From: Arthrobacter cryoconiti
Lineage (GTDB): Bacteria; Actinomycetota; Actinomycetes; Actinomycetales; Micrococcaceae
DNA: 64,000 bases
Direction: 5' to 3'
NCBI RefSeq assembly: GCF_020905375.1
Contig: NZ_JAJJBU010000003.1
Span: 372,001 to 436,000, forward strand
The notes under the pieces were generated by a model. It did not search any database and was not told the DNA's origin. It saw only the letters and a program-made list of their open reading frames with translations. A program made the position numbers and the translations under genes. Position 1 is the first letter of the stretch, and every line of letters begins with the position of its first letter. Below, piece by piece: positions 1-64,000 of this stretch.

Positions 1-1
1 T

Positions 2-2557
2 GCCGATTACGTCAAGGTGCGCGATGGCCGCAAACCACGCCTGACGCAGGCCTCAAAGATCACGTTGCTAGGTGCCAGTGCCGATAACGTCATTGTTGGT
101 GACGGTGCGGGTATCAAGTACGCAGCCAACCTTTCCTTCTTTGGGCCCGGTTCCATAACCTTTGAAGTCACTGACGGTTCCGGGCCGGATGATCCTGATG
201 GCCTGAAGTCGACGTTGACAGTCATGACGCAGGTGGAGAAGGCGCCGGATGCTGCCATCAATACTCCGCCCACTTTCAGGGGCACTACGGTAGATGTGCC
301 GCAGGCGGAAACTGTCACCCAAAACCTTGCGCCACTGGCTACCGACCCTGACCCGGGCGAGCAAGAGAAGCTCAAGTTCGCCATGGCAGGGTCAGTCCCC
401 GCAGGATTCAAGGTGTCGCTGGAAGGCACCGTGCTCACGATCTCCCAAGCTAGTGGCACCAAAGTAGGTCAGCAGGCAACAGTCCAAGTCTCCGTCACTG
501 ATGGGAAGAACCCGGCGGTGACCACAGACGTTCTGCTGAACGCCATCTCGTCTTCCAAACCGCTGACTGTGGCCAACGACGACGTTGTTTCAGACGCGCA
601 CGCTGGCCGTGCTGAGGTGATCAAGGTGCTGACAAACGACGTCAACCCGTTCCCGGACACGCCTCTTAAAGTGGTGGGAACTTCCGTTGAAACCGGTAGC
701 GCCGGCATCAGCGTTTCCAACAATGCTGACTCTGTCACAGTGAACTCCGATGAAAACTACAAGGGCACAGTTGTGGTGCGGTACGTGGTGGAGGACAAGA
801 CAGCGGATCAAGCCCGCTACGCCAACGGCCGTATCCGCATCACCATCAAGGGCAAGCCTGATGCTCCGTCCAAACCGCAGGTAGTGGAGGAGAAGGACCA
901 GTCGGTGCTGTTGTCCTGGACTTCCCCGGCGGATAACGGCTCACCCATTAGCAAATACACCGTGGCCTGGGCTGGTGGTTCGCAGGACTGCGGCACCAAC
1001 ACGTGCACCATCACCGGTTTGAAGAACGCCTTACCGTACAAATTCACTGTCACTGCCACGAACGACGTCGGCACCTCCGCGGCGTCGGCGGCGTCGGCTA
1101 CCGCTACCCCTGACCGTATACCCGATGCTCCCAACGCACCGGTGGCGAAGTTTGGCGATAAGGAAGTGGCACTGACTTGGAACACTCCGGTGGGTGAGTT
1201 CTCCGCCGTGAAGTCCTACAACGTGCAGATCTCTCCCGCCCCGGCAGGACAAAATGGGCAAAAGACTGCCGTGGTGGGCAATAGCCTCACGTGGACCGGG
1301 CTGACCAATGGCACCGCCTATCAATTCCGTGTGCAGGCTGTGAACAACGCACCGAAACCCTCAGAGTGGGGTAAATATTCGGCCTCCGAAATCCCTGCCG
1401 GAATTCCGGCAGCTCCCGGTGCCCCCACGGTGACTGCAGCACCGGCGTCCGGCGGTAACACTCAAGTAACGGTCTCTTGGGGTGAGCCGTTCACTAACGG
1501 GGACGCTATCAGTGCCTATGTGCTGGAAGTTTCGGGTGGTGGGCAGGCTACCCGCACAATTACGACCTCCGCCACGACTCAAGCCGTCAGTATCAACAAC
1601 TCCACCGCCAGCTACCAGTTCCGCGTCAATGCCAAAAATAAGGCAGGCACCAGCGCTTACGGACCGCTGTCCGCTCCGCAACGGGCAGTGGGCAAAGTGG
1701 GGATGATGGCAGCACCAGGGCTAACAATTCAAAATACGTCCGGAGCCGGTGGCGCTGTTCAGGTCACGTATTCGCCATTGGGCGAGAACCAGCTTGATGG
1801 TTACGCTGCCAGTGAGGTTACGTACTGCGTGAAGCTCTCCTCCCAAGCTTCTGAGCAGTGCGGAGTGGCTTCTGGCACCACGCTGGCTAGTCCAAACAAT
1901 GTGGATGTTTTCGCCACGGTGCGAGCCATTGGTTCAGCGGCCGGAAAACAGTCAGGTGGTGACGCCTCCCCGGCGTCTACCACCGTGCACCCCTACGGTG
2001 TGCCCGGACAAGTGTCGGTGACAGGCAGCAAGGCTGCGCAGACTGTGCTGACGCTTAGCTGGACCTGGGTCAAGCCAAACAGCAACGGCGATATTATTCG
2101 CAGATATGAGGTTAGCCTCAACGGTGGCGGCTGGACCGACGCGGGTGACGTGTATTCGTATTCAACGCCCGCAAGCGCCTTCAGCGAAAGTAAGACACTA
2201 GCGGTTCGCGCCTGCAACGCCGGGGGCTGTGGTGTGCCTTCGCCTGCTGTTACTTCCACGGCCGGCGATCCGCCAACACCTCCCGTCACGCAATGGTCCA
2301 TGACGAACATCGACAATGACAGCTGCATGGACCCGGCCGGGGGCACAAACTGGAATCCGCCGAGAAGCTGTAATGGTAGCCACTGGCTGTATCGCGGACA
2401 GACCATGACGACCAGATGCTACATCAACAGGAACGGCTCCGTGCCAGGAAAATGGTATCTACAGATTGATGGCCCTAATGCGGCAAATAACGGCTTGTAT
2501 GCGCGCTGGGACGCTTTCAGTGATGCTCAGCGTGCGCAGCCGATCCCGCCGTGCTAA
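2..2557 (+). CDS. Giant Ig-like/fibronectin type III surface protein, copy 1 (5'-truncated by window)
   Basis: The reading frame is open from base 2, and its first codons match an internal segment of the two complete paralogues downstream (…DYVKVR.G..PR.TQ…). The gene therefore starts before the window and only the C-terminal ~850 residues are seen. Visible order: the end of the Ig-like array (FGPGSITFEVTDG; TNDVNPFPDTPLK), then five FN3-type repeats, the first with a C-x4-C pair (DCGTNTC), the second with the recurring NVQISPAP motif. A C-terminal cap follows with four cysteines, the last being the final residue (PIPPC). There is no LPXTG sorting signal. It is probably an extracellular rod-like protein anchored by an N-terminal membrane helix, judging from its paralogues. 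Family assignment is firm; function (adhesin, wall-associated sensor or secretion-linked fibre) is inference. Confidence 0.9.
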   Translation, partial: ADYVKVRDGRKPRLTQASKITLLGASADNVIVGDGAGIKYAANLSFFGPGSITFEVTDGSGPDDPDGLKSTLTVMTQVEKAPDAAINTPPTFRGTTVDVPQAETVTQNLAPLATDPDPGEQEKLKFAMAGSVPAGFKVSLEGTVLTISQASGTKVGQQATVQVSVTDGKNPAVTTDVLLNAISSSKPLTVANDDVVSDAHAGRAEVIKVLTNDVNPFPDTPLKVVGTSVETGSAGISVSNNADSVTVNSDENYKGTVVVRYVVEDKTADQARYANGRIRITIKGKPDAPSKPQVVEEKDQSVLLSWTSPADNGSPISKYTVAWAGGSQDCGTNTCTITGLKNALPYKFTVTATNDVGTSAASAASATATPDRIPDAPNAPVAKFGDKEVALTWNTPVGEFSAVKSYNVQISPAPAGQNGQKTAVVGNSLTWTGLTNGTAYQFRVQAVNNAPKPSEWGKYSASEIPAGIPAAPGAPTVTAAPASGGNTQVTVSWGEPFTNGDAISAYVLEVSGGGQATRTITTSATTQAVSINNSTASYQFRVNAKNKAGTSAYGPLSAPQRAVGKVGMMAAPGLTIQNTSGAGGAVQVTYSPLGENQLDGYAASEVTYCVKLSSQASEQCGVASGTTLASPNNVDVFATVRAIGSAAGKQSGGDASPASTTVHPYGVPGQVSVTGSKAAQTVLTLSWTWVKPNSNGDIIRRYEVSLNGGGWTDAGDVYSYSTPASAFSESKTLAVRACNAGGCGVPSPAVTSTAGDPPTPPVTQWSMTNIDNDSCMDPAGGTNWNPPRSCNGSHWLYRGQTMTTRCYINRNGSVPGKWYLQIDGPNAANNGLYARWDAFSDAQRAQPIPPC

Positions 2558-2767
2558 CGCGGGCAAGCTAATGGATGGAAGTGCGCGAGCGACATGAGCG
2601 TGGTCCCATGGGTTGGCCTCCCCATTGCATTTTTGAACGGTAATACGGCAGAATCACAGATGGGGAATAAGCCCAATCGCGCGCGGAATGCCGCCGGCTA
2701 ACGTTTTGAAGTGTAAGGAAAAGATGTATCACCGTGCCCGGCACGGCGACACAGCAAGGGTGTTTGA
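2558..2767 (+). other. Intergenic spacer between giant genes 1 and 2
   Basis: This 210-bp gap is the largest between the three paralogues. I see no hairpin with a T-run and no convincing -35/-10 pair. Its downstream end supplies the AAGGG ribosome site (2756-2760) for the next gene. A promoter could lie here, since the gap is longer than the 68 bp between copies 2 and 3, but I cannot point to one. Confidence 0.4.
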
Positions 2768-5700
2768 ATGGTTTTCTCAGCTATCGTCAACAGGTCTCAA
2801 CGCAGTAAGAAAGCAATGGGTATCACCAGCGCGGCCGTGCTGGCGTCAGCACTGGTGGCAGGCGCAGTCATTTACCCTGGCTTCAATACGGCGGACGTTG
2901 TCCTCAATGACGGAAGTGTCTGGGTCACCAACAGCACCGTGAACATGGTGGGCCATCTGAACGTCCAATCGAAAGTCCTCGACGGCGGATTCACCGCAAC
3001 TACCACCGGATTTGACGTGCTCCAGAACTCCGGAACCGTCTACATGGATAACGATTCCGGCTCTCTGTTGAACCAGGTGAACGTCCCAGCAATGGCGCTG
3101 ACGTCGGACACCACTTTGGCAGGGACCAAAAAAGTATCTCTGGGCAGTGAACTGACAGTCATCACAGACCCCGCTGCCGGCAAGGTTTGGGCACTGCCCG
3201 AATCAGCCGTTTCATCGTTTAACGACAAGACCACCAAGCCGGTCCTCTCGAAAGCGACTAACGCTCAGGCCGTCGTCGGACTTAATACCACCGGTGGAGT
3301 GAGTGACGTTTTTGTCCTAGATCCCCGCGGCGGCGAATTGACCACTTTGAAGGTCAGCGCTGATGGCAAGGTGGCAGATAGCTCCACGGCCAAGCTGGAC
3401 TCTCTGCCGGATTCGGGCAAGCTCCAGCTCAGTGTGGTCGGTGACCAGCCAGTCGTTTTAGACCCAAGCATCGGTACCTTGTTTTTGCCGGGCAATAAAA
3501 AGGTTGCTGTGCCCAACGGCAAAGACGGTAAATTACAGCAGCGCAGCACCGACGGAAAATCCGTTGCTGTTGAGACGGCCAAGGGCTTGGTCCTGCAGCC
3601 ACTCGGCGGTAGTCAGGCGACCATCGTCGATGCCGGAGCCACCGGGCGGGCCATAGCCCCGGTACTCCAGGATGGCTGTGTGCACGCAGCCTGGAACGGT
3701 TCCAACAAATACTTGCATCACTGCCCTGGCCAAGAGGACAAGGTGGTGGCTGTTCCCAAAGCTGGCGGTCAAAGCGAGCTCGTTTTCCGGCAGAACCGCG
3801 ACGTTGTGGTCCTCAATGACACCGCCGGTGGCGACGTGTGGCTGGTGAACCAGAATCTGCTGCTGGTAAATAATTGGCAGGACCTGACCACGGACCAGAA
3901 AAACGCGGATAACGCCGACAAAGAGTCGGCAGACCCGAACGTGGTCAACACCTTGCCGGATAGAACAAAACCGAACCGGCCGCCAGAGGCGGTAGCCGAT
4001 TCCTTTGGCGTACGGGCGGGTAGCACCACATTGCTACCCGTGCTTTATAACGACTCCGACCCGGACGGTGACGTTCTGACCATCAGCGAGAACGCGCCTT
4101 CCATCAAAGCCGGAACACTGCAGACCGTATACGGCGGAACCGGGCTACAACTAGTGGTGCCTGCCTCCGCTGCGCCCGGAACTGAAAGTTTCAGCTACAC
4201 GGCCAGTGACGGCCGTGGTGGCACGGCGGCTGCACCGGTAAGCGTGCGCGTGGTGGCTGAGAGTGAAAATTCTGCGCCCGTCTCCCTGCGGCCCACCACG
4301 GTGGTGGTGGCACAAGGTGCGTCCATTAGCCAAAATGTGCTCGCGGACATGATCGACCCCGACGGTGATGAAATCTACCTGGTGGGAGCCACCGCGGGAG
4401 ACGCAACGGGGCAGGTGAAGTTCACCCCCAACGGCGAACTGACATATATAGACAACGGCGAAGACAGCGGCCCGAAGACCGTCACGATCAAGGTCTCCGA
4501 CACACGCGCCATTACGGAAAAAACCATCCAGGTCAGTGTCAAGCCTGCCGGCGGGGTACCGCCAATAGCAAATGCCGACTACGTGCGCGTGGTGGCCGGG
4601 CAGAGCGCCGTGGTGTCACCACTGAAGAACGATCAGGACCCCTCCGGAGGTGAGTTACGCCTGGCCAGCGTGGATAAACCAGCCAATGGCGAGGTCTCCG
4701 CCATTGCCGACAACGGTACTTTCACTTTCACTTCCACTGCCACCGGCACCGTATACCTGCCCTACCAAGTAACCAACGGCCCGCAGAGCGCCACCGGCCT
4801 GATCCGAATTGACGTGCAGCCAGCCGTAGACGCGGCGCCCATCGCCGTCAAGGACACCGCAATGCTCCCCGTGGGTGGGACCACGCTGGTGGATGTACTG
4901 GGTAATGATTCTGATTTATCCGGCGGGGTGCTGGTGGTCAAATCCGTCAGCGTTCCCGCAGGATCAGGGTTGAGCGCTAACGTCCTGGACCACCACGTAG
5001 TCAAGCTCACTGATATCAGTGATCCAGGCCAGCCGGTGACCATCACTTACACCGTCTCCAATGGTAAAGGCACAGCGACGGGAACCGTCTCCGTGGTTCG
5101 GATCCCGGCTGAATCGACACTTCAGCCGCCCGTGGCCCGCCCGGACACCGTGAACGTCCGGGTAGGTGACGTGGTGCGCATCCCCGTACTGGCAAATGAC
5201 TATGATCCCAATGGTGATGTTCTCAAACACCCGGAAATCACCCAGCGCCCTGACGAAGCAACCGGGAAACTGTGGGTTGACCAAGACGCCCTGCGCTTTT
5301 TGGCTGGCCCCACAGCTGGCAGCGTCTCTGCCATCTATAAAGTCACCAATAACTCCGGCCAAGTAGATTCGGCAGCGGTGAGCATCAATGTCATTGCCGC
5401 GGACCCTGAGCACAACCTGCCGCCGGCGCCAAAGAATGTCACAGGCCGCGTGATCGCTGGTACGGCAACGCGTATCCAGATCCCACTCGATGGCATAGAC
5501 CCCGACGGTGATTCGGTTCAGTTGATAGGCATAGGGACCCCACCCAAGCTGGGTACAGCAGTGGCTGGTAACGGCTTCATCAGCTACACGGCAGCGGGAA
5601 ATTCTGCTGGCACCGATACGTTCACCTATAGGGTCAAGGATCGTCTGGGCGCCGAAGCCGTGGGCACAGTAGAGGTGGGCATTGCCAAGGCAGCCGCCGT

Positions 5701-8700
5701 CAACCATCCACCGGAGGCAGCTGACGACTTCATCTCCATGCGCCCGGGCCGACAAGTGGCCTTGGATGTGGTGCTCAACGACTCCGACCCTGACGGTGAC
5801 AAGCTCGCCGTGGTCAAGAACGGTTTTGCGGGCCCAGAGGAGATGGCACCGCGGGTCACCGATCTGGGCCGTGTAGTCGTCACCGCACCGCAGGCAGCGG
5901 GGACGGCAACGCTGGGCTATACCGTAGCTGACCCTTCGGGGGCGAGCGATCACGGCAACATTCGCATGACTGTCACCCCTGACGCCCCTCTGCGGGCGCC
6001 GATTGCCCGCGATGACACCGTCACGACCGAAGAAGCCTTGGGTAAGAACACAGTCAATGTTCCGGTGCTCAAAAATGACGAGGACCCGGACGGCGTAGCG
6101 GAGCAACTCAAAGTCACCTTGGCCCAGACAACGCCCACGGCATCCGTCAACCAGGACGGAACGCTGCAGATTGCGCTCACTGATGGACCTCAGATGGTGG
6201 CGTACACGGTGACTGACCAGGACAAGCTGGCATCCACCGCCATTGTGTGGGTTCCCGGACTCGGCGAGCAATATCCCGTGCTGTCCAAGACGGACATCAT
6301 CAAGGTCCAGGCGGGTTCCACGGCCACTCTGCGACTGAGTGATTACGTCAAAGTCCGTGCCGGGCACACTCCTCGGGTGACACAGGTGGATAAGATCTCT
6401 TTGATCGGTGCTCCCACCACCGGCTCACTCTCCGCAGACGGCAGTTCCATTCTGTACAAGTCCAACGAGGACTTTTACGGACCTGGCTCCATCACCTTTG
6501 AAGTAACCGACGGCACCAGCCCCGAGGACCCGCAGGGTCTCAAATCCACGCTGACGGTGATGACGGATGTTCTTCCCGCCCCGGCTAAGAACCTTGCCCC
6601 CAAGTTCATCGGAACGGCGTTGAACGTGGCCCAGGTGGAATCGGTTGAGTCCAACCTTGAGCTGCTGGCTAGCGATCCGGAGAAGGATTCGCTGAAGTTC
6701 TCGCTGACGGGGAAGTCTTCGGCAGGTCTGAAGACGGAGATCAACGGGGCAGTGCTCAAAGTGACGGCAGAGAAAAATGCTGTGCTGGGATCAACGCAAA
6801 CCGTGGACGTTCAAGCGAGCGATGGCCACAATCCGCCGGTAGATGCCCAGATCACCGTGACTGTGACCTCGTCCAACAAGCCGCTGGCTGTGGCGAATGA
6901 TGATTCCGTGCCGGACGCCCACGCTGGCCGGACGGAAAGCGTGCCCGTCCTCTCCAATGACGTCAATCCGTTCCCGGACACAGCGTTGAAGATCGCCGAC
7001 GCGAAACTTGTCACCGGTGCCTCCGGCACGAAAGTCGCCGTGGCCGGGGATAAAGTCAACGTCACGGCGCCCGAGGACTTCACCGGCAACGTGGTGGTCA
7101 GTTACACCTTGGAAGACAAGACAGGCGACCCCGCACGACGCGTGAATGGGCGGATCGTGATGAACGTCAAGGGCAAGCCCGGAGTACCCACTGCTCCGCG
7201 GGTTGAAGAGGTCAAGAGCAAGCAGGTCATGCTCAAGTGGTCCACGCCGGTGGACAACGGCTCGCCGATCACCGGATATACGGTCAAGAAGAGCGACGGC
7301 GGCACGCAGAACTGTGCCACCAACACCTGTTTGATCACGGGGCTGACGAATGCCAAGCCCTACACTTTCGTTGTGAGTGCCAAAAACGCTGTGGGCGAGT
7401 CCGCAGATTCACCGGCGTCGGCCAAGGCGACGCCGGACCAGCAGCCGGACACACCGGCTGCGCCCATGGTGGTGCGCGGAGATACGCAGCTCGATGTCAG
7501 TTGGGTTACTCCTGTGGGCGAGTACTCGCCCGTCTCCAGCTATAACGTCCAGATTTCCCCGGCACCCAAGGGACAGAACCCGCAAAAGACCGGTATCAAG
7601 GGCAACAAGGTGACGTGGACGGGGCTGACCAACGGTGTGGCCTACACTTTCCGGGTACAGGCGCTCAATGCTGCACCCAACCCGTCGAACTGGAGTCCGT
7701 ACGCGCCAGTACCGGTCAAGCCTGCCGGTAAGCCGTTCACCCCAGCGGCTCCAACTACTACGTTGGTGAGTCCTGCCGGTACCACAAACCAGGTCCGCGT
7801 TGATTGGAAAGAACCCAATCTCAACGGTGGCATACTCAAAAACTACACACTCACCACGTACTTGGACGGGCAGACGAAGGGGTCGGTATCGACTACGTCG
7901 CCGACCGCCACAGTGGATCTGCCCAATGGAACCGGAGCCTATACCTTCCGGGTGGTGGCGACCACCGAAGTGAGCTCCTCCGGAGCCAGTGCGCCCTCGG
8001 CGGGCCGGCGCTCCGTGAGCAAGCCGGGCCAGGTGCAGGGAGTCACCATTGCCGAGGCCAACACCGGCGCTGCCGGAGGCAAGGTCACTGTGAACTTCAC
8101 ACCGCTTTCAGGAACGGGGACCGGCGGTTCCACCGGAGGTGAGCTGGTGTACCACGCCAAGGTGAGCTCCAATGGAACCGATGTGGTGGTCACACCCGGC
8201 GCGAGCGTCCCGGCACCCAACGGAGACGCGACTACCGTGACCGTTTACGCGAAGTCTTCGGCGTTCGCCACAGCCGGGGACGCCTCTCCGAAGTCGAATT
8301 CAGTTACGCCCTTCGGTACTCCTGGCACTGCCGGGGTGGGGGGCAGCAACGGCGGTACCGGGAGCACATCCTTTAGCTACAGTTGGAGCTTCCCCGGAGG
8401 GGCAGTGGATGCAGCCAGCGTCCAGGTCAAGGTGGGCAATGGCGGGTGGGCTTCCAAGAGCAGTAACGGCAGCGCCAGCTATAACACCGGGGGCAACGAT
8501 AAAACGGTGACCGTCTCGGTACGCTCTGTGAACTCGGTAGGCACGTTTGGTCCCATTGCGTCCAAGAATCTCTCGAGTGGACCGCCCAAGCCGCCGGCAC
8601 CTACTGAGTGGGATATGCACGCCACTCCCACGCAGACCTGTTTGGAAACCGCCTCTGGCAACTCCGACCACTTCACCCCAGGTAACCCGGCGAATTGTTC

Positions 8701-8866
8701 CTCACAATGGTTGAAGGCGAACGTGAACGTCAAGGTCAACTGCTACCGCGACTGGGGCTCAAACCGCTGGTTACACATCAGCACGCCAGGCTACGGCGGC
8801 TATGGTTTCGCCAAGGCGTCGACCACGAGTTTGGAGAGCACTCCGTCCGGCATGCCGAAGTGCTAA
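2768..8866 (+). CDS. Giant Ig-like/cadherin-like and fibronectin type III surface protein, copy 2 (2032 aa)
   Basis: The ATG at 2768 has AAGGG seven bases upstream. Residues 1-45 hold a basic N-terminus (RSQRSKK) and one hydrophobic helix (about 20-40), probably an uncleaved signal anchor. Residues about 45-395 are repetitive beta-rich sequence (LNDGSVWVTN; VFVLDPRGGEL; GGDVWLVNQN) resembling a beta-propeller. From about 400 come tandem Ig/cadherin-like repeats: eight carry variants of NDSDPDGD, an acidic loop typical of calcium-binding cadherin-like repeats, and three more are divergent. Five FN3 repeats run from about 1467 to 1940, followed by a four-cysteine cap ending in MPKC. Such FN3 proteins accompany MoxR/DUF58/transglutaminase/kinase clusters, as here. 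No enzyme motif or sortase signal is seen. Surface location is well supported; the ligand is unknown. Confidence 0.93.
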   Translation: MVFSAIVNRSQRSKKAMGITSAAVLASALVAGAVIYPGFNTADVVLNDGSVWVTNSTVNMVGHLNVQSKVLDGGFTATTTGFDVLQNSGTVYMDNDSGSLLNQVNVPAMALTSDTTLAGTKKVSLGSELTVITDPAAGKVWALPESAVSSFNDKTTKPVLSKATNAQAVVGLNTTGGVSDVFVLDPRGGELTTLKVSADGKVADSSTAKLDSLPDSGKLQLSVVGDQPVVLDPSIGTLFLPGNKKVAVPNGKDGKLQQRSTDGKSVAVETAKGLVLQPLGGSQATIVDAGATGRAIAPVLQDGCVHAAWNGSNKYLHHCPGQEDKVVAVPKAGGQSELVFRQNRDVVVLNDTAGGDVWLVNQNLLLVNNWQDLTTDQKNADNADKESADPNVVNTLPDRTKPNRPPEAVADSFGVRAGSTTLLPVLYNDSDPDGDVLTISENAPSIKAGTLQTVYGGTGLQLVVPASAAPGTESFSYTASDGRGGTAAAPVSVRVVAESENSAPVSLRPTTVVVAQGASISQNVLADMIDPDGDEIYLVGATAGDATGQVKFTPNGELTYIDNGEDSGPKTVTIKVSDTRAITEKTIQVSVKPAGGVPPIANADYVRVVAGQSAVVSPLKNDQDPSGGELRLASVDKPANGEVSAIADNGTFTFTSTATGTVYLPYQVTNGPQSATGLIRIDVQPAVDAAPIAVKDTAMLPVGGTTLVDVLGNDSDLSGGVLVVKSVSVPAGSGLSANVLDHHVVKLTDISDPGQPVTITYTVSNGKGTATGTVSVVRIPAESTLQPPVARPDTVNVRVGDVVRIPVLANDYDPNGDVLKHPEITQRPDEATGKLWVDQDALRFLAGPTAGSVSAIYKVTNNSGQVDSAAVSINVIAADPEHNLPPAPKNVTGRVIAGTATRIQIPLDGIDPDGDSVQLIGIGTPPKLGTAVAGNGFISYTAAGNSAGTDTFTYRVKDRLGAEAVGTVEVGIAKAAAVNHPPEAADDFISMRPGRQVALDVVLNDSDPDGDKLAVVKNGFAGPEEMAPRVTDLGRVVVTAPQAAGTATLGYTVADPSGASDHGNIRMTVTPDAPLRAPIARDDTVTTEEALGKNTVNVPVLKNDEDPDGVAEQLKVTLAQTTPTASVNQDGTLQIALTDGPQMVAYTVTDQDKLASTAIVWVPGLGEQYPVLSKTDIIKVQAGSTATLRLSDYVKVRAGHTPRVTQVDKISLIGAPTTGSLSADGSSILYKSNEDFYGPGSITFEVTDGTSPEDPQGLKSTLTVMTDVLPAPAKNLAPKFIGTALNVAQVESVESNLELLASDPEKDSLKFSLTGKSSAGLKTEINGAVLKVTAEKNAVLGSTQTVDVQASDGHNPPVDAQITVTVTSSNKPLAVANDDSVPDAHAGRTESVPVLSNDVNPFPDTALKIADAKLVTGASGTKVAVAGDKVNVTAPEDFTGNVVVSYTLEDKTGDPARRVNGRIVMNVKGKPGVPTAPRVEEVKSKQVMLKWSTPVDNGSPITGYTVKKSDGGTQNCATNTCLITGLTNAKPYTFVVSAKNAVGESADSPASAKATPDQQPDTPAAPMVVRGDTQLDVSWVTPVGEYSPVSSYNVQISPAPKGQNPQKTGIKGNKVTWTGLTNGVAYTFRVQALNAAPNPSNWSPYAPVPVKPAGKPFTPAAPTTTLVSPAGTTNQVRVDWKEPNLNGGILKNYTLTTYLDGQTKGSVSTTSPTATVDLPNGTGAYTFRVVATTEVSSSGASAPSAGRRSVSKPGQVQGVTIAEANTGAAGGKVTVNFTPLSGTGTGGSTGGELVYHAKVSSNGTDVVVTPGASVPAPNGDATTVTVYAKSSAFATAGDASPKSNSVTPFGTPGTAGVGGSNGGTGSTSFSYSWSFPGGAVDAASVQVKVGNGGWASKSSNGSASYNTGGNDKTVTVSVRSVNSVGTFGPIASKNLSSGPPKPPAPTEWDMHATPTQTCLETASGNSDHFTPGNPANCSSQWLKANVNVKVNCYRDWGSNRWLHISTPGYGGYGFAKASTTSLESTPSGMPKC

Positions 8867-8934
8867 ACCATTTTGATTTGAGCGCCTTTTCCGTCACACT
8901 TCGAGTAATCTTCGCCGCTAAATAAGGATATTTG

Positions 8935-11900
8935 ATGTCAATAAGGTCGTTGTCGGCCAAAATCGTGCCCCGCAGGCGTTTTCTCGCTGCAACGGGCATG
9001 GTGGCGGCACTGGTGACGGTGGTTGCTGGTGCCATCATTTACCCGGGATTCGTCACGACAGATGTGGTTCTGAACGACGGAAGCGTCTGGGTCACCAACC
9101 GTTCAGCAAACATGGTGGGTCACCTCAACGCCCAGTCCAAGGTTCTTGATGGTGGTTTCACGGCTACCACCGAAAACTTCAACGTCCTTCAGCAAGCAGC
9201 CACGGTGTTCATGGACAATGACTCCGGCACACTGCTTAATCCAGTGGACGTCTCCACCATGGCCTTGGGCCAGGACACTGCCATGACGGGCACGAAAAAG
9301 ATCTCACTGGGCAGCACCCTCGTGGCGTTCGCCGATTCCGCTGCCGGGAAGGTGTGGCTAGTACCCACAGCCAGCGTCGCCTCGTTTGATCAAAAGAGCA
9401 GTAAACCCACTTTGACTGACATCCCCAACGCGGCCGCCGTCGTCGTTCCAGGTGCTGAAAACACCAGTACGGTGTTCGTTCTGAACCCACAAGCCGGAGA
9501 ACTGCTGACATTGACGGTGGGAGCGGACGCGCAGGTGAGCACCCAGTCAAAGGCAACCATTGCGGGGCTGCCAAAGGTTGGGAACCTACAGCTGACGGCC
9601 GTGGGGGGCCGGGCAGCAGTGCTGGACCCGGAGTCAGGGACCCTGTTTTTGCCCAACGGCAAGACATCACATGTTGACAATGCCAAAGGGTCCTTGATCC
9701 AGCAGCCCAGTGCTTCCGGCGACGCCGTAGCCGTGGAAACTGCCACGGGACTCCTACTCCAGCCGCTCGACGGCGGCCAAGGAGAACTGGCCTCCTTGTC
9801 TGGAACCGGTACGCCCATTGCGCCGGTGCAACAGCGAGGCTGCGTTCATGCGGCATGGACCGGGGTCAACAAGTATCTCTTCTATTGCCCCGGAGCTGAC
9901 TCGAAGCCCACACCCATCCCCAAGGCGGGCGCGCAGTCACGATTGGTGTTTCGTCAAAATCGGGACGTGGTGGTGCTCAATGACATGACCGGCGGCGACG
10001 TCTGGCTGATCAATCAAAACATGCAACTGGTCAATAACTGGGATGACATCAAGGCGGATCTGACCAAGGCGGATGACCCCAACAAAGACTCCACCGACCC
10101 CAATGTGGTGAACACTTTGCCGGATAGGACAAAACCTAACCGCCCGCCAGTGGCGGTGGCGGACACTTTTGGGGTGCGGGCCGGCGTCACCACGGTGCTG
10201 CCCATCCTCTTCAACGATTCTGACCCTGACGGGGACGTCTTGACTGCCCATCCGGCTACCGAGAAGTTGGGAATCGGAGAATTGCAGTCCATCTATGGGG
10301 GCACCGGTTTGCAAGTTGTGGTCCCTGCCGGCACCCCTGCAAAGACCGAAACCTTTAGTTACACCGCCGACGACGGTCGGGGCGGCACCGCCACCGCGCC
10401 GGTTAGCGTGCGAGTGGTGCCGGATAGCGAAAATTCGCCTCCCGTCTCGCTGCGTCCCACTTCCATGGTGGTGGTACAGGGACAATCGATCGCTCAAAAT
10501 GTCCTGGCTGATATGACGGACCCCGACGGCGACAGTATTTTCTTGGTTGGGGCTAAAGCAGGTGACGACTCGGCAGAGGTGAAGTTCACTCCGGACGGCG
10601 AACTGACGTACCTCGACAACGGTCAGAGCATTGGCGCCAAAACCGTCACGGTGTCTGTCTCCGACAATAGGGCGGTGACGGAAAAGAAGATATCGGTGAA
10701 TATTAAGCCTGGGGGAGTGCCGCCGGTGGCCAATGCCGACCACGTTCGAGTGGTGGTGGGCCAAACTGCTGTTGTTGCTCCGCTAAAAAATGATCAGGAT
10801 CCCGGTGGCGGCGAGCTTCGCCTGGCAAGCGTCGACAAACCCAACTTGGGCACGGCTTCACCGATTGCAGATAACGGAACTTTCACCTTCACCTCAGGCA
10901 CAGCGGGAGTGGCGTACCTGAACTACCAGGTGACAAATGGCCCGCAAAGCTCCACGGGGTTGATCCGGATCGACGTGGTGGCCGCGGATGAAGCGCTGGC
11001 CCCGGTAGCCGTGAAAGACACCGCCATGATGCCTACAGGCGGCACAGTGCTGGTGGATGTACTGGGCAATGACAGTGATCCTGCTGGTGGCATTCTGGTG
11101 GTGAAGGGAGTGGACGTCCCGGCGAACGCGGGTATTTCTGTCACTGTTCTGGACCACAAAATAGTCAAAATCACCGACCTCCGTAGCAACGGTGTGCCCT
11201 TGACGATCAATTACACGGTCGCCAATGGTTACGGCACCGCTGTGGGTAGCATCGCCGTGGTCCAAATTCCGGCACCCACCACCCTGGCGCCCCCGGTGGC
11301 CAAGGCGGACGTCGCCACGGTGCGCGTGGGCGACGTCGTTCGCATTCCGGTGCTGGCCAACGATTCGGACCCCAATGGGGATCTTCTTAAGCATCCAGAG
11401 ATCACCCAGAGCCCGGACAGCTCCGTCGGTAAATTATGGGTGGATGAAGACTCCCTGCGCTTTTTAGCCGGGACGACTGCCGGAACGTTCTCCGCTATCT
11501 ACAAAATCACAAACTCTTCCGGACAATCCGATTCGGCCGCAGTGAGCATCCACGTGCTGGCGTCCGACCCGCAACGGAACCTTCCCCCGGCACCGAAAAA
11601 TGTGGAGGGCCGGGTGCTGGCAGGATCAAGTACACGTATCCAAATCCCGCTTGATGGTATTGACCCTGACGGTGACTCAGTGCAGTTGATGGGCGTAGAC
11701 ACGGCCCCGCAATTGGGGACTGCAATTGCTGGCAACGGCTTTATCACCTACACGGCTGCCGGCAACTCTGCCGGCACGGACTCGTTCACTTACAAGGTCA
11801 AGGACAGCTTGGGTGCGGAAGCGGTGGGAAACATCCAAGTTGGAGTGGCACCAGTAGATCGCGTCAACCATCCACCCAAAACAGAAGATGACTTCATTAC

Positions 11901-14900
11901 CATCCGACCCGGGCGCCAGGTGGCACTGGACGTCCTACTCAACGATGCTGACCCTGACGGGGACATACTAGCCCTACAAAAGGACGGCTTTTCCGACCCC
12001 GCCGAAATGAAACCATCGATCACCAAACAGGGCCGGGTGCTTCTGCGCGCACCTACGACTCCTGGCATCAGCACCCTGGGCTACACAGTGTCCGACCCCT
12101 CTGGAGCAACGGCGAAGGGCACCGTCCACGTCACTGTCACCGCGGATGCGCCTCTCCGTGCACCCATCGCTCGCGATGACAGCGTTTCGGCTGCGGAAGC
12201 GCTGGGTAAGAACACTGTGGATGTGCCTGTACTGAAAAACGATGAAGATCCTGACGGTGTCGCAGACGCCCTGAAAGTCACTCTCACCCGCCCCACAGAG
12301 AGCGCCAGCGTGCTGGGCGACGGTCTGATCCGAGTGAACTTGACGGCGGCCCCCCAAATGATCCCGTACACGGTTACTGATCAAGACAAGCTCAGCGCCA
12401 CCGCCATCATTTGGGTCCCGGGAACTGACCAGCAATACCCCGTTTTGAAAAAGTCCGAACCCATCAAACTAGTGGCAGGAACCTCCGCCACATTGAAACT
12501 CAACGACTACGTCAAGGTCAGGGATGGGCATACCCCGCGGATCACGCAGGCGGACAAGGTAAAGCTCATAGGCGCCCCGTCGGAGAAATCAATTACGGCC
12601 GACGGCGGCGGCATCACTTACGCGGCCAACAAAGAATTCTATGGTCCAGGCTCGATCACCTTTGAGGTCACAGACGGTACGGGTCCAGATGACCCGGCGG
12701 GGCTCAAATCCACCCTGACAGTCATGACGGAGGTGACACCTGCTCCCGCCACCAACCTGCCTCCAACGGTTACCGGCACCCAGCTTGAAGTTGCGCAATT
12801 GGAAACGGCCACCTTGGACCTGTCAAAGTTGGCGAAGGATCCCGAAAACGATGCCCTGACGTTCAAGCTCTCAGGTGCCAAGCCCGAACAGGTCACGGCC
12901 GAGGTCAAGGGCTCGCAGCTGAGCGTGAAGAGCAGCAATGACGCGGTTTTGGGTGCAGTGTACGAGCTCGGCTTTGAGGTCTCCGACGGTAAGAGCAGCC
13001 CCGTCAAGTCCACCGTGGCATTGCGTATTACGTCCTCCACAAAACCGCTGGCGGTTGCCAATGAGGACGTTGTCCCCGACGCGCAAGCCGGCCGCAAGGA
13101 AACTGTCGACGTGTTGGCCAATGACACCAATCCGTTCCCCGACACGCCCCTGAAATTGGTGGACGTCAAACTTGTCACCGGGGCCTCTGGCACCACTGTG
13201 GAAAAACTCGCTGACAAAGTGGTGGTGGGAGCGCCTGAGAGCTTCACCGGCAATGTGGTGGTCTCCTACACAGTGGAAGACAAAACGGGGGATCATGGCC
13301 GCTGGGTCGATGGCCGCATCACGTTGAATGTGAAGGGAAAACCTGCCGTGCCACCGGCGCCTCGAGTCCAGGAAATCCAGAGCAAAGCGGTGATGCTGCA
13401 GTGGGGGACACCCGTGGACAATGGCTCACCGCTGACCGGCTATACGGTGTTGAAGAGCGACGGCGGCAGCCAGGACTGTGCGAGCAACACGTGCATGATC
13501 ACCGGACTGACGAACGCAGTAGCCTACACCTTCACCGTCAGCGCCAAGAACGCAGTGGGCAGTTCCGCATACTCCCGGGCCTCTGCCCCTGCAACACCGG
13601 ATGCTTCACCGGCGACTCCGGCTCCACCCACCGTAAAGCGTGGAGATAATGAACTGACATTGGGGTGGGTGACGCCGGTGGGTGAGTACTCGGCGGTGAA
13701 GAGCTACAACGTGCAAATTTCTCCCGCCCCGCCCGGACAGAACCCGCAAAAAAGTGCTGTCACGGGTAACTCTTTGACGTGGACCGGGCTCCGCAACGGC
13801 ACGGAGTACACCTTCCGGGTGCAGGCGGTAAATAATGCCCCGGAGCCATCAGCATGGAGCCAATACTCCCAAGCTGGGAAGCCCGCTGGTAAGCCGCTAA
13901 CTCCCGGAGCCCCCACGCTGTCTGTGGTGAGCACAGTGGGCGCTACCAATCAGGTCAAGCTCGATTGGGTGCAGCCGGACCTCAACGGTGGCGTCCTGAA
14001 AAACTATTCATTGACCAAGTATCTGGATGGAGTTTCCCAAGGGGTCACTACTACCACAATGCCCACAGCCACCGTTTCCCTGCCCAATGGCACCGGCAGT
14101 TATACCTTCGCCGTGGCGGTTTCCACGGAAGTCGATATCTCCGATCTGAGCCCGCGTTCCAATGCCCGGCGTTCAGTTAGCGAGCCGGGAACTGTCACCG
14201 GGCTGGGCATCGCGCCTGCCAACACGGGTGCCGCCGGTGGGGCGTTCACCGTGAACTTTGCCCCTCCCAGCGGTGCCGCGTTGGGCGGTTCCACGCCGGG
14301 CGAACTGAGCTACTGGGCCCAAGTCGGTGGGCGCGCGCCTGAGCGGGTAGTCCCCGGCGGAACCGTTGCCGCCACCAACGGTCAGAGCGTATCGGTTCAG
14401 GTCTATGTCACCTCTAGCGCCACCACTGAACAAGGCAAGAGCGTCACGTCCAACGCAGCCGCTGCCTACGGTATAGCTGGCACTCCTGGGATCACGGCCA
14501 CTAATGGCGGGCAAGGGGACACCAGCATGCGCTATTCGTGGTCGGCTCCGGGCGCCAACACAGACTCCACGGCCGTCCGCATTGACGAAGGTGGAGGCTT
14601 TGGTGGCTGGATCACTGCCAAGAGTGGAAACGGTCAAGTGAATCTGGGCACGGCGAATACCGCGCGGACCATCAAGATTCAATCGAAGAATTCAAAGGGT
14701 GATTTAGGCCAAGTCTCGGAGGCTACAGGATCCAGCGGACCGCCTGTTCCGTTCACCGTCCGCCCGGATCCGGGAGCGGCGAAGAACTCCTGCACTGTTC
14801 CCAGGAGCGGGGGCGCCTACTACTTTGATGGCAGCGTTTCCCCGGCAACCTGCAACGGTACGGTGAACAATTCCGATAATCCGGGCGGACAGTGGCTCAG

Positions 14901-15048
14901 CTATGGCGACGGTGCCGTCACGGTTGATTCCTGTAGTCCAGTGTGGAATACCTCTGGCAACTGGTACCGGATCAGCAGTGGTCGGCTTGCCGGCAATTAC
15001 GTCCGCCCGCCCACCGTCAATACTGTCACCGGGACACCGCCATGTTGA
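8935..15048 (+). CDS. Giant Ig-like/cadherin-like and fibronectin type III surface protein, copy 3 (2037 aa)
   Basis: I start at ATG 8935, which has TAAGGA six bases upstream; the TTG just before it (8932) is less likely. The layout matches copy 2 almost module for module: N-terminal helix (after PRRRFLAA), propeller-like head with the same motifs (YPGF, DVVLNDGSVWVTN, VGHLN.QSKVLDGGF), about eleven Ig/cadherin-like repeats, five FN3 repeats and a cap with four cysteines ending in TPPC. The head and shaft are closely similar to copy 2. The last ~300 residues differ strongly, keeping only the cysteines and an SH3-like WYRIS…YVRP pattern. The gene ends 115 bp before the MoxR operon on the same strand and probably belongs to the same system. 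Confidence 0.93.
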   Translation: MSIRSLSAKIVPRRRFLAATGMVAALVTVVAGAIIYPGFVTTDVVLNDGSVWVTNRSANMVGHLNAQSKVLDGGFTATTENFNVLQQAATVFMDNDSGTLLNPVDVSTMALGQDTAMTGTKKISLGSTLVAFADSAAGKVWLVPTASVASFDQKSSKPTLTDIPNAAAVVVPGAENTSTVFVLNPQAGELLTLTVGADAQVSTQSKATIAGLPKVGNLQLTAVGGRAAVLDPESGTLFLPNGKTSHVDNAKGSLIQQPSASGDAVAVETATGLLLQPLDGGQGELASLSGTGTPIAPVQQRGCVHAAWTGVNKYLFYCPGADSKPTPIPKAGAQSRLVFRQNRDVVVLNDMTGGDVWLINQNMQLVNNWDDIKADLTKADDPNKDSTDPNVVNTLPDRTKPNRPPVAVADTFGVRAGVTTVLPILFNDSDPDGDVLTAHPATEKLGIGELQSIYGGTGLQVVVPAGTPAKTETFSYTADDGRGGTATAPVSVRVVPDSENSPPVSLRPTSMVVVQGQSIAQNVLADMTDPDGDSIFLVGAKAGDDSAEVKFTPDGELTYLDNGQSIGAKTVTVSVSDNRAVTEKKISVNIKPGGVPPVANADHVRVVVGQTAVVAPLKNDQDPGGGELRLASVDKPNLGTASPIADNGTFTFTSGTAGVAYLNYQVTNGPQSSTGLIRIDVVAADEALAPVAVKDTAMMPTGGTVLVDVLGNDSDPAGGILVVKGVDVPANAGISVTVLDHKIVKITDLRSNGVPLTINYTVANGYGTAVGSIAVVQIPAPTTLAPPVAKADVATVRVGDVVRIPVLANDSDPNGDLLKHPEITQSPDSSVGKLWVDEDSLRFLAGTTAGTFSAIYKITNSSGQSDSAAVSIHVLASDPQRNLPPAPKNVEGRVLAGSSTRIQIPLDGIDPDGDSVQLMGVDTAPQLGTAIAGNGFITYTAAGNSAGTDSFTYKVKDSLGAEAVGNIQVGVAPVDRVNHPPKTEDDFITIRPGRQVALDVLLNDADPDGDILALQKDGFSDPAEMKPSITKQGRVLLRAPTTPGISTLGYTVSDPSGATAKGTVHVTVTADAPLRAPIARDDSVSAAEALGKNTVDVPVLKNDEDPDGVADALKVTLTRPTESASVLGDGLIRVNLTAAPQMIPYTVTDQDKLSATAIIWVPGTDQQYPVLKKSEPIKLVAGTSATLKLNDYVKVRDGHTPRITQADKVKLIGAPSEKSITADGGGITYAANKEFYGPGSITFEVTDGTGPDDPAGLKSTLTVMTEVTPAPATNLPPTVTGTQLEVAQLETATLDLSKLAKDPENDALTFKLSGAKPEQVTAEVKGSQLSVKSSNDAVLGAVYELGFEVSDGKSSPVKSTVALRITSSTKPLAVANEDVVPDAQAGRKETVDVLANDTNPFPDTPLKLVDVKLVTGASGTTVEKLADKVVVGAPESFTGNVVVSYTVEDKTGDHGRWVDGRITLNVKGKPAVPPAPRVQEIQSKAVMLQWGTPVDNGSPLTGYTVLKSDGGSQDCASNTCMITGLTNAVAYTFTVSAKNAVGSSAYSRASAPATPDASPATPAPPTVKRGDNELTLGWVTPVGEYSAVKSYNVQISPAPPGQNPQKSAVTGNSLTWTGLRNGTEYTFRVQAVNNAPEPSAWSQYSQAGKPAGKPLTPGAPTLSVVSTVGATNQVKLDWVQPDLNGGVLKNYSLTKYLDGVSQGVTTTTMPTATVSLPNGTGSYTFAVAVSTEVDISDLSPRSNARRSVSEPGTVTGLGIAPANTGAAGGAFTVNFAPPSGAALGGSTPGELSYWAQVGGRAPERVVPGGTVAATNGQSVSVQVYVTSSATTEQGKSVTSNAAAAYGIAGTPGITATNGGQGDTSMRYSWSAPGANTDSTAVRIDEGGGFGGWITAKSGNGQVNLGTANTARTIKIQSKNSKGDLGQVSEATGSSGPPVPFTVRPDPGAAKNSCTVPRSGGAYYFDGSVSPATCNGTVNNSDNPGGQWLSYGDGAVTVDSCSPVWNTSGNWYRISSGRLAGNYVRPPTVNTVTGTPPC

Positions 15049-15163
15049 CCCGTTTCACGCTTTGCACGTAGCTAAGCAAATGTTTGGATAAACTAGTGCA
15101 GGTTTTCCAGGTCTTCTTGACCAACCATGAACGCCAAGAACCACCAATGAAAGAGGAAAAACT

Positions 15164-16135
15164 ATGTCCATGACGCCGGAACAGGCTACTTGGTTCGCCG
15201 GAACCTTTGAGAAGCTGGTTGCTAACGTAGGGCAGGCCGTCCTGGGTAAGTCCCATGTAGTCAGCCTCACGCTTGCTGCCATGTTGGCGGAAGGACACGT
15301 CCTGTTCGAGGATGCCCCGGGGACAGGCAAGACCATGTTGGCGCGGGCTCTGTCAGCCACAGTCAAAGGTACTCACTCGCGTATCCAGTTCACACCCGAT
15401 CTGCTTCCCTCCGACGTCACGGGTGTGACCATTTATGACCAAAAGACGCAGGTCTTTGAGTTTCACAAGGGACCCATCTTCGCGACGATTGTCCTCGCAG
15501 ATGAAATCAACCGTGCCTCGCCGAAGACGCAGTCAGCACTTCTGGAAGTCATGGAAGAATCTCGTGTCACGGTCGATGGCACCACCTATGAGGCTGGCCG
15601 GCCGTTCATGGTACTAGCCACCCAAAACCCCATCGAACAGGCCGGTACATACCGCCTGCCCGAAGCCCAGTTGGACCGCTTCTTGATCAAGACCTCCATT
15701 GGCTATCCGGACCACGCCTCCACTGTTCAACTGCTCTCCGGTTCCAGCCAGCGTGACCGCACCTCCACCATGACGGCAATCATCACGCCAGCGGCTGTGG
15801 CAGAAATGGCTGATCTTGCCTCGACCGCACACACCGACGCCGCGGTGTTGGAATACGTTTCACGTCTGTGCGAAGAAACCCGCAACGCACCCGAAACCCG
15901 CCTGGGAGTTTCGGTCCGTGGCGCCATTGCCATGGTGCGCCTAGCTAAGGTGTGGGCTGCCTCCAAGGGCCGGCATTACGTGCTCCCTGATGACATCAAG
16001 GAGCTGGCACCTTACGTGTGGACGCACCGTTTCGTCATGGATCCCGAAGCTGAATTTGCCGGAGCTACACCTGAGGTGGTGCTGGCCCGTGTTCTGGCCG
16101 AAGTAGCTGCCCCGCAGCAGCGCGCTGGAGTCTGA
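15164..16135 (+). CDS. MoxR-family AAA+ ATPase
   Basis: This 323-residue protein is a MoxR ATPase, a chaperone-like AAA+ that remodels partner proteins. Walker A is EDAPGTGKT (about residues 49-57) and Walker B is VLADEIN with D113-E114. The sensor region TQNPIEQ and the MoxR-typical PEAQLDRFL are intact, with an AAA lid domain at the C-terminus. An AAAGAGG ribosome site precedes the ATG. It is the first gene of the coupled operon that runs to the FtsK/EssC-like gene. It lies seven bases before a DUF58 gene, its usual partner. Its substrate here is unknown. Confidence 0.95.
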   Translation: MSMTPEQATWFAGTFEKLVANVGQAVLGKSHVVSLTLAAMLAEGHVLFEDAPGTGKTMLARALSATVKGTHSRIQFTPDLLPSDVTGVTIYDQKTQVFEFHKGPIFATIVLADEINRASPKTQSALLEVMEESRVTVDGTTYEAGRPFMVLATQNPIEQAGTYRLPEAQLDRFLIKTSIGYPDHASTVQLLSGSSQRDRTSTMTAIITPAAVAEMADLASTAHTDAAVLEYVSRLCEETRNAPETRLGVSVRGAIAMVRLAKVWAASKGRHYVLPDDIKELAPYVWTHRFVMDPEAEFAGATPEVVLARVLAEVAAPQQRAGV

Positions 16136-16142
16136 GGAAAAA

Positions 16143-17474
16143 ATGAGTCTCAAATCCAGCGCAGGAAAGGCCCGTGCAGTCCTGGCGCGGCCATTCCACC
16201 GCAACGGTGCCCCCACGGCGCTGCACCCCACCTCGCTATGGGCGGAGGCGGTCAAAGTGGTCCGGCTTTACCTCGCTCCCGTGTGGGACAAGTTCGCGAG
16301 CTGGTCGGGTCGCTATGTCAGGCCAGTGGTGTCCAGTGTCAGTGCCCTGGGCGCTGTGGTGATTGGCGCCGTCGTACTGCTGTGGATCCTTGGGGCTAGC
16401 TTTGGCTGGCAGGAAGCCAAGGTTGCCGCGCTGTTGGGATCGTTGCTGGTGCTGATCGCTATCGCTTTCATCGTGGGATCGTCCATGTACGCGGTGACGC
16501 TGGATTTGGCGCGCACACGGGTTGCCGTCGGGGATAACGCGGTGGGCAGTATTGCCGTCACCAACACTTCCCCCCGCCCTGTGTTACCCGCAGCTCTTGA
16601 ATTGCCCGTGGGGCGTGCGACGGCGCTGTTTCACCTACCGAGGATGAAGCCGGGTGCCGTGCACGAGGACCTCTTCACCATTCCGACCACCCGACGGGCA
16701 GTAATTACCGTGGGACCCGTCCGCTCTGTTCGTGCCGATCCGTTGTATCTGCTGCGCCGTCAGGTTCTGTGGACAGAGCCCACCGAGCTGTTTGTGCACC
16801 CGCGCACCACCGCTCTGGACGGACCCGCGGCGGGCTTCCTGAAAGACTTGGAGGGCTTGCCCACCAAGGAACTTTCCAATGCTGATATTGCCTTCCATGC
16901 TTTGCGAGACTATGTCCCAGGGGATGACCGCCGTCATATTCACTGGAAAACAACTGCCCGCACGGGAAAGATGATGGTCCGCCAATTCGAGGAAACCCGA
17001 CGGGCTCACATGGCAGTGGCCCTGTCGGTGAACACAGACGAATATGAACGCGACGAGGACTTTGAATTGGCCATCAGCGCCGCCGCCTCCCTGGGCCGGC
17101 AAGCCATCAAGGAAGCGCGTGAGCTCAGCGTAGTCACCCAGTCCGGGCCCATCCGCTGCGAGACCGGCAAAAACATGCTCGATGACATGACGAGGCTGGC
17201 CGGTTCAACCCGTCGAGGGACGGCTTTGCAACTGGCGCGTTCTTTGGCGGACAGCGTCCCCAACGCCTCCGTGGTGTTCTTTGTAGTGGGCTCGAAGGTG
17301 ACGCCATCACAACTGCGCAGCGCCGCCGCGTCCGTGCCACCAGGTGTGCGTTCCTTCGCCATCCGCTGCTATAGCGGAGCGCAGTCCGCCCGTGCCAATA
17401 TTGCCGATCTGACCGTACTGACCCTGGGTGACCTAGGGGACCTGGCAGCTGTCCTGAGGAAGGCGATTGCATGA
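16143..17474 (+). CDS. DUF58 domain membrane protein
   Basis: A 443-residue protein with two membrane helices near residues 60-120, then a beta-rich segment and the DUF58 signature DYVPGDDRRHIHWKTTAR (about residues 258-275). DUF58 proteins often have a von Willebrand A-like fold and pair genetically with MoxR ATPases and transglutaminase-like proteins, as here. GAGG before the ATG is the ribosome site. The stop overlaps the next start by four bases (ATGA), implying translational coupling. The biochemical role of DUF58 is not established. Confidence 0.93.
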   Translation: MSLKSSAGKARAVLARPFHRNGAPTALHPTSLWAEAVKVVRLYLAPVWDKFASWSGRYVRPVVSSVSALGAVVIGAVVLLWILGASFGWQEAKVAALLGSLLVLIAIAFIVGSSMYAVTLDLARTRVAVGDNAVGSIAVTNTSPRPVLPAALELPVGRATALFHLPRMKPGAVHEDLFTIPTTRRAVITVGPVRSVRADPLYLLRRQVLWTEPTELFVHPRTTALDGPAAGFLKDLEGLPTKELSNADIAFHALRDYVPGDDRRHIHWKTTARTGKMMVRQFEETRRAHMAVALSVNTDEYERDEDFELAISAAASLGRQAIKEARELSVVTQSGPIRCETGKNMLDDMTRLAGSTRRGTALQLARSLADSVPNASVVFFVVGSKVTPSQLRSAAASVPPGVRSFAIRCYSGAQSARANIADLTVLTLGDLGDLAAVLRKAIA

Positions 17475-20068
17475 GCGCCCGAAAAAGAGCCGAAAACCCG
17501 GCCAACCCGGGCAACCCGGGCAACTCTGCGACTGCTGAGAGCGCTGCGAGGAAAAATGCTAGGCGCAGTTCCGCACGGGGTAAGCGGCGCAGCGATGCCT
17601 CGGATGCGAAAGCGCCCGGACAGGCGCGTCCAGTCGCACCGCGCACGCCGTCGGCCTTTGCAAGTGGGCGTGCGCCCTGGCACTTTGGTGTTGATGCAGC
17701 AGTTCTGATCATCCTGCTCGGCTTGGGGGTACTGGGATTTGGTCCAACCTTCGGCCATGATCCCCGCTACCTGGTAGCAGGCTTCGGTGGAATCGTCGTA
17801 GGATTGCTGGTCGCCGCTGCCGGCGCGCACTGGCGGCTCGGCCTGATCACCATGACGGGTCTGGCATTCACCGTCTACATGCTGCTAGGCAGTGCTCTCG
17901 CAGCTTCCGGGGAGGCCATTGCAGGCTTCCTCCCCAGCTTGGCGTCCTTGCGGGGGCTGCTGCTGGGCATCATGCTCTCGTGGAAACAACTGCTGACCCT
18001 TGCACCCCCTGTTGGTACCAGCGTTGATGTCCTGGTGGTCCCGTACCTGGCATCCTTCGTGGCGGCCATCGTCGCGGGAACGTTAGCGTGGCGGTTGCGC
18101 CGGGCGTACTGGGCAATGCTGCCCGTGCTGGCACTATTCCTCACATCGATCCTGTTCGGTACCACTGTGCTCTTTATGCCGGTACTACGGGGATCACTGC
18201 TGTCCGTTGGTGCCATCAGCTGGCTGGCCTACCGCCGCGAGATGGAACGGCGTGAGACCGCCGGCTCTATTTCCGCCAATGCACCCGTGCAAGATACCGC
18301 CGCCGCACGGACATCCATGCTGCGCCGGATCGGCATGGCTGCCGGAGTGATTCTGGTGGCCGGAGTGCTCACCATGGCTGCTGCTCCGGTCCTGACCACC
18401 AGCACCAGCCGAGAAGTCCTCCGTGACTCGGTTATTCCGCCGCCGGACCTGCATAATCTGCCCTCGCCGCTCACGAAGTTCCGGGACTACGTCAAAAACG
18501 AAAAAGACACAGTCCTCTTCACCGTGGACGGTCTGCCGAAGGATGGCCGCATCCGCGTTGCCGCCCTGGATAGCTACGACGGAGTCGTGTTCAACGTAGA
18601 TCCGAACAGCTCAGCCTCCTTTTCTCCCGTGGGAGATCCGAAGGCCCTGAGCCAAGCGGTGAGCGGAACCGGGACCGACGTCGGCGTGGATATTGACGGC
18701 TATAACAGCGTCTGGATTCCCAACATGGCTGTGGCTCAGAGCTTGAGCTACAAGAGCGCGACGGGGTCCACTCCCACCCTGTACCTGAACAAGGAATCCA
18801 GCAGTGCTTTGAACCTTTCCGGGTTGGCCAAGGGCGATTCTTACTCCATGAACGTGAACATTCCCGAGGTGGCAGGCAACAAACTAGCCGCCTCTGACTT
18901 TGGTTCGGTGCGACTGCCAAAACTTGAGAATGTGCCCCAAGTTGTCACGACGAAAGCCAATGACATCGTGGGTCAAGCGGACACCCCACTGAAACGGGTG
19001 CAGGCACTTGAAGGTGCGCTCCAGCGTGAGGGTAAGTTCAGCAACGGTTTGGAAGGGCAAACCCCCAGCACGTCTGGTCACAGTGCCGCCCGTATCACCA
19101 AGCTACTTTCCGGGAAGGAAATGGTGGGCGATGACGAGCAGTACGCAACAGCTATGGTTTTGATGGCTCGCCAATTAGGCATCCCGGCACGGGTGGTCAT
19201 GGGCTTCTATCTTGACGAGAAGGACCCCAATAACGGTGCGTCTAAAGTCCAGATCAAGGGTGCCGACGTGCACGCGTGGGTTGAAGTGAACTTTGCCGGT
19301 GAAGGTTGGGTACCGTTCAATCCCACGCCGGATAAGGACCACATCCCCAACCCGCCCGAGCCTCAGGACGCCTCGAAACCCAAGCCACAGGTTCTCCAGC
19401 CGCCGCCCCCGCCGCAAGAGCCAGCGGATCTTCCTCCGGACAGTGCACCGGATGCACTGGACACGGATGGCAAGAAGAACAATCAAGCAGGGATACTAGG
19501 AACCATTCTCACCATTGTGGGAGTTGCCTCCATTCCGATTCTCTTGATCGTGCTGCCGTTGCTGTTGATCGTGCTGCTCAAGAGCAGACGCCGGAAGAAT
19601 CGCCTGACCCTGGGCCTTCCCACGGATCGCGTCAGCGGAGGCTGGTACGAGGTCATGAGTCTGGCCACCGATCTCGGTGCCGGAATGGACTCCAACGCCA
19701 CGCGTCGAGAAACCGCGGTGGCACTGTATGGTGCGTTCCCGGCCAGCCAGAGTACGACGGCGGTACTCGCCGAACGCGCGGATGCTGCGATCTTTGGACC
19801 GGGTCAGCCTAGTGAGGAAGAAGTCGCCACGTATTGGCAAGGCGTAGACGCCTCTGTCAAGGACATGACCGGGTCTGTAGGATTCTGGAAACGGCAGCGG
19901 GCAAAGTTCTCTCCGCGATCGCTGTTGGTTGATGCTAAGGCAAAGGCCAAACGCAGGACCGCCTTCACACGCGGTCGTACAGACGACGACTTAGGTCTTC
20001 GTTCCGGTGCCGGGCAGGAACCTAAACTTGCCGCGCTGGCGAAGATCTTCAGGAAAGGTGCACAGTAG
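17471..20068 (+). CDS. Transglutaminase-like (TgpA-type) membrane protein with degenerate active site
   Basis: An 865-residue protein. A basic, low-complexity cytoplasmic N-terminus (about 1-70) leads to a block of membrane helices (about 75-330), an extracytoplasmic domain with a transglutaminase-like core (about 540-625), a proline-rich stretch (PPPPPQEPADLPP), one more helix (about 680-705) and a cytoplasmic tail. The core is recognisable by ARQLGIPARVVMGF and DVHAWVEV. By eye, the usual catalytic cysteine position holds Asp555 (GDDEQYATA), the His is present (H601), and the usual Asp of the DPT motif is Asn (FNPTPD). It may therefore be a non-enzymatic scaffold. It is coupled to its neighbours by ATGA and by a zero-base gap. 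Confidence 0.92.
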   Translation: MSARKRAENPANPGNPGNSATAESAARKNARRSSARGKRRSDASDAKAPGQARPVAPRTPSAFASGRAPWHFGVDAAVLIILLGLGVLGFGPTFGHDPRYLVAGFGGIVVGLLVAAAGAHWRLGLITMTGLAFTVYMLLGSALAASGEAIAGFLPSLASLRGLLLGIMLSWKQLLTLAPPVGTSVDVLVVPYLASFVAAIVAGTLAWRLRRAYWAMLPVLALFLTSILFGTTVLFMPVLRGSLLSVGAISWLAYRREMERRETAGSISANAPVQDTAAARTSMLRRIGMAAGVILVAGVLTMAAAPVLTTSTSREVLRDSVIPPPDLHNLPSPLTKFRDYVKNEKDTVLFTVDGLPKDGRIRVAALDSYDGVVFNVDPNSSASFSPVGDPKALSQAVSGTGTDVGVDIDGYNSVWIPNMAVAQSLSYKSATGSTPTLYLNKESSSALNLSGLAKGDSYSMNVNIPEVAGNKLAASDFGSVRLPKLENVPQVVTTKANDIVGQADTPLKRVQALEGALQREGKFSNGLEGQTPSTSGHSAARITKLLSGKEMVGDDEQYATAMVLMARQLGIPARVVMGFYLDEKDPNNGASKVQIKGADVHAWVEVNFAGEGWVPFNPTPDKDHIPNPPEPQDASKPKPQVLQPPPPPQEPADLPPDSAPDALDTDGKKNNQAGILGTILTIVGVASIPILLIVLPLLLIVLLKSRRRKNRLTLGLPTDRVSGGWYEVMSLATDLGAGMDSNATRRETAVALYGAFPASQSTTAVLAERADAAIFGPGQPSEEEVATYWQGVDASVKDMTGSVGFWKRQRAKFSPRSLLVDAKAKAKRRTAFTRGRTDDDLGLRSGAGQEPKLAALAKIFRKGAQ

Positions 20069-22012
20069 ATGGCACGGAAAACGGCTGAACCCTGCCGCAA
20101 CTGCGGGGCGGAACTTGCTCCGGGGGCAGCATTTTGCACACTATGCGGGGCAGCTGTGCCCAACCGCTCAGCCATGCCTGCGCCATCATCGGTGCCACTT
20201 GGCACAGCTCCTGCCGGCACAGCCCAGCAGGGTGGCACAGCTCTTCACGGCACAGCCCAGCAGAGCACGGCTCGAAGGGGTGCAGATCGAAGGGGTGCAG
20301 CTCGGAGGGGAACGGCGGCAACGGTTAATACACGTCAGCAGCCGGGTGCCGGTTTTGGCAGCAATGCTCCCGAAGAGACCGCCCGCTCCATTCCAGGGAT
20401 CATTCCCGTGAGCGGCGCACAAGAAGGGGTTTTGCTCCAGCCTCAAGAAGTGGGGGATGACCCCAGACTCACTGCCGGAACGGCGCTGGTCCCAGCAGGA
20501 GCTGGGCGTCGCCTGGTTGCCTGGATTATTGACGGATTACTGCCGTCCATCTTGATGGGCGTGGCAGCCGTAGTCGGGATTACGCTGGCCTTTGCGGGAG
20601 CGCAAAAGAGTGGCGGCCAGATGGTCATCAACCTCACGTGGCCAGCCGTCCTCATCGGAGTGGCATCACTGCTCTCCTTGGCCTACTGGATCTGGCTCTG
20701 GCTTTCCGAAGCTAAGAAGGGGACCACGCCGGGGAACTCCATCATGGGCCTGCGCACCACCACCATGGAGGGTGGGCCAGCCGGAATGTTGGCCATCTTC
20801 TTGCGATATTTGATCGTTGCAGTGGGTTCTCTCATCCCGTACGTGGGCACACTGCTGGTGATCATTTCCAACGCCTGGGACTCAAATAACAAGACTCAGG
20901 GTTGGCATGACAAGGTGGCTCACACCGTCGTCTTCAACGTCAAAGCTGGCCGCAATCCCTTGGAGACGGGTGGCGTTGCGGGACGCATGTCCTATGCGCC
21001 GCCGGCCATGCCTGGTATATCCGCTGTCAGCTCACCGCTGCCCCGGGCCCGTGCTGGCGCCAACGAAAGTGAGAACCACTCTTGGGCGAGCGCACAGCAA
21101 GCAAATCCGTTAGCAGCCCAACACCAGCAGTCCTCATGGAATGCGCAGCCCACGAACAGTTTTGCTCCACCCGTTCCACCCGCAGGGCCAGCTCGGTCTG
21201 CTTCGTCAGCTTCCTCCGCTGCACCAGCAACGGCAACCGGGCCGGTGGGGGGCTCCTTTGCGCCTCCGCGTGCGCCAGATATTTCAGGGACGCCGCCGGC
21301 TCCTTCGCCGCCTTCGGCTGGACCCTTCGTTCCTCTCGCGGGAACACCACGGTTAGGTGCGCCCAGTTTTGGTGCTCCCGCCGTGGGCGCGCCACCTGCT
21401 GGAAGCTTCGTGCCTCAGGCGGGATCGGCGCCGGCTGCTGCGCCGTCGTCTTACCAAAATCCTGGGCAGCAAAATCCCGCCCAGCAAAATCCCGCCCAGC
21501 AAAATCCCGCCAAGCACAACTCTGCCCAGCACAACTCTGCCCAGCACAACTCTGCCCAGCACAATCCTGCCCAGCATAATCCCGCCCAGTATGAATCGGT
21601 GCGCCAGGATTCGCAGGGCATTGATGGGAATGATCCGGAGGGGGACCTTGGATCAACCAGGATCCGTCCGGTTGCCACTGCCGAGGCTCTGCGATTGACG
21701 TTTGACGACGGTGGGACCGAAAACATCGGTACGGTGGCCCTGATAGGCCGCAACCCAGCCGGATACGATGGGGAGATGATTGAACGCTTAGTCTCCGTCC
21801 AGGATTCGAGCCGGTCCGTGTCCAAGACGCATTTGCACGTGCGCGTCTCGAACGAAGGACTCTGGGTCACCGACAGGAACTCGACCAACGGCAGTGCCAT
21901 CACCCACCAGGACGGTGCTCGTGTGCCACTGCCAGGAGGAACACCCTTGCTAGCCGAACCAGGTGCCAGAGTGCACTTCGGGGACCGCTCCTTTGTGGTG
22001 GGGCGGGTATGA
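20069..22012 (+). CDS. Zinc-ribbon / RDD membrane / FHA domain protein
   Basis: A 647-residue multidomain protein that starts directly after the previous stop. Residues 9-30 form a zinc ribbon (CRNCGAEL…CTLCGAAV). An RDD-type membrane domain follows at about 140-300 (GRRLVAWIIDGLLPS; TPGNSIMGLR; GWHDKVAHTVV). A long Ala/Pro/Gly-rich linker then contains eight tandem five-residue repeats of the QQNPA/QHNSA type. The C-terminus (about 545-647) is an FHA domain with LIGRNP, SVSKTHLHV and DRNSTNGS, which binds phosphothreonine. It likely tethers phosphorylated partners of the nearby kinase to the membrane. No transport substrate can be assigned to the RDD domain. Confidence 0.92.
   Translation: MARKTAEPCRNCGAELAPGAAFCTLCGAAVPNRSAMPAPSSVPLGTAPAGTAQQGGTALHGTAQQSTARRGADRRGAARRGTAATVNTRQQPGAGFGSNAPEETARSIPGIIPVSGAQEGVLLQPQEVGDDPRLTAGTALVPAGAGRRLVAWIIDGLLPSILMGVAAVVGITLAFAGAQKSGGQMVINLTWPAVLIGVASLLSLAYWIWLWLSEAKKGTTPGNSIMGLRTTTMEGGPAGMLAIFLRYLIVAVGSLIPYVGTLLVIISNAWDSNNKTQGWHDKVAHTVVFNVKAGRNPLETGGVAGRMSYAPPAMPGISAVSSPLPRARAGANESENHSWASAQQANPLAAQHQQSSWNAQPTNSFAPPVPPAGPARSASSASSAAPATATGPVGGSFAPPRAPDISGTPPAPSPPSAGPFVPLAGTPRLGAPSFGAPAVGAPPAGSFVPQAGSAPAAAPSSYQNPGQQNPAQQNPAQQNPAKHNSAQHNSAQHNSAQHNPAQHNPAQYESVRQDSQGIDGNDPEGDLGSTRIRPVATAEALRLTFDDGGTENIGTVALIGRNPAGYDGEMIERLVSVQDSSRSVSKTHLHVRVSNEGLWVTDRNSTNGSAITHQDGARVPLPGGTPLLAEPGARVHFGDRSFVVGRV
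21467..21586 (+). repeat. In-frame minisatellite, eight 15-bp units
   Basis: Eight contiguous 15-bp units inside the RDD/FHA gene. Three read CAGCAAAATCCCGCC and the rest are close variants (CAGCACAACTCTGCC, CAGCACAATCCTGCC, CAGCATAATCCCGCC). They encode QQNPA/QHNSA/QHNPA. The length is a multiple of three, so copy changes would alter linker length without a frameshift. Confidence 0.95.
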
Positions 22013-23040
22013 GCCACGACGCACAGACGCCCGGGGCAACCGAACCCGGATCAGGCGTGGCTGCCCCGGAAGCGTCAGCAACAGCCGTGAGCGCCGGCGT
22101 CGGCCTCAGCTTTGGCTTTGGCTCTGATCGGGGCCTGCGGCGCGAACTCAACGAAGACTCCTTCTTAGCCTGTGATCCGATCTTTGCTGTGGCGGACGGC
22201 ATGGGAGGGCACGAGGCCGGGGAGGTCGCCAGCCGCGAGTGCATCAGCGTCCTTAGCCGCCAGCCTGCTCTGATAGCCGGTTCCCGCACGGCGACGGCCG
22301 CGGATCTAGCGACGGCGCTTCGCCAAGCGGACTCGCGCATCAGGGAAGTGTCCGCGGCCCGCGCTGGCACCACTGTCACAGGCGTGACTCTAGTGGAGGA
22401 AAGGGGCGTGCCCTACTGGCTGGTCTTCAACGTAGGTGATTCGCGCACCTATCGTCTTAGCCAAGGCGAGTTGGCCCAAGTAAGTGTGGACCATTCCGAG
22501 GTTCAAGAACTGGTAGATGGCGGGTACATCACTCCGGCGGAGGCGTTGGTGCATCCGCGCCGTCACGTGGTGACTCGGGCGCTGGGTACCGGCAACGACA
22601 CCGAAGCGGATTATTGGCTAGTCCCCGTAGTCGAGGGTGACCGCATGATGGTCTGTTCCGATGGGCTCACTAATGAGGTCACCGATGATCAAATCCACAG
22701 GGCGCTCTCTACTCTGAGCCACCCGCAGGACGCTGTTGATTCTTTGATCCAGTCGGCTTTGCGTTCCGGAGGCCGGGACAATGTCACTGTGGTGGTGGTT
22801 GATGCCAGCAACGTCAGGGACGGTGATAACGGGCAAACGCACAGCGGCCGAGCAGGTGAATCTACCGCGGAAGATACGCTGCCACGCATACCTAGAATCC
22901 CCGTGGACGATTCCACTGATGAAACAGTGCAAACCCTGGAAGCAAGCAATGAACCGGTACTGACTCGTCAAGCAGAGACAGCTGACACCGCAGAACCATT
23001 CTCGCCGCAAAACAATTTTGGAGACGATATCCATGGTTAG
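22009..23040 (+). CDS. PP2C-family Ser/Thr protein phosphatase
   Basis: A 343-residue protein with the metal-binding motifs of bacterial PP2C/PrpC/PstP phosphatases: RELNEDS, VADGMGGHEAGE, VFNVGDSRTYR, VCSDGLTNEV and GGRDNVTVVVVD. The catalytic domain spans about residues 35-265, followed by an acidic, probably disordered tail. It should reverse phosphorylation by the Ser/Thr kinase encoded two genes downstream. The ATG overlaps the previous stop (ATGA), and its own end overlaps the next gene by eight bases. No membrane helix is seen, so it acts in the cytoplasm. Confidence 0.95.
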   Translation: MSHDAQTPGATEPGSGVAAPEASATAVSAGVGLSFGFGSDRGLRRELNEDSFLACDPIFAVADGMGGHEAGEVASRECISVLSRQPALIAGSRTATAADLATALRQADSRIREVSAARAGTTVTGVTLVEERGVPYWLVFNVGDSRTYRLSQGELAQVSVDHSEVQELVDGGYITPAEALVHPRRHVVTRALGTGNDTEADYWLVPVVEGDRMMVCSDGLTNEVTDDQIHRALSTLSHPQDAVDSLIQSALRSGGRDNVTVVVVDASNVRDGDNGQTHSGRAGESTAEDTLPRIPRIPVDDSTDETVQTLEASNEPVLTRQAETADTAEPFSPQNNFGDDIHG

Positions 23041-25194
23041 CACAACGTACCGAACCGGATCTTGGCTAGGAATCGTACGGGCAGGCACCGTTATAGTCCT
23101 GGAATCGGCCACGGATCCAGCGATTATCACGTCACTGTGGGACCACCTGGGAAACGAGACTCCTACGCTCCATGGCGTGCTGAATGCCGTCACGTCGAAA
23201 CTGGGCCCGGAACTTGTGGGAATGCCACAATTTGCCATTTTGGTCCAGACCGAGCGGCTCCACGCGATCTTGCGTGGGGAAATCTCACTCGTGGCACGCC
23301 TCGGCGGTGACGAGCAGGAAGTTTCTGGCCGGGACGTCACGACGTGGAGTGAACGGTCCCTGGCCACTCCAGACTCCGTGGTGCTCACCCTCTCCGAGCG
23401 TTCACAGCTTGTAGATGGTGCAACGGAATTCTCCTCCTCATCCGGACACGATGATGCCAGCCTTCCCGTGGGTGAAGCCGTGATTCGCTTGCAGGAGCTT
23501 TGTTTGGGCGGTCCGGGGTCACTCACGCGCTCGCGGACCTCCACCGGCCATGCGATGGTCCTCCCGTCCATGCCGCCAGCCCCGCCCACAGTTTTAGCTG
23601 AAGCTGGCTCTGAAGCTGAAGCTGAAGCTGGCGAAGCCGCCACCAACACAGCGGGCCAGACTAGCTGGCAGCCAGAAGAGATGGAGCAGGACGCCGTTGG
23701 TGAATCGACGGGGGGTGAAACTGGCCAAGATGCACTCGGCCCTGACGCACTCGGTTCTGATGCCGCAGCAGAAGAAGAGCAGGACGTCTTTGCAGGCTTC
23801 GCCGTGGCCTCCGACGCCGAATGGAATGCCCAGTTGGGGTCCTCTTCGGCGCTCCCGCTTCCGGAGCACGACGACGATGGCGTGGGATTTGTGAGTTCGG
23901 ATCTGGCACAGACCATTTACCCCGGACATGACGGTAGTGAGGATGACGAACACGCACTGTCTGAAGTTGCCTCCGGCGCGGAGTCTGCCGACTTTGGCGA
24001 CGATGACGAGTTCGGAGCATTTGCCGGAGAGATGCCGGATGCTTCTGGCACCACCGGCGGTTCTGGCACCACCGGCGGTTCTGGCACCACCGGCAGCGAG
24101 CAAGAAGCCGAGCCCAGCAGCGGCCAAGACAACGACGGCGGCAGCCTCGACGAAACTGATGCCGATGGTTTCACTACTGACTATGATCATCTCTTTGGCC
24201 AGACAATGCTGCGTTCGGTCGAAGACGCTGCCGTCCGCTATGACGAGGACGGCAACGAGATTCCCAAAGAGAGCGAAACAGGAGCTGGAGCCTTCTCACA
24301 AGAATCAGCAGCAGAACCAAACTTTTCTGCGAGTGATTCTTTCCGCAGTGGCAGTGCGACTGCTGAATATGACGGCCCCGAAAACGGTGCTAATGGCAGC
24401 GCCGAGGCAGGTCATTCGGACCAGATTTCGACGAGCGCTGACTCAGCAACGGAACACGACGGTATGCAGGCGGATGTGCCTGTGGCGCCTTGGCAGCCGC
24501 CGTCCGGGGTACTCATCGATTCTGTTCCGTGGCTAACCAACAGTGGCAACTACCGTAACCCTGCCGCGGAGACCGAAGCCGAGTCTTTGAATGACGGAAT
24601 GGATTCTCCGGAAAGTGCCCTAGGATCAGGGTTTGCCAACGATGAGGACCCTGACCACGACGGCCATACTGTCATGGTCAACCGTGCGGCACTACCCGAG
24701 GCTCCGGCGGTGGAACCGCTCGCTTCCCGTCCGCCCACCGGTCCCATGGTTCTTGCTCGGCTGTGCCCAAACGATCATGCAAACCCTCCCACTCGGTCTC
24801 AGTGCTCACAGTGTGGGGCAACCATCAATTCCGAACCACGGGAGGTGGGAAGACCGCGCCTGGGTAGGATGCACATTTCCACTGGCGAAATCCTTGACCT
24901 TGATTACTCCTTGATCATTGGACGCCAGCCCTCCGTTTCCCGGGTGATGGGCGGGGTCATGCCGCGACTGGTTCAGGTACATAGTGCCAGCGGGGATATT
25001 TCGCGCTCACATGTTGAGGTTCGTTTGGAAGGCTGGGAGGTCATGCTGGTGGACCTTAAAGCCACCAATGGCACTGTGCTTGTCCGTGAGGGTCAGGCCC
25101 CGCGTCGTCTGGGGCAGGGTGAGCAGGCTATCTTGCTCGACGGCGATATTGCCGAGTTGGGCGATGGCGTCTCCTTGTTGTTTGAGGGACTTCT

Positions 25195-25198
<4 letters not shown>
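23033..25198 (+). CDS. FHA-domain protein with acidic linker and zinc ribbon
   Basis: I choose ATG 23033, which has GGAG nine bases upstream; a farther upstream in-frame start would lie deeper inside the phosphatase gene. The 721-residue protein has a globular N-terminal domain of unknown type (about 1-165), a long acidic Ser/Gly/Glu-rich linker (about 180-570) with three GTTGGS-type repeats, a zinc ribbon near 580 (CPNDHA…CSQCGAT) and a C-terminal FHA domain (LIIGRQP; DISRSHVEV; LKATNGT). It is probably a phosphothreonine-binding adaptor of the kinase/phosphatase pair. The N-terminal domain matches nothing I recognise. Confidence 0.88.
24044..24097 (+). repeat. In-frame 18-bp tandem repeat, three units
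   Basis: Three consecutive 18-bp units (TCTGGCACCACCGGCGGT, the last one diverging) encode SGTTGG repeats in the acidic linker of the FHA protein. The linker has no folded-domain pattern here. Confidence 0.85.
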
Positions 25199-27068
<1,870 letters not shown>

Positions 27069-27072
<4 letters not shown>

Positions 27073-27836
27073 CGGAGCCGGAAAACAGCACCTTGAGAGA
27101 TTTAGCAGAGAATAGGAAAGCGGAGGCCAGCATGGGGGAACTAGCTGTTGATTTTTGTGGTGAATGGTATGAACCCTCACCAGAGGGGGTGTTCAGCATT
27201 GGACGCGAAGGGGACTTGGAGATTGATGACAACCCCTATTTGCACCGAACGTTCTTGCAAATCAGCCGCTATGACGGCATCTGGTGGCTGACAAACGCTG
27301 GCACCATGCTCTCTGCAACCATCGCCGACGCGGCCGGTGGAATGCAAGCGTGGATGGCGCCGGGGGCACGCATACCGCTGGTCTTTGCCCATACAAACGT
27401 CATCTTCACGGCAGGACCCACCACGTATGAGTTCTCCGTCCATCTGAAAACCCCGGCCTTTTTAGCGCAGAGCCGTGGGGAAGATTCCGCCGGATCCACC
27501 ACCATTGGGCCCGTGGTCTTCACCGACTCCCAAAAGGCACTCATAGTTGCGCTAGCCGAACCGATGCTGCGCCGCGACGGAACCGGCTTTAGCTCCATTC
27601 CGTCCTCGGCGCAGGCCGCCAAAAGGTTGGGTTGGGTACTCACTCGCTTCAACCGCAAGCTGGATAACGTGTGCGACAAACTTGACCGCGTGGGTGTGGT
27701 GGGCTTACGCGGAGGCGGTGGAAAACTGGCCACCAACCGCCGTGCCCGCCTGGTGGAGCATGCTGTCACGTCCCACTTGGTGACGGCCGAGGATCTGCCA
27801 CTGCTGGACTCTCAACGTGAAATGGATGATGAATGA
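27069..27836 (+). CDS. Small FHA-like protein with C-terminal helical (possibly winged-helix) domain
   Basis: I start at ATG 27069, which overlaps the kinase stop (ATGA) as elsewhere in this operon; an upstream in-frame start would lie inside the kinase gene. The product is 255 residues. Residues about 20-130 resemble an FHA fold (GVFSIGREGDLEIDDNPYLH followed by WWLTNAG), although the usual SxxH is degenerate (YLHR). Residues about 155-240 are helical and basic (SAQAAKRLGWVLTRFNRKLD), which could be a winged helix. It sits between kinase and FtsK/EssC-like ATPase and is likely a phospho-dependent adaptor. DNA binding is only a possibility. Confidence 0.8.
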
Positions 27837-30800
27837 GGATCCGACTGACCCTGCGGCGAGAGCCACAGCCCGATAAGAACTTGGCCGTCACCGTAGACGG
27901 TCTGGCCACGGTGGGGGATATTGCCACTGAACTGTACTTGAGTGACCCTTCCCGCAAGGGCGCCGTCGCACCGGAAAAACTCTCCCTTTTGGTGGAGGAA
28001 TCAATGGTAGGTGGCGTTCGGGGACGGACGCTGCCGCCAGAAGCTAATCTGCTCGAATCCGGGTTGCGGCCAGGAGCCACAGTATCGCTAACCCAGGTCA
28101 GCGATTCCTTTCACGTCCCGGCCCAAGACAGGGGGCCGGCGGCGGCCACGCTGCGCGTCATGTCCGGACCCGACGTGGGTCAGGAGTTCGCGCTTCCCTT
28201 AGGTACCAGCTACATTGGCCGCGACTACAGCGCCGACGTGCGCCTGAGCGATCCACTGATGTCCAAACGCCATGCACGCATCACTGTAGGCGAAACGGTG
28301 GAAATCGCCGATACGGGCTCCGCCAACGGGATGATGATGGACGGTATTCAATTCTCCCGTGCCGTCCTGGGGTCCTCCGACGAAGTAACCCTGGGGGAGA
28401 CGTCCATTTCCGTGGTGAGTCTTGGTCGCGGAGGGCAGTCCGGGCCCACCAGCCCGCTGGTGGAATTTAACCGTTCGCCCCGAGTGGTACCCAGCTTTGA
28501 GATCGAAGAACAGGTAGTACCCAGCGGACCGCAGCGGCCCAAGCGTGAACGCTTCCCGTTGATCATGCTCGTGGCACCCATTTTCATGGGTGGGGCCATG
28601 TTCGTCATAACCAAAAGCTTGTTCAGCCTTATTTTCATTGCCATGATGCCGCTGATGATCATTGGCAGCTACGTTGACCAGCGCCGGCAGATCAGAGCGG
28701 ATACGCGGGAGAACATTGAACAGTTCCGCAAATCTGCCATAGAGTTCCGACGCCAGATGACGGCTCGCCAGCAAGTGGAGCGGGCCGTGAGGCTAGCCGA
28801 ATGCCCCTCCGCAGCTGAAACTGTGGACGCCATCTATAAGTTGGGTCCGCTCATGTGGACGCACCGCCCAGAACATGATGCCTTTTTGACACTGCGTCTG
28901 GGCATTGGCCGCCAGCCATCCCGCACACCCGTCAAGGCGCCCACCGATAACAACACGCTGCCGGAATTCATGGCGGAGATTGCGGACCTGAAAAAGGAAT
29001 TCGACGATGTAGACGCCGTGCCGGTCGTGGCCAAGCTGCGCGAAAGCGGTGCGCTGGGCTTAGCTGGACCTCGCGGGGTGGTCGACGACGTCGCCCGGGC
29101 CTTGGTACTCCAGGCTGTGGGGCTGCATTCGCCAGCCGAACTGGCCGTGGCCGCCATGACGTCCATGGAATCCAAGGCTCGCTGGGAATGGTTGCAGTGG
29201 CTACCCCACGTGGGCTCGGTGCACTCTCCGCTGGCGGCGGACCACCTCGGTGCCGGCACCGGTGCGGCCAGCATCTTGCTTGCGGCCCTCGAGGACTTGA
29301 TCGTCACCCGAGGCGCCAGCCTGGCAGCCAACTCTGCTGCCCACCGCGGGCCAATCGTCGAGGACAAGGAAAAAGTCCCCGTCCCCGTGGTTCCCGCACT
29401 GCTGGTCATCGTCGAAGATGACGTCAAAGTGGACCGCGCCAGACTGACCCGTCTGGCCGAGCATGGGGCCGACGTCGGCGTGCACATTTTGTGGGTGGCC
29501 AGTTCCCTGCAAGCACTACCGGCCAGCTGCCGAGATTTCATTCACGTTGCCGAAACCGCCACCACCGGACAGGTCAGACTAGGCGCCCTGACGTTCCCGG
29601 TCAGCTGTGAAAGTGTCGACGCCGAGCTGGCAGCTACGCTGGCACGCATGTTGGCACCCGTGGTGGATGTGGGTAAACCGGTGGATGATGATTCCGATCT
29701 GCCCCGCAGCGTCTCCTATGTGGCTCTTGCCGGACACGAGCTGGTGGAGGGTACCTCCACGATCGCAGACCACTGGCTGGAAAATAACTCTGTGTCATCC
29801 CGGGCCGTCAAGAACCGCAAGTACCAGGGTTCTTTGCGTGCCTTGGTCGGCTCAAAGGGTGTGGCACCGATGTACCTGGACCTGAAAACTGAAGGTCCGC
29901 ACGCACTCGTCGGAGGGACCACGGGAGCGGGAAAGTCAGAGTTTCTCCAGGCATGGGTTTTGGGGATGGCCGCGGCCTATAGCCCGGATCGGCTTTCTTT
30001 TCTCTTCGTGGATTACAAAGGTGGGGCGGCCTTCGCTGACTGCGTTAAACTTCCGCACACCGTAGGACTTGTCACCGATCTCTCTCCGCACTTAGTACGC
30101 CGGGCCTTGACGTCGCTACGAGCGGAACTGCACTACCGCGAGCATCTGCTCAATCGCAAAAAGGCGAAGGACCTGCTCGCCATGGAGCGAGAAGCGGATC
30201 CCGAGGCGCCGCCGTCGTTGGTGATCGTGGTCGATGAGTTCGCCGCGCTGGCCAAAGAAGTGCCGGAATTCGTCGACGGCGTGGTGGACGTCGCAGCCCG
30301 CGGCCGCTCACTTGGCCTGCACCTGATCCTGGCCACGCAGCGTCCCTCCGGCGTCATTAAGGACAACCTTCGAGCCAACACCAATATGCGCATCGCCTTG
30401 CGCATGGCCGACGTGGATGACTCCCAAGATATTTTGGGGGAGCCGACGGCGGCGTACTTTAGCCCCAGTATCCCCGGCCGTGGAGCCGCGAAGACCGGGC
30501 CTGGCCGCATTCAGGGATTCCAGACCGGCTATGCCGGTGGCTGGACGACCCGAACGCCACAGCGTCCCCGCATCGACATTGTGGAAATGGACTTTGGTGC
30601 AGGCGCGGCATGGGAGCAAGAACTCGAACAGGTTCCCGTAGAGGATTCCGCCGGGCCCAATGACATTTCCCGGGCGGTAGCCAATATCTCCTTGGCCGCC
30701 GTCGAACTGGGTGTGAAACCGCCACGTAAACCATGGCTCAGCGAGCTTCCGGACACGTACGATTTCTCCAAGCTCCCGAACCCGCGTACGGATGAAAAAC

Positions 30801-32269
30801 TGTTGCTGGGCGTCATGGACGATCCTGCCCACCAGTCCCAGCCCACTGTGTTTTTCGAGCCGGACCGGGACGGAAACATGGCGATCCTCGGTGCCAGCGG
30901 TTCGGGCAAATCCGCTGCCCTACGCACCCTCGCGATCTCTGCTGCGATCACCCCGCGCGGCGGACCCGTGCAAGTTTACGGAATTGACGCCGCGTCCAAC
31001 GGTTTGTCGATGCTTCAGGTGCTCCCGCACGTGGGCGGCATAATCAACTCCGAGGACGCCGAACGCGTGGGCCGGCTCCTGCGGCATGTGCGCGGGATCA
31101 TCGAGGAGCGCTCCGAAAGTTTCGCGGCCCAAAAAGCTGGCAGTATTGCCGAATACCGGCGACTGGCGGGAAAGCCGGACGAGCCGCGCATCATCATTAT
31201 GGTCGATGGCCTGGCCACGTTCCGGGAACAATACGAATTCCGGGTGGGCATGAACCAATTCGAGACGCTGCAACAAATCGCCACAGACGGCCGTCCCATG
31301 GGCGTCCACATTGTCATTGCCGGAGATAGCGCCAAGTCCTTGCCCGCATCGCTAGCCGCCTCGGTACAGCGACTGTTGGTGCTGCGTATGGCCACGATGG
31401 ACGACTACTCCAATCTGGGCCTGCCCCGCGATGTGCTCAATGCTGCTTCCCCTCCCGGGCGGGGTTTGATCGACAACGGAGAAATCCAGTTAGCGATCTT
31501 TGGTGGCAATGCGAACTTAGCCCTGCAGGCGCGGCAAGTGGAGAAACTCGCCGAAACATTGAGGCGTCAAGGCGTGGCACAGGCACCGCGCATCGAGTCG
31601 TTGCCGGAGTCGCTGGACTTGAACGTGCTGCCCGCCGGGACCCCGGGAAACGCCATCATCGGCGTGGACGACTACAACCTGGAACCGGCGTCACTGCTGG
31701 CAAACGGTGCACTCATGCTGACCGGTCCGCCCGGATCCGGACGCACCACGGCGCTGGTCACGCTCGCAGAGGCCCTGAAGCGTTCGACGCCGGCCGTCCG
31801 TCGGGTGTATCTCGGATCGCGGAAGTCAGCCATTGCGCACATGCCAGTATGGGACGAATCGTTTACTACCAATCATGGCGTGGAGCCGGAGCTTGGGCGT
31901 CTGATCGAACTGGTGGAATCCGAAAGCGTGGATGTGGCGCTCTTCATCGAAGGGGTGACTGAATTTGCCGACTCCGAGGTCGAAATGGACTTGGTGAACC
32001 TGATCAAGGCGGCTGTGAAGGCGAACCATTTCGTGGTGGGTGAAGCTGAATCCTCCACCTGGGCCGGTGCGTGGAGCCTCTCCGGACTGTTCAAGTCCGG
32101 ACGTCGTGGTTTGCTCATGAACCCAGGAGACCTCGAAGGGGATTCCCTCATGAGCACTCCGCTAGGAAGGCTGCACAACAACAAGTTCGTCCCCGGCCGT
32201 GGCTACGTGGTGGGCCGAGGCAAAGCGTTCAAGCTGCAGGTCGCCACCACCATGGACCACGAGCGGTAG
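27833..32269 (+). CDS. FtsK/SpoIIIE-type ATPase of the EccC/EssC family with ubiquitin-like and FHA domains
   Basis: A 1478-residue type VII secretion motor candidate. Residues 1-85 look ubiquitin-like (EsaB/YukD-like), and 108-195 form an FHA domain (YIGRDYSADVRLSD; SKRHARI; DTGSANGMMMDG). Two membrane helices lie at about 240-281. Three P-loop modules follow: GGTTGAGKS (694-702) with VIVVDEFAAL, GASGSGKS (1020-1027) with IIMVDGLATF, and GPPGSGRTT (1298-1306) with ALFIEGVTEF. The third has Arg in place of the P-loop Lys. This order (FHA, two helices, three ATPases) matches Firmicutes EssC rather than mycobacterial EccC. It is coupled upstream by ATGA and followed by a WXG100 gene, its expected substrate. 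Confidence 0.94.
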   Translation: MRIRLTLRREPQPDKNLAVTVDGLATVGDIATELYLSDPSRKGAVAPEKLSLLVEESMVGGVRGRTLPPEANLLESGLRPGATVSLTQVSDSFHVPAQDRGPAAATLRVMSGPDVGQEFALPLGTSYIGRDYSADVRLSDPLMSKRHARITVGETVEIADTGSANGMMMDGIQFSRAVLGSSDEVTLGETSISVVSLGRGGQSGPTSPLVEFNRSPRVVPSFEIEEQVVPSGPQRPKRERFPLIMLVAPIFMGGAMFVITKSLFSLIFIAMMPLMIIGSYVDQRRQIRADTRENIEQFRKSAIEFRRQMTARQQVERAVRLAECPSAAETVDAIYKLGPLMWTHRPEHDAFLTLRLGIGRQPSRTPVKAPTDNNTLPEFMAEIADLKKEFDDVDAVPVVAKLRESGALGLAGPRGVVDDVARALVLQAVGLHSPAELAVAAMTSMESKARWEWLQWLPHVGSVHSPLAADHLGAGTGAASILLAALEDLIVTRGASLAANSAAHRGPIVEDKEKVPVPVVPALLVIVEDDVKVDRARLTRLAEHGADVGVHILWVASSLQALPASCRDFIHVAETATTGQVRLGALTFPVSCESVDAELAATLARMLAPVVDVGKPVDDDSDLPRSVSYVALAGHELVEGTSTIADHWLENNSVSSRAVKNRKYQGSLRALVGSKGVAPMYLDLKTEGPHALVGGTTGAGKSEFLQAWVLGMAAAYSPDRLSFLFVDYKGGAAFADCVKLPHTVGLVTDLSPHLVRRALTSLRAELHYREHLLNRKKAKDLLAMEREADPEAPPSLVIVVDEFAALAKEVPEFVDGVVDVAARGRSLGLHLILATQRPSGVIKDNLRANTNMRIALRMADVDDSQDILGEPTAAYFSPSIPGRGAAKTGPGRIQGFQTGYAGGWTTRTPQRPRIDIVEMDFGAGAAWEQELEQVPVEDSAGPNDISRAVANISLAAVELGVKPPRKPWLSELPDTYDFSKLPNPRTDEKLLLGVMDDPAHQSQPTVFFEPDRDGNMAILGASGSGKSAALRTLAISAAITPRGGPVQVYGIDAASNGLSMLQVLPHVGGIINSEDAERVGRLLRHVRGIIEERSESFAAQKAGSIAEYRRLAGKPDEPRIIIMVDGLATFREQYEFRVGMNQFETLQQIATDGRPMGVHIVIAGDSAKSLPASLAASVQRLLVLRMATMDDYSNLGLPRDVLNAASPPGRGLIDNGEIQLAIFGGNANLALQARQVEKLAETLRRQGVAQAPRIESLPESLDLNVLPAGTPGNAIIGVDDYNLEPASLLANGALMLTGPPGSGRTTALVTLAEALKRSTPAVRRVYLGSRKSAIAHMPVWDESFTTNHGVEPELGRLIELVESESVDVALFIEGVTEFADSEVEMDLVNLIKAAVKANHFVVGEAESSTWAGAWSLSGLFKSGRRGLLMNPGDLEGDSLMSTPLGRLHNNKFVPGRGYVVGRGKAFKLQVATTMDHER

Positions 32270-32281
32270 TTGTTTCATTTT

Positions 32282-32314
32282 GCTCCGGTCTTGTTCCGGT
32301 CTTGCTCCGGTCTT
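32282..32314. repeat. Three direct 11-bp repeats upstream of the WXG100 gene
   Basis: GCTCCGGTCTT, GTTCCGGTCTT and GCTCCGGTCTT lie head to tail in the 188-bp gap between the ATPase and the WXG100 gene. The 11-bp period is about one DNA helical turn, so a protein could bind all three on one face. Nothing else in the gap looks like a gene. Confidence 0.75.
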
Positions 32315-32457
32315 GTTGTGGGATCGGATGGGGAGAGCTATATGGGGAGTCCAGCCCATCGACGGAGATCGCCTGCGTGGGATAGATTCATATCAGTCGC
32401 CACCCGGAAACCCGGGGCTGCGAATCACTGACAACTTCGATTCAAAGGATGTGCATC

Positions 32458-32724
32458 ATGGCCGGTTTGATTGGTAATGACCCCCAGGACATGGCGGATT
32501 TGGCAAGCAAGATTGCCCACGCAGTCGATCAGATCCACACCATCACGAGCACCTTGGATTCCAAGGCAAACTCCGTTCAGTGGCAGGGTCCGGATGCTAG
32601 CCGCTTCAAGACCAGCGACTGGCCTTCCTACAAGAGCTCACTGACCCGCGTGGCAGCTGACCTCGAGACGGTCAAGGCCACTGTGCTCAAGCAGAAGCAG
32701 CAGCAGGAAGCAGCTTCCGCTTAA
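32458..32724 (+). CDS. WXG100-family (Esx-like) secreted protein
   Basis: The start at ATG 32458 is set by AAAGGA at 32444-32449, eight bases upstream; an earlier ATG (32449) overlaps that site. The 88-residue product has the helix-turn-helix hairpin pattern of the WXG100 family: helix one at about 10-37, a WQG motif, then helix two to the end. Length and motif match EsxA-type type VII substrates. A YxxxD/E export signal is not visible in the C-terminal tail (KQKQQQEAASA), as in Firmicutes-type members. It stands directly after the EssC-like ATPase and before a terminator. It may form a homodimer, since no second WXG100 gene is present. Confidence 0.93.
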   Translation: MAGLIGNDPQDMADLASKIAHAVDQIHTITSTLDSKANSVQWQGPDASRFKTSDWPSYKSSLTRVAADLETVKATVLKQKQQQEAASA

Positions 32725-35981
<3,257 letters not shown>

Positions 35982-36019
35982 GCGGCTCTTCTGAAGTGTT
36001 GATGCGCGGTAAGGAAGCT

Positions 36020-36571
36020 ATGAGAACGGATGCCCAGATTTCGGATCAGAAACCGCACCAATCCCTGCCCTGGCAGCCGGTACTGGCGGCGCTGGCTAAC
36101 GAGTACGCCATGAAGGTTTATGCGCGGCAAGTGCTTATCGATACCCCAGCGGGGATGGCTGAAACGGGAGTTCCTTACCCGGTTGATGCACGTGAGCGGC
36201 AGGCGCTGAATAGATTAGTAGCGGTGGGTTTACTTGATCCTGACACCTTTTTACCAATACCTGGAGCCCTCGCTAGGGTTCTTGCGGCTAACGCGACGCC
36301 GAAGCGAGAAGGCATTGAGAGGTTTTTTGAAAGCGGAATGCTTACCCGGCTGCCGATGAACGCGGCGCAGCGCCTGGAAGTGCTCGAGCATCTGGCCCAG
36401 CGACTGATCCCGACCGAGACTGACCTGGCTGAACTGGATATCAATCGTCTCCTGGCAACCGTAACGCGGGATATTCCCACCCTGCGCCGTGCGCTGGTGG
36501 ACCATGGGCTGCTGTTGCGCAACGTTGAGGGGAGCCGGTATCGCTCGCCTTCGCATTCATTTGGCAGCTGA
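36020..36571 (+). CDS. DUF2087 domain protein
   Basis: I place the start at ATG 36020 because AAGGA lies five bases upstream; ATG 36002 is an alternative with no clear ribosome site. The 183-residue protein has an N-terminal helical region like a small regulator's winged helix (about 15-95) and a C-terminal DUF2087 domain (about 98-176: LPMNAAQRLEVLEHLAQRL, ELDINRLL, LRRALVDHGLLLR). DUF2087 is often attached to ArsR- or MarR-like helices, so a transcriptional role is plausible but unproven. Its stop codon lies inside the left arm of a hairpin repeat. Confidence 0.85.
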   Translation: MRTDAQISDQKPHQSLPWQPVLAALANEYAMKVYARQVLIDTPAGMAETGVPYPVDARERQALNRLVAVGLLDPDTFLPIPGALARVLAANATPKREGIERFFESGMLTRLPMNAAQRLEVLEHLAQRLIPTETDLAELDINRLLATVTRDIPTLRRALVDHGLLLRNVEGSRYRSPSHSFGS

Positions 36572-36615
36572 TGCGGGTTCGGGCGCCGTGGACCCGCATC
36601 AGATGCACAATGAGT
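36555..36615. repeat. Imperfect hairpin element, copy 1
   Basis: A 24-bp stem with about 20 pairs (36555-36578 against 36592-36615) and a 13-base loop. Its core is TGATGCGGGT…ACCCGCATCA. It lies between the convergent DUF2087 and AbiEi-like genes and matches a second copy at 37631-37693 in arm sequence and loop length. It could act as a bidirectional terminator or be a dispersed REP-like element. Confidence 0.8.
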
Positions 36616-36619
36616 GGAG

Positions 36620-37555
36620 TCAGCCTGGCCGCCATCCGTGCTGAGCCAGAGCCTGGGCGAACATGGCAGCTACGTGTTTCTGGCCCCGAGCGAAATCTGC
36701 GCCGTACACTTTCACCTGTAGCCACCCGCGGGCGGCAGCGCGCTCGTCACGGGTCCGGTCGTAGAGCTGTTTCCTCGTTGTCTGGTGAATAGCCCCTTCA
36801 TATTCGCCGCACACCTTGTACTTTTCACACGCCAGATCCGGGTAGGCATCGTATTCTCCTGGTTCGCCATAGATGGTGTGGTTTGGCACAAATTCGGGCA
36901 ACCCGGCGCTGCGAAGTAGAAGCCGCAATTTAGTCTCTGGAGGCGAGTCAGCCCCCACCCGCATCAACCCCATTGCTTCACGGGCCCTGCCTAAACCCGG
37001 CAAATGAAACTTTTCGCCAATGTAGTCCCGCAATTTAGCCTCTGGGACGATTGCGCGCTTGCGTGCTTCAAAATGACGATTGTGTGCACAGATGAGGAAG
37101 TCCGCGACCGCGACTAAATCATCCAGATCCAGCACGGAAGCCAGATCCAAGAACGTCCGAGCTGGAGTTGTCACCGGTACGCCGTGGATGGTCATGATCT
37201 CACTTCCAGAAAGCAGCATGCTGTGTCCGGTGGCGCCCTTCCGCCGGGGCGTCGACATCCCCGGTTGTCGAGTGAGATGAAGTGTCTTGATATCTTCTGC
37301 AAACCACGGCAGCGGCATACCGTGAATCAACGCCGCCGTCACATGGGAAATGCAGACGTCCTGACCCAGATGCACATAGGGCCGGACCCGTTCCACCAAC
37401 GTTTGCGGGGCATCGTAGGGAACCCGTATTCCCCGGCTGGGACACTGGAGGTCTTTAGCTCGCAGCCGGCTCAGCGTTGCACCTGCCGCCAGCCCCTCAC
37501 GGAAAGTAAAGGACTGGCTGGCAAGTATGCCGGGAAGTCGGGGTCTAACCACCAT
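36620..37555 (-). CDS. AbiEi-like / DUF559-like (Vsr-fold) protein
   Basis: A 311-residue protein on the minus strand. The N-terminal half resembles AbiEi antitoxin-type proteins (ISHVTAALIHGMPLP; VTTPARTFLDLA). The C-terminal third has the SPPETKLRLLLRSAGLPEF motif, then DAYPDLACEKYKVCGEYEG and a terminal beta-rich segment. That pattern fits the restriction-endonuclease-like fold of DUF559/Vsr proteins common in Micrococcales, with the acidic D…E residues plausibly catalytic. No AbiEii-type nucleotidyltransferase toxin is adjacent, so I do not call a toxin-antitoxin pair. It is an isolated minus-strand gene flanked by matching hairpins. Confidence 0.8.
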   Translation of the reverse strand: MVVRPRLPGILASQSFTFREGLAAGATLSRLRAKDLQCPSRGIRVPYDAPQTLVERVRPYVHLGQDVCISHVTAALIHGMPLPWFAEDIKTLHLTRQPGMSTPRRKGATGHSMLLSGSEIMTIHGVPVTTPARTFLDLASVLDLDDLVAVADFLICAHNRHFEARKRAIVPEAKLRDYIGEKFHLPGLGRAREAMGLMRVGADSPPETKLRLLLRSAGLPEFVPNHTIYGEPGEYDAYPDLACEKYKVCGEYEGAIHQTTRKQLYDRTRDERAAARGWLQVKVYGADFARGQKHVAAMFAQALAQHGWRPG

Positions 37556-37594
37556 GAAAGAAGTCTCGCCTAAAAAGGGAAACCGTGATCTGAG

Positions 37595-37603
37595 TTATCC
37601 ACA
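37595..37603 (+). promoter_or_regulatory. Perfect DnaA-box sequence TTATCCACA
   Basis: A consensus DnaA-box nonamer lies 40 bp upstream of the AbiEi-like gene. It is a single copy, and no AT-rich unwinding region or cluster is nearby, so it is not an origin. It could be chance or a DnaA-responsive regulatory site. Confidence 0.5.
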
Positions 37604-37630
37604 GGGGCAGTGCTGCTGGCATTTCCGCTC

Positions 37631-37693
37631 GATTCATTGTGCAGCAGATGCGGGTAAGAGCCGCCTGCACCCGCATCTGCTGCACAATGAATC
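37631..37693. repeat. Perfect 25-bp hairpin element, copy 2
   Basis: Two perfect 25-bp inverted arms (37631-37655 and 37669-37693; GATTCATTGTGCAGCAG… at the outer end) flank a 13-base loop. There is no T-run. It matches the imperfect hairpin at 36555-36615, so the pair brackets the AbiEi-like gene. The rest of the 231-bp gap 37556-37786 holds the DnaA box and the leader of the next gene. Confidence 0.95.
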
Positions 37694-37786
37694 CGGTGTG
37701 CACGTTAAGGACCAGATGAGTGCGGCAGAATGGGAAGGTGCCCTCACCGGCACGTCAACCTGCAAAGTACAAGGAAAATCCCGCGC

Positions 37787-38284
37787 ATGAGTCTGACCGT
37801 CCGCCCTATAACACCAACCGACTACGACGCCGTCGCTCGCATCACAGCAGATGCATACCTGGGCGCAGGATACTTTGACAGCACTCAACACCCGTATATG
37901 CAAAAGATTCTGCGAGTGGGAGAACGGGCTGCCTTGGCGCCAATCATTGTTGCCGAGAACGGTGACGGGGTCGTTGCTTCGGCAACTTTGGCCCTGCACG
38001 GGGATGAATGGGCCGACATCGCGCTACCTGACGAACTTGAATTCCGGCTTCTTGTGGTGGACCCAAATCTCCAACGTAGCGGTGCAGGGACCACCATGGT
38101 GAAAGCCATCCTTGAACGGGCACGGGCCATGAATGGTATTTGTGCCGTCAGTCTTACGACGGGCGATGACTGGCACGGTGCCCACGCACTATACGAAAAA
38201 TTAGGATTCGTCCGCGAACCCGAGCGGGACTGGGTTGTCCCCGAAAACGGCAAACAACTCCTTGTCTATCGCTTGGGACTATAG
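37787..38284 (+). CDS. GNAT-family N-acetyltransferase
   Basis: The ATG at 37787 follows AAGGA at 37771-37775 and gives a 165-residue single-domain GNAT enzyme beginning at the usual SLTVRPITPTDYDAVARI. The acetyl-CoA-binding segment is RLLVVDPNLQRSGAGTTMV (motif A, R/Q-x-x-G-x-G/A), followed by the ALYEKLGFVRE motif. The substrate cannot be predicted. It stands alone between the AbiEi-like gene and an LssY_C gene. Confidence 0.92.
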   Translation: MSLTVRPITPTDYDAVARITADAYLGAGYFDSTQHPYMQKILRVGERAALAPIIVAENGDGVVASATLALHGDEWADIALPDELEFRLLVVDPNLQRSGAGTTMVKAILERARAMNGICAVSLTTGDDWHGAHALYEKLGFVREPERDWVVPENGKQLLVYRLGL

Positions 38285-38371
38285 GGAATCGATGTTGGGG
38301 CGCCAGGGCCAGATAACGGAAGAACGTTTCGCCAGCGGATAGGATGAAGTCGACTAATTGGAGGCGGGCGA

Positions 38372-39724
38372 ATGCCACGGACGATGACAACTTCTCGAAG
38401 GCACCTCACCGCTGAAAGGCGCCCTGACGCCAACTTCGTTTGGGATAACATCTTCTTTGCCCTCAGCGGCTTGGGCGCACTATGGCTCGCATGGTTGCTG
38501 CTCTCGGAATCTCTTTCAGTTGGTTGGTATCTGGTTCCGCTATTCATAGTCTTCTGGCTGGTACTTGCCTACTTGGTGCTGCCACGACTGCACCGGATAC
38601 TCACATCCATTTACGTCCCCGACTATTTCATTGGTCGTGCCCGCACCAGTGACGGACTTTTGGGAGATCCGATCAACGTGGCTGCCGAGGGCTCCGAAGC
38701 TCAGGTTCACGCCGCTATGGTGAGGGCGAACTGGATCAAAGCCGATGATGTGGACCTGCACTCGAGCTGGCGCATCATTACCTCAACGGTGCTGCATCGC
38801 AGTTATGACGAGGCTCCGGTGAGCCCACTACTGCTCTTTGGTCGCCAGCAGGACTTCGCCTACCAGCAGGAAGTCGAAGGAAATCCGGCCAAGCGCCACC
38901 ACGTCCGGTTTTGGCGTTGCCCGGAAGGTTGGTTGCTGCCGGGCGGGTACAAGGCCGACTGGATGGCTGCCGGAACGTTTGACCGGGCCGTGGGCTTTTC
39001 CTTGTTCACCTTGCAAATAACGCACAAGATCGACGCCGATACGGACATTGAACGCGACCACATTGTCAAAACGTTGAGCCATAGCGATCCTGCTGTGGGC
39101 GTACGGACCATCAAGGATTTCTCCACCGGGTACCACTCACGCAACGGTGGCGGGGACAGCATTGAAACAGACGGCCACTTGCCCGTCGTCGAACTTGGTG
39201 AGGTAGATGCCAGCGGTGCCCCGTCATTCATCGGGGCTAAGGCGCAGCAAAAAGCCCGTGCGCGAAAGCGTCCTGTCTCCACACTGATGGGCGTGCTGCT
39301 GATGATATTGCGGGTGGTGGTGGGACTAGTTGCAGTGGTCACACTCGAAATGGAACATCAGCAAATCCTCGCAGAGTTGACGTCCGGGGCCGACCCTCTT
39401 GAGCGTGAAGTAGTGGATGTGATTTTCAACATCGGGGTTGTGATTTCGGGTATTTGGGCTGTATTTTATCTGTTTCTGGCCATCAAAGTCTTCCAGGGTA
39501 GGAACTGGGCCAGGATTACCGCCATGGCGTTCAATGCGTTGACCATTGTGATTACGGCCATAACATTTTTCGGCGGAACGTCAGTGACTCTGCTGGGGGA
39601 CGTCTTCGGCCTTCCGCTAGATATCCTGATCCTTCTGGCACTTTCGGCCCGGCACTCCAGCATCTGGTCTCGACGCAAGCGTTCCCCCAAGCCCGCTTTG
39701 AAAGCGGCCAGGAGCGCACTGTGA
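38372..39724 (+). CDS. LssY C-terminal domain membrane protein
   Basis: A 450-residue membrane protein with two N-terminal helices (about 22-72), an LssY_C domain (about 95-260) and three or four C-terminal helices (about 305-425). The domain is recognised by SPLLLFGRQQDFAYQ, RHHVRFWR, ITHKIDADTDIERDHIVKTL and W/H positions typical of the family. LssY_C domains are otherwise found at the end of PAP2-like membrane proteins, but no phosphatase domain is fused here. The function is unknown. It may have its own promoter, since it is separated by 87 bp from the GNAT gene. Confidence 0.85.
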   Translation: MPRTMTTSRRHLTAERRPDANFVWDNIFFALSGLGALWLAWLLLSESLSVGWYLVPLFIVFWLVLAYLVLPRLHRILTSIYVPDYFIGRARTSDGLLGDPINVAAEGSEAQVHAAMVRANWIKADDVDLHSSWRIITSTVLHRSYDEAPVSPLLLFGRQQDFAYQQEVEGNPAKRHHVRFWRCPEGWLLPGGYKADWMAAGTFDRAVGFSLFTLQITHKIDADTDIERDHIVKTLSHSDPAVGVRTIKDFSTGYHSRNGGGDSIETDGHLPVVELGEVDASGAPSFIGAKAQQKARARKRPVSTLMGVLLMILRVVVGLVAVVTLEMEHQQILAELTSGADPLEREVVDVIFNIGVVISGIWAVFYLFLAIKVFQGRNWARITAMAFNALTIVITAITFFGGTSVTLLGDVFGLPLDILILLALSARHSSIWSRRKRSPKPALKAARSAL

Positions 39725-39789
39725 ATCAACCTGTGGCACGGGCGATAAGCTAGAGGGATACATTTTCTTTTTTCTTACAGGGGAGATCC

Positions 39790-40086
39790 ATGGCTGCGAT
39801 CAACCGTGAGGACGTGGCGCACCTAGCGCAACTGGCTCACATCGAGATGAGTGACGACGAACTGGACCGCATGGCCAATGAACTGGCAGTGATCGTGGAC
39901 GCCGTTAAGAGCGTCAGTGAGGCTGCCGGAGACGACGTTCCGGCTACCTCTCACCCAATTCCGCTGACGAACGTCATGCGTGAGGACGTGGTGGGTCATG
40001 TGCTCACCGCCGAAGAGGCCCTCTCCGGTGCCCCCGACGCCCAGGACGGCCGCTTCAAGGTGCCCGCAATTTTGGAGGAGAGCTAA
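39790..40086 (+). CDS. gatC: Asp-tRNA(Asn)/Glu-tRNA(Gln) amidotransferase subunit C
   Basis: A 98-residue GatC, the small subunit that clamps GatA and GatB together. It has the typical start INREDVAHLAQLAHIEMSDDE and the C-terminal FKVPAIL. GGGGAG precedes the ATG. It is the first gene of gatCAB, three bases before gatA. Confidence 0.96.
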   Translation: MAAINREDVAHLAQLAHIEMSDDELDRMANELAVIVDAVKSVSEAAGDDVPATSHPIPLTNVMREDVVGHVLTAEEALSGAPDAQDGRFKVPAILEES

Positions 40087-40089
40087 TCC

Positions 40090-41628
40090 ATGAGTGCCAA
40101 TGAATTGATCCGTTCCAGCGCCGCCGTGATGGCCGCGAAGCTGGCCGCCGGAGAAGTAACTTCCGTTGAGCTGGTGCAGGCGCACCTTGATCGCATTGCG
40201 GCCGTCGACGGCGGCGATCGGGGCGTCCACGCTTTCCTGCACGTCAACACCGAGGAAGCCCTCGCTGTTGCTGCCGACGTCGACGCCCGCCGTGCTGCCG
40301 GCGAAGAATTGCACGAACTTGCAGGTGTCCCCATTGCCGTCAAGGACTTGATCGTCACGAAGGGCCAGCCCACTACGGCAGGCTCAAAGTTCCTTGAGGG
40401 TTGGATGAGCCCCTATGACGCAACTGTCATCAAGAAGCTCCGCGCCGCCCGTATGCCAATCCTGGGTAAAACCAACCTTGACGAATTTGCCATGGGTTCC
40501 TCCACCGAACACTCGGCCTACGGTCCCACCCGCAATCCGTGGGATTTGGACCGTATCCCCGGCGGTTCCGGCGGTGGCTCTGCGGCCGCAGTCGCCGCCT
40601 TCGAAGCGCCACTTGCACTGGGCACTGATACGGGTGGTTCCATCCGCCAGCCAGGTGCCGTCACGGGCACCGTTGGCGTTAAGCCGACTTACGGTGCGGT
40701 TTCGCGCTACGGAGCCATCGCTATGGCCTCCTCGCTGGATCAGATTGGCCCGGTCTCACGCACGGTCCTGGACTCGGCTTTACTCCAAGAAGTTATTGGT
40801 GGGCACGATCCCTTCGATTCAACATCGCTGAGTGACCCCTCCACAGGGCTTGCCGCCGCTGCCCGCTTGGGCAATGTTGAGGGCATGAAGATCGGCATCA
40901 TCAAGGAACTGCACGGTGAGGGCTACCAGAGCGGGGTTGAGACTCGTTTCAACGAATCCCTGGAGCTGTTGCGCGGTGCTGGCGCCGAGATCATCGAGAT
41001 CTCCTGCCCGAATTTTGGCTACGCCTTGGGCGCCTACTACCTGATCATGCCCTCTGAAGCGTCTTCGAATTTGGCCAAGTTCGACGGCGTCCGCTTCGGT
41101 ATGCGCACATTGCCCACCGAGGGTTCAATCACCATTGAGCGGGTCATGTCCGCCACCCGCGCAGCTGGTTTTGGTGATGAAGTTAAGCGCCGCATTATCT
41201 TGGGCACCTATGCTCTTTCGGCTGGTTACTACGACGCCTACTATGGTTCCGCGCAGAAGGTGCGCACGCTGATCCAGCGAGACTTTGCTGCAGCCTTTGC
41301 TCAGGTCGATGTACTGATATCCCCGACGACGCCCACAACGGCGTTCAAACTTGGCGAAAAGATCGATGACCCGTTGTCGATGTACCTGAACGACGTCGCT
41401 ACCATCCCGGCGAACTTGGCCGGAGTTCCGGGCCTGACGTTGCCAGGGGGGCTGGCTGACGAAGATGGGTTGCCCGTCGGCATTCAGTTGCTGGCTCCGG
41501 CACGTGAAGATGCCCGACTGTACCGCGTGGGCGCTGTGCTGGAGTCCTTGCTCGAGGCCCAGTGGGGCGGACCCCTGCTTGACCGTGCACCTGCGTTGGC
41601 ACAAAATTCAGCCAAGGAGGCTAACTAA
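40090..41628 (+). CDS. gatA: Asp-tRNA(Asn)/Glu-tRNA(Gln) amidotransferase subunit A
   Basis: A 512-residue amidase that releases ammonia from glutamine for tRNA-dependent amidation. The amidase-signature catalytic Ser-Ser-Lys set is visible: Lys in [12 protein letters not shown], and serines in [14 protein letters not shown] and [13 protein letters not shown]. Length and ends are normal. The stop TAA shares a base with the gatB start (TAATG). Confidence 0.98.
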
Positions 41629-43136
41629 TGAGCGTTGATACCATCTTGAGCTTTGAAGAAGCCATGGAAAAGTATGATCCCGTCTTGGGCTTTGAGGTCC
41701 ACGTGGAGCTGAACACCAAGACCAAGATGTTCTCCTCCGCGCCTAACGAGTTTGGCGATGCGCCGAACACCAACGTCAACGAGGTGTGCCTGGGACTGCC
41801 CGGGGTGCTCCCGGTGGTCAACAAGAAAGCAGTGGAGTCCTCGATCCTGATCGGTTTGGCGCTGAACTGCAAGATTGCTGAGCATTGCACCTTTGCTCGT
41901 AAGCAGTATTTTTATCCTGACACCCCGAAGAACTTCCAGACCTCCCAGTACGAGGACCCGATCTGCTACGACGGTTGGTTGGACATTGAATTGGAAGACG
42001 GCACGATCTTCCGTGTGGAGATCGAACGCGCCCACATGGAAGAGGATGCTGGCAAACTCACTCATATGGGTGGTGCTACGGGTCGTATCCAGGGCGCAGA
42101 CTTCTCCTTGGTGGATTACAACCGCTCCGGCGTGCCGCTGGTGGAAATCGTCACCAAGCCAATCGAGGGAGCGGGTTCCCGCGCCCCTGAACTGGCGAAG
42201 GCTTACGTCGCCGCTGTGCGGGAGATCGTGAAGAACTTGGGCGTCTCGGATGCCAAGATGGAACGTGGGAATGTGCGTTGCGACGCCAACGTTTCATTGC
42301 GTCCGTATGGCCAGGAAAAGTTTGGGACGCGTACAGAGACGAAGAACGTGAACTCCTTGCGCGCCGTCGAGAACGCTGTGAAGTTTGAGATTCAGCGCCA
42401 TGGCGCCGTTCTGGATTCTGGTGTGAAAATTATTCAGGAAACCCGCCACTGGCACGAGGACACCAAGTCGACGACGTCCGGGCGCCCCAAGTCCGACGCC
42501 GACGATTACCGGTACTTCCCGGAGCCGGATTTGGTGCCGATTGTCACCACATCCGAATGGGTGGAAGAATTGCGCTCCCGCCTGCCCGAGCCGCCAGCTG
42601 CCCGCCGCAAGCGTCTGCAAGCGGATTGGGGCTACACGGATCTGGAGTTCCGCGACGTTGTCAACGCCGCACTGTTGGACGAAATTGAGGAGACGGTCAC
42701 TGCCGGAGCCTCGGCTGCGGCAGCCCGCAAGTGGTGGATGGGTGAGATTGCTCGGCGCGCAAAGCTGGCCGACGTCGACCCCGCAGCTTTGGGTGTCAGC
42801 CCTGCCGTCGTTGTGGAAATTGAGAAGCTCATCGCTTCCGGTGCCATCAATGACAAGCTGGCCCGCAAAGTTCTGGACGGCGTTCTTGAAGGTGAGGGGA
42901 CGCCGAGCGAAATCGTTGCGAAGCGTGGCCTCGCAGTGGTTTCCGACGATGCCCCGCTGCAAAAGGCGATCGATGAGGCACTAGCTGCACAGCCCGATGT
43001 TGCTGCGAAGATTCGCGCTGGGAAGATTCAGGCAGTCGGAGCCATCGTGGGCGGTGTCATGAAGGCCACCCGTGGACAGGCCGACGCCGGCCGCGTGCGT
43101 GAGCTGATCTTGGCCACACTTGGAGTCGAAGGCTAA
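41628..43136 (+). CDS. gatB: Asp-tRNA(Asn)/Glu-tRNA(Gln) amidotransferase subunit B
   Basis: A 502-residue GatB that activates the tRNA-bound Asp/Glu and accepts ammonia from GatA. It has the family start LGFEVHVELNTKTKMFSSAP, the GatB cradle motifs (YDGWLDIELEDG; DYNRSGVPLVEIVTKP; CDANVSLRP) and the C-terminal YqeY-like tail ending KATRGQADAGRVRELI. It completes gatCAB and is followed by a long perfect palindrome. Confidence 0.98.
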   Translation: MSVDTILSFEEAMEKYDPVLGFEVHVELNTKTKMFSSAPNEFGDAPNTNVNEVCLGLPGVLPVVNKKAVESSILIGLALNCKIAEHCTFARKQYFYPDTPKNFQTSQYEDPICYDGWLDIELEDGTIFRVEIERAHMEEDAGKLTHMGGATGRIQGADFSLVDYNRSGVPLVEIVTKPIEGAGSRAPELAKAYVAAVREIVKNLGVSDAKMERGNVRCDANVSLRPYGQEKFGTRTETKNVNSLRAVENAVKFEIQRHGAVLDSGVKIIQETRHWHEDTKSTTSGRPKSDADDYRYFPEPDLVPIVTTSEWVEELRSRLPEPPAARRKRLQADWGYTDLEFRDVVNAALLDEIEETVTAGASAAAARKWWMGEIARRAKLADVDPAALGVSPAVVVEIEKLIASGAINDKLARKVLDGVLEGEGTPSEIVAKRGLAVVSDDAPLQKAIDEALAAQPDVAAKIRAGKIQAVGAIVGGVMKATRGQADAGRVRELILATLGVEG

Positions 43137-43149
43137 CACCAGGTCATGG

Positions 43150-43211
43150 CGGCGCCTGTTTGCGCTTTTCGCGCCCGGTTAACCGGGCGCGAAAAGCGCA
43201 AACAGGCGCCG
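43150..43211. terminator. 62-bp perfect palindrome after gatB (probable terminator)
   Basis: Both strands read identically over 62 bases, centred on GGTTAACC, with no loop. The arms contain GGCGCCTGTTTGCGCTTTTC. It starts 13 bases after the gatB stop and ends 33 bases before the next gene. It likely folds in RNA as a terminator. There is no T-run, so Rho-independent action is less certain. Confidence 0.8.
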
Positions 43212-43244
43212 TTGCTGTAACTGGCGGCATGGGAGGATGAACGC

Positions 43245-44057
43245 ATGAGTTATGTTTGGGAAATCCGTGCCCGAGTCCAGTTCGAGGGGGACTCCCACGT
43301 CATGGAGGACAGCTGTGGATTTTTCGGCCGGCACGCGTGGGTGATCGACGGTGCCACACCATTACTTGAACAAATAGGACTACCTGCAAGTTCTGACCCG
43401 CAATGGCTGGCCCAGACACTGTCTCTGGCGTTCGCTACGGCCGCTCTCCATGCTGCTGATAGCCGTTCGCTACTTGCGAGTGCTCTAGAGGCCATTGATG
43501 CTGCCGCTATACCGTTGGTAGGTCACGAAATTACGCGTTTTCCGAGTGCGGCCGTCTCAGTTTTGACCCTGACCGACGACGGCGTAGAGGTCGCTGGGCT
43601 GGCGGACTGCACCGTGGTGGTCGGCACCCTGGAAGGTGGAGTGCATATGGTGCGTGCCGAAGCTGCGGATGCTCGGGTGGACCTTGAGGCTGCACGCCGC
43701 ACCGTGGACGCGCCAGAACGGCACCGACTCCTTCGGCGTGATCGTGAATTGCGCAATACGCCCGGCAATTTGTGGGTGGCGCGGAGGGAAGCCAGAGCGG
43801 CGGACCATGCCCACGTGGAGCGTTTTGGGATGCCCGAAATCGTAGTTTTGGCCAGCGATGGAGCGTGGCGTGCGGTGGACCTTGGCTTGGTCAGCGGCCC
43901 CGAGGAGTTTCTTCAGCGCACCAGTTCCACTCTTGGTGCGCTGAATTTGATGCACGAACTACGGCGCAAACAAGCTGATATCGGCGAGGTTTCCGACGAT
44001 GCAACGGTGCTGACGCTGGCTCCCATCCCGGTCCAGGCACTGATCCCCTCGCCGTGA
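43245..44057 (+). CDS. PP2C-like phosphatase domain protein
   Basis: A 270-residue divergent PP2C-fold protein: EDSCGFFGRHAWVIDGAT replaces the usual DGMGG site, ASDGAWRAVD gives the second metal motif, and DDATVLTL the third. The glycine-rich part of motif 2 is altered, so activity is uncertain. It overlaps the downstream phosphotransferase-like gene by four bases, which suggests a functional pair. It is unrelated in position to the operonic PP2C at 22 kb. Confidence 0.8.
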   Translation: MSYVWEIRARVQFEGDSHVMEDSCGFFGRHAWVIDGATPLLEQIGLPASSDPQWLAQTLSLAFATAALHAADSRSLLASALEAIDAAAIPLVGHEITRFPSAAVSVLTLTDDGVEVAGLADCTVVVGTLEGGVHMVRAEAADARVDLEAARRTVDAPERHRLLRRDRELRNTPGNLWVARREARAADHAHVERFGMPEIVVLASDGAWRAVDLGLVSGPEEFLQRTSSTLGALNLMHELRRKQADIGEVSDDATVLTLAPIPVQALIPSP

Positions 44058-45016
44058 ACACGCGCATGGGTTGGCTGGAGTTGCCGCCGAACGTCAGAAC
44101 TGGCGTCGAGGAACTGCTTGGAGAGCGGGTGATCGAGGCGGCCACACAATCTGGTGGTTTCTCTCCGGGCTCCGCGGACCGGGTGCGCTTGGCCTCCGGC
44201 CGGCGGGTATTTGTCAAAGCCGTCAGCTCCGAAGTCAACCTGGACTCCGCGCTCTTGCACCGCCGCGAAGCCATTATTACCGCAGCGCTCCCGCCAGGTG
44301 TACCCGCGCCGGATCTGCTGGGCATCTACGACGACGGCATCTGGGTCGCGTTGGCCTTAGCCGACGTTGACGGATCGCACCCGCGTAGACCGTGGGCTGA
44401 TGCGCAGGCTTCCTCGGTGCTGACAGCGTTGGAGGAAATTGGTGCGGTGCCCCTGCCTCCCGGGTTGGAGTTGGCGCGCAGCGAAGTTACTTTGCGGAGA
44501 GCGTTTATGGGTTGGGAAAAGCTGCACAAGCACCCACTCGACTCATTGGATTCTTGGGCGGACAGCAATCTGGAGTTGCTGATTCAACTGGCCCGCCGAG
44601 GGACAGCCGCCATGGCGGGGGAGTCGTTGGTCCACGGGGATCTAAGGGCTGACAACATTCTCTTAACCACTCAGGGCGTCATGTTGATCGACTGGCCCCA
44701 CGCAAATCGGGGTGCTCCTTGGCTTGATTGCCTCTCAGTGCTCATTGATGTCAATACTGACCACCCGCCCGGTCATGCGCAGTCAATGGTGGCTCGGTCT
44801 AGAATCCTGGCTGGGGTCGATCCGCGTGATGTGACTGGAGTCCTCGCTGGCTGGGCCGGCTACTATTTGGAGATGTCCCGACGGGAGCCACCTCCCGGTA
44901 TTGACTCATTGCGCAGTTTCCAGCGAAAAGTGGCCGACGCCCTAATCCGGTGGTTGCGTCAACGCCTGGGCAACTCACCCGGCGACGGTGCGGAATCCGG
45001 CGTTGCCACTGGCTGA
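44054..45016 (+). CDS. Aminoglycoside phosphotransferase (APH)-family kinase
   Basis: The GTG start overlaps the preceding stop. The 320-residue protein has the APH/choline-kinase catalytic loop LVHGDLRADNILL and the metal-binding LIDWPHANRGAPWLD, with an N-lobe Lys in RVFVKAVS. Such chromosomal members phosphorylate many small molecules, so drug resistance should not be assumed. Its 3' end overlaps the convergent formylglycine-enzyme gene by 42 bases. Confidence 0.9.
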   Translation: MNTRMGWLELPPNVRTGVEELLGERVIEAATQSGGFSPGSADRVRLASGRRVFVKAVSSEVNLDSALLHRREAIITAALPPGVPAPDLLGIYDDGIWVALALADVDGSHPRRPWADAQASSVLTALEEIGAVPLPPGLELARSEVTLRRAFMGWEKLHKHPLDSLDSWADSNLELLIQLARRGTAAMAGESLVHGDLRADNILLTTQGVMLIDWPHANRGAPWLDCLSVLIDVNTDHPPGHAQSMVARSRILAGVDPRDVTGVLAGWAGYYLEMSRREPPPGIDSLRSFQRKVADALIRWLRQRLGNSPGDGAESGVATG

Positions 45017-45991
45017 TTCGGGGGAGTTGGAACTACGGGCTGCCAGACGGTAGCGGTTGCAGTAGGACTCATGGCATAGGTAGGAACCTCCGCGCATGAC
45101 GCGCCCACGCCCGATCGTTGGTCCGGGAGGATCATCAACGATGCCTTTGGCGAGGCAGCTTTTATAGTATTTGGGTAGGAACCAATCAGCACACCACTCC
45201 CACACATTCCCGCTGGTTTGGAATAGTCCGTAGCCGTTGGGCAAAAAGCTGCGCACCGGCGCTGTGGTGAGAAAACCGTCCTCGCCCGTGTTCTCGTCCG
45301 GGAACGTGCCCTGAAAAATATTGCAATGGTGAAGTGTGCGTCCGTCCTCGGCCGTGCCATGCAACTCGTTGCCCCACGGATACCGGTTCTGTGTCAGCGT
45401 GCCCCGGGCGGCGTACTCCCATTGGGCTTCAGTGGGCAGCGCCCGCCCGGCCCAGGCACAGTAAGCAAGTGCATCGTTGTGGGATACCTGTGTCACTGGA
45501 TGATCCGGGATCTCGACCCAGTTCGAGGAAGGGCCGGCGGGGTGTGCCCAGTCGGCGCCGCGCACGTTAAGCCACCACGGCGTTCCGGCGGCGGTGCCAA
45601 GAATGTCTTTCTTTTGGGCCGCAACGGCTAAATGAAATACTGCGGAGCTGCCGTAAACTTCCGATTCCGTGCGGTGGCCGGTGGCATCAACGAACTCCGC
45701 AAACTGGGCGTTGCTGACGGCGGTCGCATCGATTCTGAACGCGGAAATATTTACTGGGTGGACGGGTGTCTCTCCGTCGGCTGGATAACCTTCGTCAAAA
45801 GGGTCACCCATACTAAAACAACCGGCGGGAATGGGAACGTCACGGTTGCTGGCCCCTGTGCTGGCAGAAGTGCGTGCAGACATCGGGTTGGCCGCCGGGT
45901 GCCGTCCCACACTGAGGGGGGACGGCACCGCGATTCCGGGCTGTTCGCCGGTGATGGGGGGACGTTCGCCTGGGCTGCAGCAACCTGACAA
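44975..45991 (-). CDS. Formylglycine-generating enzyme (SUMF1/FGE family)
   Basis: FGE oxidises a cysteine in sulfatases to formylglycine. The start is TTG with AAGGAG six bases upstream, and the encoded leader (SGCCSPGE) resembles actinobacterial FGE leaders. The 338-residue protein has the FGE-sulfatase domain: IPAGCFSMGD, LPTEAQWEYAARG, GNVWEWCADWF and RGGSYLCHESYCNRYR. The active-site cysteine pair is present (Cys306 and Cys311), followed by the NSPESASGNAGFR signature, so it looks like a genuine FGE rather than EgtB/PvdO. No sulfatase is nearby. It is 96 bp downstream of pepC on the same strand. Confidence 0.92.
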   Translation of the reverse strand: MSGCCSPGERPPITGEQPGIAVPSPLSVGRHPAANPMSARTSASTGASNRDVPIPAGCFSMGDPFDEGYPADGETPVHPVNISAFRIDATAVSNAQFAEFVDATGHRTESEVYGSSAVFHLAVAAQKKDILGTAAGTPWWLNVRGADWAHPAGPSSNWVEIPDHPVTQVSHNDALAYCAWAGRALPTEAQWEYAARGTLTQNRYPWGNELHGTAEDGRTLHHCNIFQGTFPDENTGEDGFLTTAPVRSFLPNGYGLFQTSGNVWEWCADWFLPKYYKSCLAKGIVDDPPGPTIGRGRVMRGGSYLCHESYCNRYRLAARSSNSPESASGNAGFRTVAG

Positions 45992-46087
45992 TGTGCTCTC
46001 CTTCGAAGGGTGATTGATGGTGAGTTTTTGATGTCGGCGGCAAAACCCAAGTAAGTCGTATCTTGCACAAGCTAGGTGAGCACCAGC

Positions 46088-47449
46088 TTATGCGAGTGCG
46101 CCCATGGGATCCCATGCTGGCAGCACGGTGGGTTCGGTCTCAAGTGCCTGCACTAGCTCTGAAGATAGACGGCTCTTCTCCACCACAATCTCGAAGACGT
46201 AGTCATCGAACCAGTTGTCGGCCATGGTGTAAAAGCCTTGGTCACCATTTTCTTCGCCCCAGCTGTTCTCTACGCGCCAGCGGCGAGTCTGGCCTTCAAG
46301 AACATCCACACCGGTCAGTAGCATGGCGTGCGTCATAGCTGATGCCCCGTAACGGACGCGGGTTTCTTTATCCATGGCTAGCTCGGCGTCGTAGAGACCC
46401 GCGTAGTCGTAGAGACGTGCATCCCAGATCCCGTCTTTTCGCGCCATCTGAGGTCCTACATCACAGCCGAACCAAACGGGCTGCCCGTCCAAAATGGCTT
46501 CCTTGGCTAAACGTTTGGCAAGGCTGATGTCCACGTTCAGGTAACGTACCGGTGCCGCCCCCACCACATTGCCCAGGTGTTCCACTGTTAGAGTGCTGCC
46601 CTTGGGATGCTCGGCTCGAGGATCATCAACCAAGCAGACATAGTCGCTAAGAGTGATGGTGGTGTATTTGGCTAGGAATTCCTGCGGGGTCAGCACTCCC
46701 TCGCGATGGAACACTTTCTTGTCATCGCTATAGTCCCATTCGAAGGAAGTGGGCGGTGTGCCAAGGTGCAGGGAGAGGATCCGGTGAACTTCGGTGATGA
46801 TCCGTTCACGTGCCTGATCTTCGCCGGCCACGTCACCGGCATTGCGCAGAGTGCGTAATTCATGTGCGCCGCGGCGCAATAAGGAGGCGAGAACTGAATT
46901 CATCCGGCCAGTGTTGGAGGAGGATTCAGTTTCCGGCATGGCGGACTTGGGGACGGCACCGTACTTGGTGAAGATGTTCACGGCCATGTCCCACTGGCCG
47001 CCGTCGCCCATCACCGTCTGGAGCAGGTAGGAAACCAGGCGGTCGTCCTCGGGCCGCTCCGCGGTTTCCAGGATGGACTGCATAAAGTAGTTGGCGCGCT
47101 CCAACTTATCGAAGTACATGGCGTAATTTTGGGAGAATTCAAACTCTTTGACATCCATGACCTCCTTGGCGCCGGTGCGCAAAAGGTTCAATGCTGCGAA
47201 GAGCCAGCACCTTCCGGACTTCTTCTGGTTGGTGACTTTCCAGTCATCGATGCGGTTGGAGACAGTAGTGGAAAGAGAAGTGGCCAGCTGATGGTCGACG
47301 GCGAGCTCGTCAACGCTGACTCGTGCAATGGCATTTTGCGTACGTTTGAGGACCGGATCGGCGGCGAATGAGTTGTGCAGGGCCGCGACGTGACCGGGAG
47401 TCAGGGAAGAGGCGTGGGAAGTGACGGAGAGATCTGTGATCGTAGTCAT
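46088..47449 (-). CDS. pepC: Aminopeptidase C (bleomycin hydrolase family, C1B)
   Basis: A cytoplasmic papain-like aminopeptidase that trims peptides. I prefer ATG 47449 (MTTITDLSV), which gives 453 residues, over an upstream in-frame TTG. The catalytic Cys81 lies in SGRCWLFAALNLLR, the His in MTHAMLLTG and the Asn in VENSWGEENGDQG. A GGAAG ribosome site is just upstream. Length matches PepC of other bacteria. It lies 65 bp downstream of the LysR gene and may share its transcript. Confidence 0.95.
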   Translation of the reverse strand: MTTITDLSVTSHASSLTPGHVAALHNSFAADPVLKRTQNAIARVSVDELAVDHQLATSLSTTVSNRIDDWKVTNQKKSGRCWLFAALNLLRTGAKEVMDVKEFEFSQNYAMYFDKLERANYFMQSILETAERPEDDRLVSYLLQTVMGDGGQWDMAVNIFTKYGAVPKSAMPETESSSNTGRMNSVLASLLRRGAHELRTLRNAGDVAGEDQARERIITEVHRILSLHLGTPPTSFEWDYSDDKKVFHREGVLTPQEFLAKYTTITLSDYVCLVDDPRAEHPKGSTLTVEHLGNVVGAAPVRYLNVDISLAKRLAKEAILDGQPVWFGCDVGPQMARKDGIWDARLYDYAGLYDAELAMDKETRVRYGASAMTHAMLLTGVDVLEGQTRRWRVENSWGEENGDQGFYTMADNWFDDYVFEIVVEKSRLSSELVQALETEPTVLPAWDPMGALA

Positions 47450-47514
47450 GTCTTCCGTTCTATCCTGATTCGGGTGCCGCAGCAAACTTCCAGCTAAGAC
47501 TGATAGTGCGAAGT

Positions 47515-48447
47515 TCAGCGCACCATCTCGCTCATGACGAGCGCGAGGGCATCAGCGACCAGCATCACAGATGTGCGTTTTAGATTCTCCGGACGGACCA
47601 ACAGGTCGATCCGGCGTCGCGTGCTGATCCCTGTCAGCGGCCGTAGCGTCACGCCGGGGCTCAGCGCGGGACTTGACGTGAACCGGGGAAGTAAGCCGAT
47701 GACGTCCCCGGTGGAGACCAATGCTGCTGCCGTGGAGTAGTCGTTGATCCGATGAACCACATTTACCGGGCGGCTGGCCACCGCACCAATAGCGGAAAGG
47801 ACGTCGGCAGGAGAGTAACCGCTGCGGCTGGCAACCCACGGATAGTTCACCACGTCCTGTGGGGACAAAGACTCGTGCGCTGCCAGGGGGTGATCCACGG
47901 CCAAGGCGATATCCAAGGGTTCGTGGGCGAGAGGGATCACGTGGACTTGCTTCTGTGGCCAGGCAGGGCTGTGATCCATCCTGTGTGCTAGCACCAGATC
48001 GTAGCGCGCCGTCAGTGCGGGAAAGTCTTGCTGGGCAACGTCCTCGTCGGTGAGCCGGACCCGGGGAACGCCCGCTGCGCCGTCGCTCTCATTCTCACGC
48101 AGTAGCGCCAGCCGGCGCACGAGTGGGGCGAAGAGCGCCTGGCCTGCGCTGTGGAAGCCGCTCACAGAGACGGTGCCGGAGCCGTCGTGCTGGTAAACGC
48201 CAATGGCAGCGTGTGCCGTGGCCATGGCGTTGATGACGTCGGCGCCGGCGTCGGCCAGTACCTTTCCAGCATCCGTGAGGACCAGATTTCTGCCGTCTTT
48301 GCGGGTCAGCGGCGTATCAACTTGGCGTTGCAGGAGGGAGATTTGCTGGGATACGGCGGATGGGGTGACAGACAGGGCCTCGGCGACAGCTTTGACACTC
48401 CCCAGTTCGCCGAGCTCGCGCAGCATTTGCAGTTGATGAAGTTCCAC
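47515..48447 (-). CDS. LysR-family transcriptional regulator
   Basis: A 310-residue LTTR: N-terminal winged helix (LHQLQMLRELGELGSVKAVA; VTPSAVSQQISLLQ, about residues 3-60) and a substrate-binding domain. It is divergent from tdh-kbl, and the shared intergenic region has nested inverted repeats. It is therefore a good candidate regulator of threonine catabolism and of itself. The effector is unknown. Confidence 0.93.
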   Translation of the reverse strand: MELHQLQMLRELGELGSVKAVAEALSVTPSAVSQQISLLQRQVDTPLTRKDGRNLVLTDAGKVLADAGADVINAMATAHAAIGVYQHDGSGTVSVSGFHSAGQALFAPLVRRLALLRENESDGAAGVPRVRLTDEDVAQQDFPALTARYDLVLAHRMDHSPAWPQKQVHVIPLAHEPLDIALAVDHPLAAHESLSPQDVVNYPWVASRSGYSPADVLSAIGAVASRPVNVVHRINDYSTAAALVSTGDVIGLLPRFTSSPALSPGVTLRPLTGISTRRRIDLLVRPENLKRTSVMLVADALALVMSEMVR

Positions 48448-48458
48448 GCCGCCAGCTT

Positions 48459-48514
48459 ATCATTTAGCATTCGCTTAATCGATGATGGAGTAAATGTCGA
48501 TTGTGCTAAATGAT
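48459..48514. promoter_or_regulatory. Nested inverted repeats in the LysR / tdh divergent region
   Basis: Outer arms ATCATTTAGCA (48459-48469) and TGCTAAATGAT (48504-48514) are perfect 11-bp complements. Inside them AATCGA (48477-48482) and TCGATT (48497-48502) form a second inverted pair. Position and AT-rich arms fit a LysR operator controlling both directions. A weak TTGTGC-17-TGTAAT promoter for tdh (48501-48529) would overlap the right arm. Confidence 0.6.
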
Positions 48515-48564
48515 TTTAAAGACTGTAATGGGTAAGCCAACCCCTAAGAACAGGAAAGTCGCCC

Positions 48565-49614
48565 ATGAAAGCTCTGTATAAGTCCGGCGCTCACGCAGGA
48601 TTCGAACTTGTCGACCGTCCCGAGCCGGAACCTGGTGTCCGCGACGTGAAAATTAAGGTCGCAGCAGCGGGCCTCTGCGGCACTGACTTACACATCCAAT
48701 CTTGGGACGCATGGGCCGCCGCAAACATTAACGCTCCGCTGATTGCCGGGCACGAATTTTACGGAGAAGTTGTAGAGGTTGGCCGGGACGTCCACAGCGT
48801 GGCGGTGGGAGACCGGGTATCCGGAGAAGGCCACGTGGTCTGCGGAATGTGCCGCAACTGCCGTGCGGGCCGCCGCCATATGTGCATCAACACGGTTTCT
48901 GTGGGTGTCCAGCGCGACGGCGCTTTCGCTGAGTACGTTGTTATCCCAGAATCAAATGTGTGGGTCCATCACGATCCAACGGTGACCGCTGAACTAGGCG
49001 CCATCTTCGACCCCCTGGGCAATGCCGTCCACACGGCCCTCAGCTTTGGCCTGGTGGGAGAGGACGTGCTGATTACCGGTGCTGGGCCCATTGGGCTGAT
49101 GGCCGTGGCCGTGGCTCGTCATGCCGGAGCACGCAAGATCGCGATCACCGACGTCTCCGAACCGCGCCTGGCGATGGCAGCTTCGATGGGTGCCGATTTG
49201 GCCGTCAATGTCGCCAAGACCCGTCTCAAGGACGCCCAACGCGAGCTTGGTTTGCGGGAAGGCTTCGATGTAGGGATGGAAATGTCTGGCCATCCCACTG
49301 CTCTGCCGGAGATGATAGAGAACATGAACCACGGCGGCCGCATAGCTATGCTGGGCTTACCCAGTCAATCGATCGATATCAATTGGGGCAAAGTGGTCAC
49401 CCACATGCTCACGCTCAAGGGAATTTACGGTCGGGAAATGTTTGAAACCTGGTACGCCATGAGCGCCATGCTTTCCTCGAACCCGGTGTTGCGTAAGGCG
49501 GTATCTTCCGTGGTCACCGACAGGCTTCCTGCCACCGAGTGGGAGCAGGCGTTTGAGATCGCACGCTCAGGCCGGGGTGGCAAAGTTGTCCTTGACTGGT
49601 CCGTCTTCTCTTAG
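48565..49614 (+). CDS. tdh: L-threonine 3-dehydrogenase
   Basis: This zinc-dependent MDR-family enzyme oxidises L-threonine to 2-amino-3-ketobutyrate with NAD+. The 349-residue protein has catalytic zinc ligands Cys38 and His63-Glu64, structural zinc cysteines 93, 96, 99 and 107, and the Rossmann motif [17 protein letters not shown] precedes the ATG. It is followed within 31 bp by kbl, the enzyme for the next step, which confirms the threonine assignment within the wider dehydrogenase family. Confidence 0.96.
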
Positions 49615-49645
49615 AACGCACGCCACTTTTTTACGAAGGAGCACC

Positions 49646-50863
49646 ATGTACACCTCGATGAAGGACCAGCTCAACGCTGAACTGGCAGAAATTCGCACCG
49701 CAGGCCTGTTCAAAACTGAGCGCGTCATCACTTCCGCCCAATCCAGCCACGTCACGGCCGGCCCGCTGGACGGTGCAGCGGCCCCCGTGCTGAACTTTTG
49801 CGCCAACAATTACCTTGGTCTCGCCGATCATCCCGAGATCATTGCCTGCGCCAAATCTGCCATGGACAGTCACGGTTTCGGCATGGCTAGTGTGCGCTTT
49901 ATCTGTGGCACACAGGACCTGCACTTACAGCTGGAGGCAGCGGTCTCGCGCTTCCTGGGCACCGAGGACACCATCCTCTTTTCCTCCTGCTTTGACGCCA
50001 ATGGCGGCGTTTTTGAATCGCTGTTCGGTGCCGAGGACGCCATCATCTCCGACGCCCTGAATCACGCCTCCATCATTGATGGCATCCGGTTGTCCAAGGC
50101 TGCACGCTTTCGCTATGCCAATCAGGACATGGCTGATTTGGAGCTTCAGTTGCAGGCCGCATCCGCATTGCACGACGGCGCCGGGGCACGACGTACGGTG
50201 ATCGTCACTGACGGTGTGTTCTCCATGGACGGGTTTCTAGCTCCGCTGGAGGCGATCTGCGATCTCGCCGAACAGTACGGGGCGCTTGTCATGGTGGATG
50301 ATTCCCATGCTGTTGGCTTTATGGGTTCCACCGGTGCCGGTACTCCAGAACATGCTGGCGTCAGCGAACGGATCGATATCTACACAGGTACCTTCGGAAA
50401 GGCTTTGGGAGGAGCCTCCGGTGGTTATGTGTCTGGCCGCCGCGAGATAGTAGCGATGCTGCGTCAGAAGGCACGTCCTTATCTGTTCTCCAACTCCCTG
50501 GCTCCGGCCATTGTTGCCGCCACACTCAAGGCGCTGGAACTTGTGGCTGGTTCTGCGGAGCTGCGCACCAAGCTCTTCGAAAACGCTGCTCTGTTCCGGC
50601 GTCGCATGTCCGAGGAGGGCTTTGAACTTCTGCCCGGCGAGCACGCGATAGTGCCCGTCATGTTCGGCGATGCTCTCGAAGCCGCCCGGGTGGCCGATTC
50701 CATGCTGTCCCATGGTGTCTACGTCACCGCGTTCAGCTTCCCCGTGGTGCCTCGAGGGGCCGCGCGCATCCGGGTCCAGCTCTCCGCGGCTCACAGCGCG
50801 GACGACGTCGAAGCCTGCGTGGGCGCTTTTGTCGCCGCGCGCAGCGGTAACGAAGCGGTTTAG
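49646..50863 (+). CDS. kbl: Glycine C-acetyltransferase (2-amino-3-ketobutyrate CoA ligase)
   Basis: ATG 49646 has AAGGAG at 49636-49641 and gives 405 residues. This PLP enzyme cleaves 2-amino-3-ketobutyrate with CoA into glycine and acetyl-CoA. The PLP lysine is Lys252 in [20 protein letters not shown] and [11 protein letters not shown] are further alpha-oxoamine synthase motifs. It completes threonine-to-glycine catabolism with tdh. Confidence 0.96.
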
Positions 50864-50868
50864 CGGCC

Positions 50869-52833
50869 ATGCGCTCGCGGCCTATCCCTCGGGTGGTACT
50901 CGGCGTACCGCCGAGTGCGCCGCCTGCGCAAGCGGCAGCTGCAGAGCCCGCCGGACCTGCTGAGCCTGCTGGAACTGCTGAGCAGGCCGGGCAGCCTGCA
51001 GAGGCCGCTGGAACTGCTGAGGCCGCCGGACCTGCTGAGCCGGCCGGACCTGCTGGGCCACTGTCCGAGGATCAGGTGGCTAGCGGGCTGGCGTCTGATG
51101 TGCTGGCTGCGCAGCCTGCTGCCGTTCCTGCTGCCGATCCTGCTGCCGTTCCTGCTGACATGACTTCTGCTCTGGATGTCCAGCCGGCGGATAGCGCTTC
51201 GAGTGGCTCGACGTTTACGCTTGCGGCCACTGCGCATCGACTGGGGGAGACACTCCTTGACTTCGCGGCGCCGTTACCCGTGCCAGCGCGGGATATCACT
51301 GGCGTTTGGCTTGCGGAGACGGGTGCCCAGTTGCTGCTCCGAGCGGGCACCCTGATTTTGGCACCAGGTGCACGAACAAGTGACGAGACGTCTTTGCTGA
51401 TGACTGCGGCCTTGAAAGCGGAGGCCGCCGGTGTGGTCTTCGGCGCCCGAGCGAACGTTGACGCGCAGCGGTGTCAAGACGCAGTGGACGCGGGACTGGC
51501 AGTGATCACCCTGGCACCTGGCGCCTCCTGGTTGCAGTTGGCCTCCGTGCTGCAAACCTTAGTGGGTGGTCACAGTGAGGTCCCTGCGGACGACTACCGT
51601 GAGGGCCAGTCCACTGACCTTTTTGATGTAGCAAACTCTGTGGCCGCCATCTTGGGTGGGCCAGCGACCATCGAAAACATGGACTCTCGAATTCTGGCGT
51701 TCTCCGCTGACCAGGCCGCCGGGGATGAGATCCGCAAACAATCGGTGCTGGGCCATCAGGTGCCCTACGAATACGCGCAGCAGCTTCGGCAACTTGGCGT
51801 GTTCCGGGCCGTTAATGATTCGGACGAACCCGTCTTTCTTCCGTCGCTTGGACCTGGTGTCCTACCGCGCGTAGGGATGCGAGTACGTGCCGGGAGCCAA
51901 AATTTGGGCTCCATCTGGGTTGTCGTGGATGAACCGCCCAACGCGCACCGCAACCGTACCTTGATGGAGGCGGCAGACATTGTGGCCTTAAGCATGCTGC
52001 GAACACGCACAGCCGCCGACGCCGCTGCCAGGCTTCGTTACGGACTGCTGGTCATGCTGTTGGAGGGGGGTGCCGCCGCCGAGGAAACGGCCGCCCGTAG
52101 CGGCTTTGGTGGGCAGGCTGCCGTCGTCATGGCCGCCGGGCTGCGCCGCAGCGACGCCGATACGGCCGAAACCGATACAGAAGCCGAGACTGAGGCCGAG
52201 CTGGAAAGACTCGCGAACGCCGTCGGCCTGCATCTTCATGCAGCCAACGCGCTCTCTGTAGTGGCCCGCCTAGGAGGGCACGTTTACGCGGTGTTCCCCG
52301 TGGGTCGAAAGTCCGGCGGTGAGCAGTCCGCACGTCGGGTGGCCGGTGAGGTTGCAGCGCGGCTGCACAGCTCCCAGGTGGTGGTGGGTCTTGGCCCAGT
52401 GGTAGCTTCGGCAGGCCGCCTCAACCGTTCACGCGTTGGCGCTGACTCGGCACTGAGGGTACTCCTCTCGCGACGTGGGAGTGAAAAGTCCGCAATGGTT
52501 GCGAGTGGAGATGAGGTTCAGGTCGAGGCGGTCATGCTTGCCCTGAGAGACTCCTTGGTGGCAGGACGGGAACGGCCAGCCGGGCCGCTGGCCTTGCTCA
52601 TAGCGCATGATGCGGCACATGGAGGGGACCTGGTAGCCACACTGGCGCTTTGGCTGGATTCCTTCGGCGACGTCGCAGCGGCGTCCGCGGCGCTGCATGT
52701 TCACCAAAATACGTTCCGATACCGGCTGCGCAAACTGCGTGAAGTGGCCCGGATCGATCTTTCCGACCCCGAAGAACGATTCGCGCTCATGCTTCAACTC
52801 AGACTTTTTGAGGTAACCGCAAAAAATTCCTAA
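50869..52833 (+). CDS. PucR-family transcriptional regulator with low-complexity N-terminus
   Basis: The C-terminal part is a PucR/CdaR regulator: a GGDEF-like middle region and the C-terminal HTH SAALHVHQNTFRYRLRKL (about residues 605-625). Residues about 1-110 are an Ala/Pro/Glu/Gly repeat with no fold, and the ATG at 50869 lies only five bases after the kbl stop without a clear ribosome site. A later start (for example ATG 51162, MTSALDVQPADS) is therefore possible. It precedes the peptide ABC transporter operon on the same strand, so it probably controls it. PucR-family proteins commonly sense purine or amino-acid related compounds; the ligand here is unknown. Confidence 0.88.
   Translation: MRSRPIPRVVLGVPPSAPPAQAAAAEPAGPAEPAGTAEQAGQPAEAAGTAEAAGPAEPAGPAGPLSEDQVASGLASDVLAAQPAAVPAADPAAVPADMTSALDVQPADSASSGSTFTLAATAHRLGETLLDFAAPLPVPARDITGVWLAETGAQLLLRAGTLILAPGARTSDETSLLMTAALKAEAAGVVFGARANVDAQRCQDAVDAGLAVITLAPGASWLQLASVLQTLVGGHSEVPADDYREGQSTDLFDVANSVAAILGGPATIENMDSRILAFSADQAAGDEIRKQSVLGHQVPYEYAQQLRQLGVFRAVNDSDEPVFLPSLGPGVLPRVGMRVRAGSQNLGSIWVVVDEPPNAHRNRTLMEAADIVALSMLRTRTAADAAARLRYGLLVMLLEGGAAAEETAARSGFGGQAAVVMAAGLRRSDADTAETDTEAETEAELERLANAVGLHLHAANALSVVARLGGHVYAVFPVGRKSGGEQSARRVAGEVAARLHSSQVVVGLGPVVASAGRLNRSRVGADSALRVLLSRRGSEKSAMVASGDEVQVEAVMLALRDSLVAGRERPAGPLALLIAHDAAHGGDLVATLALWLDSFGDVAAASAALHVHQNTFRYRLRKLREVARIDLSDPEERFALMLQLRLFEVTAKNS
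50944..51059 (+). repeat. Degenerate GC-rich repeat encoding Ala/Pro/Glu/Gly run
   Basis: Imperfect 12-15-bp units built on GCTGAGCCTGCTGGA encode AEPAGPAEPAGTAE-type repeats in the presumed N-terminus of the PucR gene. It may be untranslated if the real start is downstream. Confidence 0.75.
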
Positions 52834-52838
52834 ATGAT

Positions 52839-52875
52839 GAACTCGACATATTTACATATTAGATTCGTCGAATTC
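52839..52875. promoter_or_regulatory. Inverted repeat upstream of the peptide-transport operon
   Basis: GAACTCGAC (52839-52847) and GTCGAATTC (52867-52875) pair at eight of nine positions around an AT-rich 19-base centre. It begins just after the PucR stop codon, so it may be an operator for PucR or part of the operon promoter. The AT-rich centre (ATATTTACATATTAGATT) is the only such stretch nearby. Confidence 0.45.
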
Positions 52876-52906
52876 ACCAATGCATATGCGTGTGATCCGG
52901 GCCATA

Positions 52907-52945
52907 GTTAGTGAAGGCCGGACAGCAGTTAGTGGGCATCCGGAC
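52907..52945. repeat. Imperfect direct repeat in the transport-operon leader
   Basis: GTTAGTGAAGGCCGGAC and GTTAGTGGGCATCCGGAC are repeated with a 21-bp period, two helical turns. They lie between the inverted repeat and the ribosome site of the substrate-binding protein gene. They could bind a dimeric regulator; this is inference. Confidence 0.45.
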
Positions 52946-52990
52946 GTACCCGCCGCGGGGTTGCCGTGGACTAACGGCTCCGGAGGAATA

Positions 52991-54595
52991 ATGTTGAGAA
53001 AGACGAAAACAGTGGTGGCAGTGGTCGCCTCCACCGCTCTCATGATGACTGGCTGCAGTAGCGCGGGCACTACTACCGGCTCGGCGGGAACCGCTGACTA
53101 TGCCATTGACGGGACGTTCACGGCATCCATGGTCAGCGACCCCGGTTCCCTGAGTCCGCTCATGACCGCTTCCTCCGATGCGCGCAGAGTTTTGGATTAT
53201 ATGTATGACAGGCTGGCGTTCGCGGACCCAGCCACTGGAGTCCTCCACCCTTGGCTCGCTACCGCATGGACTGAGGCTCCCAGTGAGGTGACCTTCACCA
53301 TGAAACCGGGAGTCACCTGCTCCGACGGGTCCGCACTGACGGCCCAGACAGTTGCAGATAACTTCAACTTTGTGGCGAATAAGGCCAATAATTCCCCACT
53401 GCGGGGAGTGTTCGTTCCCGCCGATGGGACAGCAACTGCGGATCTTGCCACCGGGATTGTGACGTTGAAGACCCCCGAGCCGTCTCCGTTCATGCTGGCC
53501 AATGCTACCTCTTTGAACATCATCTGTGACGCCGGCATCAAGGATCCCAAGGCGGCTGACGCCGCGTCGATCGGATCCGGGCTCTTCAAGCTCAAAGACG
53601 TGGCCGCTAACGACCATTACACGCTGGAACGGCGAGCCGGTTATGACTGGGCCCCTGATGGGAAAACGACGTCGGAAACCCCCGGTGTGCCGGCCACCGT
53701 CATCTTCAAGGTGGTCCCTAACGAGAGTACTTCGGCAAACCTTTTGCTCTCAGGCGGGCTGAACATGGCAACTATCAACGGCCCGGACCAAGCCCGTGTT
53801 CAGGCGGCGAATCTAACCACGGTCCCCATAGAGCGGGGGATCGGGCAAATGTATTTCAATCAACTAGCTGGCAAGGCGACCGCTGACCCAGCCGTCAGAA
53901 TTGCGCTGACCGCAGGTCTTGATCTGGACAATGTCACAAAGGTGATGACCGCTGGAAAGGGCACACGCACTAAGCAGCTCTCCACGATCGCTCCTGTGGC
54001 GTGCACCATGACGACCACCGGGGCATTACCTGGCTTTGACGCAGCCGGAGCGGCTAAAGATCTGGATAAAGCCGGCTGGAAGCTTGGCGGTGACGGCAAG
54101 CGCAGCAAGGACGGCAAAGATCTGAAGCTGACATTGCTCTATGAGATCCTCGATGACACCACGACGGCTGCCGCCGAATATGCACAGCAGCAATGGGCCA
54201 AGCTGGGCGTCACCATCGTTTTGCAGGGTGGGGACTCCAACACTGTCGGCACCAAGTTGCTCTCCGGAGCCGACAACGGTGGGTGGGACATTTCATGGGA
54301 GCCGATTCTGATGAGCACTCCTAGCCCCATAGTCTCTTATCTGTCCGGGCCCGCACCGGCTGAGGGCACCAACTTCGGTTCAATGAAGAACCCAAGCTAT
54401 GAGGCCGCTGTCCAGAAGGCTTCCGCCCTTGTTGGCGAACCAGCCTGCGCAGCATGGGGGGAAGCTGAGAAAGCGCTCTATGCGACGGCGGACGTCGTAC
54501 CGTTTGCGAGTACCACGGTGAGTGTGTTCCTTTCGAAAGCCAGCTTGGCGTTCGAGAAAACCTTCTTCGGGCCTAGCATTCGCCTTCTGAAATGA
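52991..54595 (+). CDS. ABC transporter substrate-binding lipoprotein (family 5, peptide)
   Basis: ATG 52991 with GGAGGA at 52982-52987 gives 534 residues. The signal peptide ends in a lipobox (LMMTGC), so it is a lipoprotein. The mature part is the SBP_bac_5/DppA-OppA fold (LSPLMTASSDARRVLDYMYDRL; WLATAWTEAPSEVTFTMKPGV). It delivers peptides to the two permease segments encoded next. The stop overlaps the following start (ATGA). Confidence 0.95.
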   Translation: MLRKTKTVVAVVASTALMMTGCSSAGTTTGSAGTADYAIDGTFTASMVSDPGSLSPLMTASSDARRVLDYMYDRLAFADPATGVLHPWLATAWTEAPSEVTFTMKPGVTCSDGSALTAQTVADNFNFVANKANNSPLRGVFVPADGTATADLATGIVTLKTPEPSPFMLANATSLNIICDAGIKDPKAADAASIGSGLFKLKDVAANDHYTLERRAGYDWAPDGKTTSETPGVPATVIFKVVPNESTSANLLLSGGLNMATINGPDQARVQAANLTTVPIERGIGQMYFNQLAGKATADPAVRIALTAGLDLDNVTKVMTAGKGTRTKQLSTIAPVACTMTTTGALPGFDAAGAAKDLDKAGWKLGGDGKRSKDGKDLKLTLLYEILDDTTTAAAEYAQQQWAKLGVTIVLQGGDSNTVGTKLLSGADNGGWDISWEPILMSTPSPIVSYLSGPAPAEGTNFGSMKNPSYEAAVQKASALVGEPACAAWGEAEKALYATADVVPFASTTVSVFLSKASLAFEKTFFGPSIRLLK

Positions 54596-55632
54596 GTAAG
54601 TCACCGGCCCCGGAGATCACAGCCGCGCCGGGTGTCATCCGCTCCAGTAACCTAACGAGCGGGGGAGGTCACGGATGGTTTGCTTCTGGGTCCTGGAGCC
54701 TGTTTGCCGTGCGACGAGGGGGACGGTTCGCCGGCTCGGTAGTGGCACTTGTCACCGTTGCATTCTTGATGCTCCAGCTAATTCCAGGAGATCCAGCCCG
54801 CGCCTCCCTTGGGCCCACTGCCTCGATTGAAGCAGTGGCGCTGCGCCGGCATGAACTCGGCCTGGACCAATCTTTGGTGCTGCAGTACTTGCAGTTCTGG
54901 CGTGGTTTGCTCACAGGCCAGCCCGGGGACTCCATCAGTCTGCGGGTTCCCGTGGCGGACGTCATTGCTTCCCGATTTCCGGCCACCGCCCAGCTGGCTC
55001 TTTTGACCTTGGCAGTGGTACTGGTGCTGGCCATTCCATTGGGGCTCCTAGCAGCAGCCATGACACGAGGTGGACGGCGTCGCGGTATTGAGCTGGGGTT
55101 CAATTCAACGGCAGGTTTCTTCGCCGTTATCCCCGAGTTCCTTCTAGGCGTGGGCTTAATCTACGTGTTTGCCGTGAGCTTTCACGTCTTTCCCGTGGCG
55201 GGCCAGTCCGGTCCTCTCTCCTATGTCCTTCCCGTGGCGGCACTGTCGATTGGTAGTACTGCCGCGTTGGCTCGGATTGTGCGTTCGGAGGCTCTGGGGG
55301 TGTTGGAGCAGGATTATCTGCGCACCGCACGGGCCAAGCGGATGCCGCCCCTGCGTGTGTATCTGCGGCACGCTCTGCCCAATCTGATGACATCGACACT
55401 GACTATTGCCGGGCTGTTCCTGGGCTCGTTGATTGCCGGCACCGTCCTTGTGGAAACCATTTTCGCGTGGCCCGGTCTCGGAACAACCATCGTTAGTTCC
55501 ATTCTCACTAAGGACTATCCGCTGGCACAGACCCTGGTGGTTGTGTATGGGGGGATCGTGTTGCTGATCAACTTGCTGGTGGATGTCTTGCTGGCAGTCC
55601 TGGACCCTAGATCCACTATTAAGGAGAGCTGA
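54592..55632 (+). CDS. Peptide ABC transporter permease (DppB-like)
   Basis: A 346-residue inner-membrane permease of the DppB/OppB family with about six helices. The N-terminal helix FLMLQLIPGDPARASLGPTA and the cytoplasmic EAA loop (ALGVLEQDYLRTARAKRMPPL) are typical. It pairs with the permease half of the next gene. A cytoplasmic leader of about 40 residues precedes the first helix and is longer than usual. Confidence 0.94.
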   Translation: MSKSPAPEITAAPGVIRSSNLTSGGGHGWFASGSWSLFAVRRGGRFAGSVVALVTVAFLMLQLIPGDPARASLGPTASIEAVALRRHELGLDQSLVLQYLQFWRGLLTGQPGDSISLRVPVADVIASRFPATAQLALLTLAVVLVLAIPLGLLAAAMTRGGRRRGIELGFNSTAGFFAVIPEFLLGVGLIYVFAVSFHVFPVAGQSGPLSYVLPVAALSIGSTAALARIVRSEALGVLEQDYLRTARAKRMPPLRVYLRHALPNLMTSTLTIAGLFLGSLIAGTVLVETIFAWPGLGTTIVSSILTKDYPLAQTLVVVYGGIVLLINLLVDVLLAVLDPRSTIKES

Positions 55633-55633
55633 A

Positions 55634-57463
55634 ATGGCCTCTCAATCCGCCCGACGCTGGGCCAGTGCGCTGCTCTCACCCACCGGTATTGCAGCAGTCC
55701 TGGGCCTGGCCGTGGTAGCGGTCGCTGCCGTACTGGGACCCATTATCTGGGGCGAAAGGGCTAGCGCTACCGACTTGCTCGCCTTGTCACAGCCGCCCAC
55801 CCCGGAACATCTTTTTGGAACTGACGCGGCTGGCCGTGACGTCCTCGCTAGGACACTGGTAGCCACGCGACTTTCCGTGTTGATGGCCCTGGCAGCCAGT
55901 GGTTTCGGGATCGTTGCCGGTGTCCTCTTCGGATTGCTGCCGGGAGTGCTCCCTGCACGGGCGGGGCGCTTCGTCGTGGCTGTGTTTAATTTTGCTATCG
56001 CTTTCCCGGGACTGCTGATCACCATCTTCCTGTCTGTCATCTTCGGTCAAGGAAGCTTGGGCGCAGTGTTGGCGATCGGGCTCTCCATTGTCCCCGCTTA
56101 TGCCCGCCTCACGCATACGCTGGCTTCCTCCGTGGACGGTCGGGACTTTGTTGCCGCCGCCAGAATCCTCGGCGTTGGTAAGTCCAAAGTGGTGTTCCGG
56201 CACATCTTGCCCAATATTGCGGGGCCGCTGATTGTTAATGCCTCGGTCACCGTTGGCGGGGCATTGATTGCTTTCGCCAGTCTCTCCTTCCTAGGTCTGG
56301 GCGTGCAGCCACCTGAATTCGACTGGGGCCGAATGCTCAGTGAAGGGTTGGGGAGGATTTTCGTCAACCCAGCCACAGCCCTGGCACCAGGGATCGCCGT
56401 CGTTCTTGCCGGCATCACGTTTACCTTGGCCGGGGAGACGATCGCCCGCGCTACTGGTGTGAATCCGGGGCCATCGTCCCGGCTGCGGCCATGGCGTTTC
56501 GCCAAGATCCTCGCGAACGATGCCACGGCCGTCGCTGCGCAGAATGCTGGCACCGCTGACAAGGTGCTGAGTGTGCGTAATCTGCGAGTAGCAGTCCCCA
56601 CGGACGCGGGCTGGTTTGAGCCCGTCAAGGGCATTTCCTTTAGCGTGGCCCGTGGTGAATTGGTGGGCATGGTGGGTGAGTCCGGATCAGGGAAGTCGCT
56701 CAGTTGTATGGCTGCTGCGGGTCTGGTTGAGTACCCTCTGCGTGTCTGCGCAGATTTGGTGGAGTTCGACGGCGTTCCCCTCCTGCAGGGTGAGCGTCGG
56801 CCGCCCGGGTCCTCAGGACGAAAAATTCAGAGGCTCTTAGGAACCCGCCTGGCCATGGTATTTCAAGACCCCATGTCCTCCCTCAACCCGGCCTTGAAGG
56901 TGGGCACCCAAGTGGCGGAGCCAGGCTTTCTCCACGGAGGTTTGAGCCGTCGAGCCGCATGGGCAAAGGCGGTGCGTCGTCTTGAGGACGTCAAAATCCC
57001 TCTGGCCACCAAGCGGGCCCACCAGCATCCGCACGAACTATCCGGTGGTATGCGCCAACGGGTCATGATCGCCATGGGTCTGATGGGAAGCCCGGCTCTG
57101 ATCATTGCGGATGAGCCCACCACCGCGTTGGATGTGACCGTTCAGCGAGAGGTGTTGAGCGTACTCAACGACGTCCACAATGACACCGGAGCGGCAATCT
57201 TGATGATCTCCCATGACATGGCTGTGGTGACGGGTCTGTGTACCCGTGTCCTGGTCATGTATCAGGGACAGCTTGTCGAGGACTTGCCGACGGCGGAATT
57301 ACTTGCGGGCAAAGCCAGACATCCTTACACCAGGGCGTTATTGGCAGCCGTGCCGGACATGGACACGGACCGAAGTTTGCCGATGCCCACCATCGCTGAA
57401 GGCATGGACTTTTCAGCTGGCCCATCGGCGCGTGGAGAAGAACTGGAGGAGGTACTTTCATGA
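55634..57463 (+). CDS. Peptide ABC transporter permease fused to ATPase (DppC-DppD fusion)
   Basis: ATG 55634 with AAGGAG seven bases upstream gives 609 residues. Residues 1-290 are a DppC-type permease (HLFGTDAAGRDVLARTL; DFVAAARILGVGKSKVVFRHI as EAA loop). Residues about 300-609 are a DppD-type ATPase: Walker A GESGSGKS (348-355), signature LSGGMRQRV, Walker B LIIADEPTTALD and the oligopeptide-family C-terminal extension. The two halves are usually separate genes. The stop overlaps the next ATPase start (ATGA). Confidence 0.94.
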   Translation: MASQSARRWASALLSPTGIAAVLGLAVVAVAAVLGPIIWGERASATDLLALSQPPTPEHLFGTDAAGRDVLARTLVATRLSVLMALAASGFGIVAGVLFGLLPGVLPARAGRFVVAVFNFAIAFPGLLITIFLSVIFGQGSLGAVLAIGLSIVPAYARLTHTLASSVDGRDFVAAARILGVGKSKVVFRHILPNIAGPLIVNASVTVGGALIAFASLSFLGLGVQPPEFDWGRMLSEGLGRIFVNPATALAPGIAVVLAGITFTLAGETIARATGVNPGPSSRLRPWRFAKILANDATAVAAQNAGTADKVLSVRNLRVAVPTDAGWFEPVKGISFSVARGELVGMVGESGSGKSLSCMAAAGLVEYPLRVCADLVEFDGVPLLQGERRPPGSSGRKIQRLLGTRLAMVFQDPMSSLNPALKVGTQVAEPGFLHGGLSRRAAWAKAVRRLEDVKIPLATKRAHQHPHELSGGMRQRVMIAMGLMGSPALIIADEPTTALDVTVQREVLSVLNDVHNDTGAAILMISHDMAVVTGLCTRVLVMYQGQLVEDLPTAELLAGKARHPYTRALLAAVPDMDTDRSLPMPTIAEGMDFSAGPSARGEELEEVLS

Positions 57464-58299
57464 GTGAATTAGAGTTCCGCAATGTCAGCGTCCGGTTCGG
57501 ACGGGGTCGTCATAGCTTTCTAGCCGTTGATGACGTGAACTTGATAGTGCCACCACGGAGCATTGTTGGGCTTGTGGGTGAATCTGGATCGGGAAAATCA
57601 ACGCTGGCACGGGCCGCCGTTGGCTTGTGTGAGCCGGTGACCGGCACGATCCTTCTAGACGGGGATCCGATTTCTCATGCCCGGGGTGCCAGAGCGGCTG
57701 CGCGCCAACGCGTACAGATGGTTTTTCAGGACCCTTACGCTTGTCTGGACCCGCGTCGCACCGTGGGCCAGTCTCTGCTCGAAGCCCTGGAAACTGCGGC
57801 ACGCAGGCGGGGCGAGCGGCTGTGCCGGAACGGGAGTGCCGCGGAGGTGACTCGCCTGCTCGAGTCCGTGCACCTGTCGGCTTCCTATGCGGCCGTGATG
57901 CCGGCGACGTTATCCGGAGGTCAGCGCCAACGTGTGGCATTGGCCCGCGTGCTCGCCGCAGAGCCCCGCGTCATCCTTGCTGACGAGGTCACCTCGGCCC
58001 TGGATGTCTCTGTCCAGGGTTCAGTGCTGAACCTTCTTAAGGAACTGGCGGCGGAACTAGGTTTCAGCGTGCTGTTCATCAGCCACAATCTGGCGGTAGT
58101 GCGGTACCTGTGCGACTCCGTCGCCGTTATGAAGTCCGGTCGCTTGATTGAACAGGGCGGTGTGGACCAGGTCCTGCAGAACCCGCGCGAAGATTACACC
58201 CGCAAATTGTTAGCAGCTGTGCCCCGCATGGGTCACGCGCTGTTCGCTACTGGCGGCAACGAAAACATGAGCCAACCGATACCTCAAGGAGCACCGTGA
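57460..58299 (+). CDS. Peptide ABC transporter ATP-binding protein (DppF-like)
   Basis: A 279-residue ATPase: Walker A GESGSGKS (40-47), signature LSGGQRQRV, Walker B VILADEVTSALD and the switch His in ISHNLAVV. It forms a heterodimer with the ATPase half of the fusion protein. It ends with overlap of the S9 peptidase gene (ATGA), linking transport to peptide cleavage. Confidence 0.94.
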   Translation: MSELEFRNVSVRFGRGRHSFLAVDDVNLIVPPRSIVGLVGESGSGKSTLARAAVGLCEPVTGTILLDGDPISHARGARAAARQRVQMVFQDPYACLDPRRTVGQSLLEALETAARRRGERLCRNGSAAEVTRLLESVHLSASYAAVMPATLSGGQRQRVALARVLAAEPRVILADEVTSALDVSVQGSVLNLLKELAAELGFSVLFISHNLAVVRYLCDSVAVMKSGRLIEQGGVDQVLQNPREDYTRKLLAAVPRMGHALFATGGNENMSQPIPQGAP

Positions 58300-61200
58300 A
58301 ACGTACATTTGATCCCACTGATCTAGCCCGGCTCGTTCTGCCGTCGCAGCCCGCGCTCAGCCCGGATGGCACCGCAATCGCGTACACGCTCACGGGCGCT
58401 GATGAACTGCGGGGTACGCCCGAATCCAGCCTATGGCTAGTGGCCGCCGACGGCGGTTCGCCCCGAAAGCTGACGTCGTCCGGCGTGGATTCTTCACCGG
58501 TTTGGAAGCCGGACGGTACGGTTGTGACGTTTCTGCGTTCCGTTGATGGACAGCCCGCCCAGATCTGGCGCATTCCGGCCGACGGCGGGGAGCCGGAACC
58601 GTTGACGGATGCGGGCCGATTCCCGCTCGGGGCGGGCACGCCTGTATGGGCACCGGTTGATGACACCCTGTACTTTAGCGGGCCCATCGACTTCGGCACA
58701 TCCGGGCCTGCAAATGCGCCGATCGTCACTGATCGCATCGATTTCAAGAGCGACGGCGTCGGCTACCACGGAAACACCCGCCATCACCTTTTTGCCCTAG
58801 ACACACTCACCGGTGCCGCCCGTCAACTCACCGACGGGGACTGGAATGCTGGTGAGCCAGCGGTGTCCGCGGACGGGCAAAAACTAGCCTTCACCGCCGC
58901 CCGCGATCACGACCGTGACCTGACCTTGACCAGCCACGCGTGGTGTCTAGACTTGGCCGATCCGCAACTCAAGCCGCGCCGTGTGGGTCAGGCGTCCTTT
59001 GTTGCAGGTCCCCTCGTGTGGGACGCGGATGGGGAATCTGTGATCGCGGTGGGCATGGCCACCCCAAAAATTGGAAACGCCGGACTCTGGCGCCTCCAGC
59101 TCGACTCGGAACTGCTGGATGCGGCACTGACAGACTCGCTGGACCGCAATGTCATGCCCGGCGGAACCGGCTACCCCGGCGGCCGCCCGCAGCTCACACA
59201 AGAAGGCAACATCCTGTTTTGCTTGCGCGACGGTGGTAACACCCACCTGTATTCGATCACCCCTGACGGGAGCTGCGTGGCACTCGTCAACGCTGATCAT
59301 CTGGTGATCTCTGGGCTGTCCCACTCAAATGGGCGCACCGCCATGGCGGTGGCCACTGCGGAACTCTTTGGTGAGATCGCCTTGATTGGCCCAGATGGGA
59401 CACTGGATGTCCGCACGGAGCATGGTGCGACGTCCCTGCCCGGGGTGGAACTATTCGTCCAGGAACCGCGCCGCTTCACCATCTCAGACGGCAGCACGGT
59501 GGCGGGTTGGCTGATCCGCGACTCCGCCATCACGGGTCCGACCCCGCTGCTGCTGGATGTCCATGGAGGTCCGCATAACGCCTGGACTGGAGTGGCGAAC
59601 TCTATTCACCCTTACCACCAGGTACTAGCCGCCCGTGGATGGACGGTTCTGTTGCTGAATCCGCGCGGCAGCGACGGCTACGGGGAGGACTTCATGCGCG
59701 GCGTCGTGGATGGTTGGGGAGTCGCCGACTACAACGACCTGATGGAACCGGTGGATCAACTTGTCGTCGAGGGTGTAGCGGATCCGGACCGTTTGGCGCT
59801 CACGGGCTACAGCTATGGTGGTTTCGCCTGTTGCGTGCTGACCAGCGCTGGAAACCGTTTTGCGGCCGCCGTGGCGGGCGGGCTCCTTGCAGACCTGAGG
59901 CACTGCGCCGGAGCGTCGGACAGCGGGGTCTACTTGGACAAATTGGAGCTCTCGGGCATCCCGGGACGGGCCGCCGAACTTTCTCCGATCACACGTGTCG
60001 AGCAGGTCACCACGCCTACCTTGATCCTCCATGGCACGAACGACGCTGACTGTCCCGTCGCCCAAGCGGAACAGTGGTTTGCAGCGTTGCGCGTCAATGG
60101 CGTGGATACCCGGCTGGTCCTTTACCCCGGGGCAGGGCACGCATTTCTCCTCAACGGGAACCTCAACCACAAAATCGACTACAGCAACCGGCTGGTTGAC
60201 TGGTTAGAGCGCCACGTCCCCTCATCTGAAAAGGGGGGAACTCCCGAGCTGGATGCCGCTCACTGGCAACACCGCCTCGAGACGGTCATCGCGAAGTACC
60301 AGGTACCTGGCGCGGTATTCGGCATACTGCGCAGCAACACCGCCACTCCCGGAATTGGACGCGAGGAACGAATCGTCGTGGCTGCCGGGGTCACCAACAC
60401 GAATACCGGACAAGCCGTCACGCCGGCGGCGTTGTTCCAACTGGGTTCCATCAGTAAAACCTGGACCGCTACTCTTGTCCTCCAATTGGTTGCGGAGGGA
60501 AAACTTGACCTCGATGCCCCTGTTCGGGATGTGCTGCCAAGCTTGCGTCTCTCGGACGAGTCCGCTGCGGCAACGGTGACGATGCGCCATTTGCTGACCC
60601 ACACAAGTGGGATAGACGGAGACATCTTCACCGACACAGGCCGTGGGGATGACAGCGTCGCTAAGTTCGTTGAATCCTTGGATACTGCCGCGCAAATCTT
60701 CCCACCCGGGGCAACCTGGTCATACTGTAATACGGGCCTGACAATCGCAGGGCGGGTCGTGGAAGTACTGCGCGGGATGACGTGGGACCAAGCACTGGAA
60801 GAGTACATTTATGCGCCGCTGGAGTTGACCGATACCACCACCTTGGCTGAAGACACGGTGTCGCACGTTTTCGCCGTCGGCCATATTGATCAGGACGGCG
60901 CCAACACGCCGAGCAGCATTTTCGCGGTCCCGCGTGGCAACGGGCCCGCTGGCGGTGTCACCTCCAGTGCCGATGACGCCATGACCTATGGGCGCAGTTT
61001 CCTTTCTGGCGGCACGGCACTGCTCCCGGAGCGCGAACTGGCACAAATGCTGGAAAGCCAAGTGGACATGGGCCACGCGTGCACGCAGGCTGACGCCTGG
61101 GCACTGGGTTGGTGCTTGCAGGACTGGGGCGGCGTGCCAACCATCAGCCATGACGGAGCCACCTTTGGCCAGTATTCCTACCTGCAACTGTTCCCGGAAC

Positions 61201-61709
61201 AGGGCTTGGTGTTATTCCTGTCCGTGAACGGTGGCCAGGTGGGTAAGGTCTCTGGGGAATTGTTCGCCGAAGCTGCCGCCGTGTTGGCCGGGGCTGTGAT
61301 GCCCGCCGCTTATACGCCCGAACCGTCCAACGGGGTAGCCACGGCGATCCACGAGTACGCCGGGGTGTATGAGGCGGCCGGCATGCGGATCCAGGTGTTG
61401 CAAGCTGATGCCAAGCAAGCTGATGCCAAGCAAGCTGTTGCAGAGCAAGCTGATGCCGCCGAATCCGGTGCTGAGCAAGCTGGCGCTGGGCAGGACAGAA
61501 CTTGGCATGCTGTAGTCACAAACACCAGTGGACTTGAGGGTCCCGATGGGCCGCAAATCTTTAAACTGGTTTCCTCAGGTCCCGGCGTCCTTGGTGCACT
61601 CTTTCCGGGGACTATGGACTGGATCAGGGTCACTTTTGAGACGTTTGGCGACACCCGCCTGATGCACTTTGGAACCCGTGCTTACCCTGAGGTGAGCGTC
61701 AATGCGTAG
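58296..61709 (+). CDS. S9 peptidase fused to beta-lactamase-like (S12) serine hydrolase
   Basis: A 1137-residue two-enzyme protein. The first part (about 1-650) is a prolyl-oligopeptidase/acylaminoacyl-peptidase: WD-like beta-propeller, then an alpha/beta hydrolase with Ser506 (GYSYGG), Asp583 (GTNDADCP) and His615 (GAGHAF). The second (about 655-1040) is a class C beta-lactamase-like domain with SxxK (Ser718-Lys721), YxN (Tyr810-Asn812) and HDG at 952. S12 members include D-aminopeptidases and DD-peptidases. No signal peptide is seen, so it acts on imported peptides in the cytoplasm. A four-unit 15-bp repeat lies near the C-terminus. Confidence 0.92.
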   Translation: MKRTFDPTDLARLVLPSQPALSPDGTAIAYTLTGADELRGTPESSLWLVAADGGSPRKLTSSGVDSSPVWKPDGTVVTFLRSVDGQPAQIWRIPADGGEPEPLTDAGRFPLGAGTPVWAPVDDTLYFSGPIDFGTSGPANAPIVTDRIDFKSDGVGYHGNTRHHLFALDTLTGAARQLTDGDWNAGEPAVSADGQKLAFTAARDHDRDLTLTSHAWCLDLADPQLKPRRVGQASFVAGPLVWDADGESVIAVGMATPKIGNAGLWRLQLDSELLDAALTDSLDRNVMPGGTGYPGGRPQLTQEGNILFCLRDGGNTHLYSITPDGSCVALVNADHLVISGLSHSNGRTAMAVATAELFGEIALIGPDGTLDVRTEHGATSLPGVELFVQEPRRFTISDGSTVAGWLIRDSAITGPTPLLLDVHGGPHNAWTGVANSIHPYHQVLAARGWTVLLLNPRGSDGYGEDFMRGVVDGWGVADYNDLMEPVDQLVVEGVADPDRLALTGYSYGGFACCVLTSAGNRFAAAVAGGLLADLRHCAGASDSGVYLDKLELSGIPGRAAELSPITRVEQVTTPTLILHGTNDADCPVAQAEQWFAALRVNGVDTRLVLYPGAGHAFLLNGNLNHKIDYSNRLVDWLERHVPSSEKGGTPELDAAHWQHRLETVIAKYQVPGAVFGILRSNTATPGIGREERIVVAAGVTNTNTGQAVTPAALFQLGSISKTWTATLVLQLVAEGKLDLDAPVRDVLPSLRLSDESAAATVTMRHLLTHTSGIDGDIFTDTGRGDDSVAKFVESLDTAAQIFPPGATWSYCNTGLTIAGRVVEVLRGMTWDQALEEYIYAPLELTDTTTLAEDTVSHVFAVGHIDQDGANTPSSIFAVPRGNGPAGGVTSSADDAMTYGRSFLSGGTALLPERELAQMLESQVDMGHACTQADAWALGWCLQDWGGVPTISHDGATFGQYSYLQLFPEQGLVLFLSVNGGQVGKVSGELFAEAAAVLAGAVMPAAYTPEPSNGVATAIHEYAGVYEAAGMRIQVLQADAKQADAKQAVAEQADAAESGAEQAGAGQDRTWHAVVTNTSGLEGPDGPQIFKLVSSGPGVLGALFPGTMDWIRVTFETFGDTRLMHFGTRAYPEVSVNA
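61401..61460 (+). repeat. In-frame 15-bp tandem repeat, four units
   Basis: Four 15-bp units built on CAAGCTGATGCCAAG encode QADAK-type repeats near the C-terminus of the S9-S12 fusion. They lie after the last hydrolase motif and probably form a solvent-exposed loop. Confidence 0.9.
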
Positions 61710-62904
61710 CGCCGCGTCGAAAACAGCTGCGGCGAATGTGAATCTGCGCCTCGCCGCACAGGAACGTTTAGACCAGATAATCTGCGATATTCGCGCCTTG
61801 GTGGAGGTCCAGTCTCCGTCCTCCGACGTCGGGGCAGTCGCCACAAGCGCTGAGGCTGTCTCCGCTTTGGGGGAGAGGCTGCTGGGTGTTGCTGCCGAGC
61901 GCCTCGACGTCGACGGCGTCGCTCACTTACGCTGGCGCTTAGGCGAGGGTCCGCCCCGGGTTTTGTTGCTGTGCCACCATGACACGGTGTGGCCCATCGG
62001 CTCTTGGGGGAGCGCCCCGGTGTGTTCGCAGAAGCTGACAACCCCAAACGGGGACGGGGAAGGCGAAGAGGCACTCTTTGGTCCCGGCGTCTTTGACATG
62101 AAGGGCGGATTGGTCCAAGCCATGCATGCGTTATCGCTTCTGGCTCAGCAGGGAACTGCCCTGGATGGCGTCAGCATCCTTGTCACGGGAGATGAAGAGA
62201 CGGGATCGGTAAGTTCCCGTACCCTCATTGAATCCGAGGCTGCACTGTGCAATGCCGTTTTGGTGCTGGAAGCCGCGGCACCGGGAGGGGCGCTGAAGAC
62301 ATCCCGCAAGGGCGTGGGCTCATACCGGCTGGACGTGCACGGCCTGGCAGCACATGCCGGGTTGGAACCGGAAAACGGCATCAATGCAGCAGTCGAGCTG
62401 GCTCACCAAGTGCTCGCCGTCGCTTCTTTGAGTGGTCCCGGAACCACCGTGACTCCAACCGTCATGACGGCAGGGACCACCATGAACACTGTGCCCGCCA
62501 AGGGTTCTTTGACCATAGATGTTCGGGCGTGGACTGCGGCAGAACTTGAGCGGGTGGACGCAGGGCTTCGCAGCCTCGCTGCCGTGCTGCCCGGCGCAAC
62601 CCTGGAGCTCCACGGCGGAATCAATAGGCCCCCGCTTGAAGAGTCATCGTCGGCGTCACTCTACGAACGGGCCCGCACGACGGCGCAAAAACTCGGGCTG
62701 CCGGAGCTAACTTGCGTCGCCGTTGGAGGGGCCTCAGACGGGAATATCACGGCTGGGCTAGGTGTGCCGACTCTTGACGGTCTAGGAGCAGTCGGCGGGG
62801 GAGCCCACGCCGTGGGTGAACACGCTCTGCTTGCGCCAATCGCCGGACGGACGGCGCTGCTGGCGGCCCTGATCGAGTCACTGCTCTGTGGGGAAGAACC
62901 ATGA
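61702..62904 (+). CDS. M20-family metallopeptidase (carboxypeptidase G2-like)
   Basis: A 400-residue zinc hydrolase. Metal and catalytic motifs are CHHDTVWPIG, GPGVFDMKGG, GDEETGS and, near the C-terminus, GGGAHAVGEHAL; the M20 dimerisation domain sits between them. It overlaps the S9-S12 gene by eight bases and the next gene by four. In the known N-succinyl pathway an M20 enzyme releases the free L-amino acid, and this protein is positioned for that step, although its closest style is glutamate carboxypeptidase. Confidence 0.93.
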   Translation: MRSAASKTAAANVNLRLAAQERLDQIICDIRALVEVQSPSSDVGAVATSAEAVSALGERLLGVAAERLDVDGVAHLRWRLGEGPPRVLLLCHHDTVWPIGSWGSAPVCSQKLTTPNGDGEGEEALFGPGVFDMKGGLVQAMHALSLLAQQGTALDGVSILVTGDEETGSVSSRTLIESEAALCNAVLVLEAAAPGGALKTSRKGVGSYRLDVHGLAAHAGLEPENGINAAVELAHQVLAVASLSGPGTTVTPTVMTAGTTMNTVPAKGSLTIDVRAWTAAELERVDAGLRSLAAVLPGATLELHGGINRPPLEESSSASLYERARTTAQKLGLPELTCVAVGGASDGNITAGLGVPTLDGLGAVGGGAHAVGEHALLAPIAGRTALLAALIESLLCGEEP

Positions 62905-63689
62905 CCGAGGTTTTAGGGACGATTGCCGTGGCTGCTGAATTCCGGGAACTGCACACCATGGCGGAGATGATCCAAGCCAACCAGCTGCTGGATTCCATCT
63001 GGCAGGGCGACGCTAGCAGCAGATTCGATCCGGCTCTGTTGGTGGCTATGGCCCACGCCGGAAATTACGTGGTGGGAGTCTTCCGTGATGATGAGATGGT
63101 CGGTACCTGTGTGGGCTTCTTTGCTGCCCCGGCGGGAGGGACACTGCATTCCCACATCGCCGGTGTCCGGTCCGATCAGGTGGGACAAGGGGTGGGACGT
63201 GAGCTGAAGGAACACCAGCGTCTTTGGTGTATGGCGCGTGGAATCTCCACCATCACGTGGACGTTCGATCCATTGGTGGCCCGCAACGCCTATTTCAATA
63301 TTTCCCGGCTAGGTGCTGCGGCCACCGAATACGTTGTGAACTTCTACGGAGCCATGTCGGATAACGTCAACGTCGGTCAGGCCAGTGACAGGATGCTCGC
63401 ATCATGGTCGGTGAACAGTCCCCGCCTAGGTCCATTTAGCGCCCAGGGTCTGCCGCTTGTCCTGGATCGTGGACCTGACGGTGAACCTGTAGAGGAGAGT
63501 GCCGACGCCGGCAAGATAGCTTTGCGCGTCCCTTCAGATATCGAACACTTGCGCACTACTGACCCGGAGCAGGCCATTCGATGGCGCCTGGCCCTGCGCA
63601 GGCAGCTAGGTGACCGCATGTCCGCAGGCTGGCATGTCACCGGCTTCGACAAATCAGGTATATACATTATGGAGGCATTGGAAACGTGA
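62901..63689 (+). CDS. GNAT-family acyltransferase (COG3375-like)
   Basis: A 262-residue protein of the predicted GNAT group that neighbours N-acylamino-acid racemase genes. Recognisable segments are IWQGDASSRFDPALLVAM, HSHIAGVRSDQVGQGVGREL (acyl-CoA pyrophosphate loop) and TWTFDPLVARNAYFNISRLG. In the pathway described in Geobacillus, such an enzyme succinylates D-amino acids. It starts inside the M20 stop (ATGA), and its own stop overlaps the next gene's GTG. Confidence 0.9.
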   Translation: MTEVLGTIAVAAEFRELHTMAEMIQANQLLDSIWQGDASSRFDPALLVAMAHAGNYVVGVFRDDEMVGTCVGFFAAPAGGTLHSHIAGVRSDQVGQGVGRELKEHQRLWCMARGISTITWTFDPLVARNAYFNISRLGAAATEYVVNFYGAMSDNVNVGQASDRMLASWSVNSPRLGPFSAQGLPLVLDRGPDGEPVEESADAGKIALRVPSDIEHLRTTDPEQAIRWRLALRRQLGDRMSAGWHVTGFDKSGIYIMEALET

Positions 63690-64000
63690 AAATAGAGTCA
63701 GTTGAATTGTTGCGAGTGGACTTGCCCCTCGTGGCACCCTTCACGACATCGTTCGGTACCCAGACCATACGCCGGGCACTGCTGCTGCGCGTCGTTGGTA
63801 AGGCACCGGATGCTGCCGGAGAGCTGGTTCCGGTCGTCGGCTGGGGCGAATGCGTTTGTCTGTCGGATCCTTACTATTCACCAGAGTATCTGGACGGCTG
63901 CGCCGAGCTGATGCGGCGCTATTTACTTCCGGCACTGTTTGCCGCTCAGGCGGACGGCCACGAGATCACAGCCGAGACAACAGCCCATTTTCTACGCCGC
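63686..64000 (+). CDS. N-acylamino-acid racemase / o-succinylbenzoate synthase family (3'-truncated by window)
   Basis: GTG 63686 overlaps the preceding stop, and the frame is open to the last base (105 codons). The sequence KIESVELLRVDLPLVAPF followed by TSFG and GWGECV is the N-terminal capping domain of the MenC/NSAR branch of the enolase superfamily. The catalytic lysines lie beyond the window. Context with the M20 and GNAT genes favours N-succinylamino-acid racemase over a menaquinone role. Confidence 0.88.
   Translation, partial: MKIESVELLRVDLPLVAPFTTSFGTQTIRRALLLRVVGKAPDAAGELVPVVGWGECVCLSDPYYSPEYLDGCAELMRRYLLPALFAAQADGHEITAETTAHFLRR

What the first reader, a model, noticed from the sequence alone, without database searches (positions are those of the whole stretch)
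2..15048. Three tandem giant paralogues with a conserved shaft and divergent tips
Copies 2 and 3 match module for module through head, Ig-like array and first FN3 repeats, as does copy 1 where visible. The last FN3 repeats and the cap share little beyond spacing and cysteines. This is the pattern expected when duplicated surface proteins keep a common scaffold and diversify the ligand-facing end.
Basis: partly seen in the sequence, partly recalled or inferred. Interest (0 to 1): 0.75.

Follow-up and report, generated by a model that had tools for sequence, protein, structure and literature searches.

The report
Tandem surface proteins with swappable tips
A soil Arthrobacter carries three side-by-side genes for giant surface proteins that share one stalk but end in different tips, and comparison with relatives shows the tips are exchanged as ready-made modules rather than slowly mutated, which suggests a bacterial system for holding and reshuffling a set of different binding ends.

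Summary
The three tandem genes (2047, 2032 and 2038 aa) align module for module. Copies 2 and 3 are mostly 64-78% identical along most of the shaft and 31-34% at the end; copy 1 drops from ~1690 aa to 22-34%.
The explanation needs changing. Across 19 Arthrobacter genomes (38 copies) the last ~90 residues fall into 8 discrete classes. Cap identity between classes stays at 22-29% however similar the shafts are (40% to >90%); within a class it is 54-82%. Cap class conflicts with the shaft tree (AU p<1e-38), no genome carries one class twice, and within-class dN/dS is about 0.1-0.2. So the tips differ by module exchange, not by gradual divergence or positive selection. Junctions recur at the start of FN3-4 and in the Pro-rich linker before the cap. 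In a second genus, two tandem copies are identical over 5,328 nt (2 mismatches), then differ completely.
The locus is an Arthrobacter version of the bifidobacterial PFNA operon. The N-terminal anchor puts the cap outermost. What the caps bind is unknown. The closest evolutionary analogue is Rhs C-terminal displacement, but without orphan tips or immunity genes. New variant of a known kind.

The parts
2..2557 (+). Copy 1, C-terminal 851 aa only (full gene is G000:C23:368414-374557, 2047 aa)
860..1468 (+). Copy 1: conserved FN3-1/FN3-2
   Evidence: Pfam fn3 at P0001 aa 287-365; alignment; boundaries approximate
1469..2254 (+). Copy 1: variable FN3-3 to FN3-5
   Evidence: identity to copies 2/3 falls to 21-34%; domain limits by alignment to the copy 2 model, approximate
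2255..2554 (+). Copy 1: Cys cap, class 6 (shared with 6 copies in other Arthrobacter genomes)
2768..8866 (+). Copy 2, 2032 aa
2816..2872 (+). Copy 2: N-terminal membrane anchor (aa 17-35)
   Evidence: most hydrophobic 19-mer of the protein, preceded by a basic stretch
2888..3922 (+). Copy 2: head, predicted beta-propeller
   Evidence: AlphaFold model pLDDT 71, closest PDB folds BamB, YVTN propeller, virginiamycin B lyase
3965..7162 (+). Copy 2: array of about 10 Ig-like (Big_9) domains, the conserved shaft
7169..7777 (+). Copy 2: conserved FN3-1/FN3-2
7793..8047 (+). Copy 2: FN3-3 (intermediate conservation)
8048..8587 (+). Copy 2: FN3-4/FN3-5, an exchangeable module
   Evidence: 79% identical to A. 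silviterrae copy 1, which carries another cap
8588..8863 (+). Copy 2: Pro-rich linker and Cys cap, class 1
8932..15048 (+). Copy 3, 2038 aa (probable start ATG at 8935)
9055..10092 (+). Copy 3: beta-propeller-like head
   Evidence: alignment A7
10129..13326 (+). Copy 3: Ig-like shaft
13333..13941 (+). Copy 3: conserved FN3-1/FN3-2
14215..14754 (+). Copy 3: FN3-4/FN3-5
14755..15045 (+). Copy 3: Cys cap, class 2
15164..16135 (+). MoxR AAA ATPase
   Evidence: AAA_3, AAA_lid_2
16143..17474 (+). DUF58 protein
17471..20068 (+). Membrane transglutaminase-like protein (TgpA_N, Transglut_core)
20069..22012 (+). RDD/FHA protein
22009..23040 (+). PP2C phosphatase
23018..25198 (+). FHA protein
25195..27072 (+). 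Serine/threonine protein kinase
27833..32269 (+). FHA-FtsK/EssC-like ATPase, probably the end of the operon

Best explanation
Each gene encodes a protein anchored in the membrane by its N-terminus: a beta-propeller head, an Ig stalk and FN3 domains that carry a small Cys-containing cap at the outermost end. Shown by sequence: the gene has three recombining parts, namely head+Ig+FN3-1 to 3 (shaft), FN3-4/5, and cap. Homologous recombination keeps the shafts alike (sometimes near-identical by gene conversion or recent duplication) and brings different FN3-4/5 and cap modules onto them. Caps come from a limited set of homologous but strongly diverged classes. The tandem copies of a genome always carry different classes in the genomes examined, so each cell has a non-redundant set of tips. 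Inferred: the cap with its neighbouring FN3s is the recognition end, each class meets a different ligand, and selection (frequency-dependent or niche-dependent) maintains class diversity. The downstream MoxR/DUF58/transglutaminase/kinase genes mature or control this layer, as in the PFNA operon.
For: Cap identity between classes is flat (22-29%) across all shaft-identity bins, against 54-82% within classes. Cap classes 1, 2, 3 and 6 are each a supported clade on the cap tree, yet on the shaft tree cap class needs 13 changes (minimum 7), with at least 5, 4 and 3 forced by starred branches for classes 3, 1 and 6; AU tests reject one shaft clade for each (p<1e-38). Window copy 2 is closest to A. 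silviterrae copy 1 along head, Ig, FN3-1/2 and FN3-4/5 (76-80%), then 27% in the cap. G205 copies: 2 mismatches in 5,328 nt, then ~50%; partial conversions in G021 and G091. Junctions cluster at aa ~1755-1800 and ~1945; FN3-4/5 can be exchanged while the cap stays (G031_1/G140_2, G041_2/G068_2, G015_1/G017_1). No class is repeated in any of 15 independent multi-copy Arthrobacter genomes (shuffle P=0.006) or 26 others. Within-class dN/dS in caps is about 0.07-0.18. Topology. Equivalent tip region needed for ligand binding in B. longum: PMC10688814, PMC12607495.
Against: No ligand, expression or localisation is known for any Micrococcaceae member. The cap model is of only moderate confidence (pLDDT ~50-80), so its fold is not established. 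The non-redundancy P value ignores shared ancestry, and in other genera position 1 and position 2 partly draw on separate cap pools, so part of the non-redundancy is inherited. Exchange has not been seen within a species, because only one genome per species was available. Whether tips move or shafts are overwritten cannot be told apart in most cases.
Confidence: 0.62

Rival explanations
1. Duplicated genes whose distal ends diverged by fast point mutation (positive selection or relaxed constraint).
For: dN is higher at the tips than in the shaft between window paralogues (0.57-1.05 against 0.23-0.42); in orthologue pairs FN3-3 to 5 often evolve somewhat faster than the shaft.
Against: Between-class cap identity does not depend on shaft divergence. 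Within-class cap dN/dS is ~0.1-0.2 and identity stays high. Breaks are abrupt at domain boundaries. Shaft and cap trees conflict.
Confidence: 0.06
2. The tips are exchanged because they are exposed targets: swapping lets cells escape phages, predatory bacteria or protists, with no dedicated ligand for each class.
For: Discrete classes, non-redundancy, whole-operon absence in 4 of 23 genus genomes and a predicted surface location all fit frequency-dependent selection by an enemy.
Against: Strong within-class conservation, including five invariant Cys/Trp positions, argues for a retained function. No phage record encodes a relative of the copy 3 tip.
Confidence: 0.17
3. The caps are toxin tips of a polymorphic delivery system (Rhs/CDI-like), with class exchange as toxin exchange.
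For: Same evolutionary pattern: conserved long shaft, exchangeable C-terminus.
Against: Gaps of 65-210 bp between copies leave no room for immunity genes; no orphan tips in 23 genus genomes; the caps are homologous small Cys-containing domains with no Pfam or PHROG match; the protein has an N-terminal anchor.
Confidence: 0.04
4. The caps bind the cell's own wall or each other, and the copies are subfunctionalised wall-building scaffolds worked on by the operon's transglutaminase and kinase.
For: MoxR-DUF58-transglutaminase genes adjoin; single-copy relatives without such a Cys cap exist in Microbacteriaceae, so a basic cap-independent role is likely; Promicromonospora keeps position-specific tips.
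Against: Repeated exchange among classes is not expected of fixed structural partners in one wall type.
Confidence: 0.11

Closest known systems
PFNA operon of Bifidobacterium (pkb2, fn3, aaa-atp/MoxR, duf58, tgm, plus prpC and fha); FN3 protein of B. longum GT15
   Same: Same gene set with fn3 directly followed by MoxR-DUF58-transglutaminase; a ~1994-aa membrane-bound FN3 protein whose FN3 pair (aa 1494-1671) and C-terminal region (1672-1994) lie where FN3-1/2 and the variable tip lie here (aa ~1474-1660 and ~1676-2032).
   Different: Described there as a single fn3 gene, kinase listed first in the operon, diversity attributed to episodic positive selection (PMC6803598). Here three fn3 genes in tandem, kinase downstream, an added FHA-FtsK/EssC-like gene, and diversity by module exchange. 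The bacterium belongs to an environmental group, so cytokine binding is not the expected role.
Rhs C-terminal displacement (Jackson et al. 2009, PMC2935791)
   Same: Core and variable C-terminus are evolutionarily decoupled; diversity arises from new core/tip combinations by homologous recombination, not rapid mutation.
   Different: Unrelated protein family; no orphan tip arrays; no linked immunity genes; tips are one homologous Cys-cap family, and FN3-4/5 is a second exchangeable module.
Tandem-95 / Big_9 repeat surface proteins (NF012211, PF17963)
   Same: Shaft repeats score above the curated cut-offs.
   Different: The family is defined by the repeat alone and says nothing about head, cap, tandem arrays or exchange.
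MoxR-vWA-beta-propeller ternary conflict systems (PMC7159879)
   Same: MoxR next to a DUF58 protein (DUF58 proteins are often vWA-like; own knowledge), and a predicted beta-propeller head.
   Different: The propeller here is part of a giant extracytoplasmic protein; MoxR scores better to general AAA_3 than to bpMoxR; DUF58 and Ig-like proteins are not mentioned in that paper.

Membership tests
PFNA operon / FN3 protein | fn3, MoxR ATPase, DUF58 and transglutaminase genes adjacent and in that order on one strand | tested here: met
   Pfam; coordinates
PFNA operon / FN3 protein | Serine/threonine kinase (pkb2) in the cluster | tested here: met
   Pkinase at 25195-27072, but downstream of tgm, whereas the operon is listed kinase-first in bifidobacteria
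PFNA operon / FN3 protein | ~2000-aa protein with one TM, two FN3 domains at ~1490-1670 and a ~320-aa C-terminal region | tested here: met
   2032-2047 aa, TM, fn3; bifidobacterial coordinates from PMC10688814
PFNA operon / FN3 protein | Direct sequence homology of head and shaft with the bifidobacterial FN3 protein | not tested
   No named Bifidobacterium genome was among the retrieved loci
PFNA operon / FN3 protein | Cytokine binding or adhesion | not testable with these tools
   needs experiments
Polymorphic toxin (Rhs/CDI-like) | Conserved core with exchangeable C-terminal tips | tested here: met
Polymorphic toxin (Rhs/CDI-like) | Immunity gene directly downstream of each tip | tested here: not met
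   65-210 bp gaps in the window and mostly short gaps in relatives
Polymorphic toxin (Rhs/CDI-like) | Orphan tip cassettes | tested here: not met
   Every cap match in 23 genomes is the end of a giant gene or of its frame-broken C-terminal part
Polymorphic toxin (Rhs/CDI-like) | Recognisable toxin domain in the tip | tested here: not met
   No significant Pfam or PHROG match to the caps tested; no convincing PDB sequence match
LPXTG-anchored MSCRAMM-type adhesin | C-terminal sortase motif and TM | tested here: not met
   No LPxT[GA] in the last 60 aa of any of the 38 copies; no C-terminal hydrophobic segment in the three window copies
tandem-95 repeat protein | NF012211 score at or above cut-off 90 | tested here: met
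   133-171 bits

The most novel reading that the evidence does not exclude
A combinatorial surface-recognition system of Micrococcaceae: a tandem array of giant anchored receptors whose shafts are kept alike by gene conversion while two distal modules (FN3-4/5 and cap) are traded independently from a shared class pool, with selection against carrying the same cap twice, so that each strain holds its own non-overlapping set of ligand specificities linked to an STPK/MoxR/transglutaminase signalling operon.
Probability: 0.4. Interest if true: 0.75.

Novelty: new variant of a known kind. Interest (0 to 1): 0.6.

Why it matters
PFNA/FN3 diversity has been read as host-driven positive selection in bifidobacteria. 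Here the same kind of operon, in environmental bacteria, diversifies by module exchange on a shared shaft. It is a natural series of interchangeable tips on near-identical stalks (G205: one stalk, two tips), which makes tip specificity, display geometry and the selection for class diversity directly testable. It also extends C-terminal displacement, known from toxins, to anchored Ig/FN3 surface proteins.

Tried and rejected
Toxin-tip model: no immunity gene, orphan tip or toxin domain. Positive selection at tips: within-class dN/dS low; paralogue dS is near saturation, so dN/dS between window copies is not interpretable. Phage-borne copies of the copy 3 tip: none. Known fold for the cap: profile against PDB sequences gave nothing convincing, and the Foldseek matches of the tip model that I could see come from FN3 arrays. 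My first guess that the cap is SH3b-like from its 'WY..G..G.WV' pattern is not supported by any search. Rfam: no hit in the window. Sigma-70 and terminator scans over the array were at or below shuffle level. The PADLOC matches of the kinase look like generic kinase scores.
Full report
What is there. The window lies in contig C23 of a 3.6-Mb genome. Loci of the same genus that carry names belong to Arthrobacter (A. silviterrae and relatives). Three giant genes stand in tandem. Copy 1 runs off the window and is complete in the genome (2047 aa); copies 2 and 3 have 2032 and 2038 aa. Gaps are 210, 65 and 115 bp, with MoxR next. All copies have an N-terminal anchor, a beta-propeller-like head (model, fold matches), about ten Ig-like domains and FN3 domains (three more FN3-like domains in the model of the copy 2 tip), and a Cys-containing cap without a Pfam family.

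Check of the observation. Sliding identity confirms an alike shaft and an unlike end. The fall is earlier for copy 1 (from about aa 1690) than between copies 2 and 3 (from about aa 1780). Two further dips (head aa 100-300, last Ig) recur across the genus. The caps keep the same four cysteines and one Trp, and profile comparison shows that the caps of classes 1, 2, 3 and 6 are homologous (probability 92-99%).

Relatives. Nineteen of 23 genomes of the genus carry 1-3 copies; the other four lack both the head and a close relative of the operon's FHA-FtsK gene. In the family, 102 of 245 genomes carry the head, many of them with two or three copies. Microbacteriaceae loci mostly carry one copy without such a cap, and several Promicromonospora loci carry three tandem copies whose C-termini are conserved by position.

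Tips are classes, not gradients. In 38 Arthrobacter copies the last 100 aa form eight clusters. Pairs of different class average 22-29% cap identity whether their Ig shafts are 40% or over 90% identical; pairs of the same class average 54-82%. Gradual divergence would give a slope, which is not seen. Close same-class pairs have cap dN/dS of about 0.07-0.18, so the caps are constrained.

Tips and shafts are decoupled. Each of the classes 1, 2, 3 and 6 is a clade on the cap tree, but the shaft tree needs 13 class changes, and forcing the shafts of class 1, 3 or 6 together is rejected (p<1e-38). For the window itself: copy 2 is closest to A. silviterrae copy 1 in the head, Ig shaft, FN3-1/2 and FN3-4/5 (76-80%), yet its cap matches that gene at only 27% and instead matches class 1 of other species. 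Gain and loss of whole paralogues cannot give this; recombination inside the gene is needed.

How it happens. In G205, a genome of another genus on a 3.8-Mb contig, the two tandem copies differ at 2 of the first 5,328 nt, with about 45 nt of upstream identity, and then break abruptly at aa 1776 into different FN3-4/5 and cap. G021 has about 450 nt identical at the 5' end, and G091 a 97-100% stretch across the head. Breaks in other pairs fall at aa ~1755-1800 or in the Pro-rich linker at ~1945. The FN3-4/5 block can be replaced while the cap stays. There are therefore at least two exchangeable modules. No orphan caps were found in the genus, so donors are most likely other copies in the cell or other strains.

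Non-redundancy. No class occurs twice in any of 15 independent multi-copy Arthrobacter genomes (3.9 expected by shuffling, P=0.006) or in 26 further genomes of other genera. Shared ancestry and positional pools explain part of this, so I treat selection against repeats as likely, not shown.

Function. The operon downstream has the PFNA gene set. In B. longum the equivalent FN3-pair-plus-C-terminus fragment binds TNF-alpha and needs both parts (PMC10688814), and fragments from different species differ in cytokine binding (PMC12607495). For environmental Arthrobacter I take from this only that this end of the protein can recognise ligands. A recognition or adhesion role with class-specific ligands is my leading reading; enemy escape and wall scaffolding are the main rivals.

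Limits. One genome per species, no experiments, moderate confidence for the cap model, no direct alignment to a Bifidobacterium FN3 protein, and four of the 38 copies carry a frame break of unknown reality.

Noticed in passing
window 27833-32269: FHA-FtsK protein resembling EssC/EccC but below the NCBIfam cut-offs, conserved at 79-88% in the 18 other operon-bearing genomes of the genus and without a close relative in the four that lack the array; its role with the surface proteins is unexplained.
   Followed up: partly
window 27003-27836: 277-aa ORF between kinase and FHA-FtsK with no Pfam or NCBIfam match.
   Followed up: no
L054 (reverse strand 9421-11346): HNH/DUF222-like ORF (by eye) inserted between copies 2 and 3 of G016; a DUF222-HNH gene also lies upstream of the window array (L009:7457-9598).
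   Followed up: partly
L047:8840-10145: Cyclase-like ORF (by eye) and a repeated stretch between the two copies of G009.
   Followed up: no
G001_2, G003_1, G007_1, G014_1 (L041, L044, L045, L052): One frame break in each of four copies; pseudogene, phase variation or sequencing error not distinguished.
   Followed up: no
copy 2 aa ~100-300 and ~1320-1400: Secondary variable zones in the propeller head and last Ig domain, seen in the whole genus.
   Followed up: partly
L140, L153, L155: Copies elsewhere on the chromosome in genus g10; those in L140 and L153 share a distinct cap type that resembles the odd G009 copy 2 by eye.
   Followed up: partly
L069-L071 (Promicromonospora): Three tandem copies with position-specific C-termini conserved between species, a contrast to the exchange in Micrococcaceae.
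   Followed up: partly
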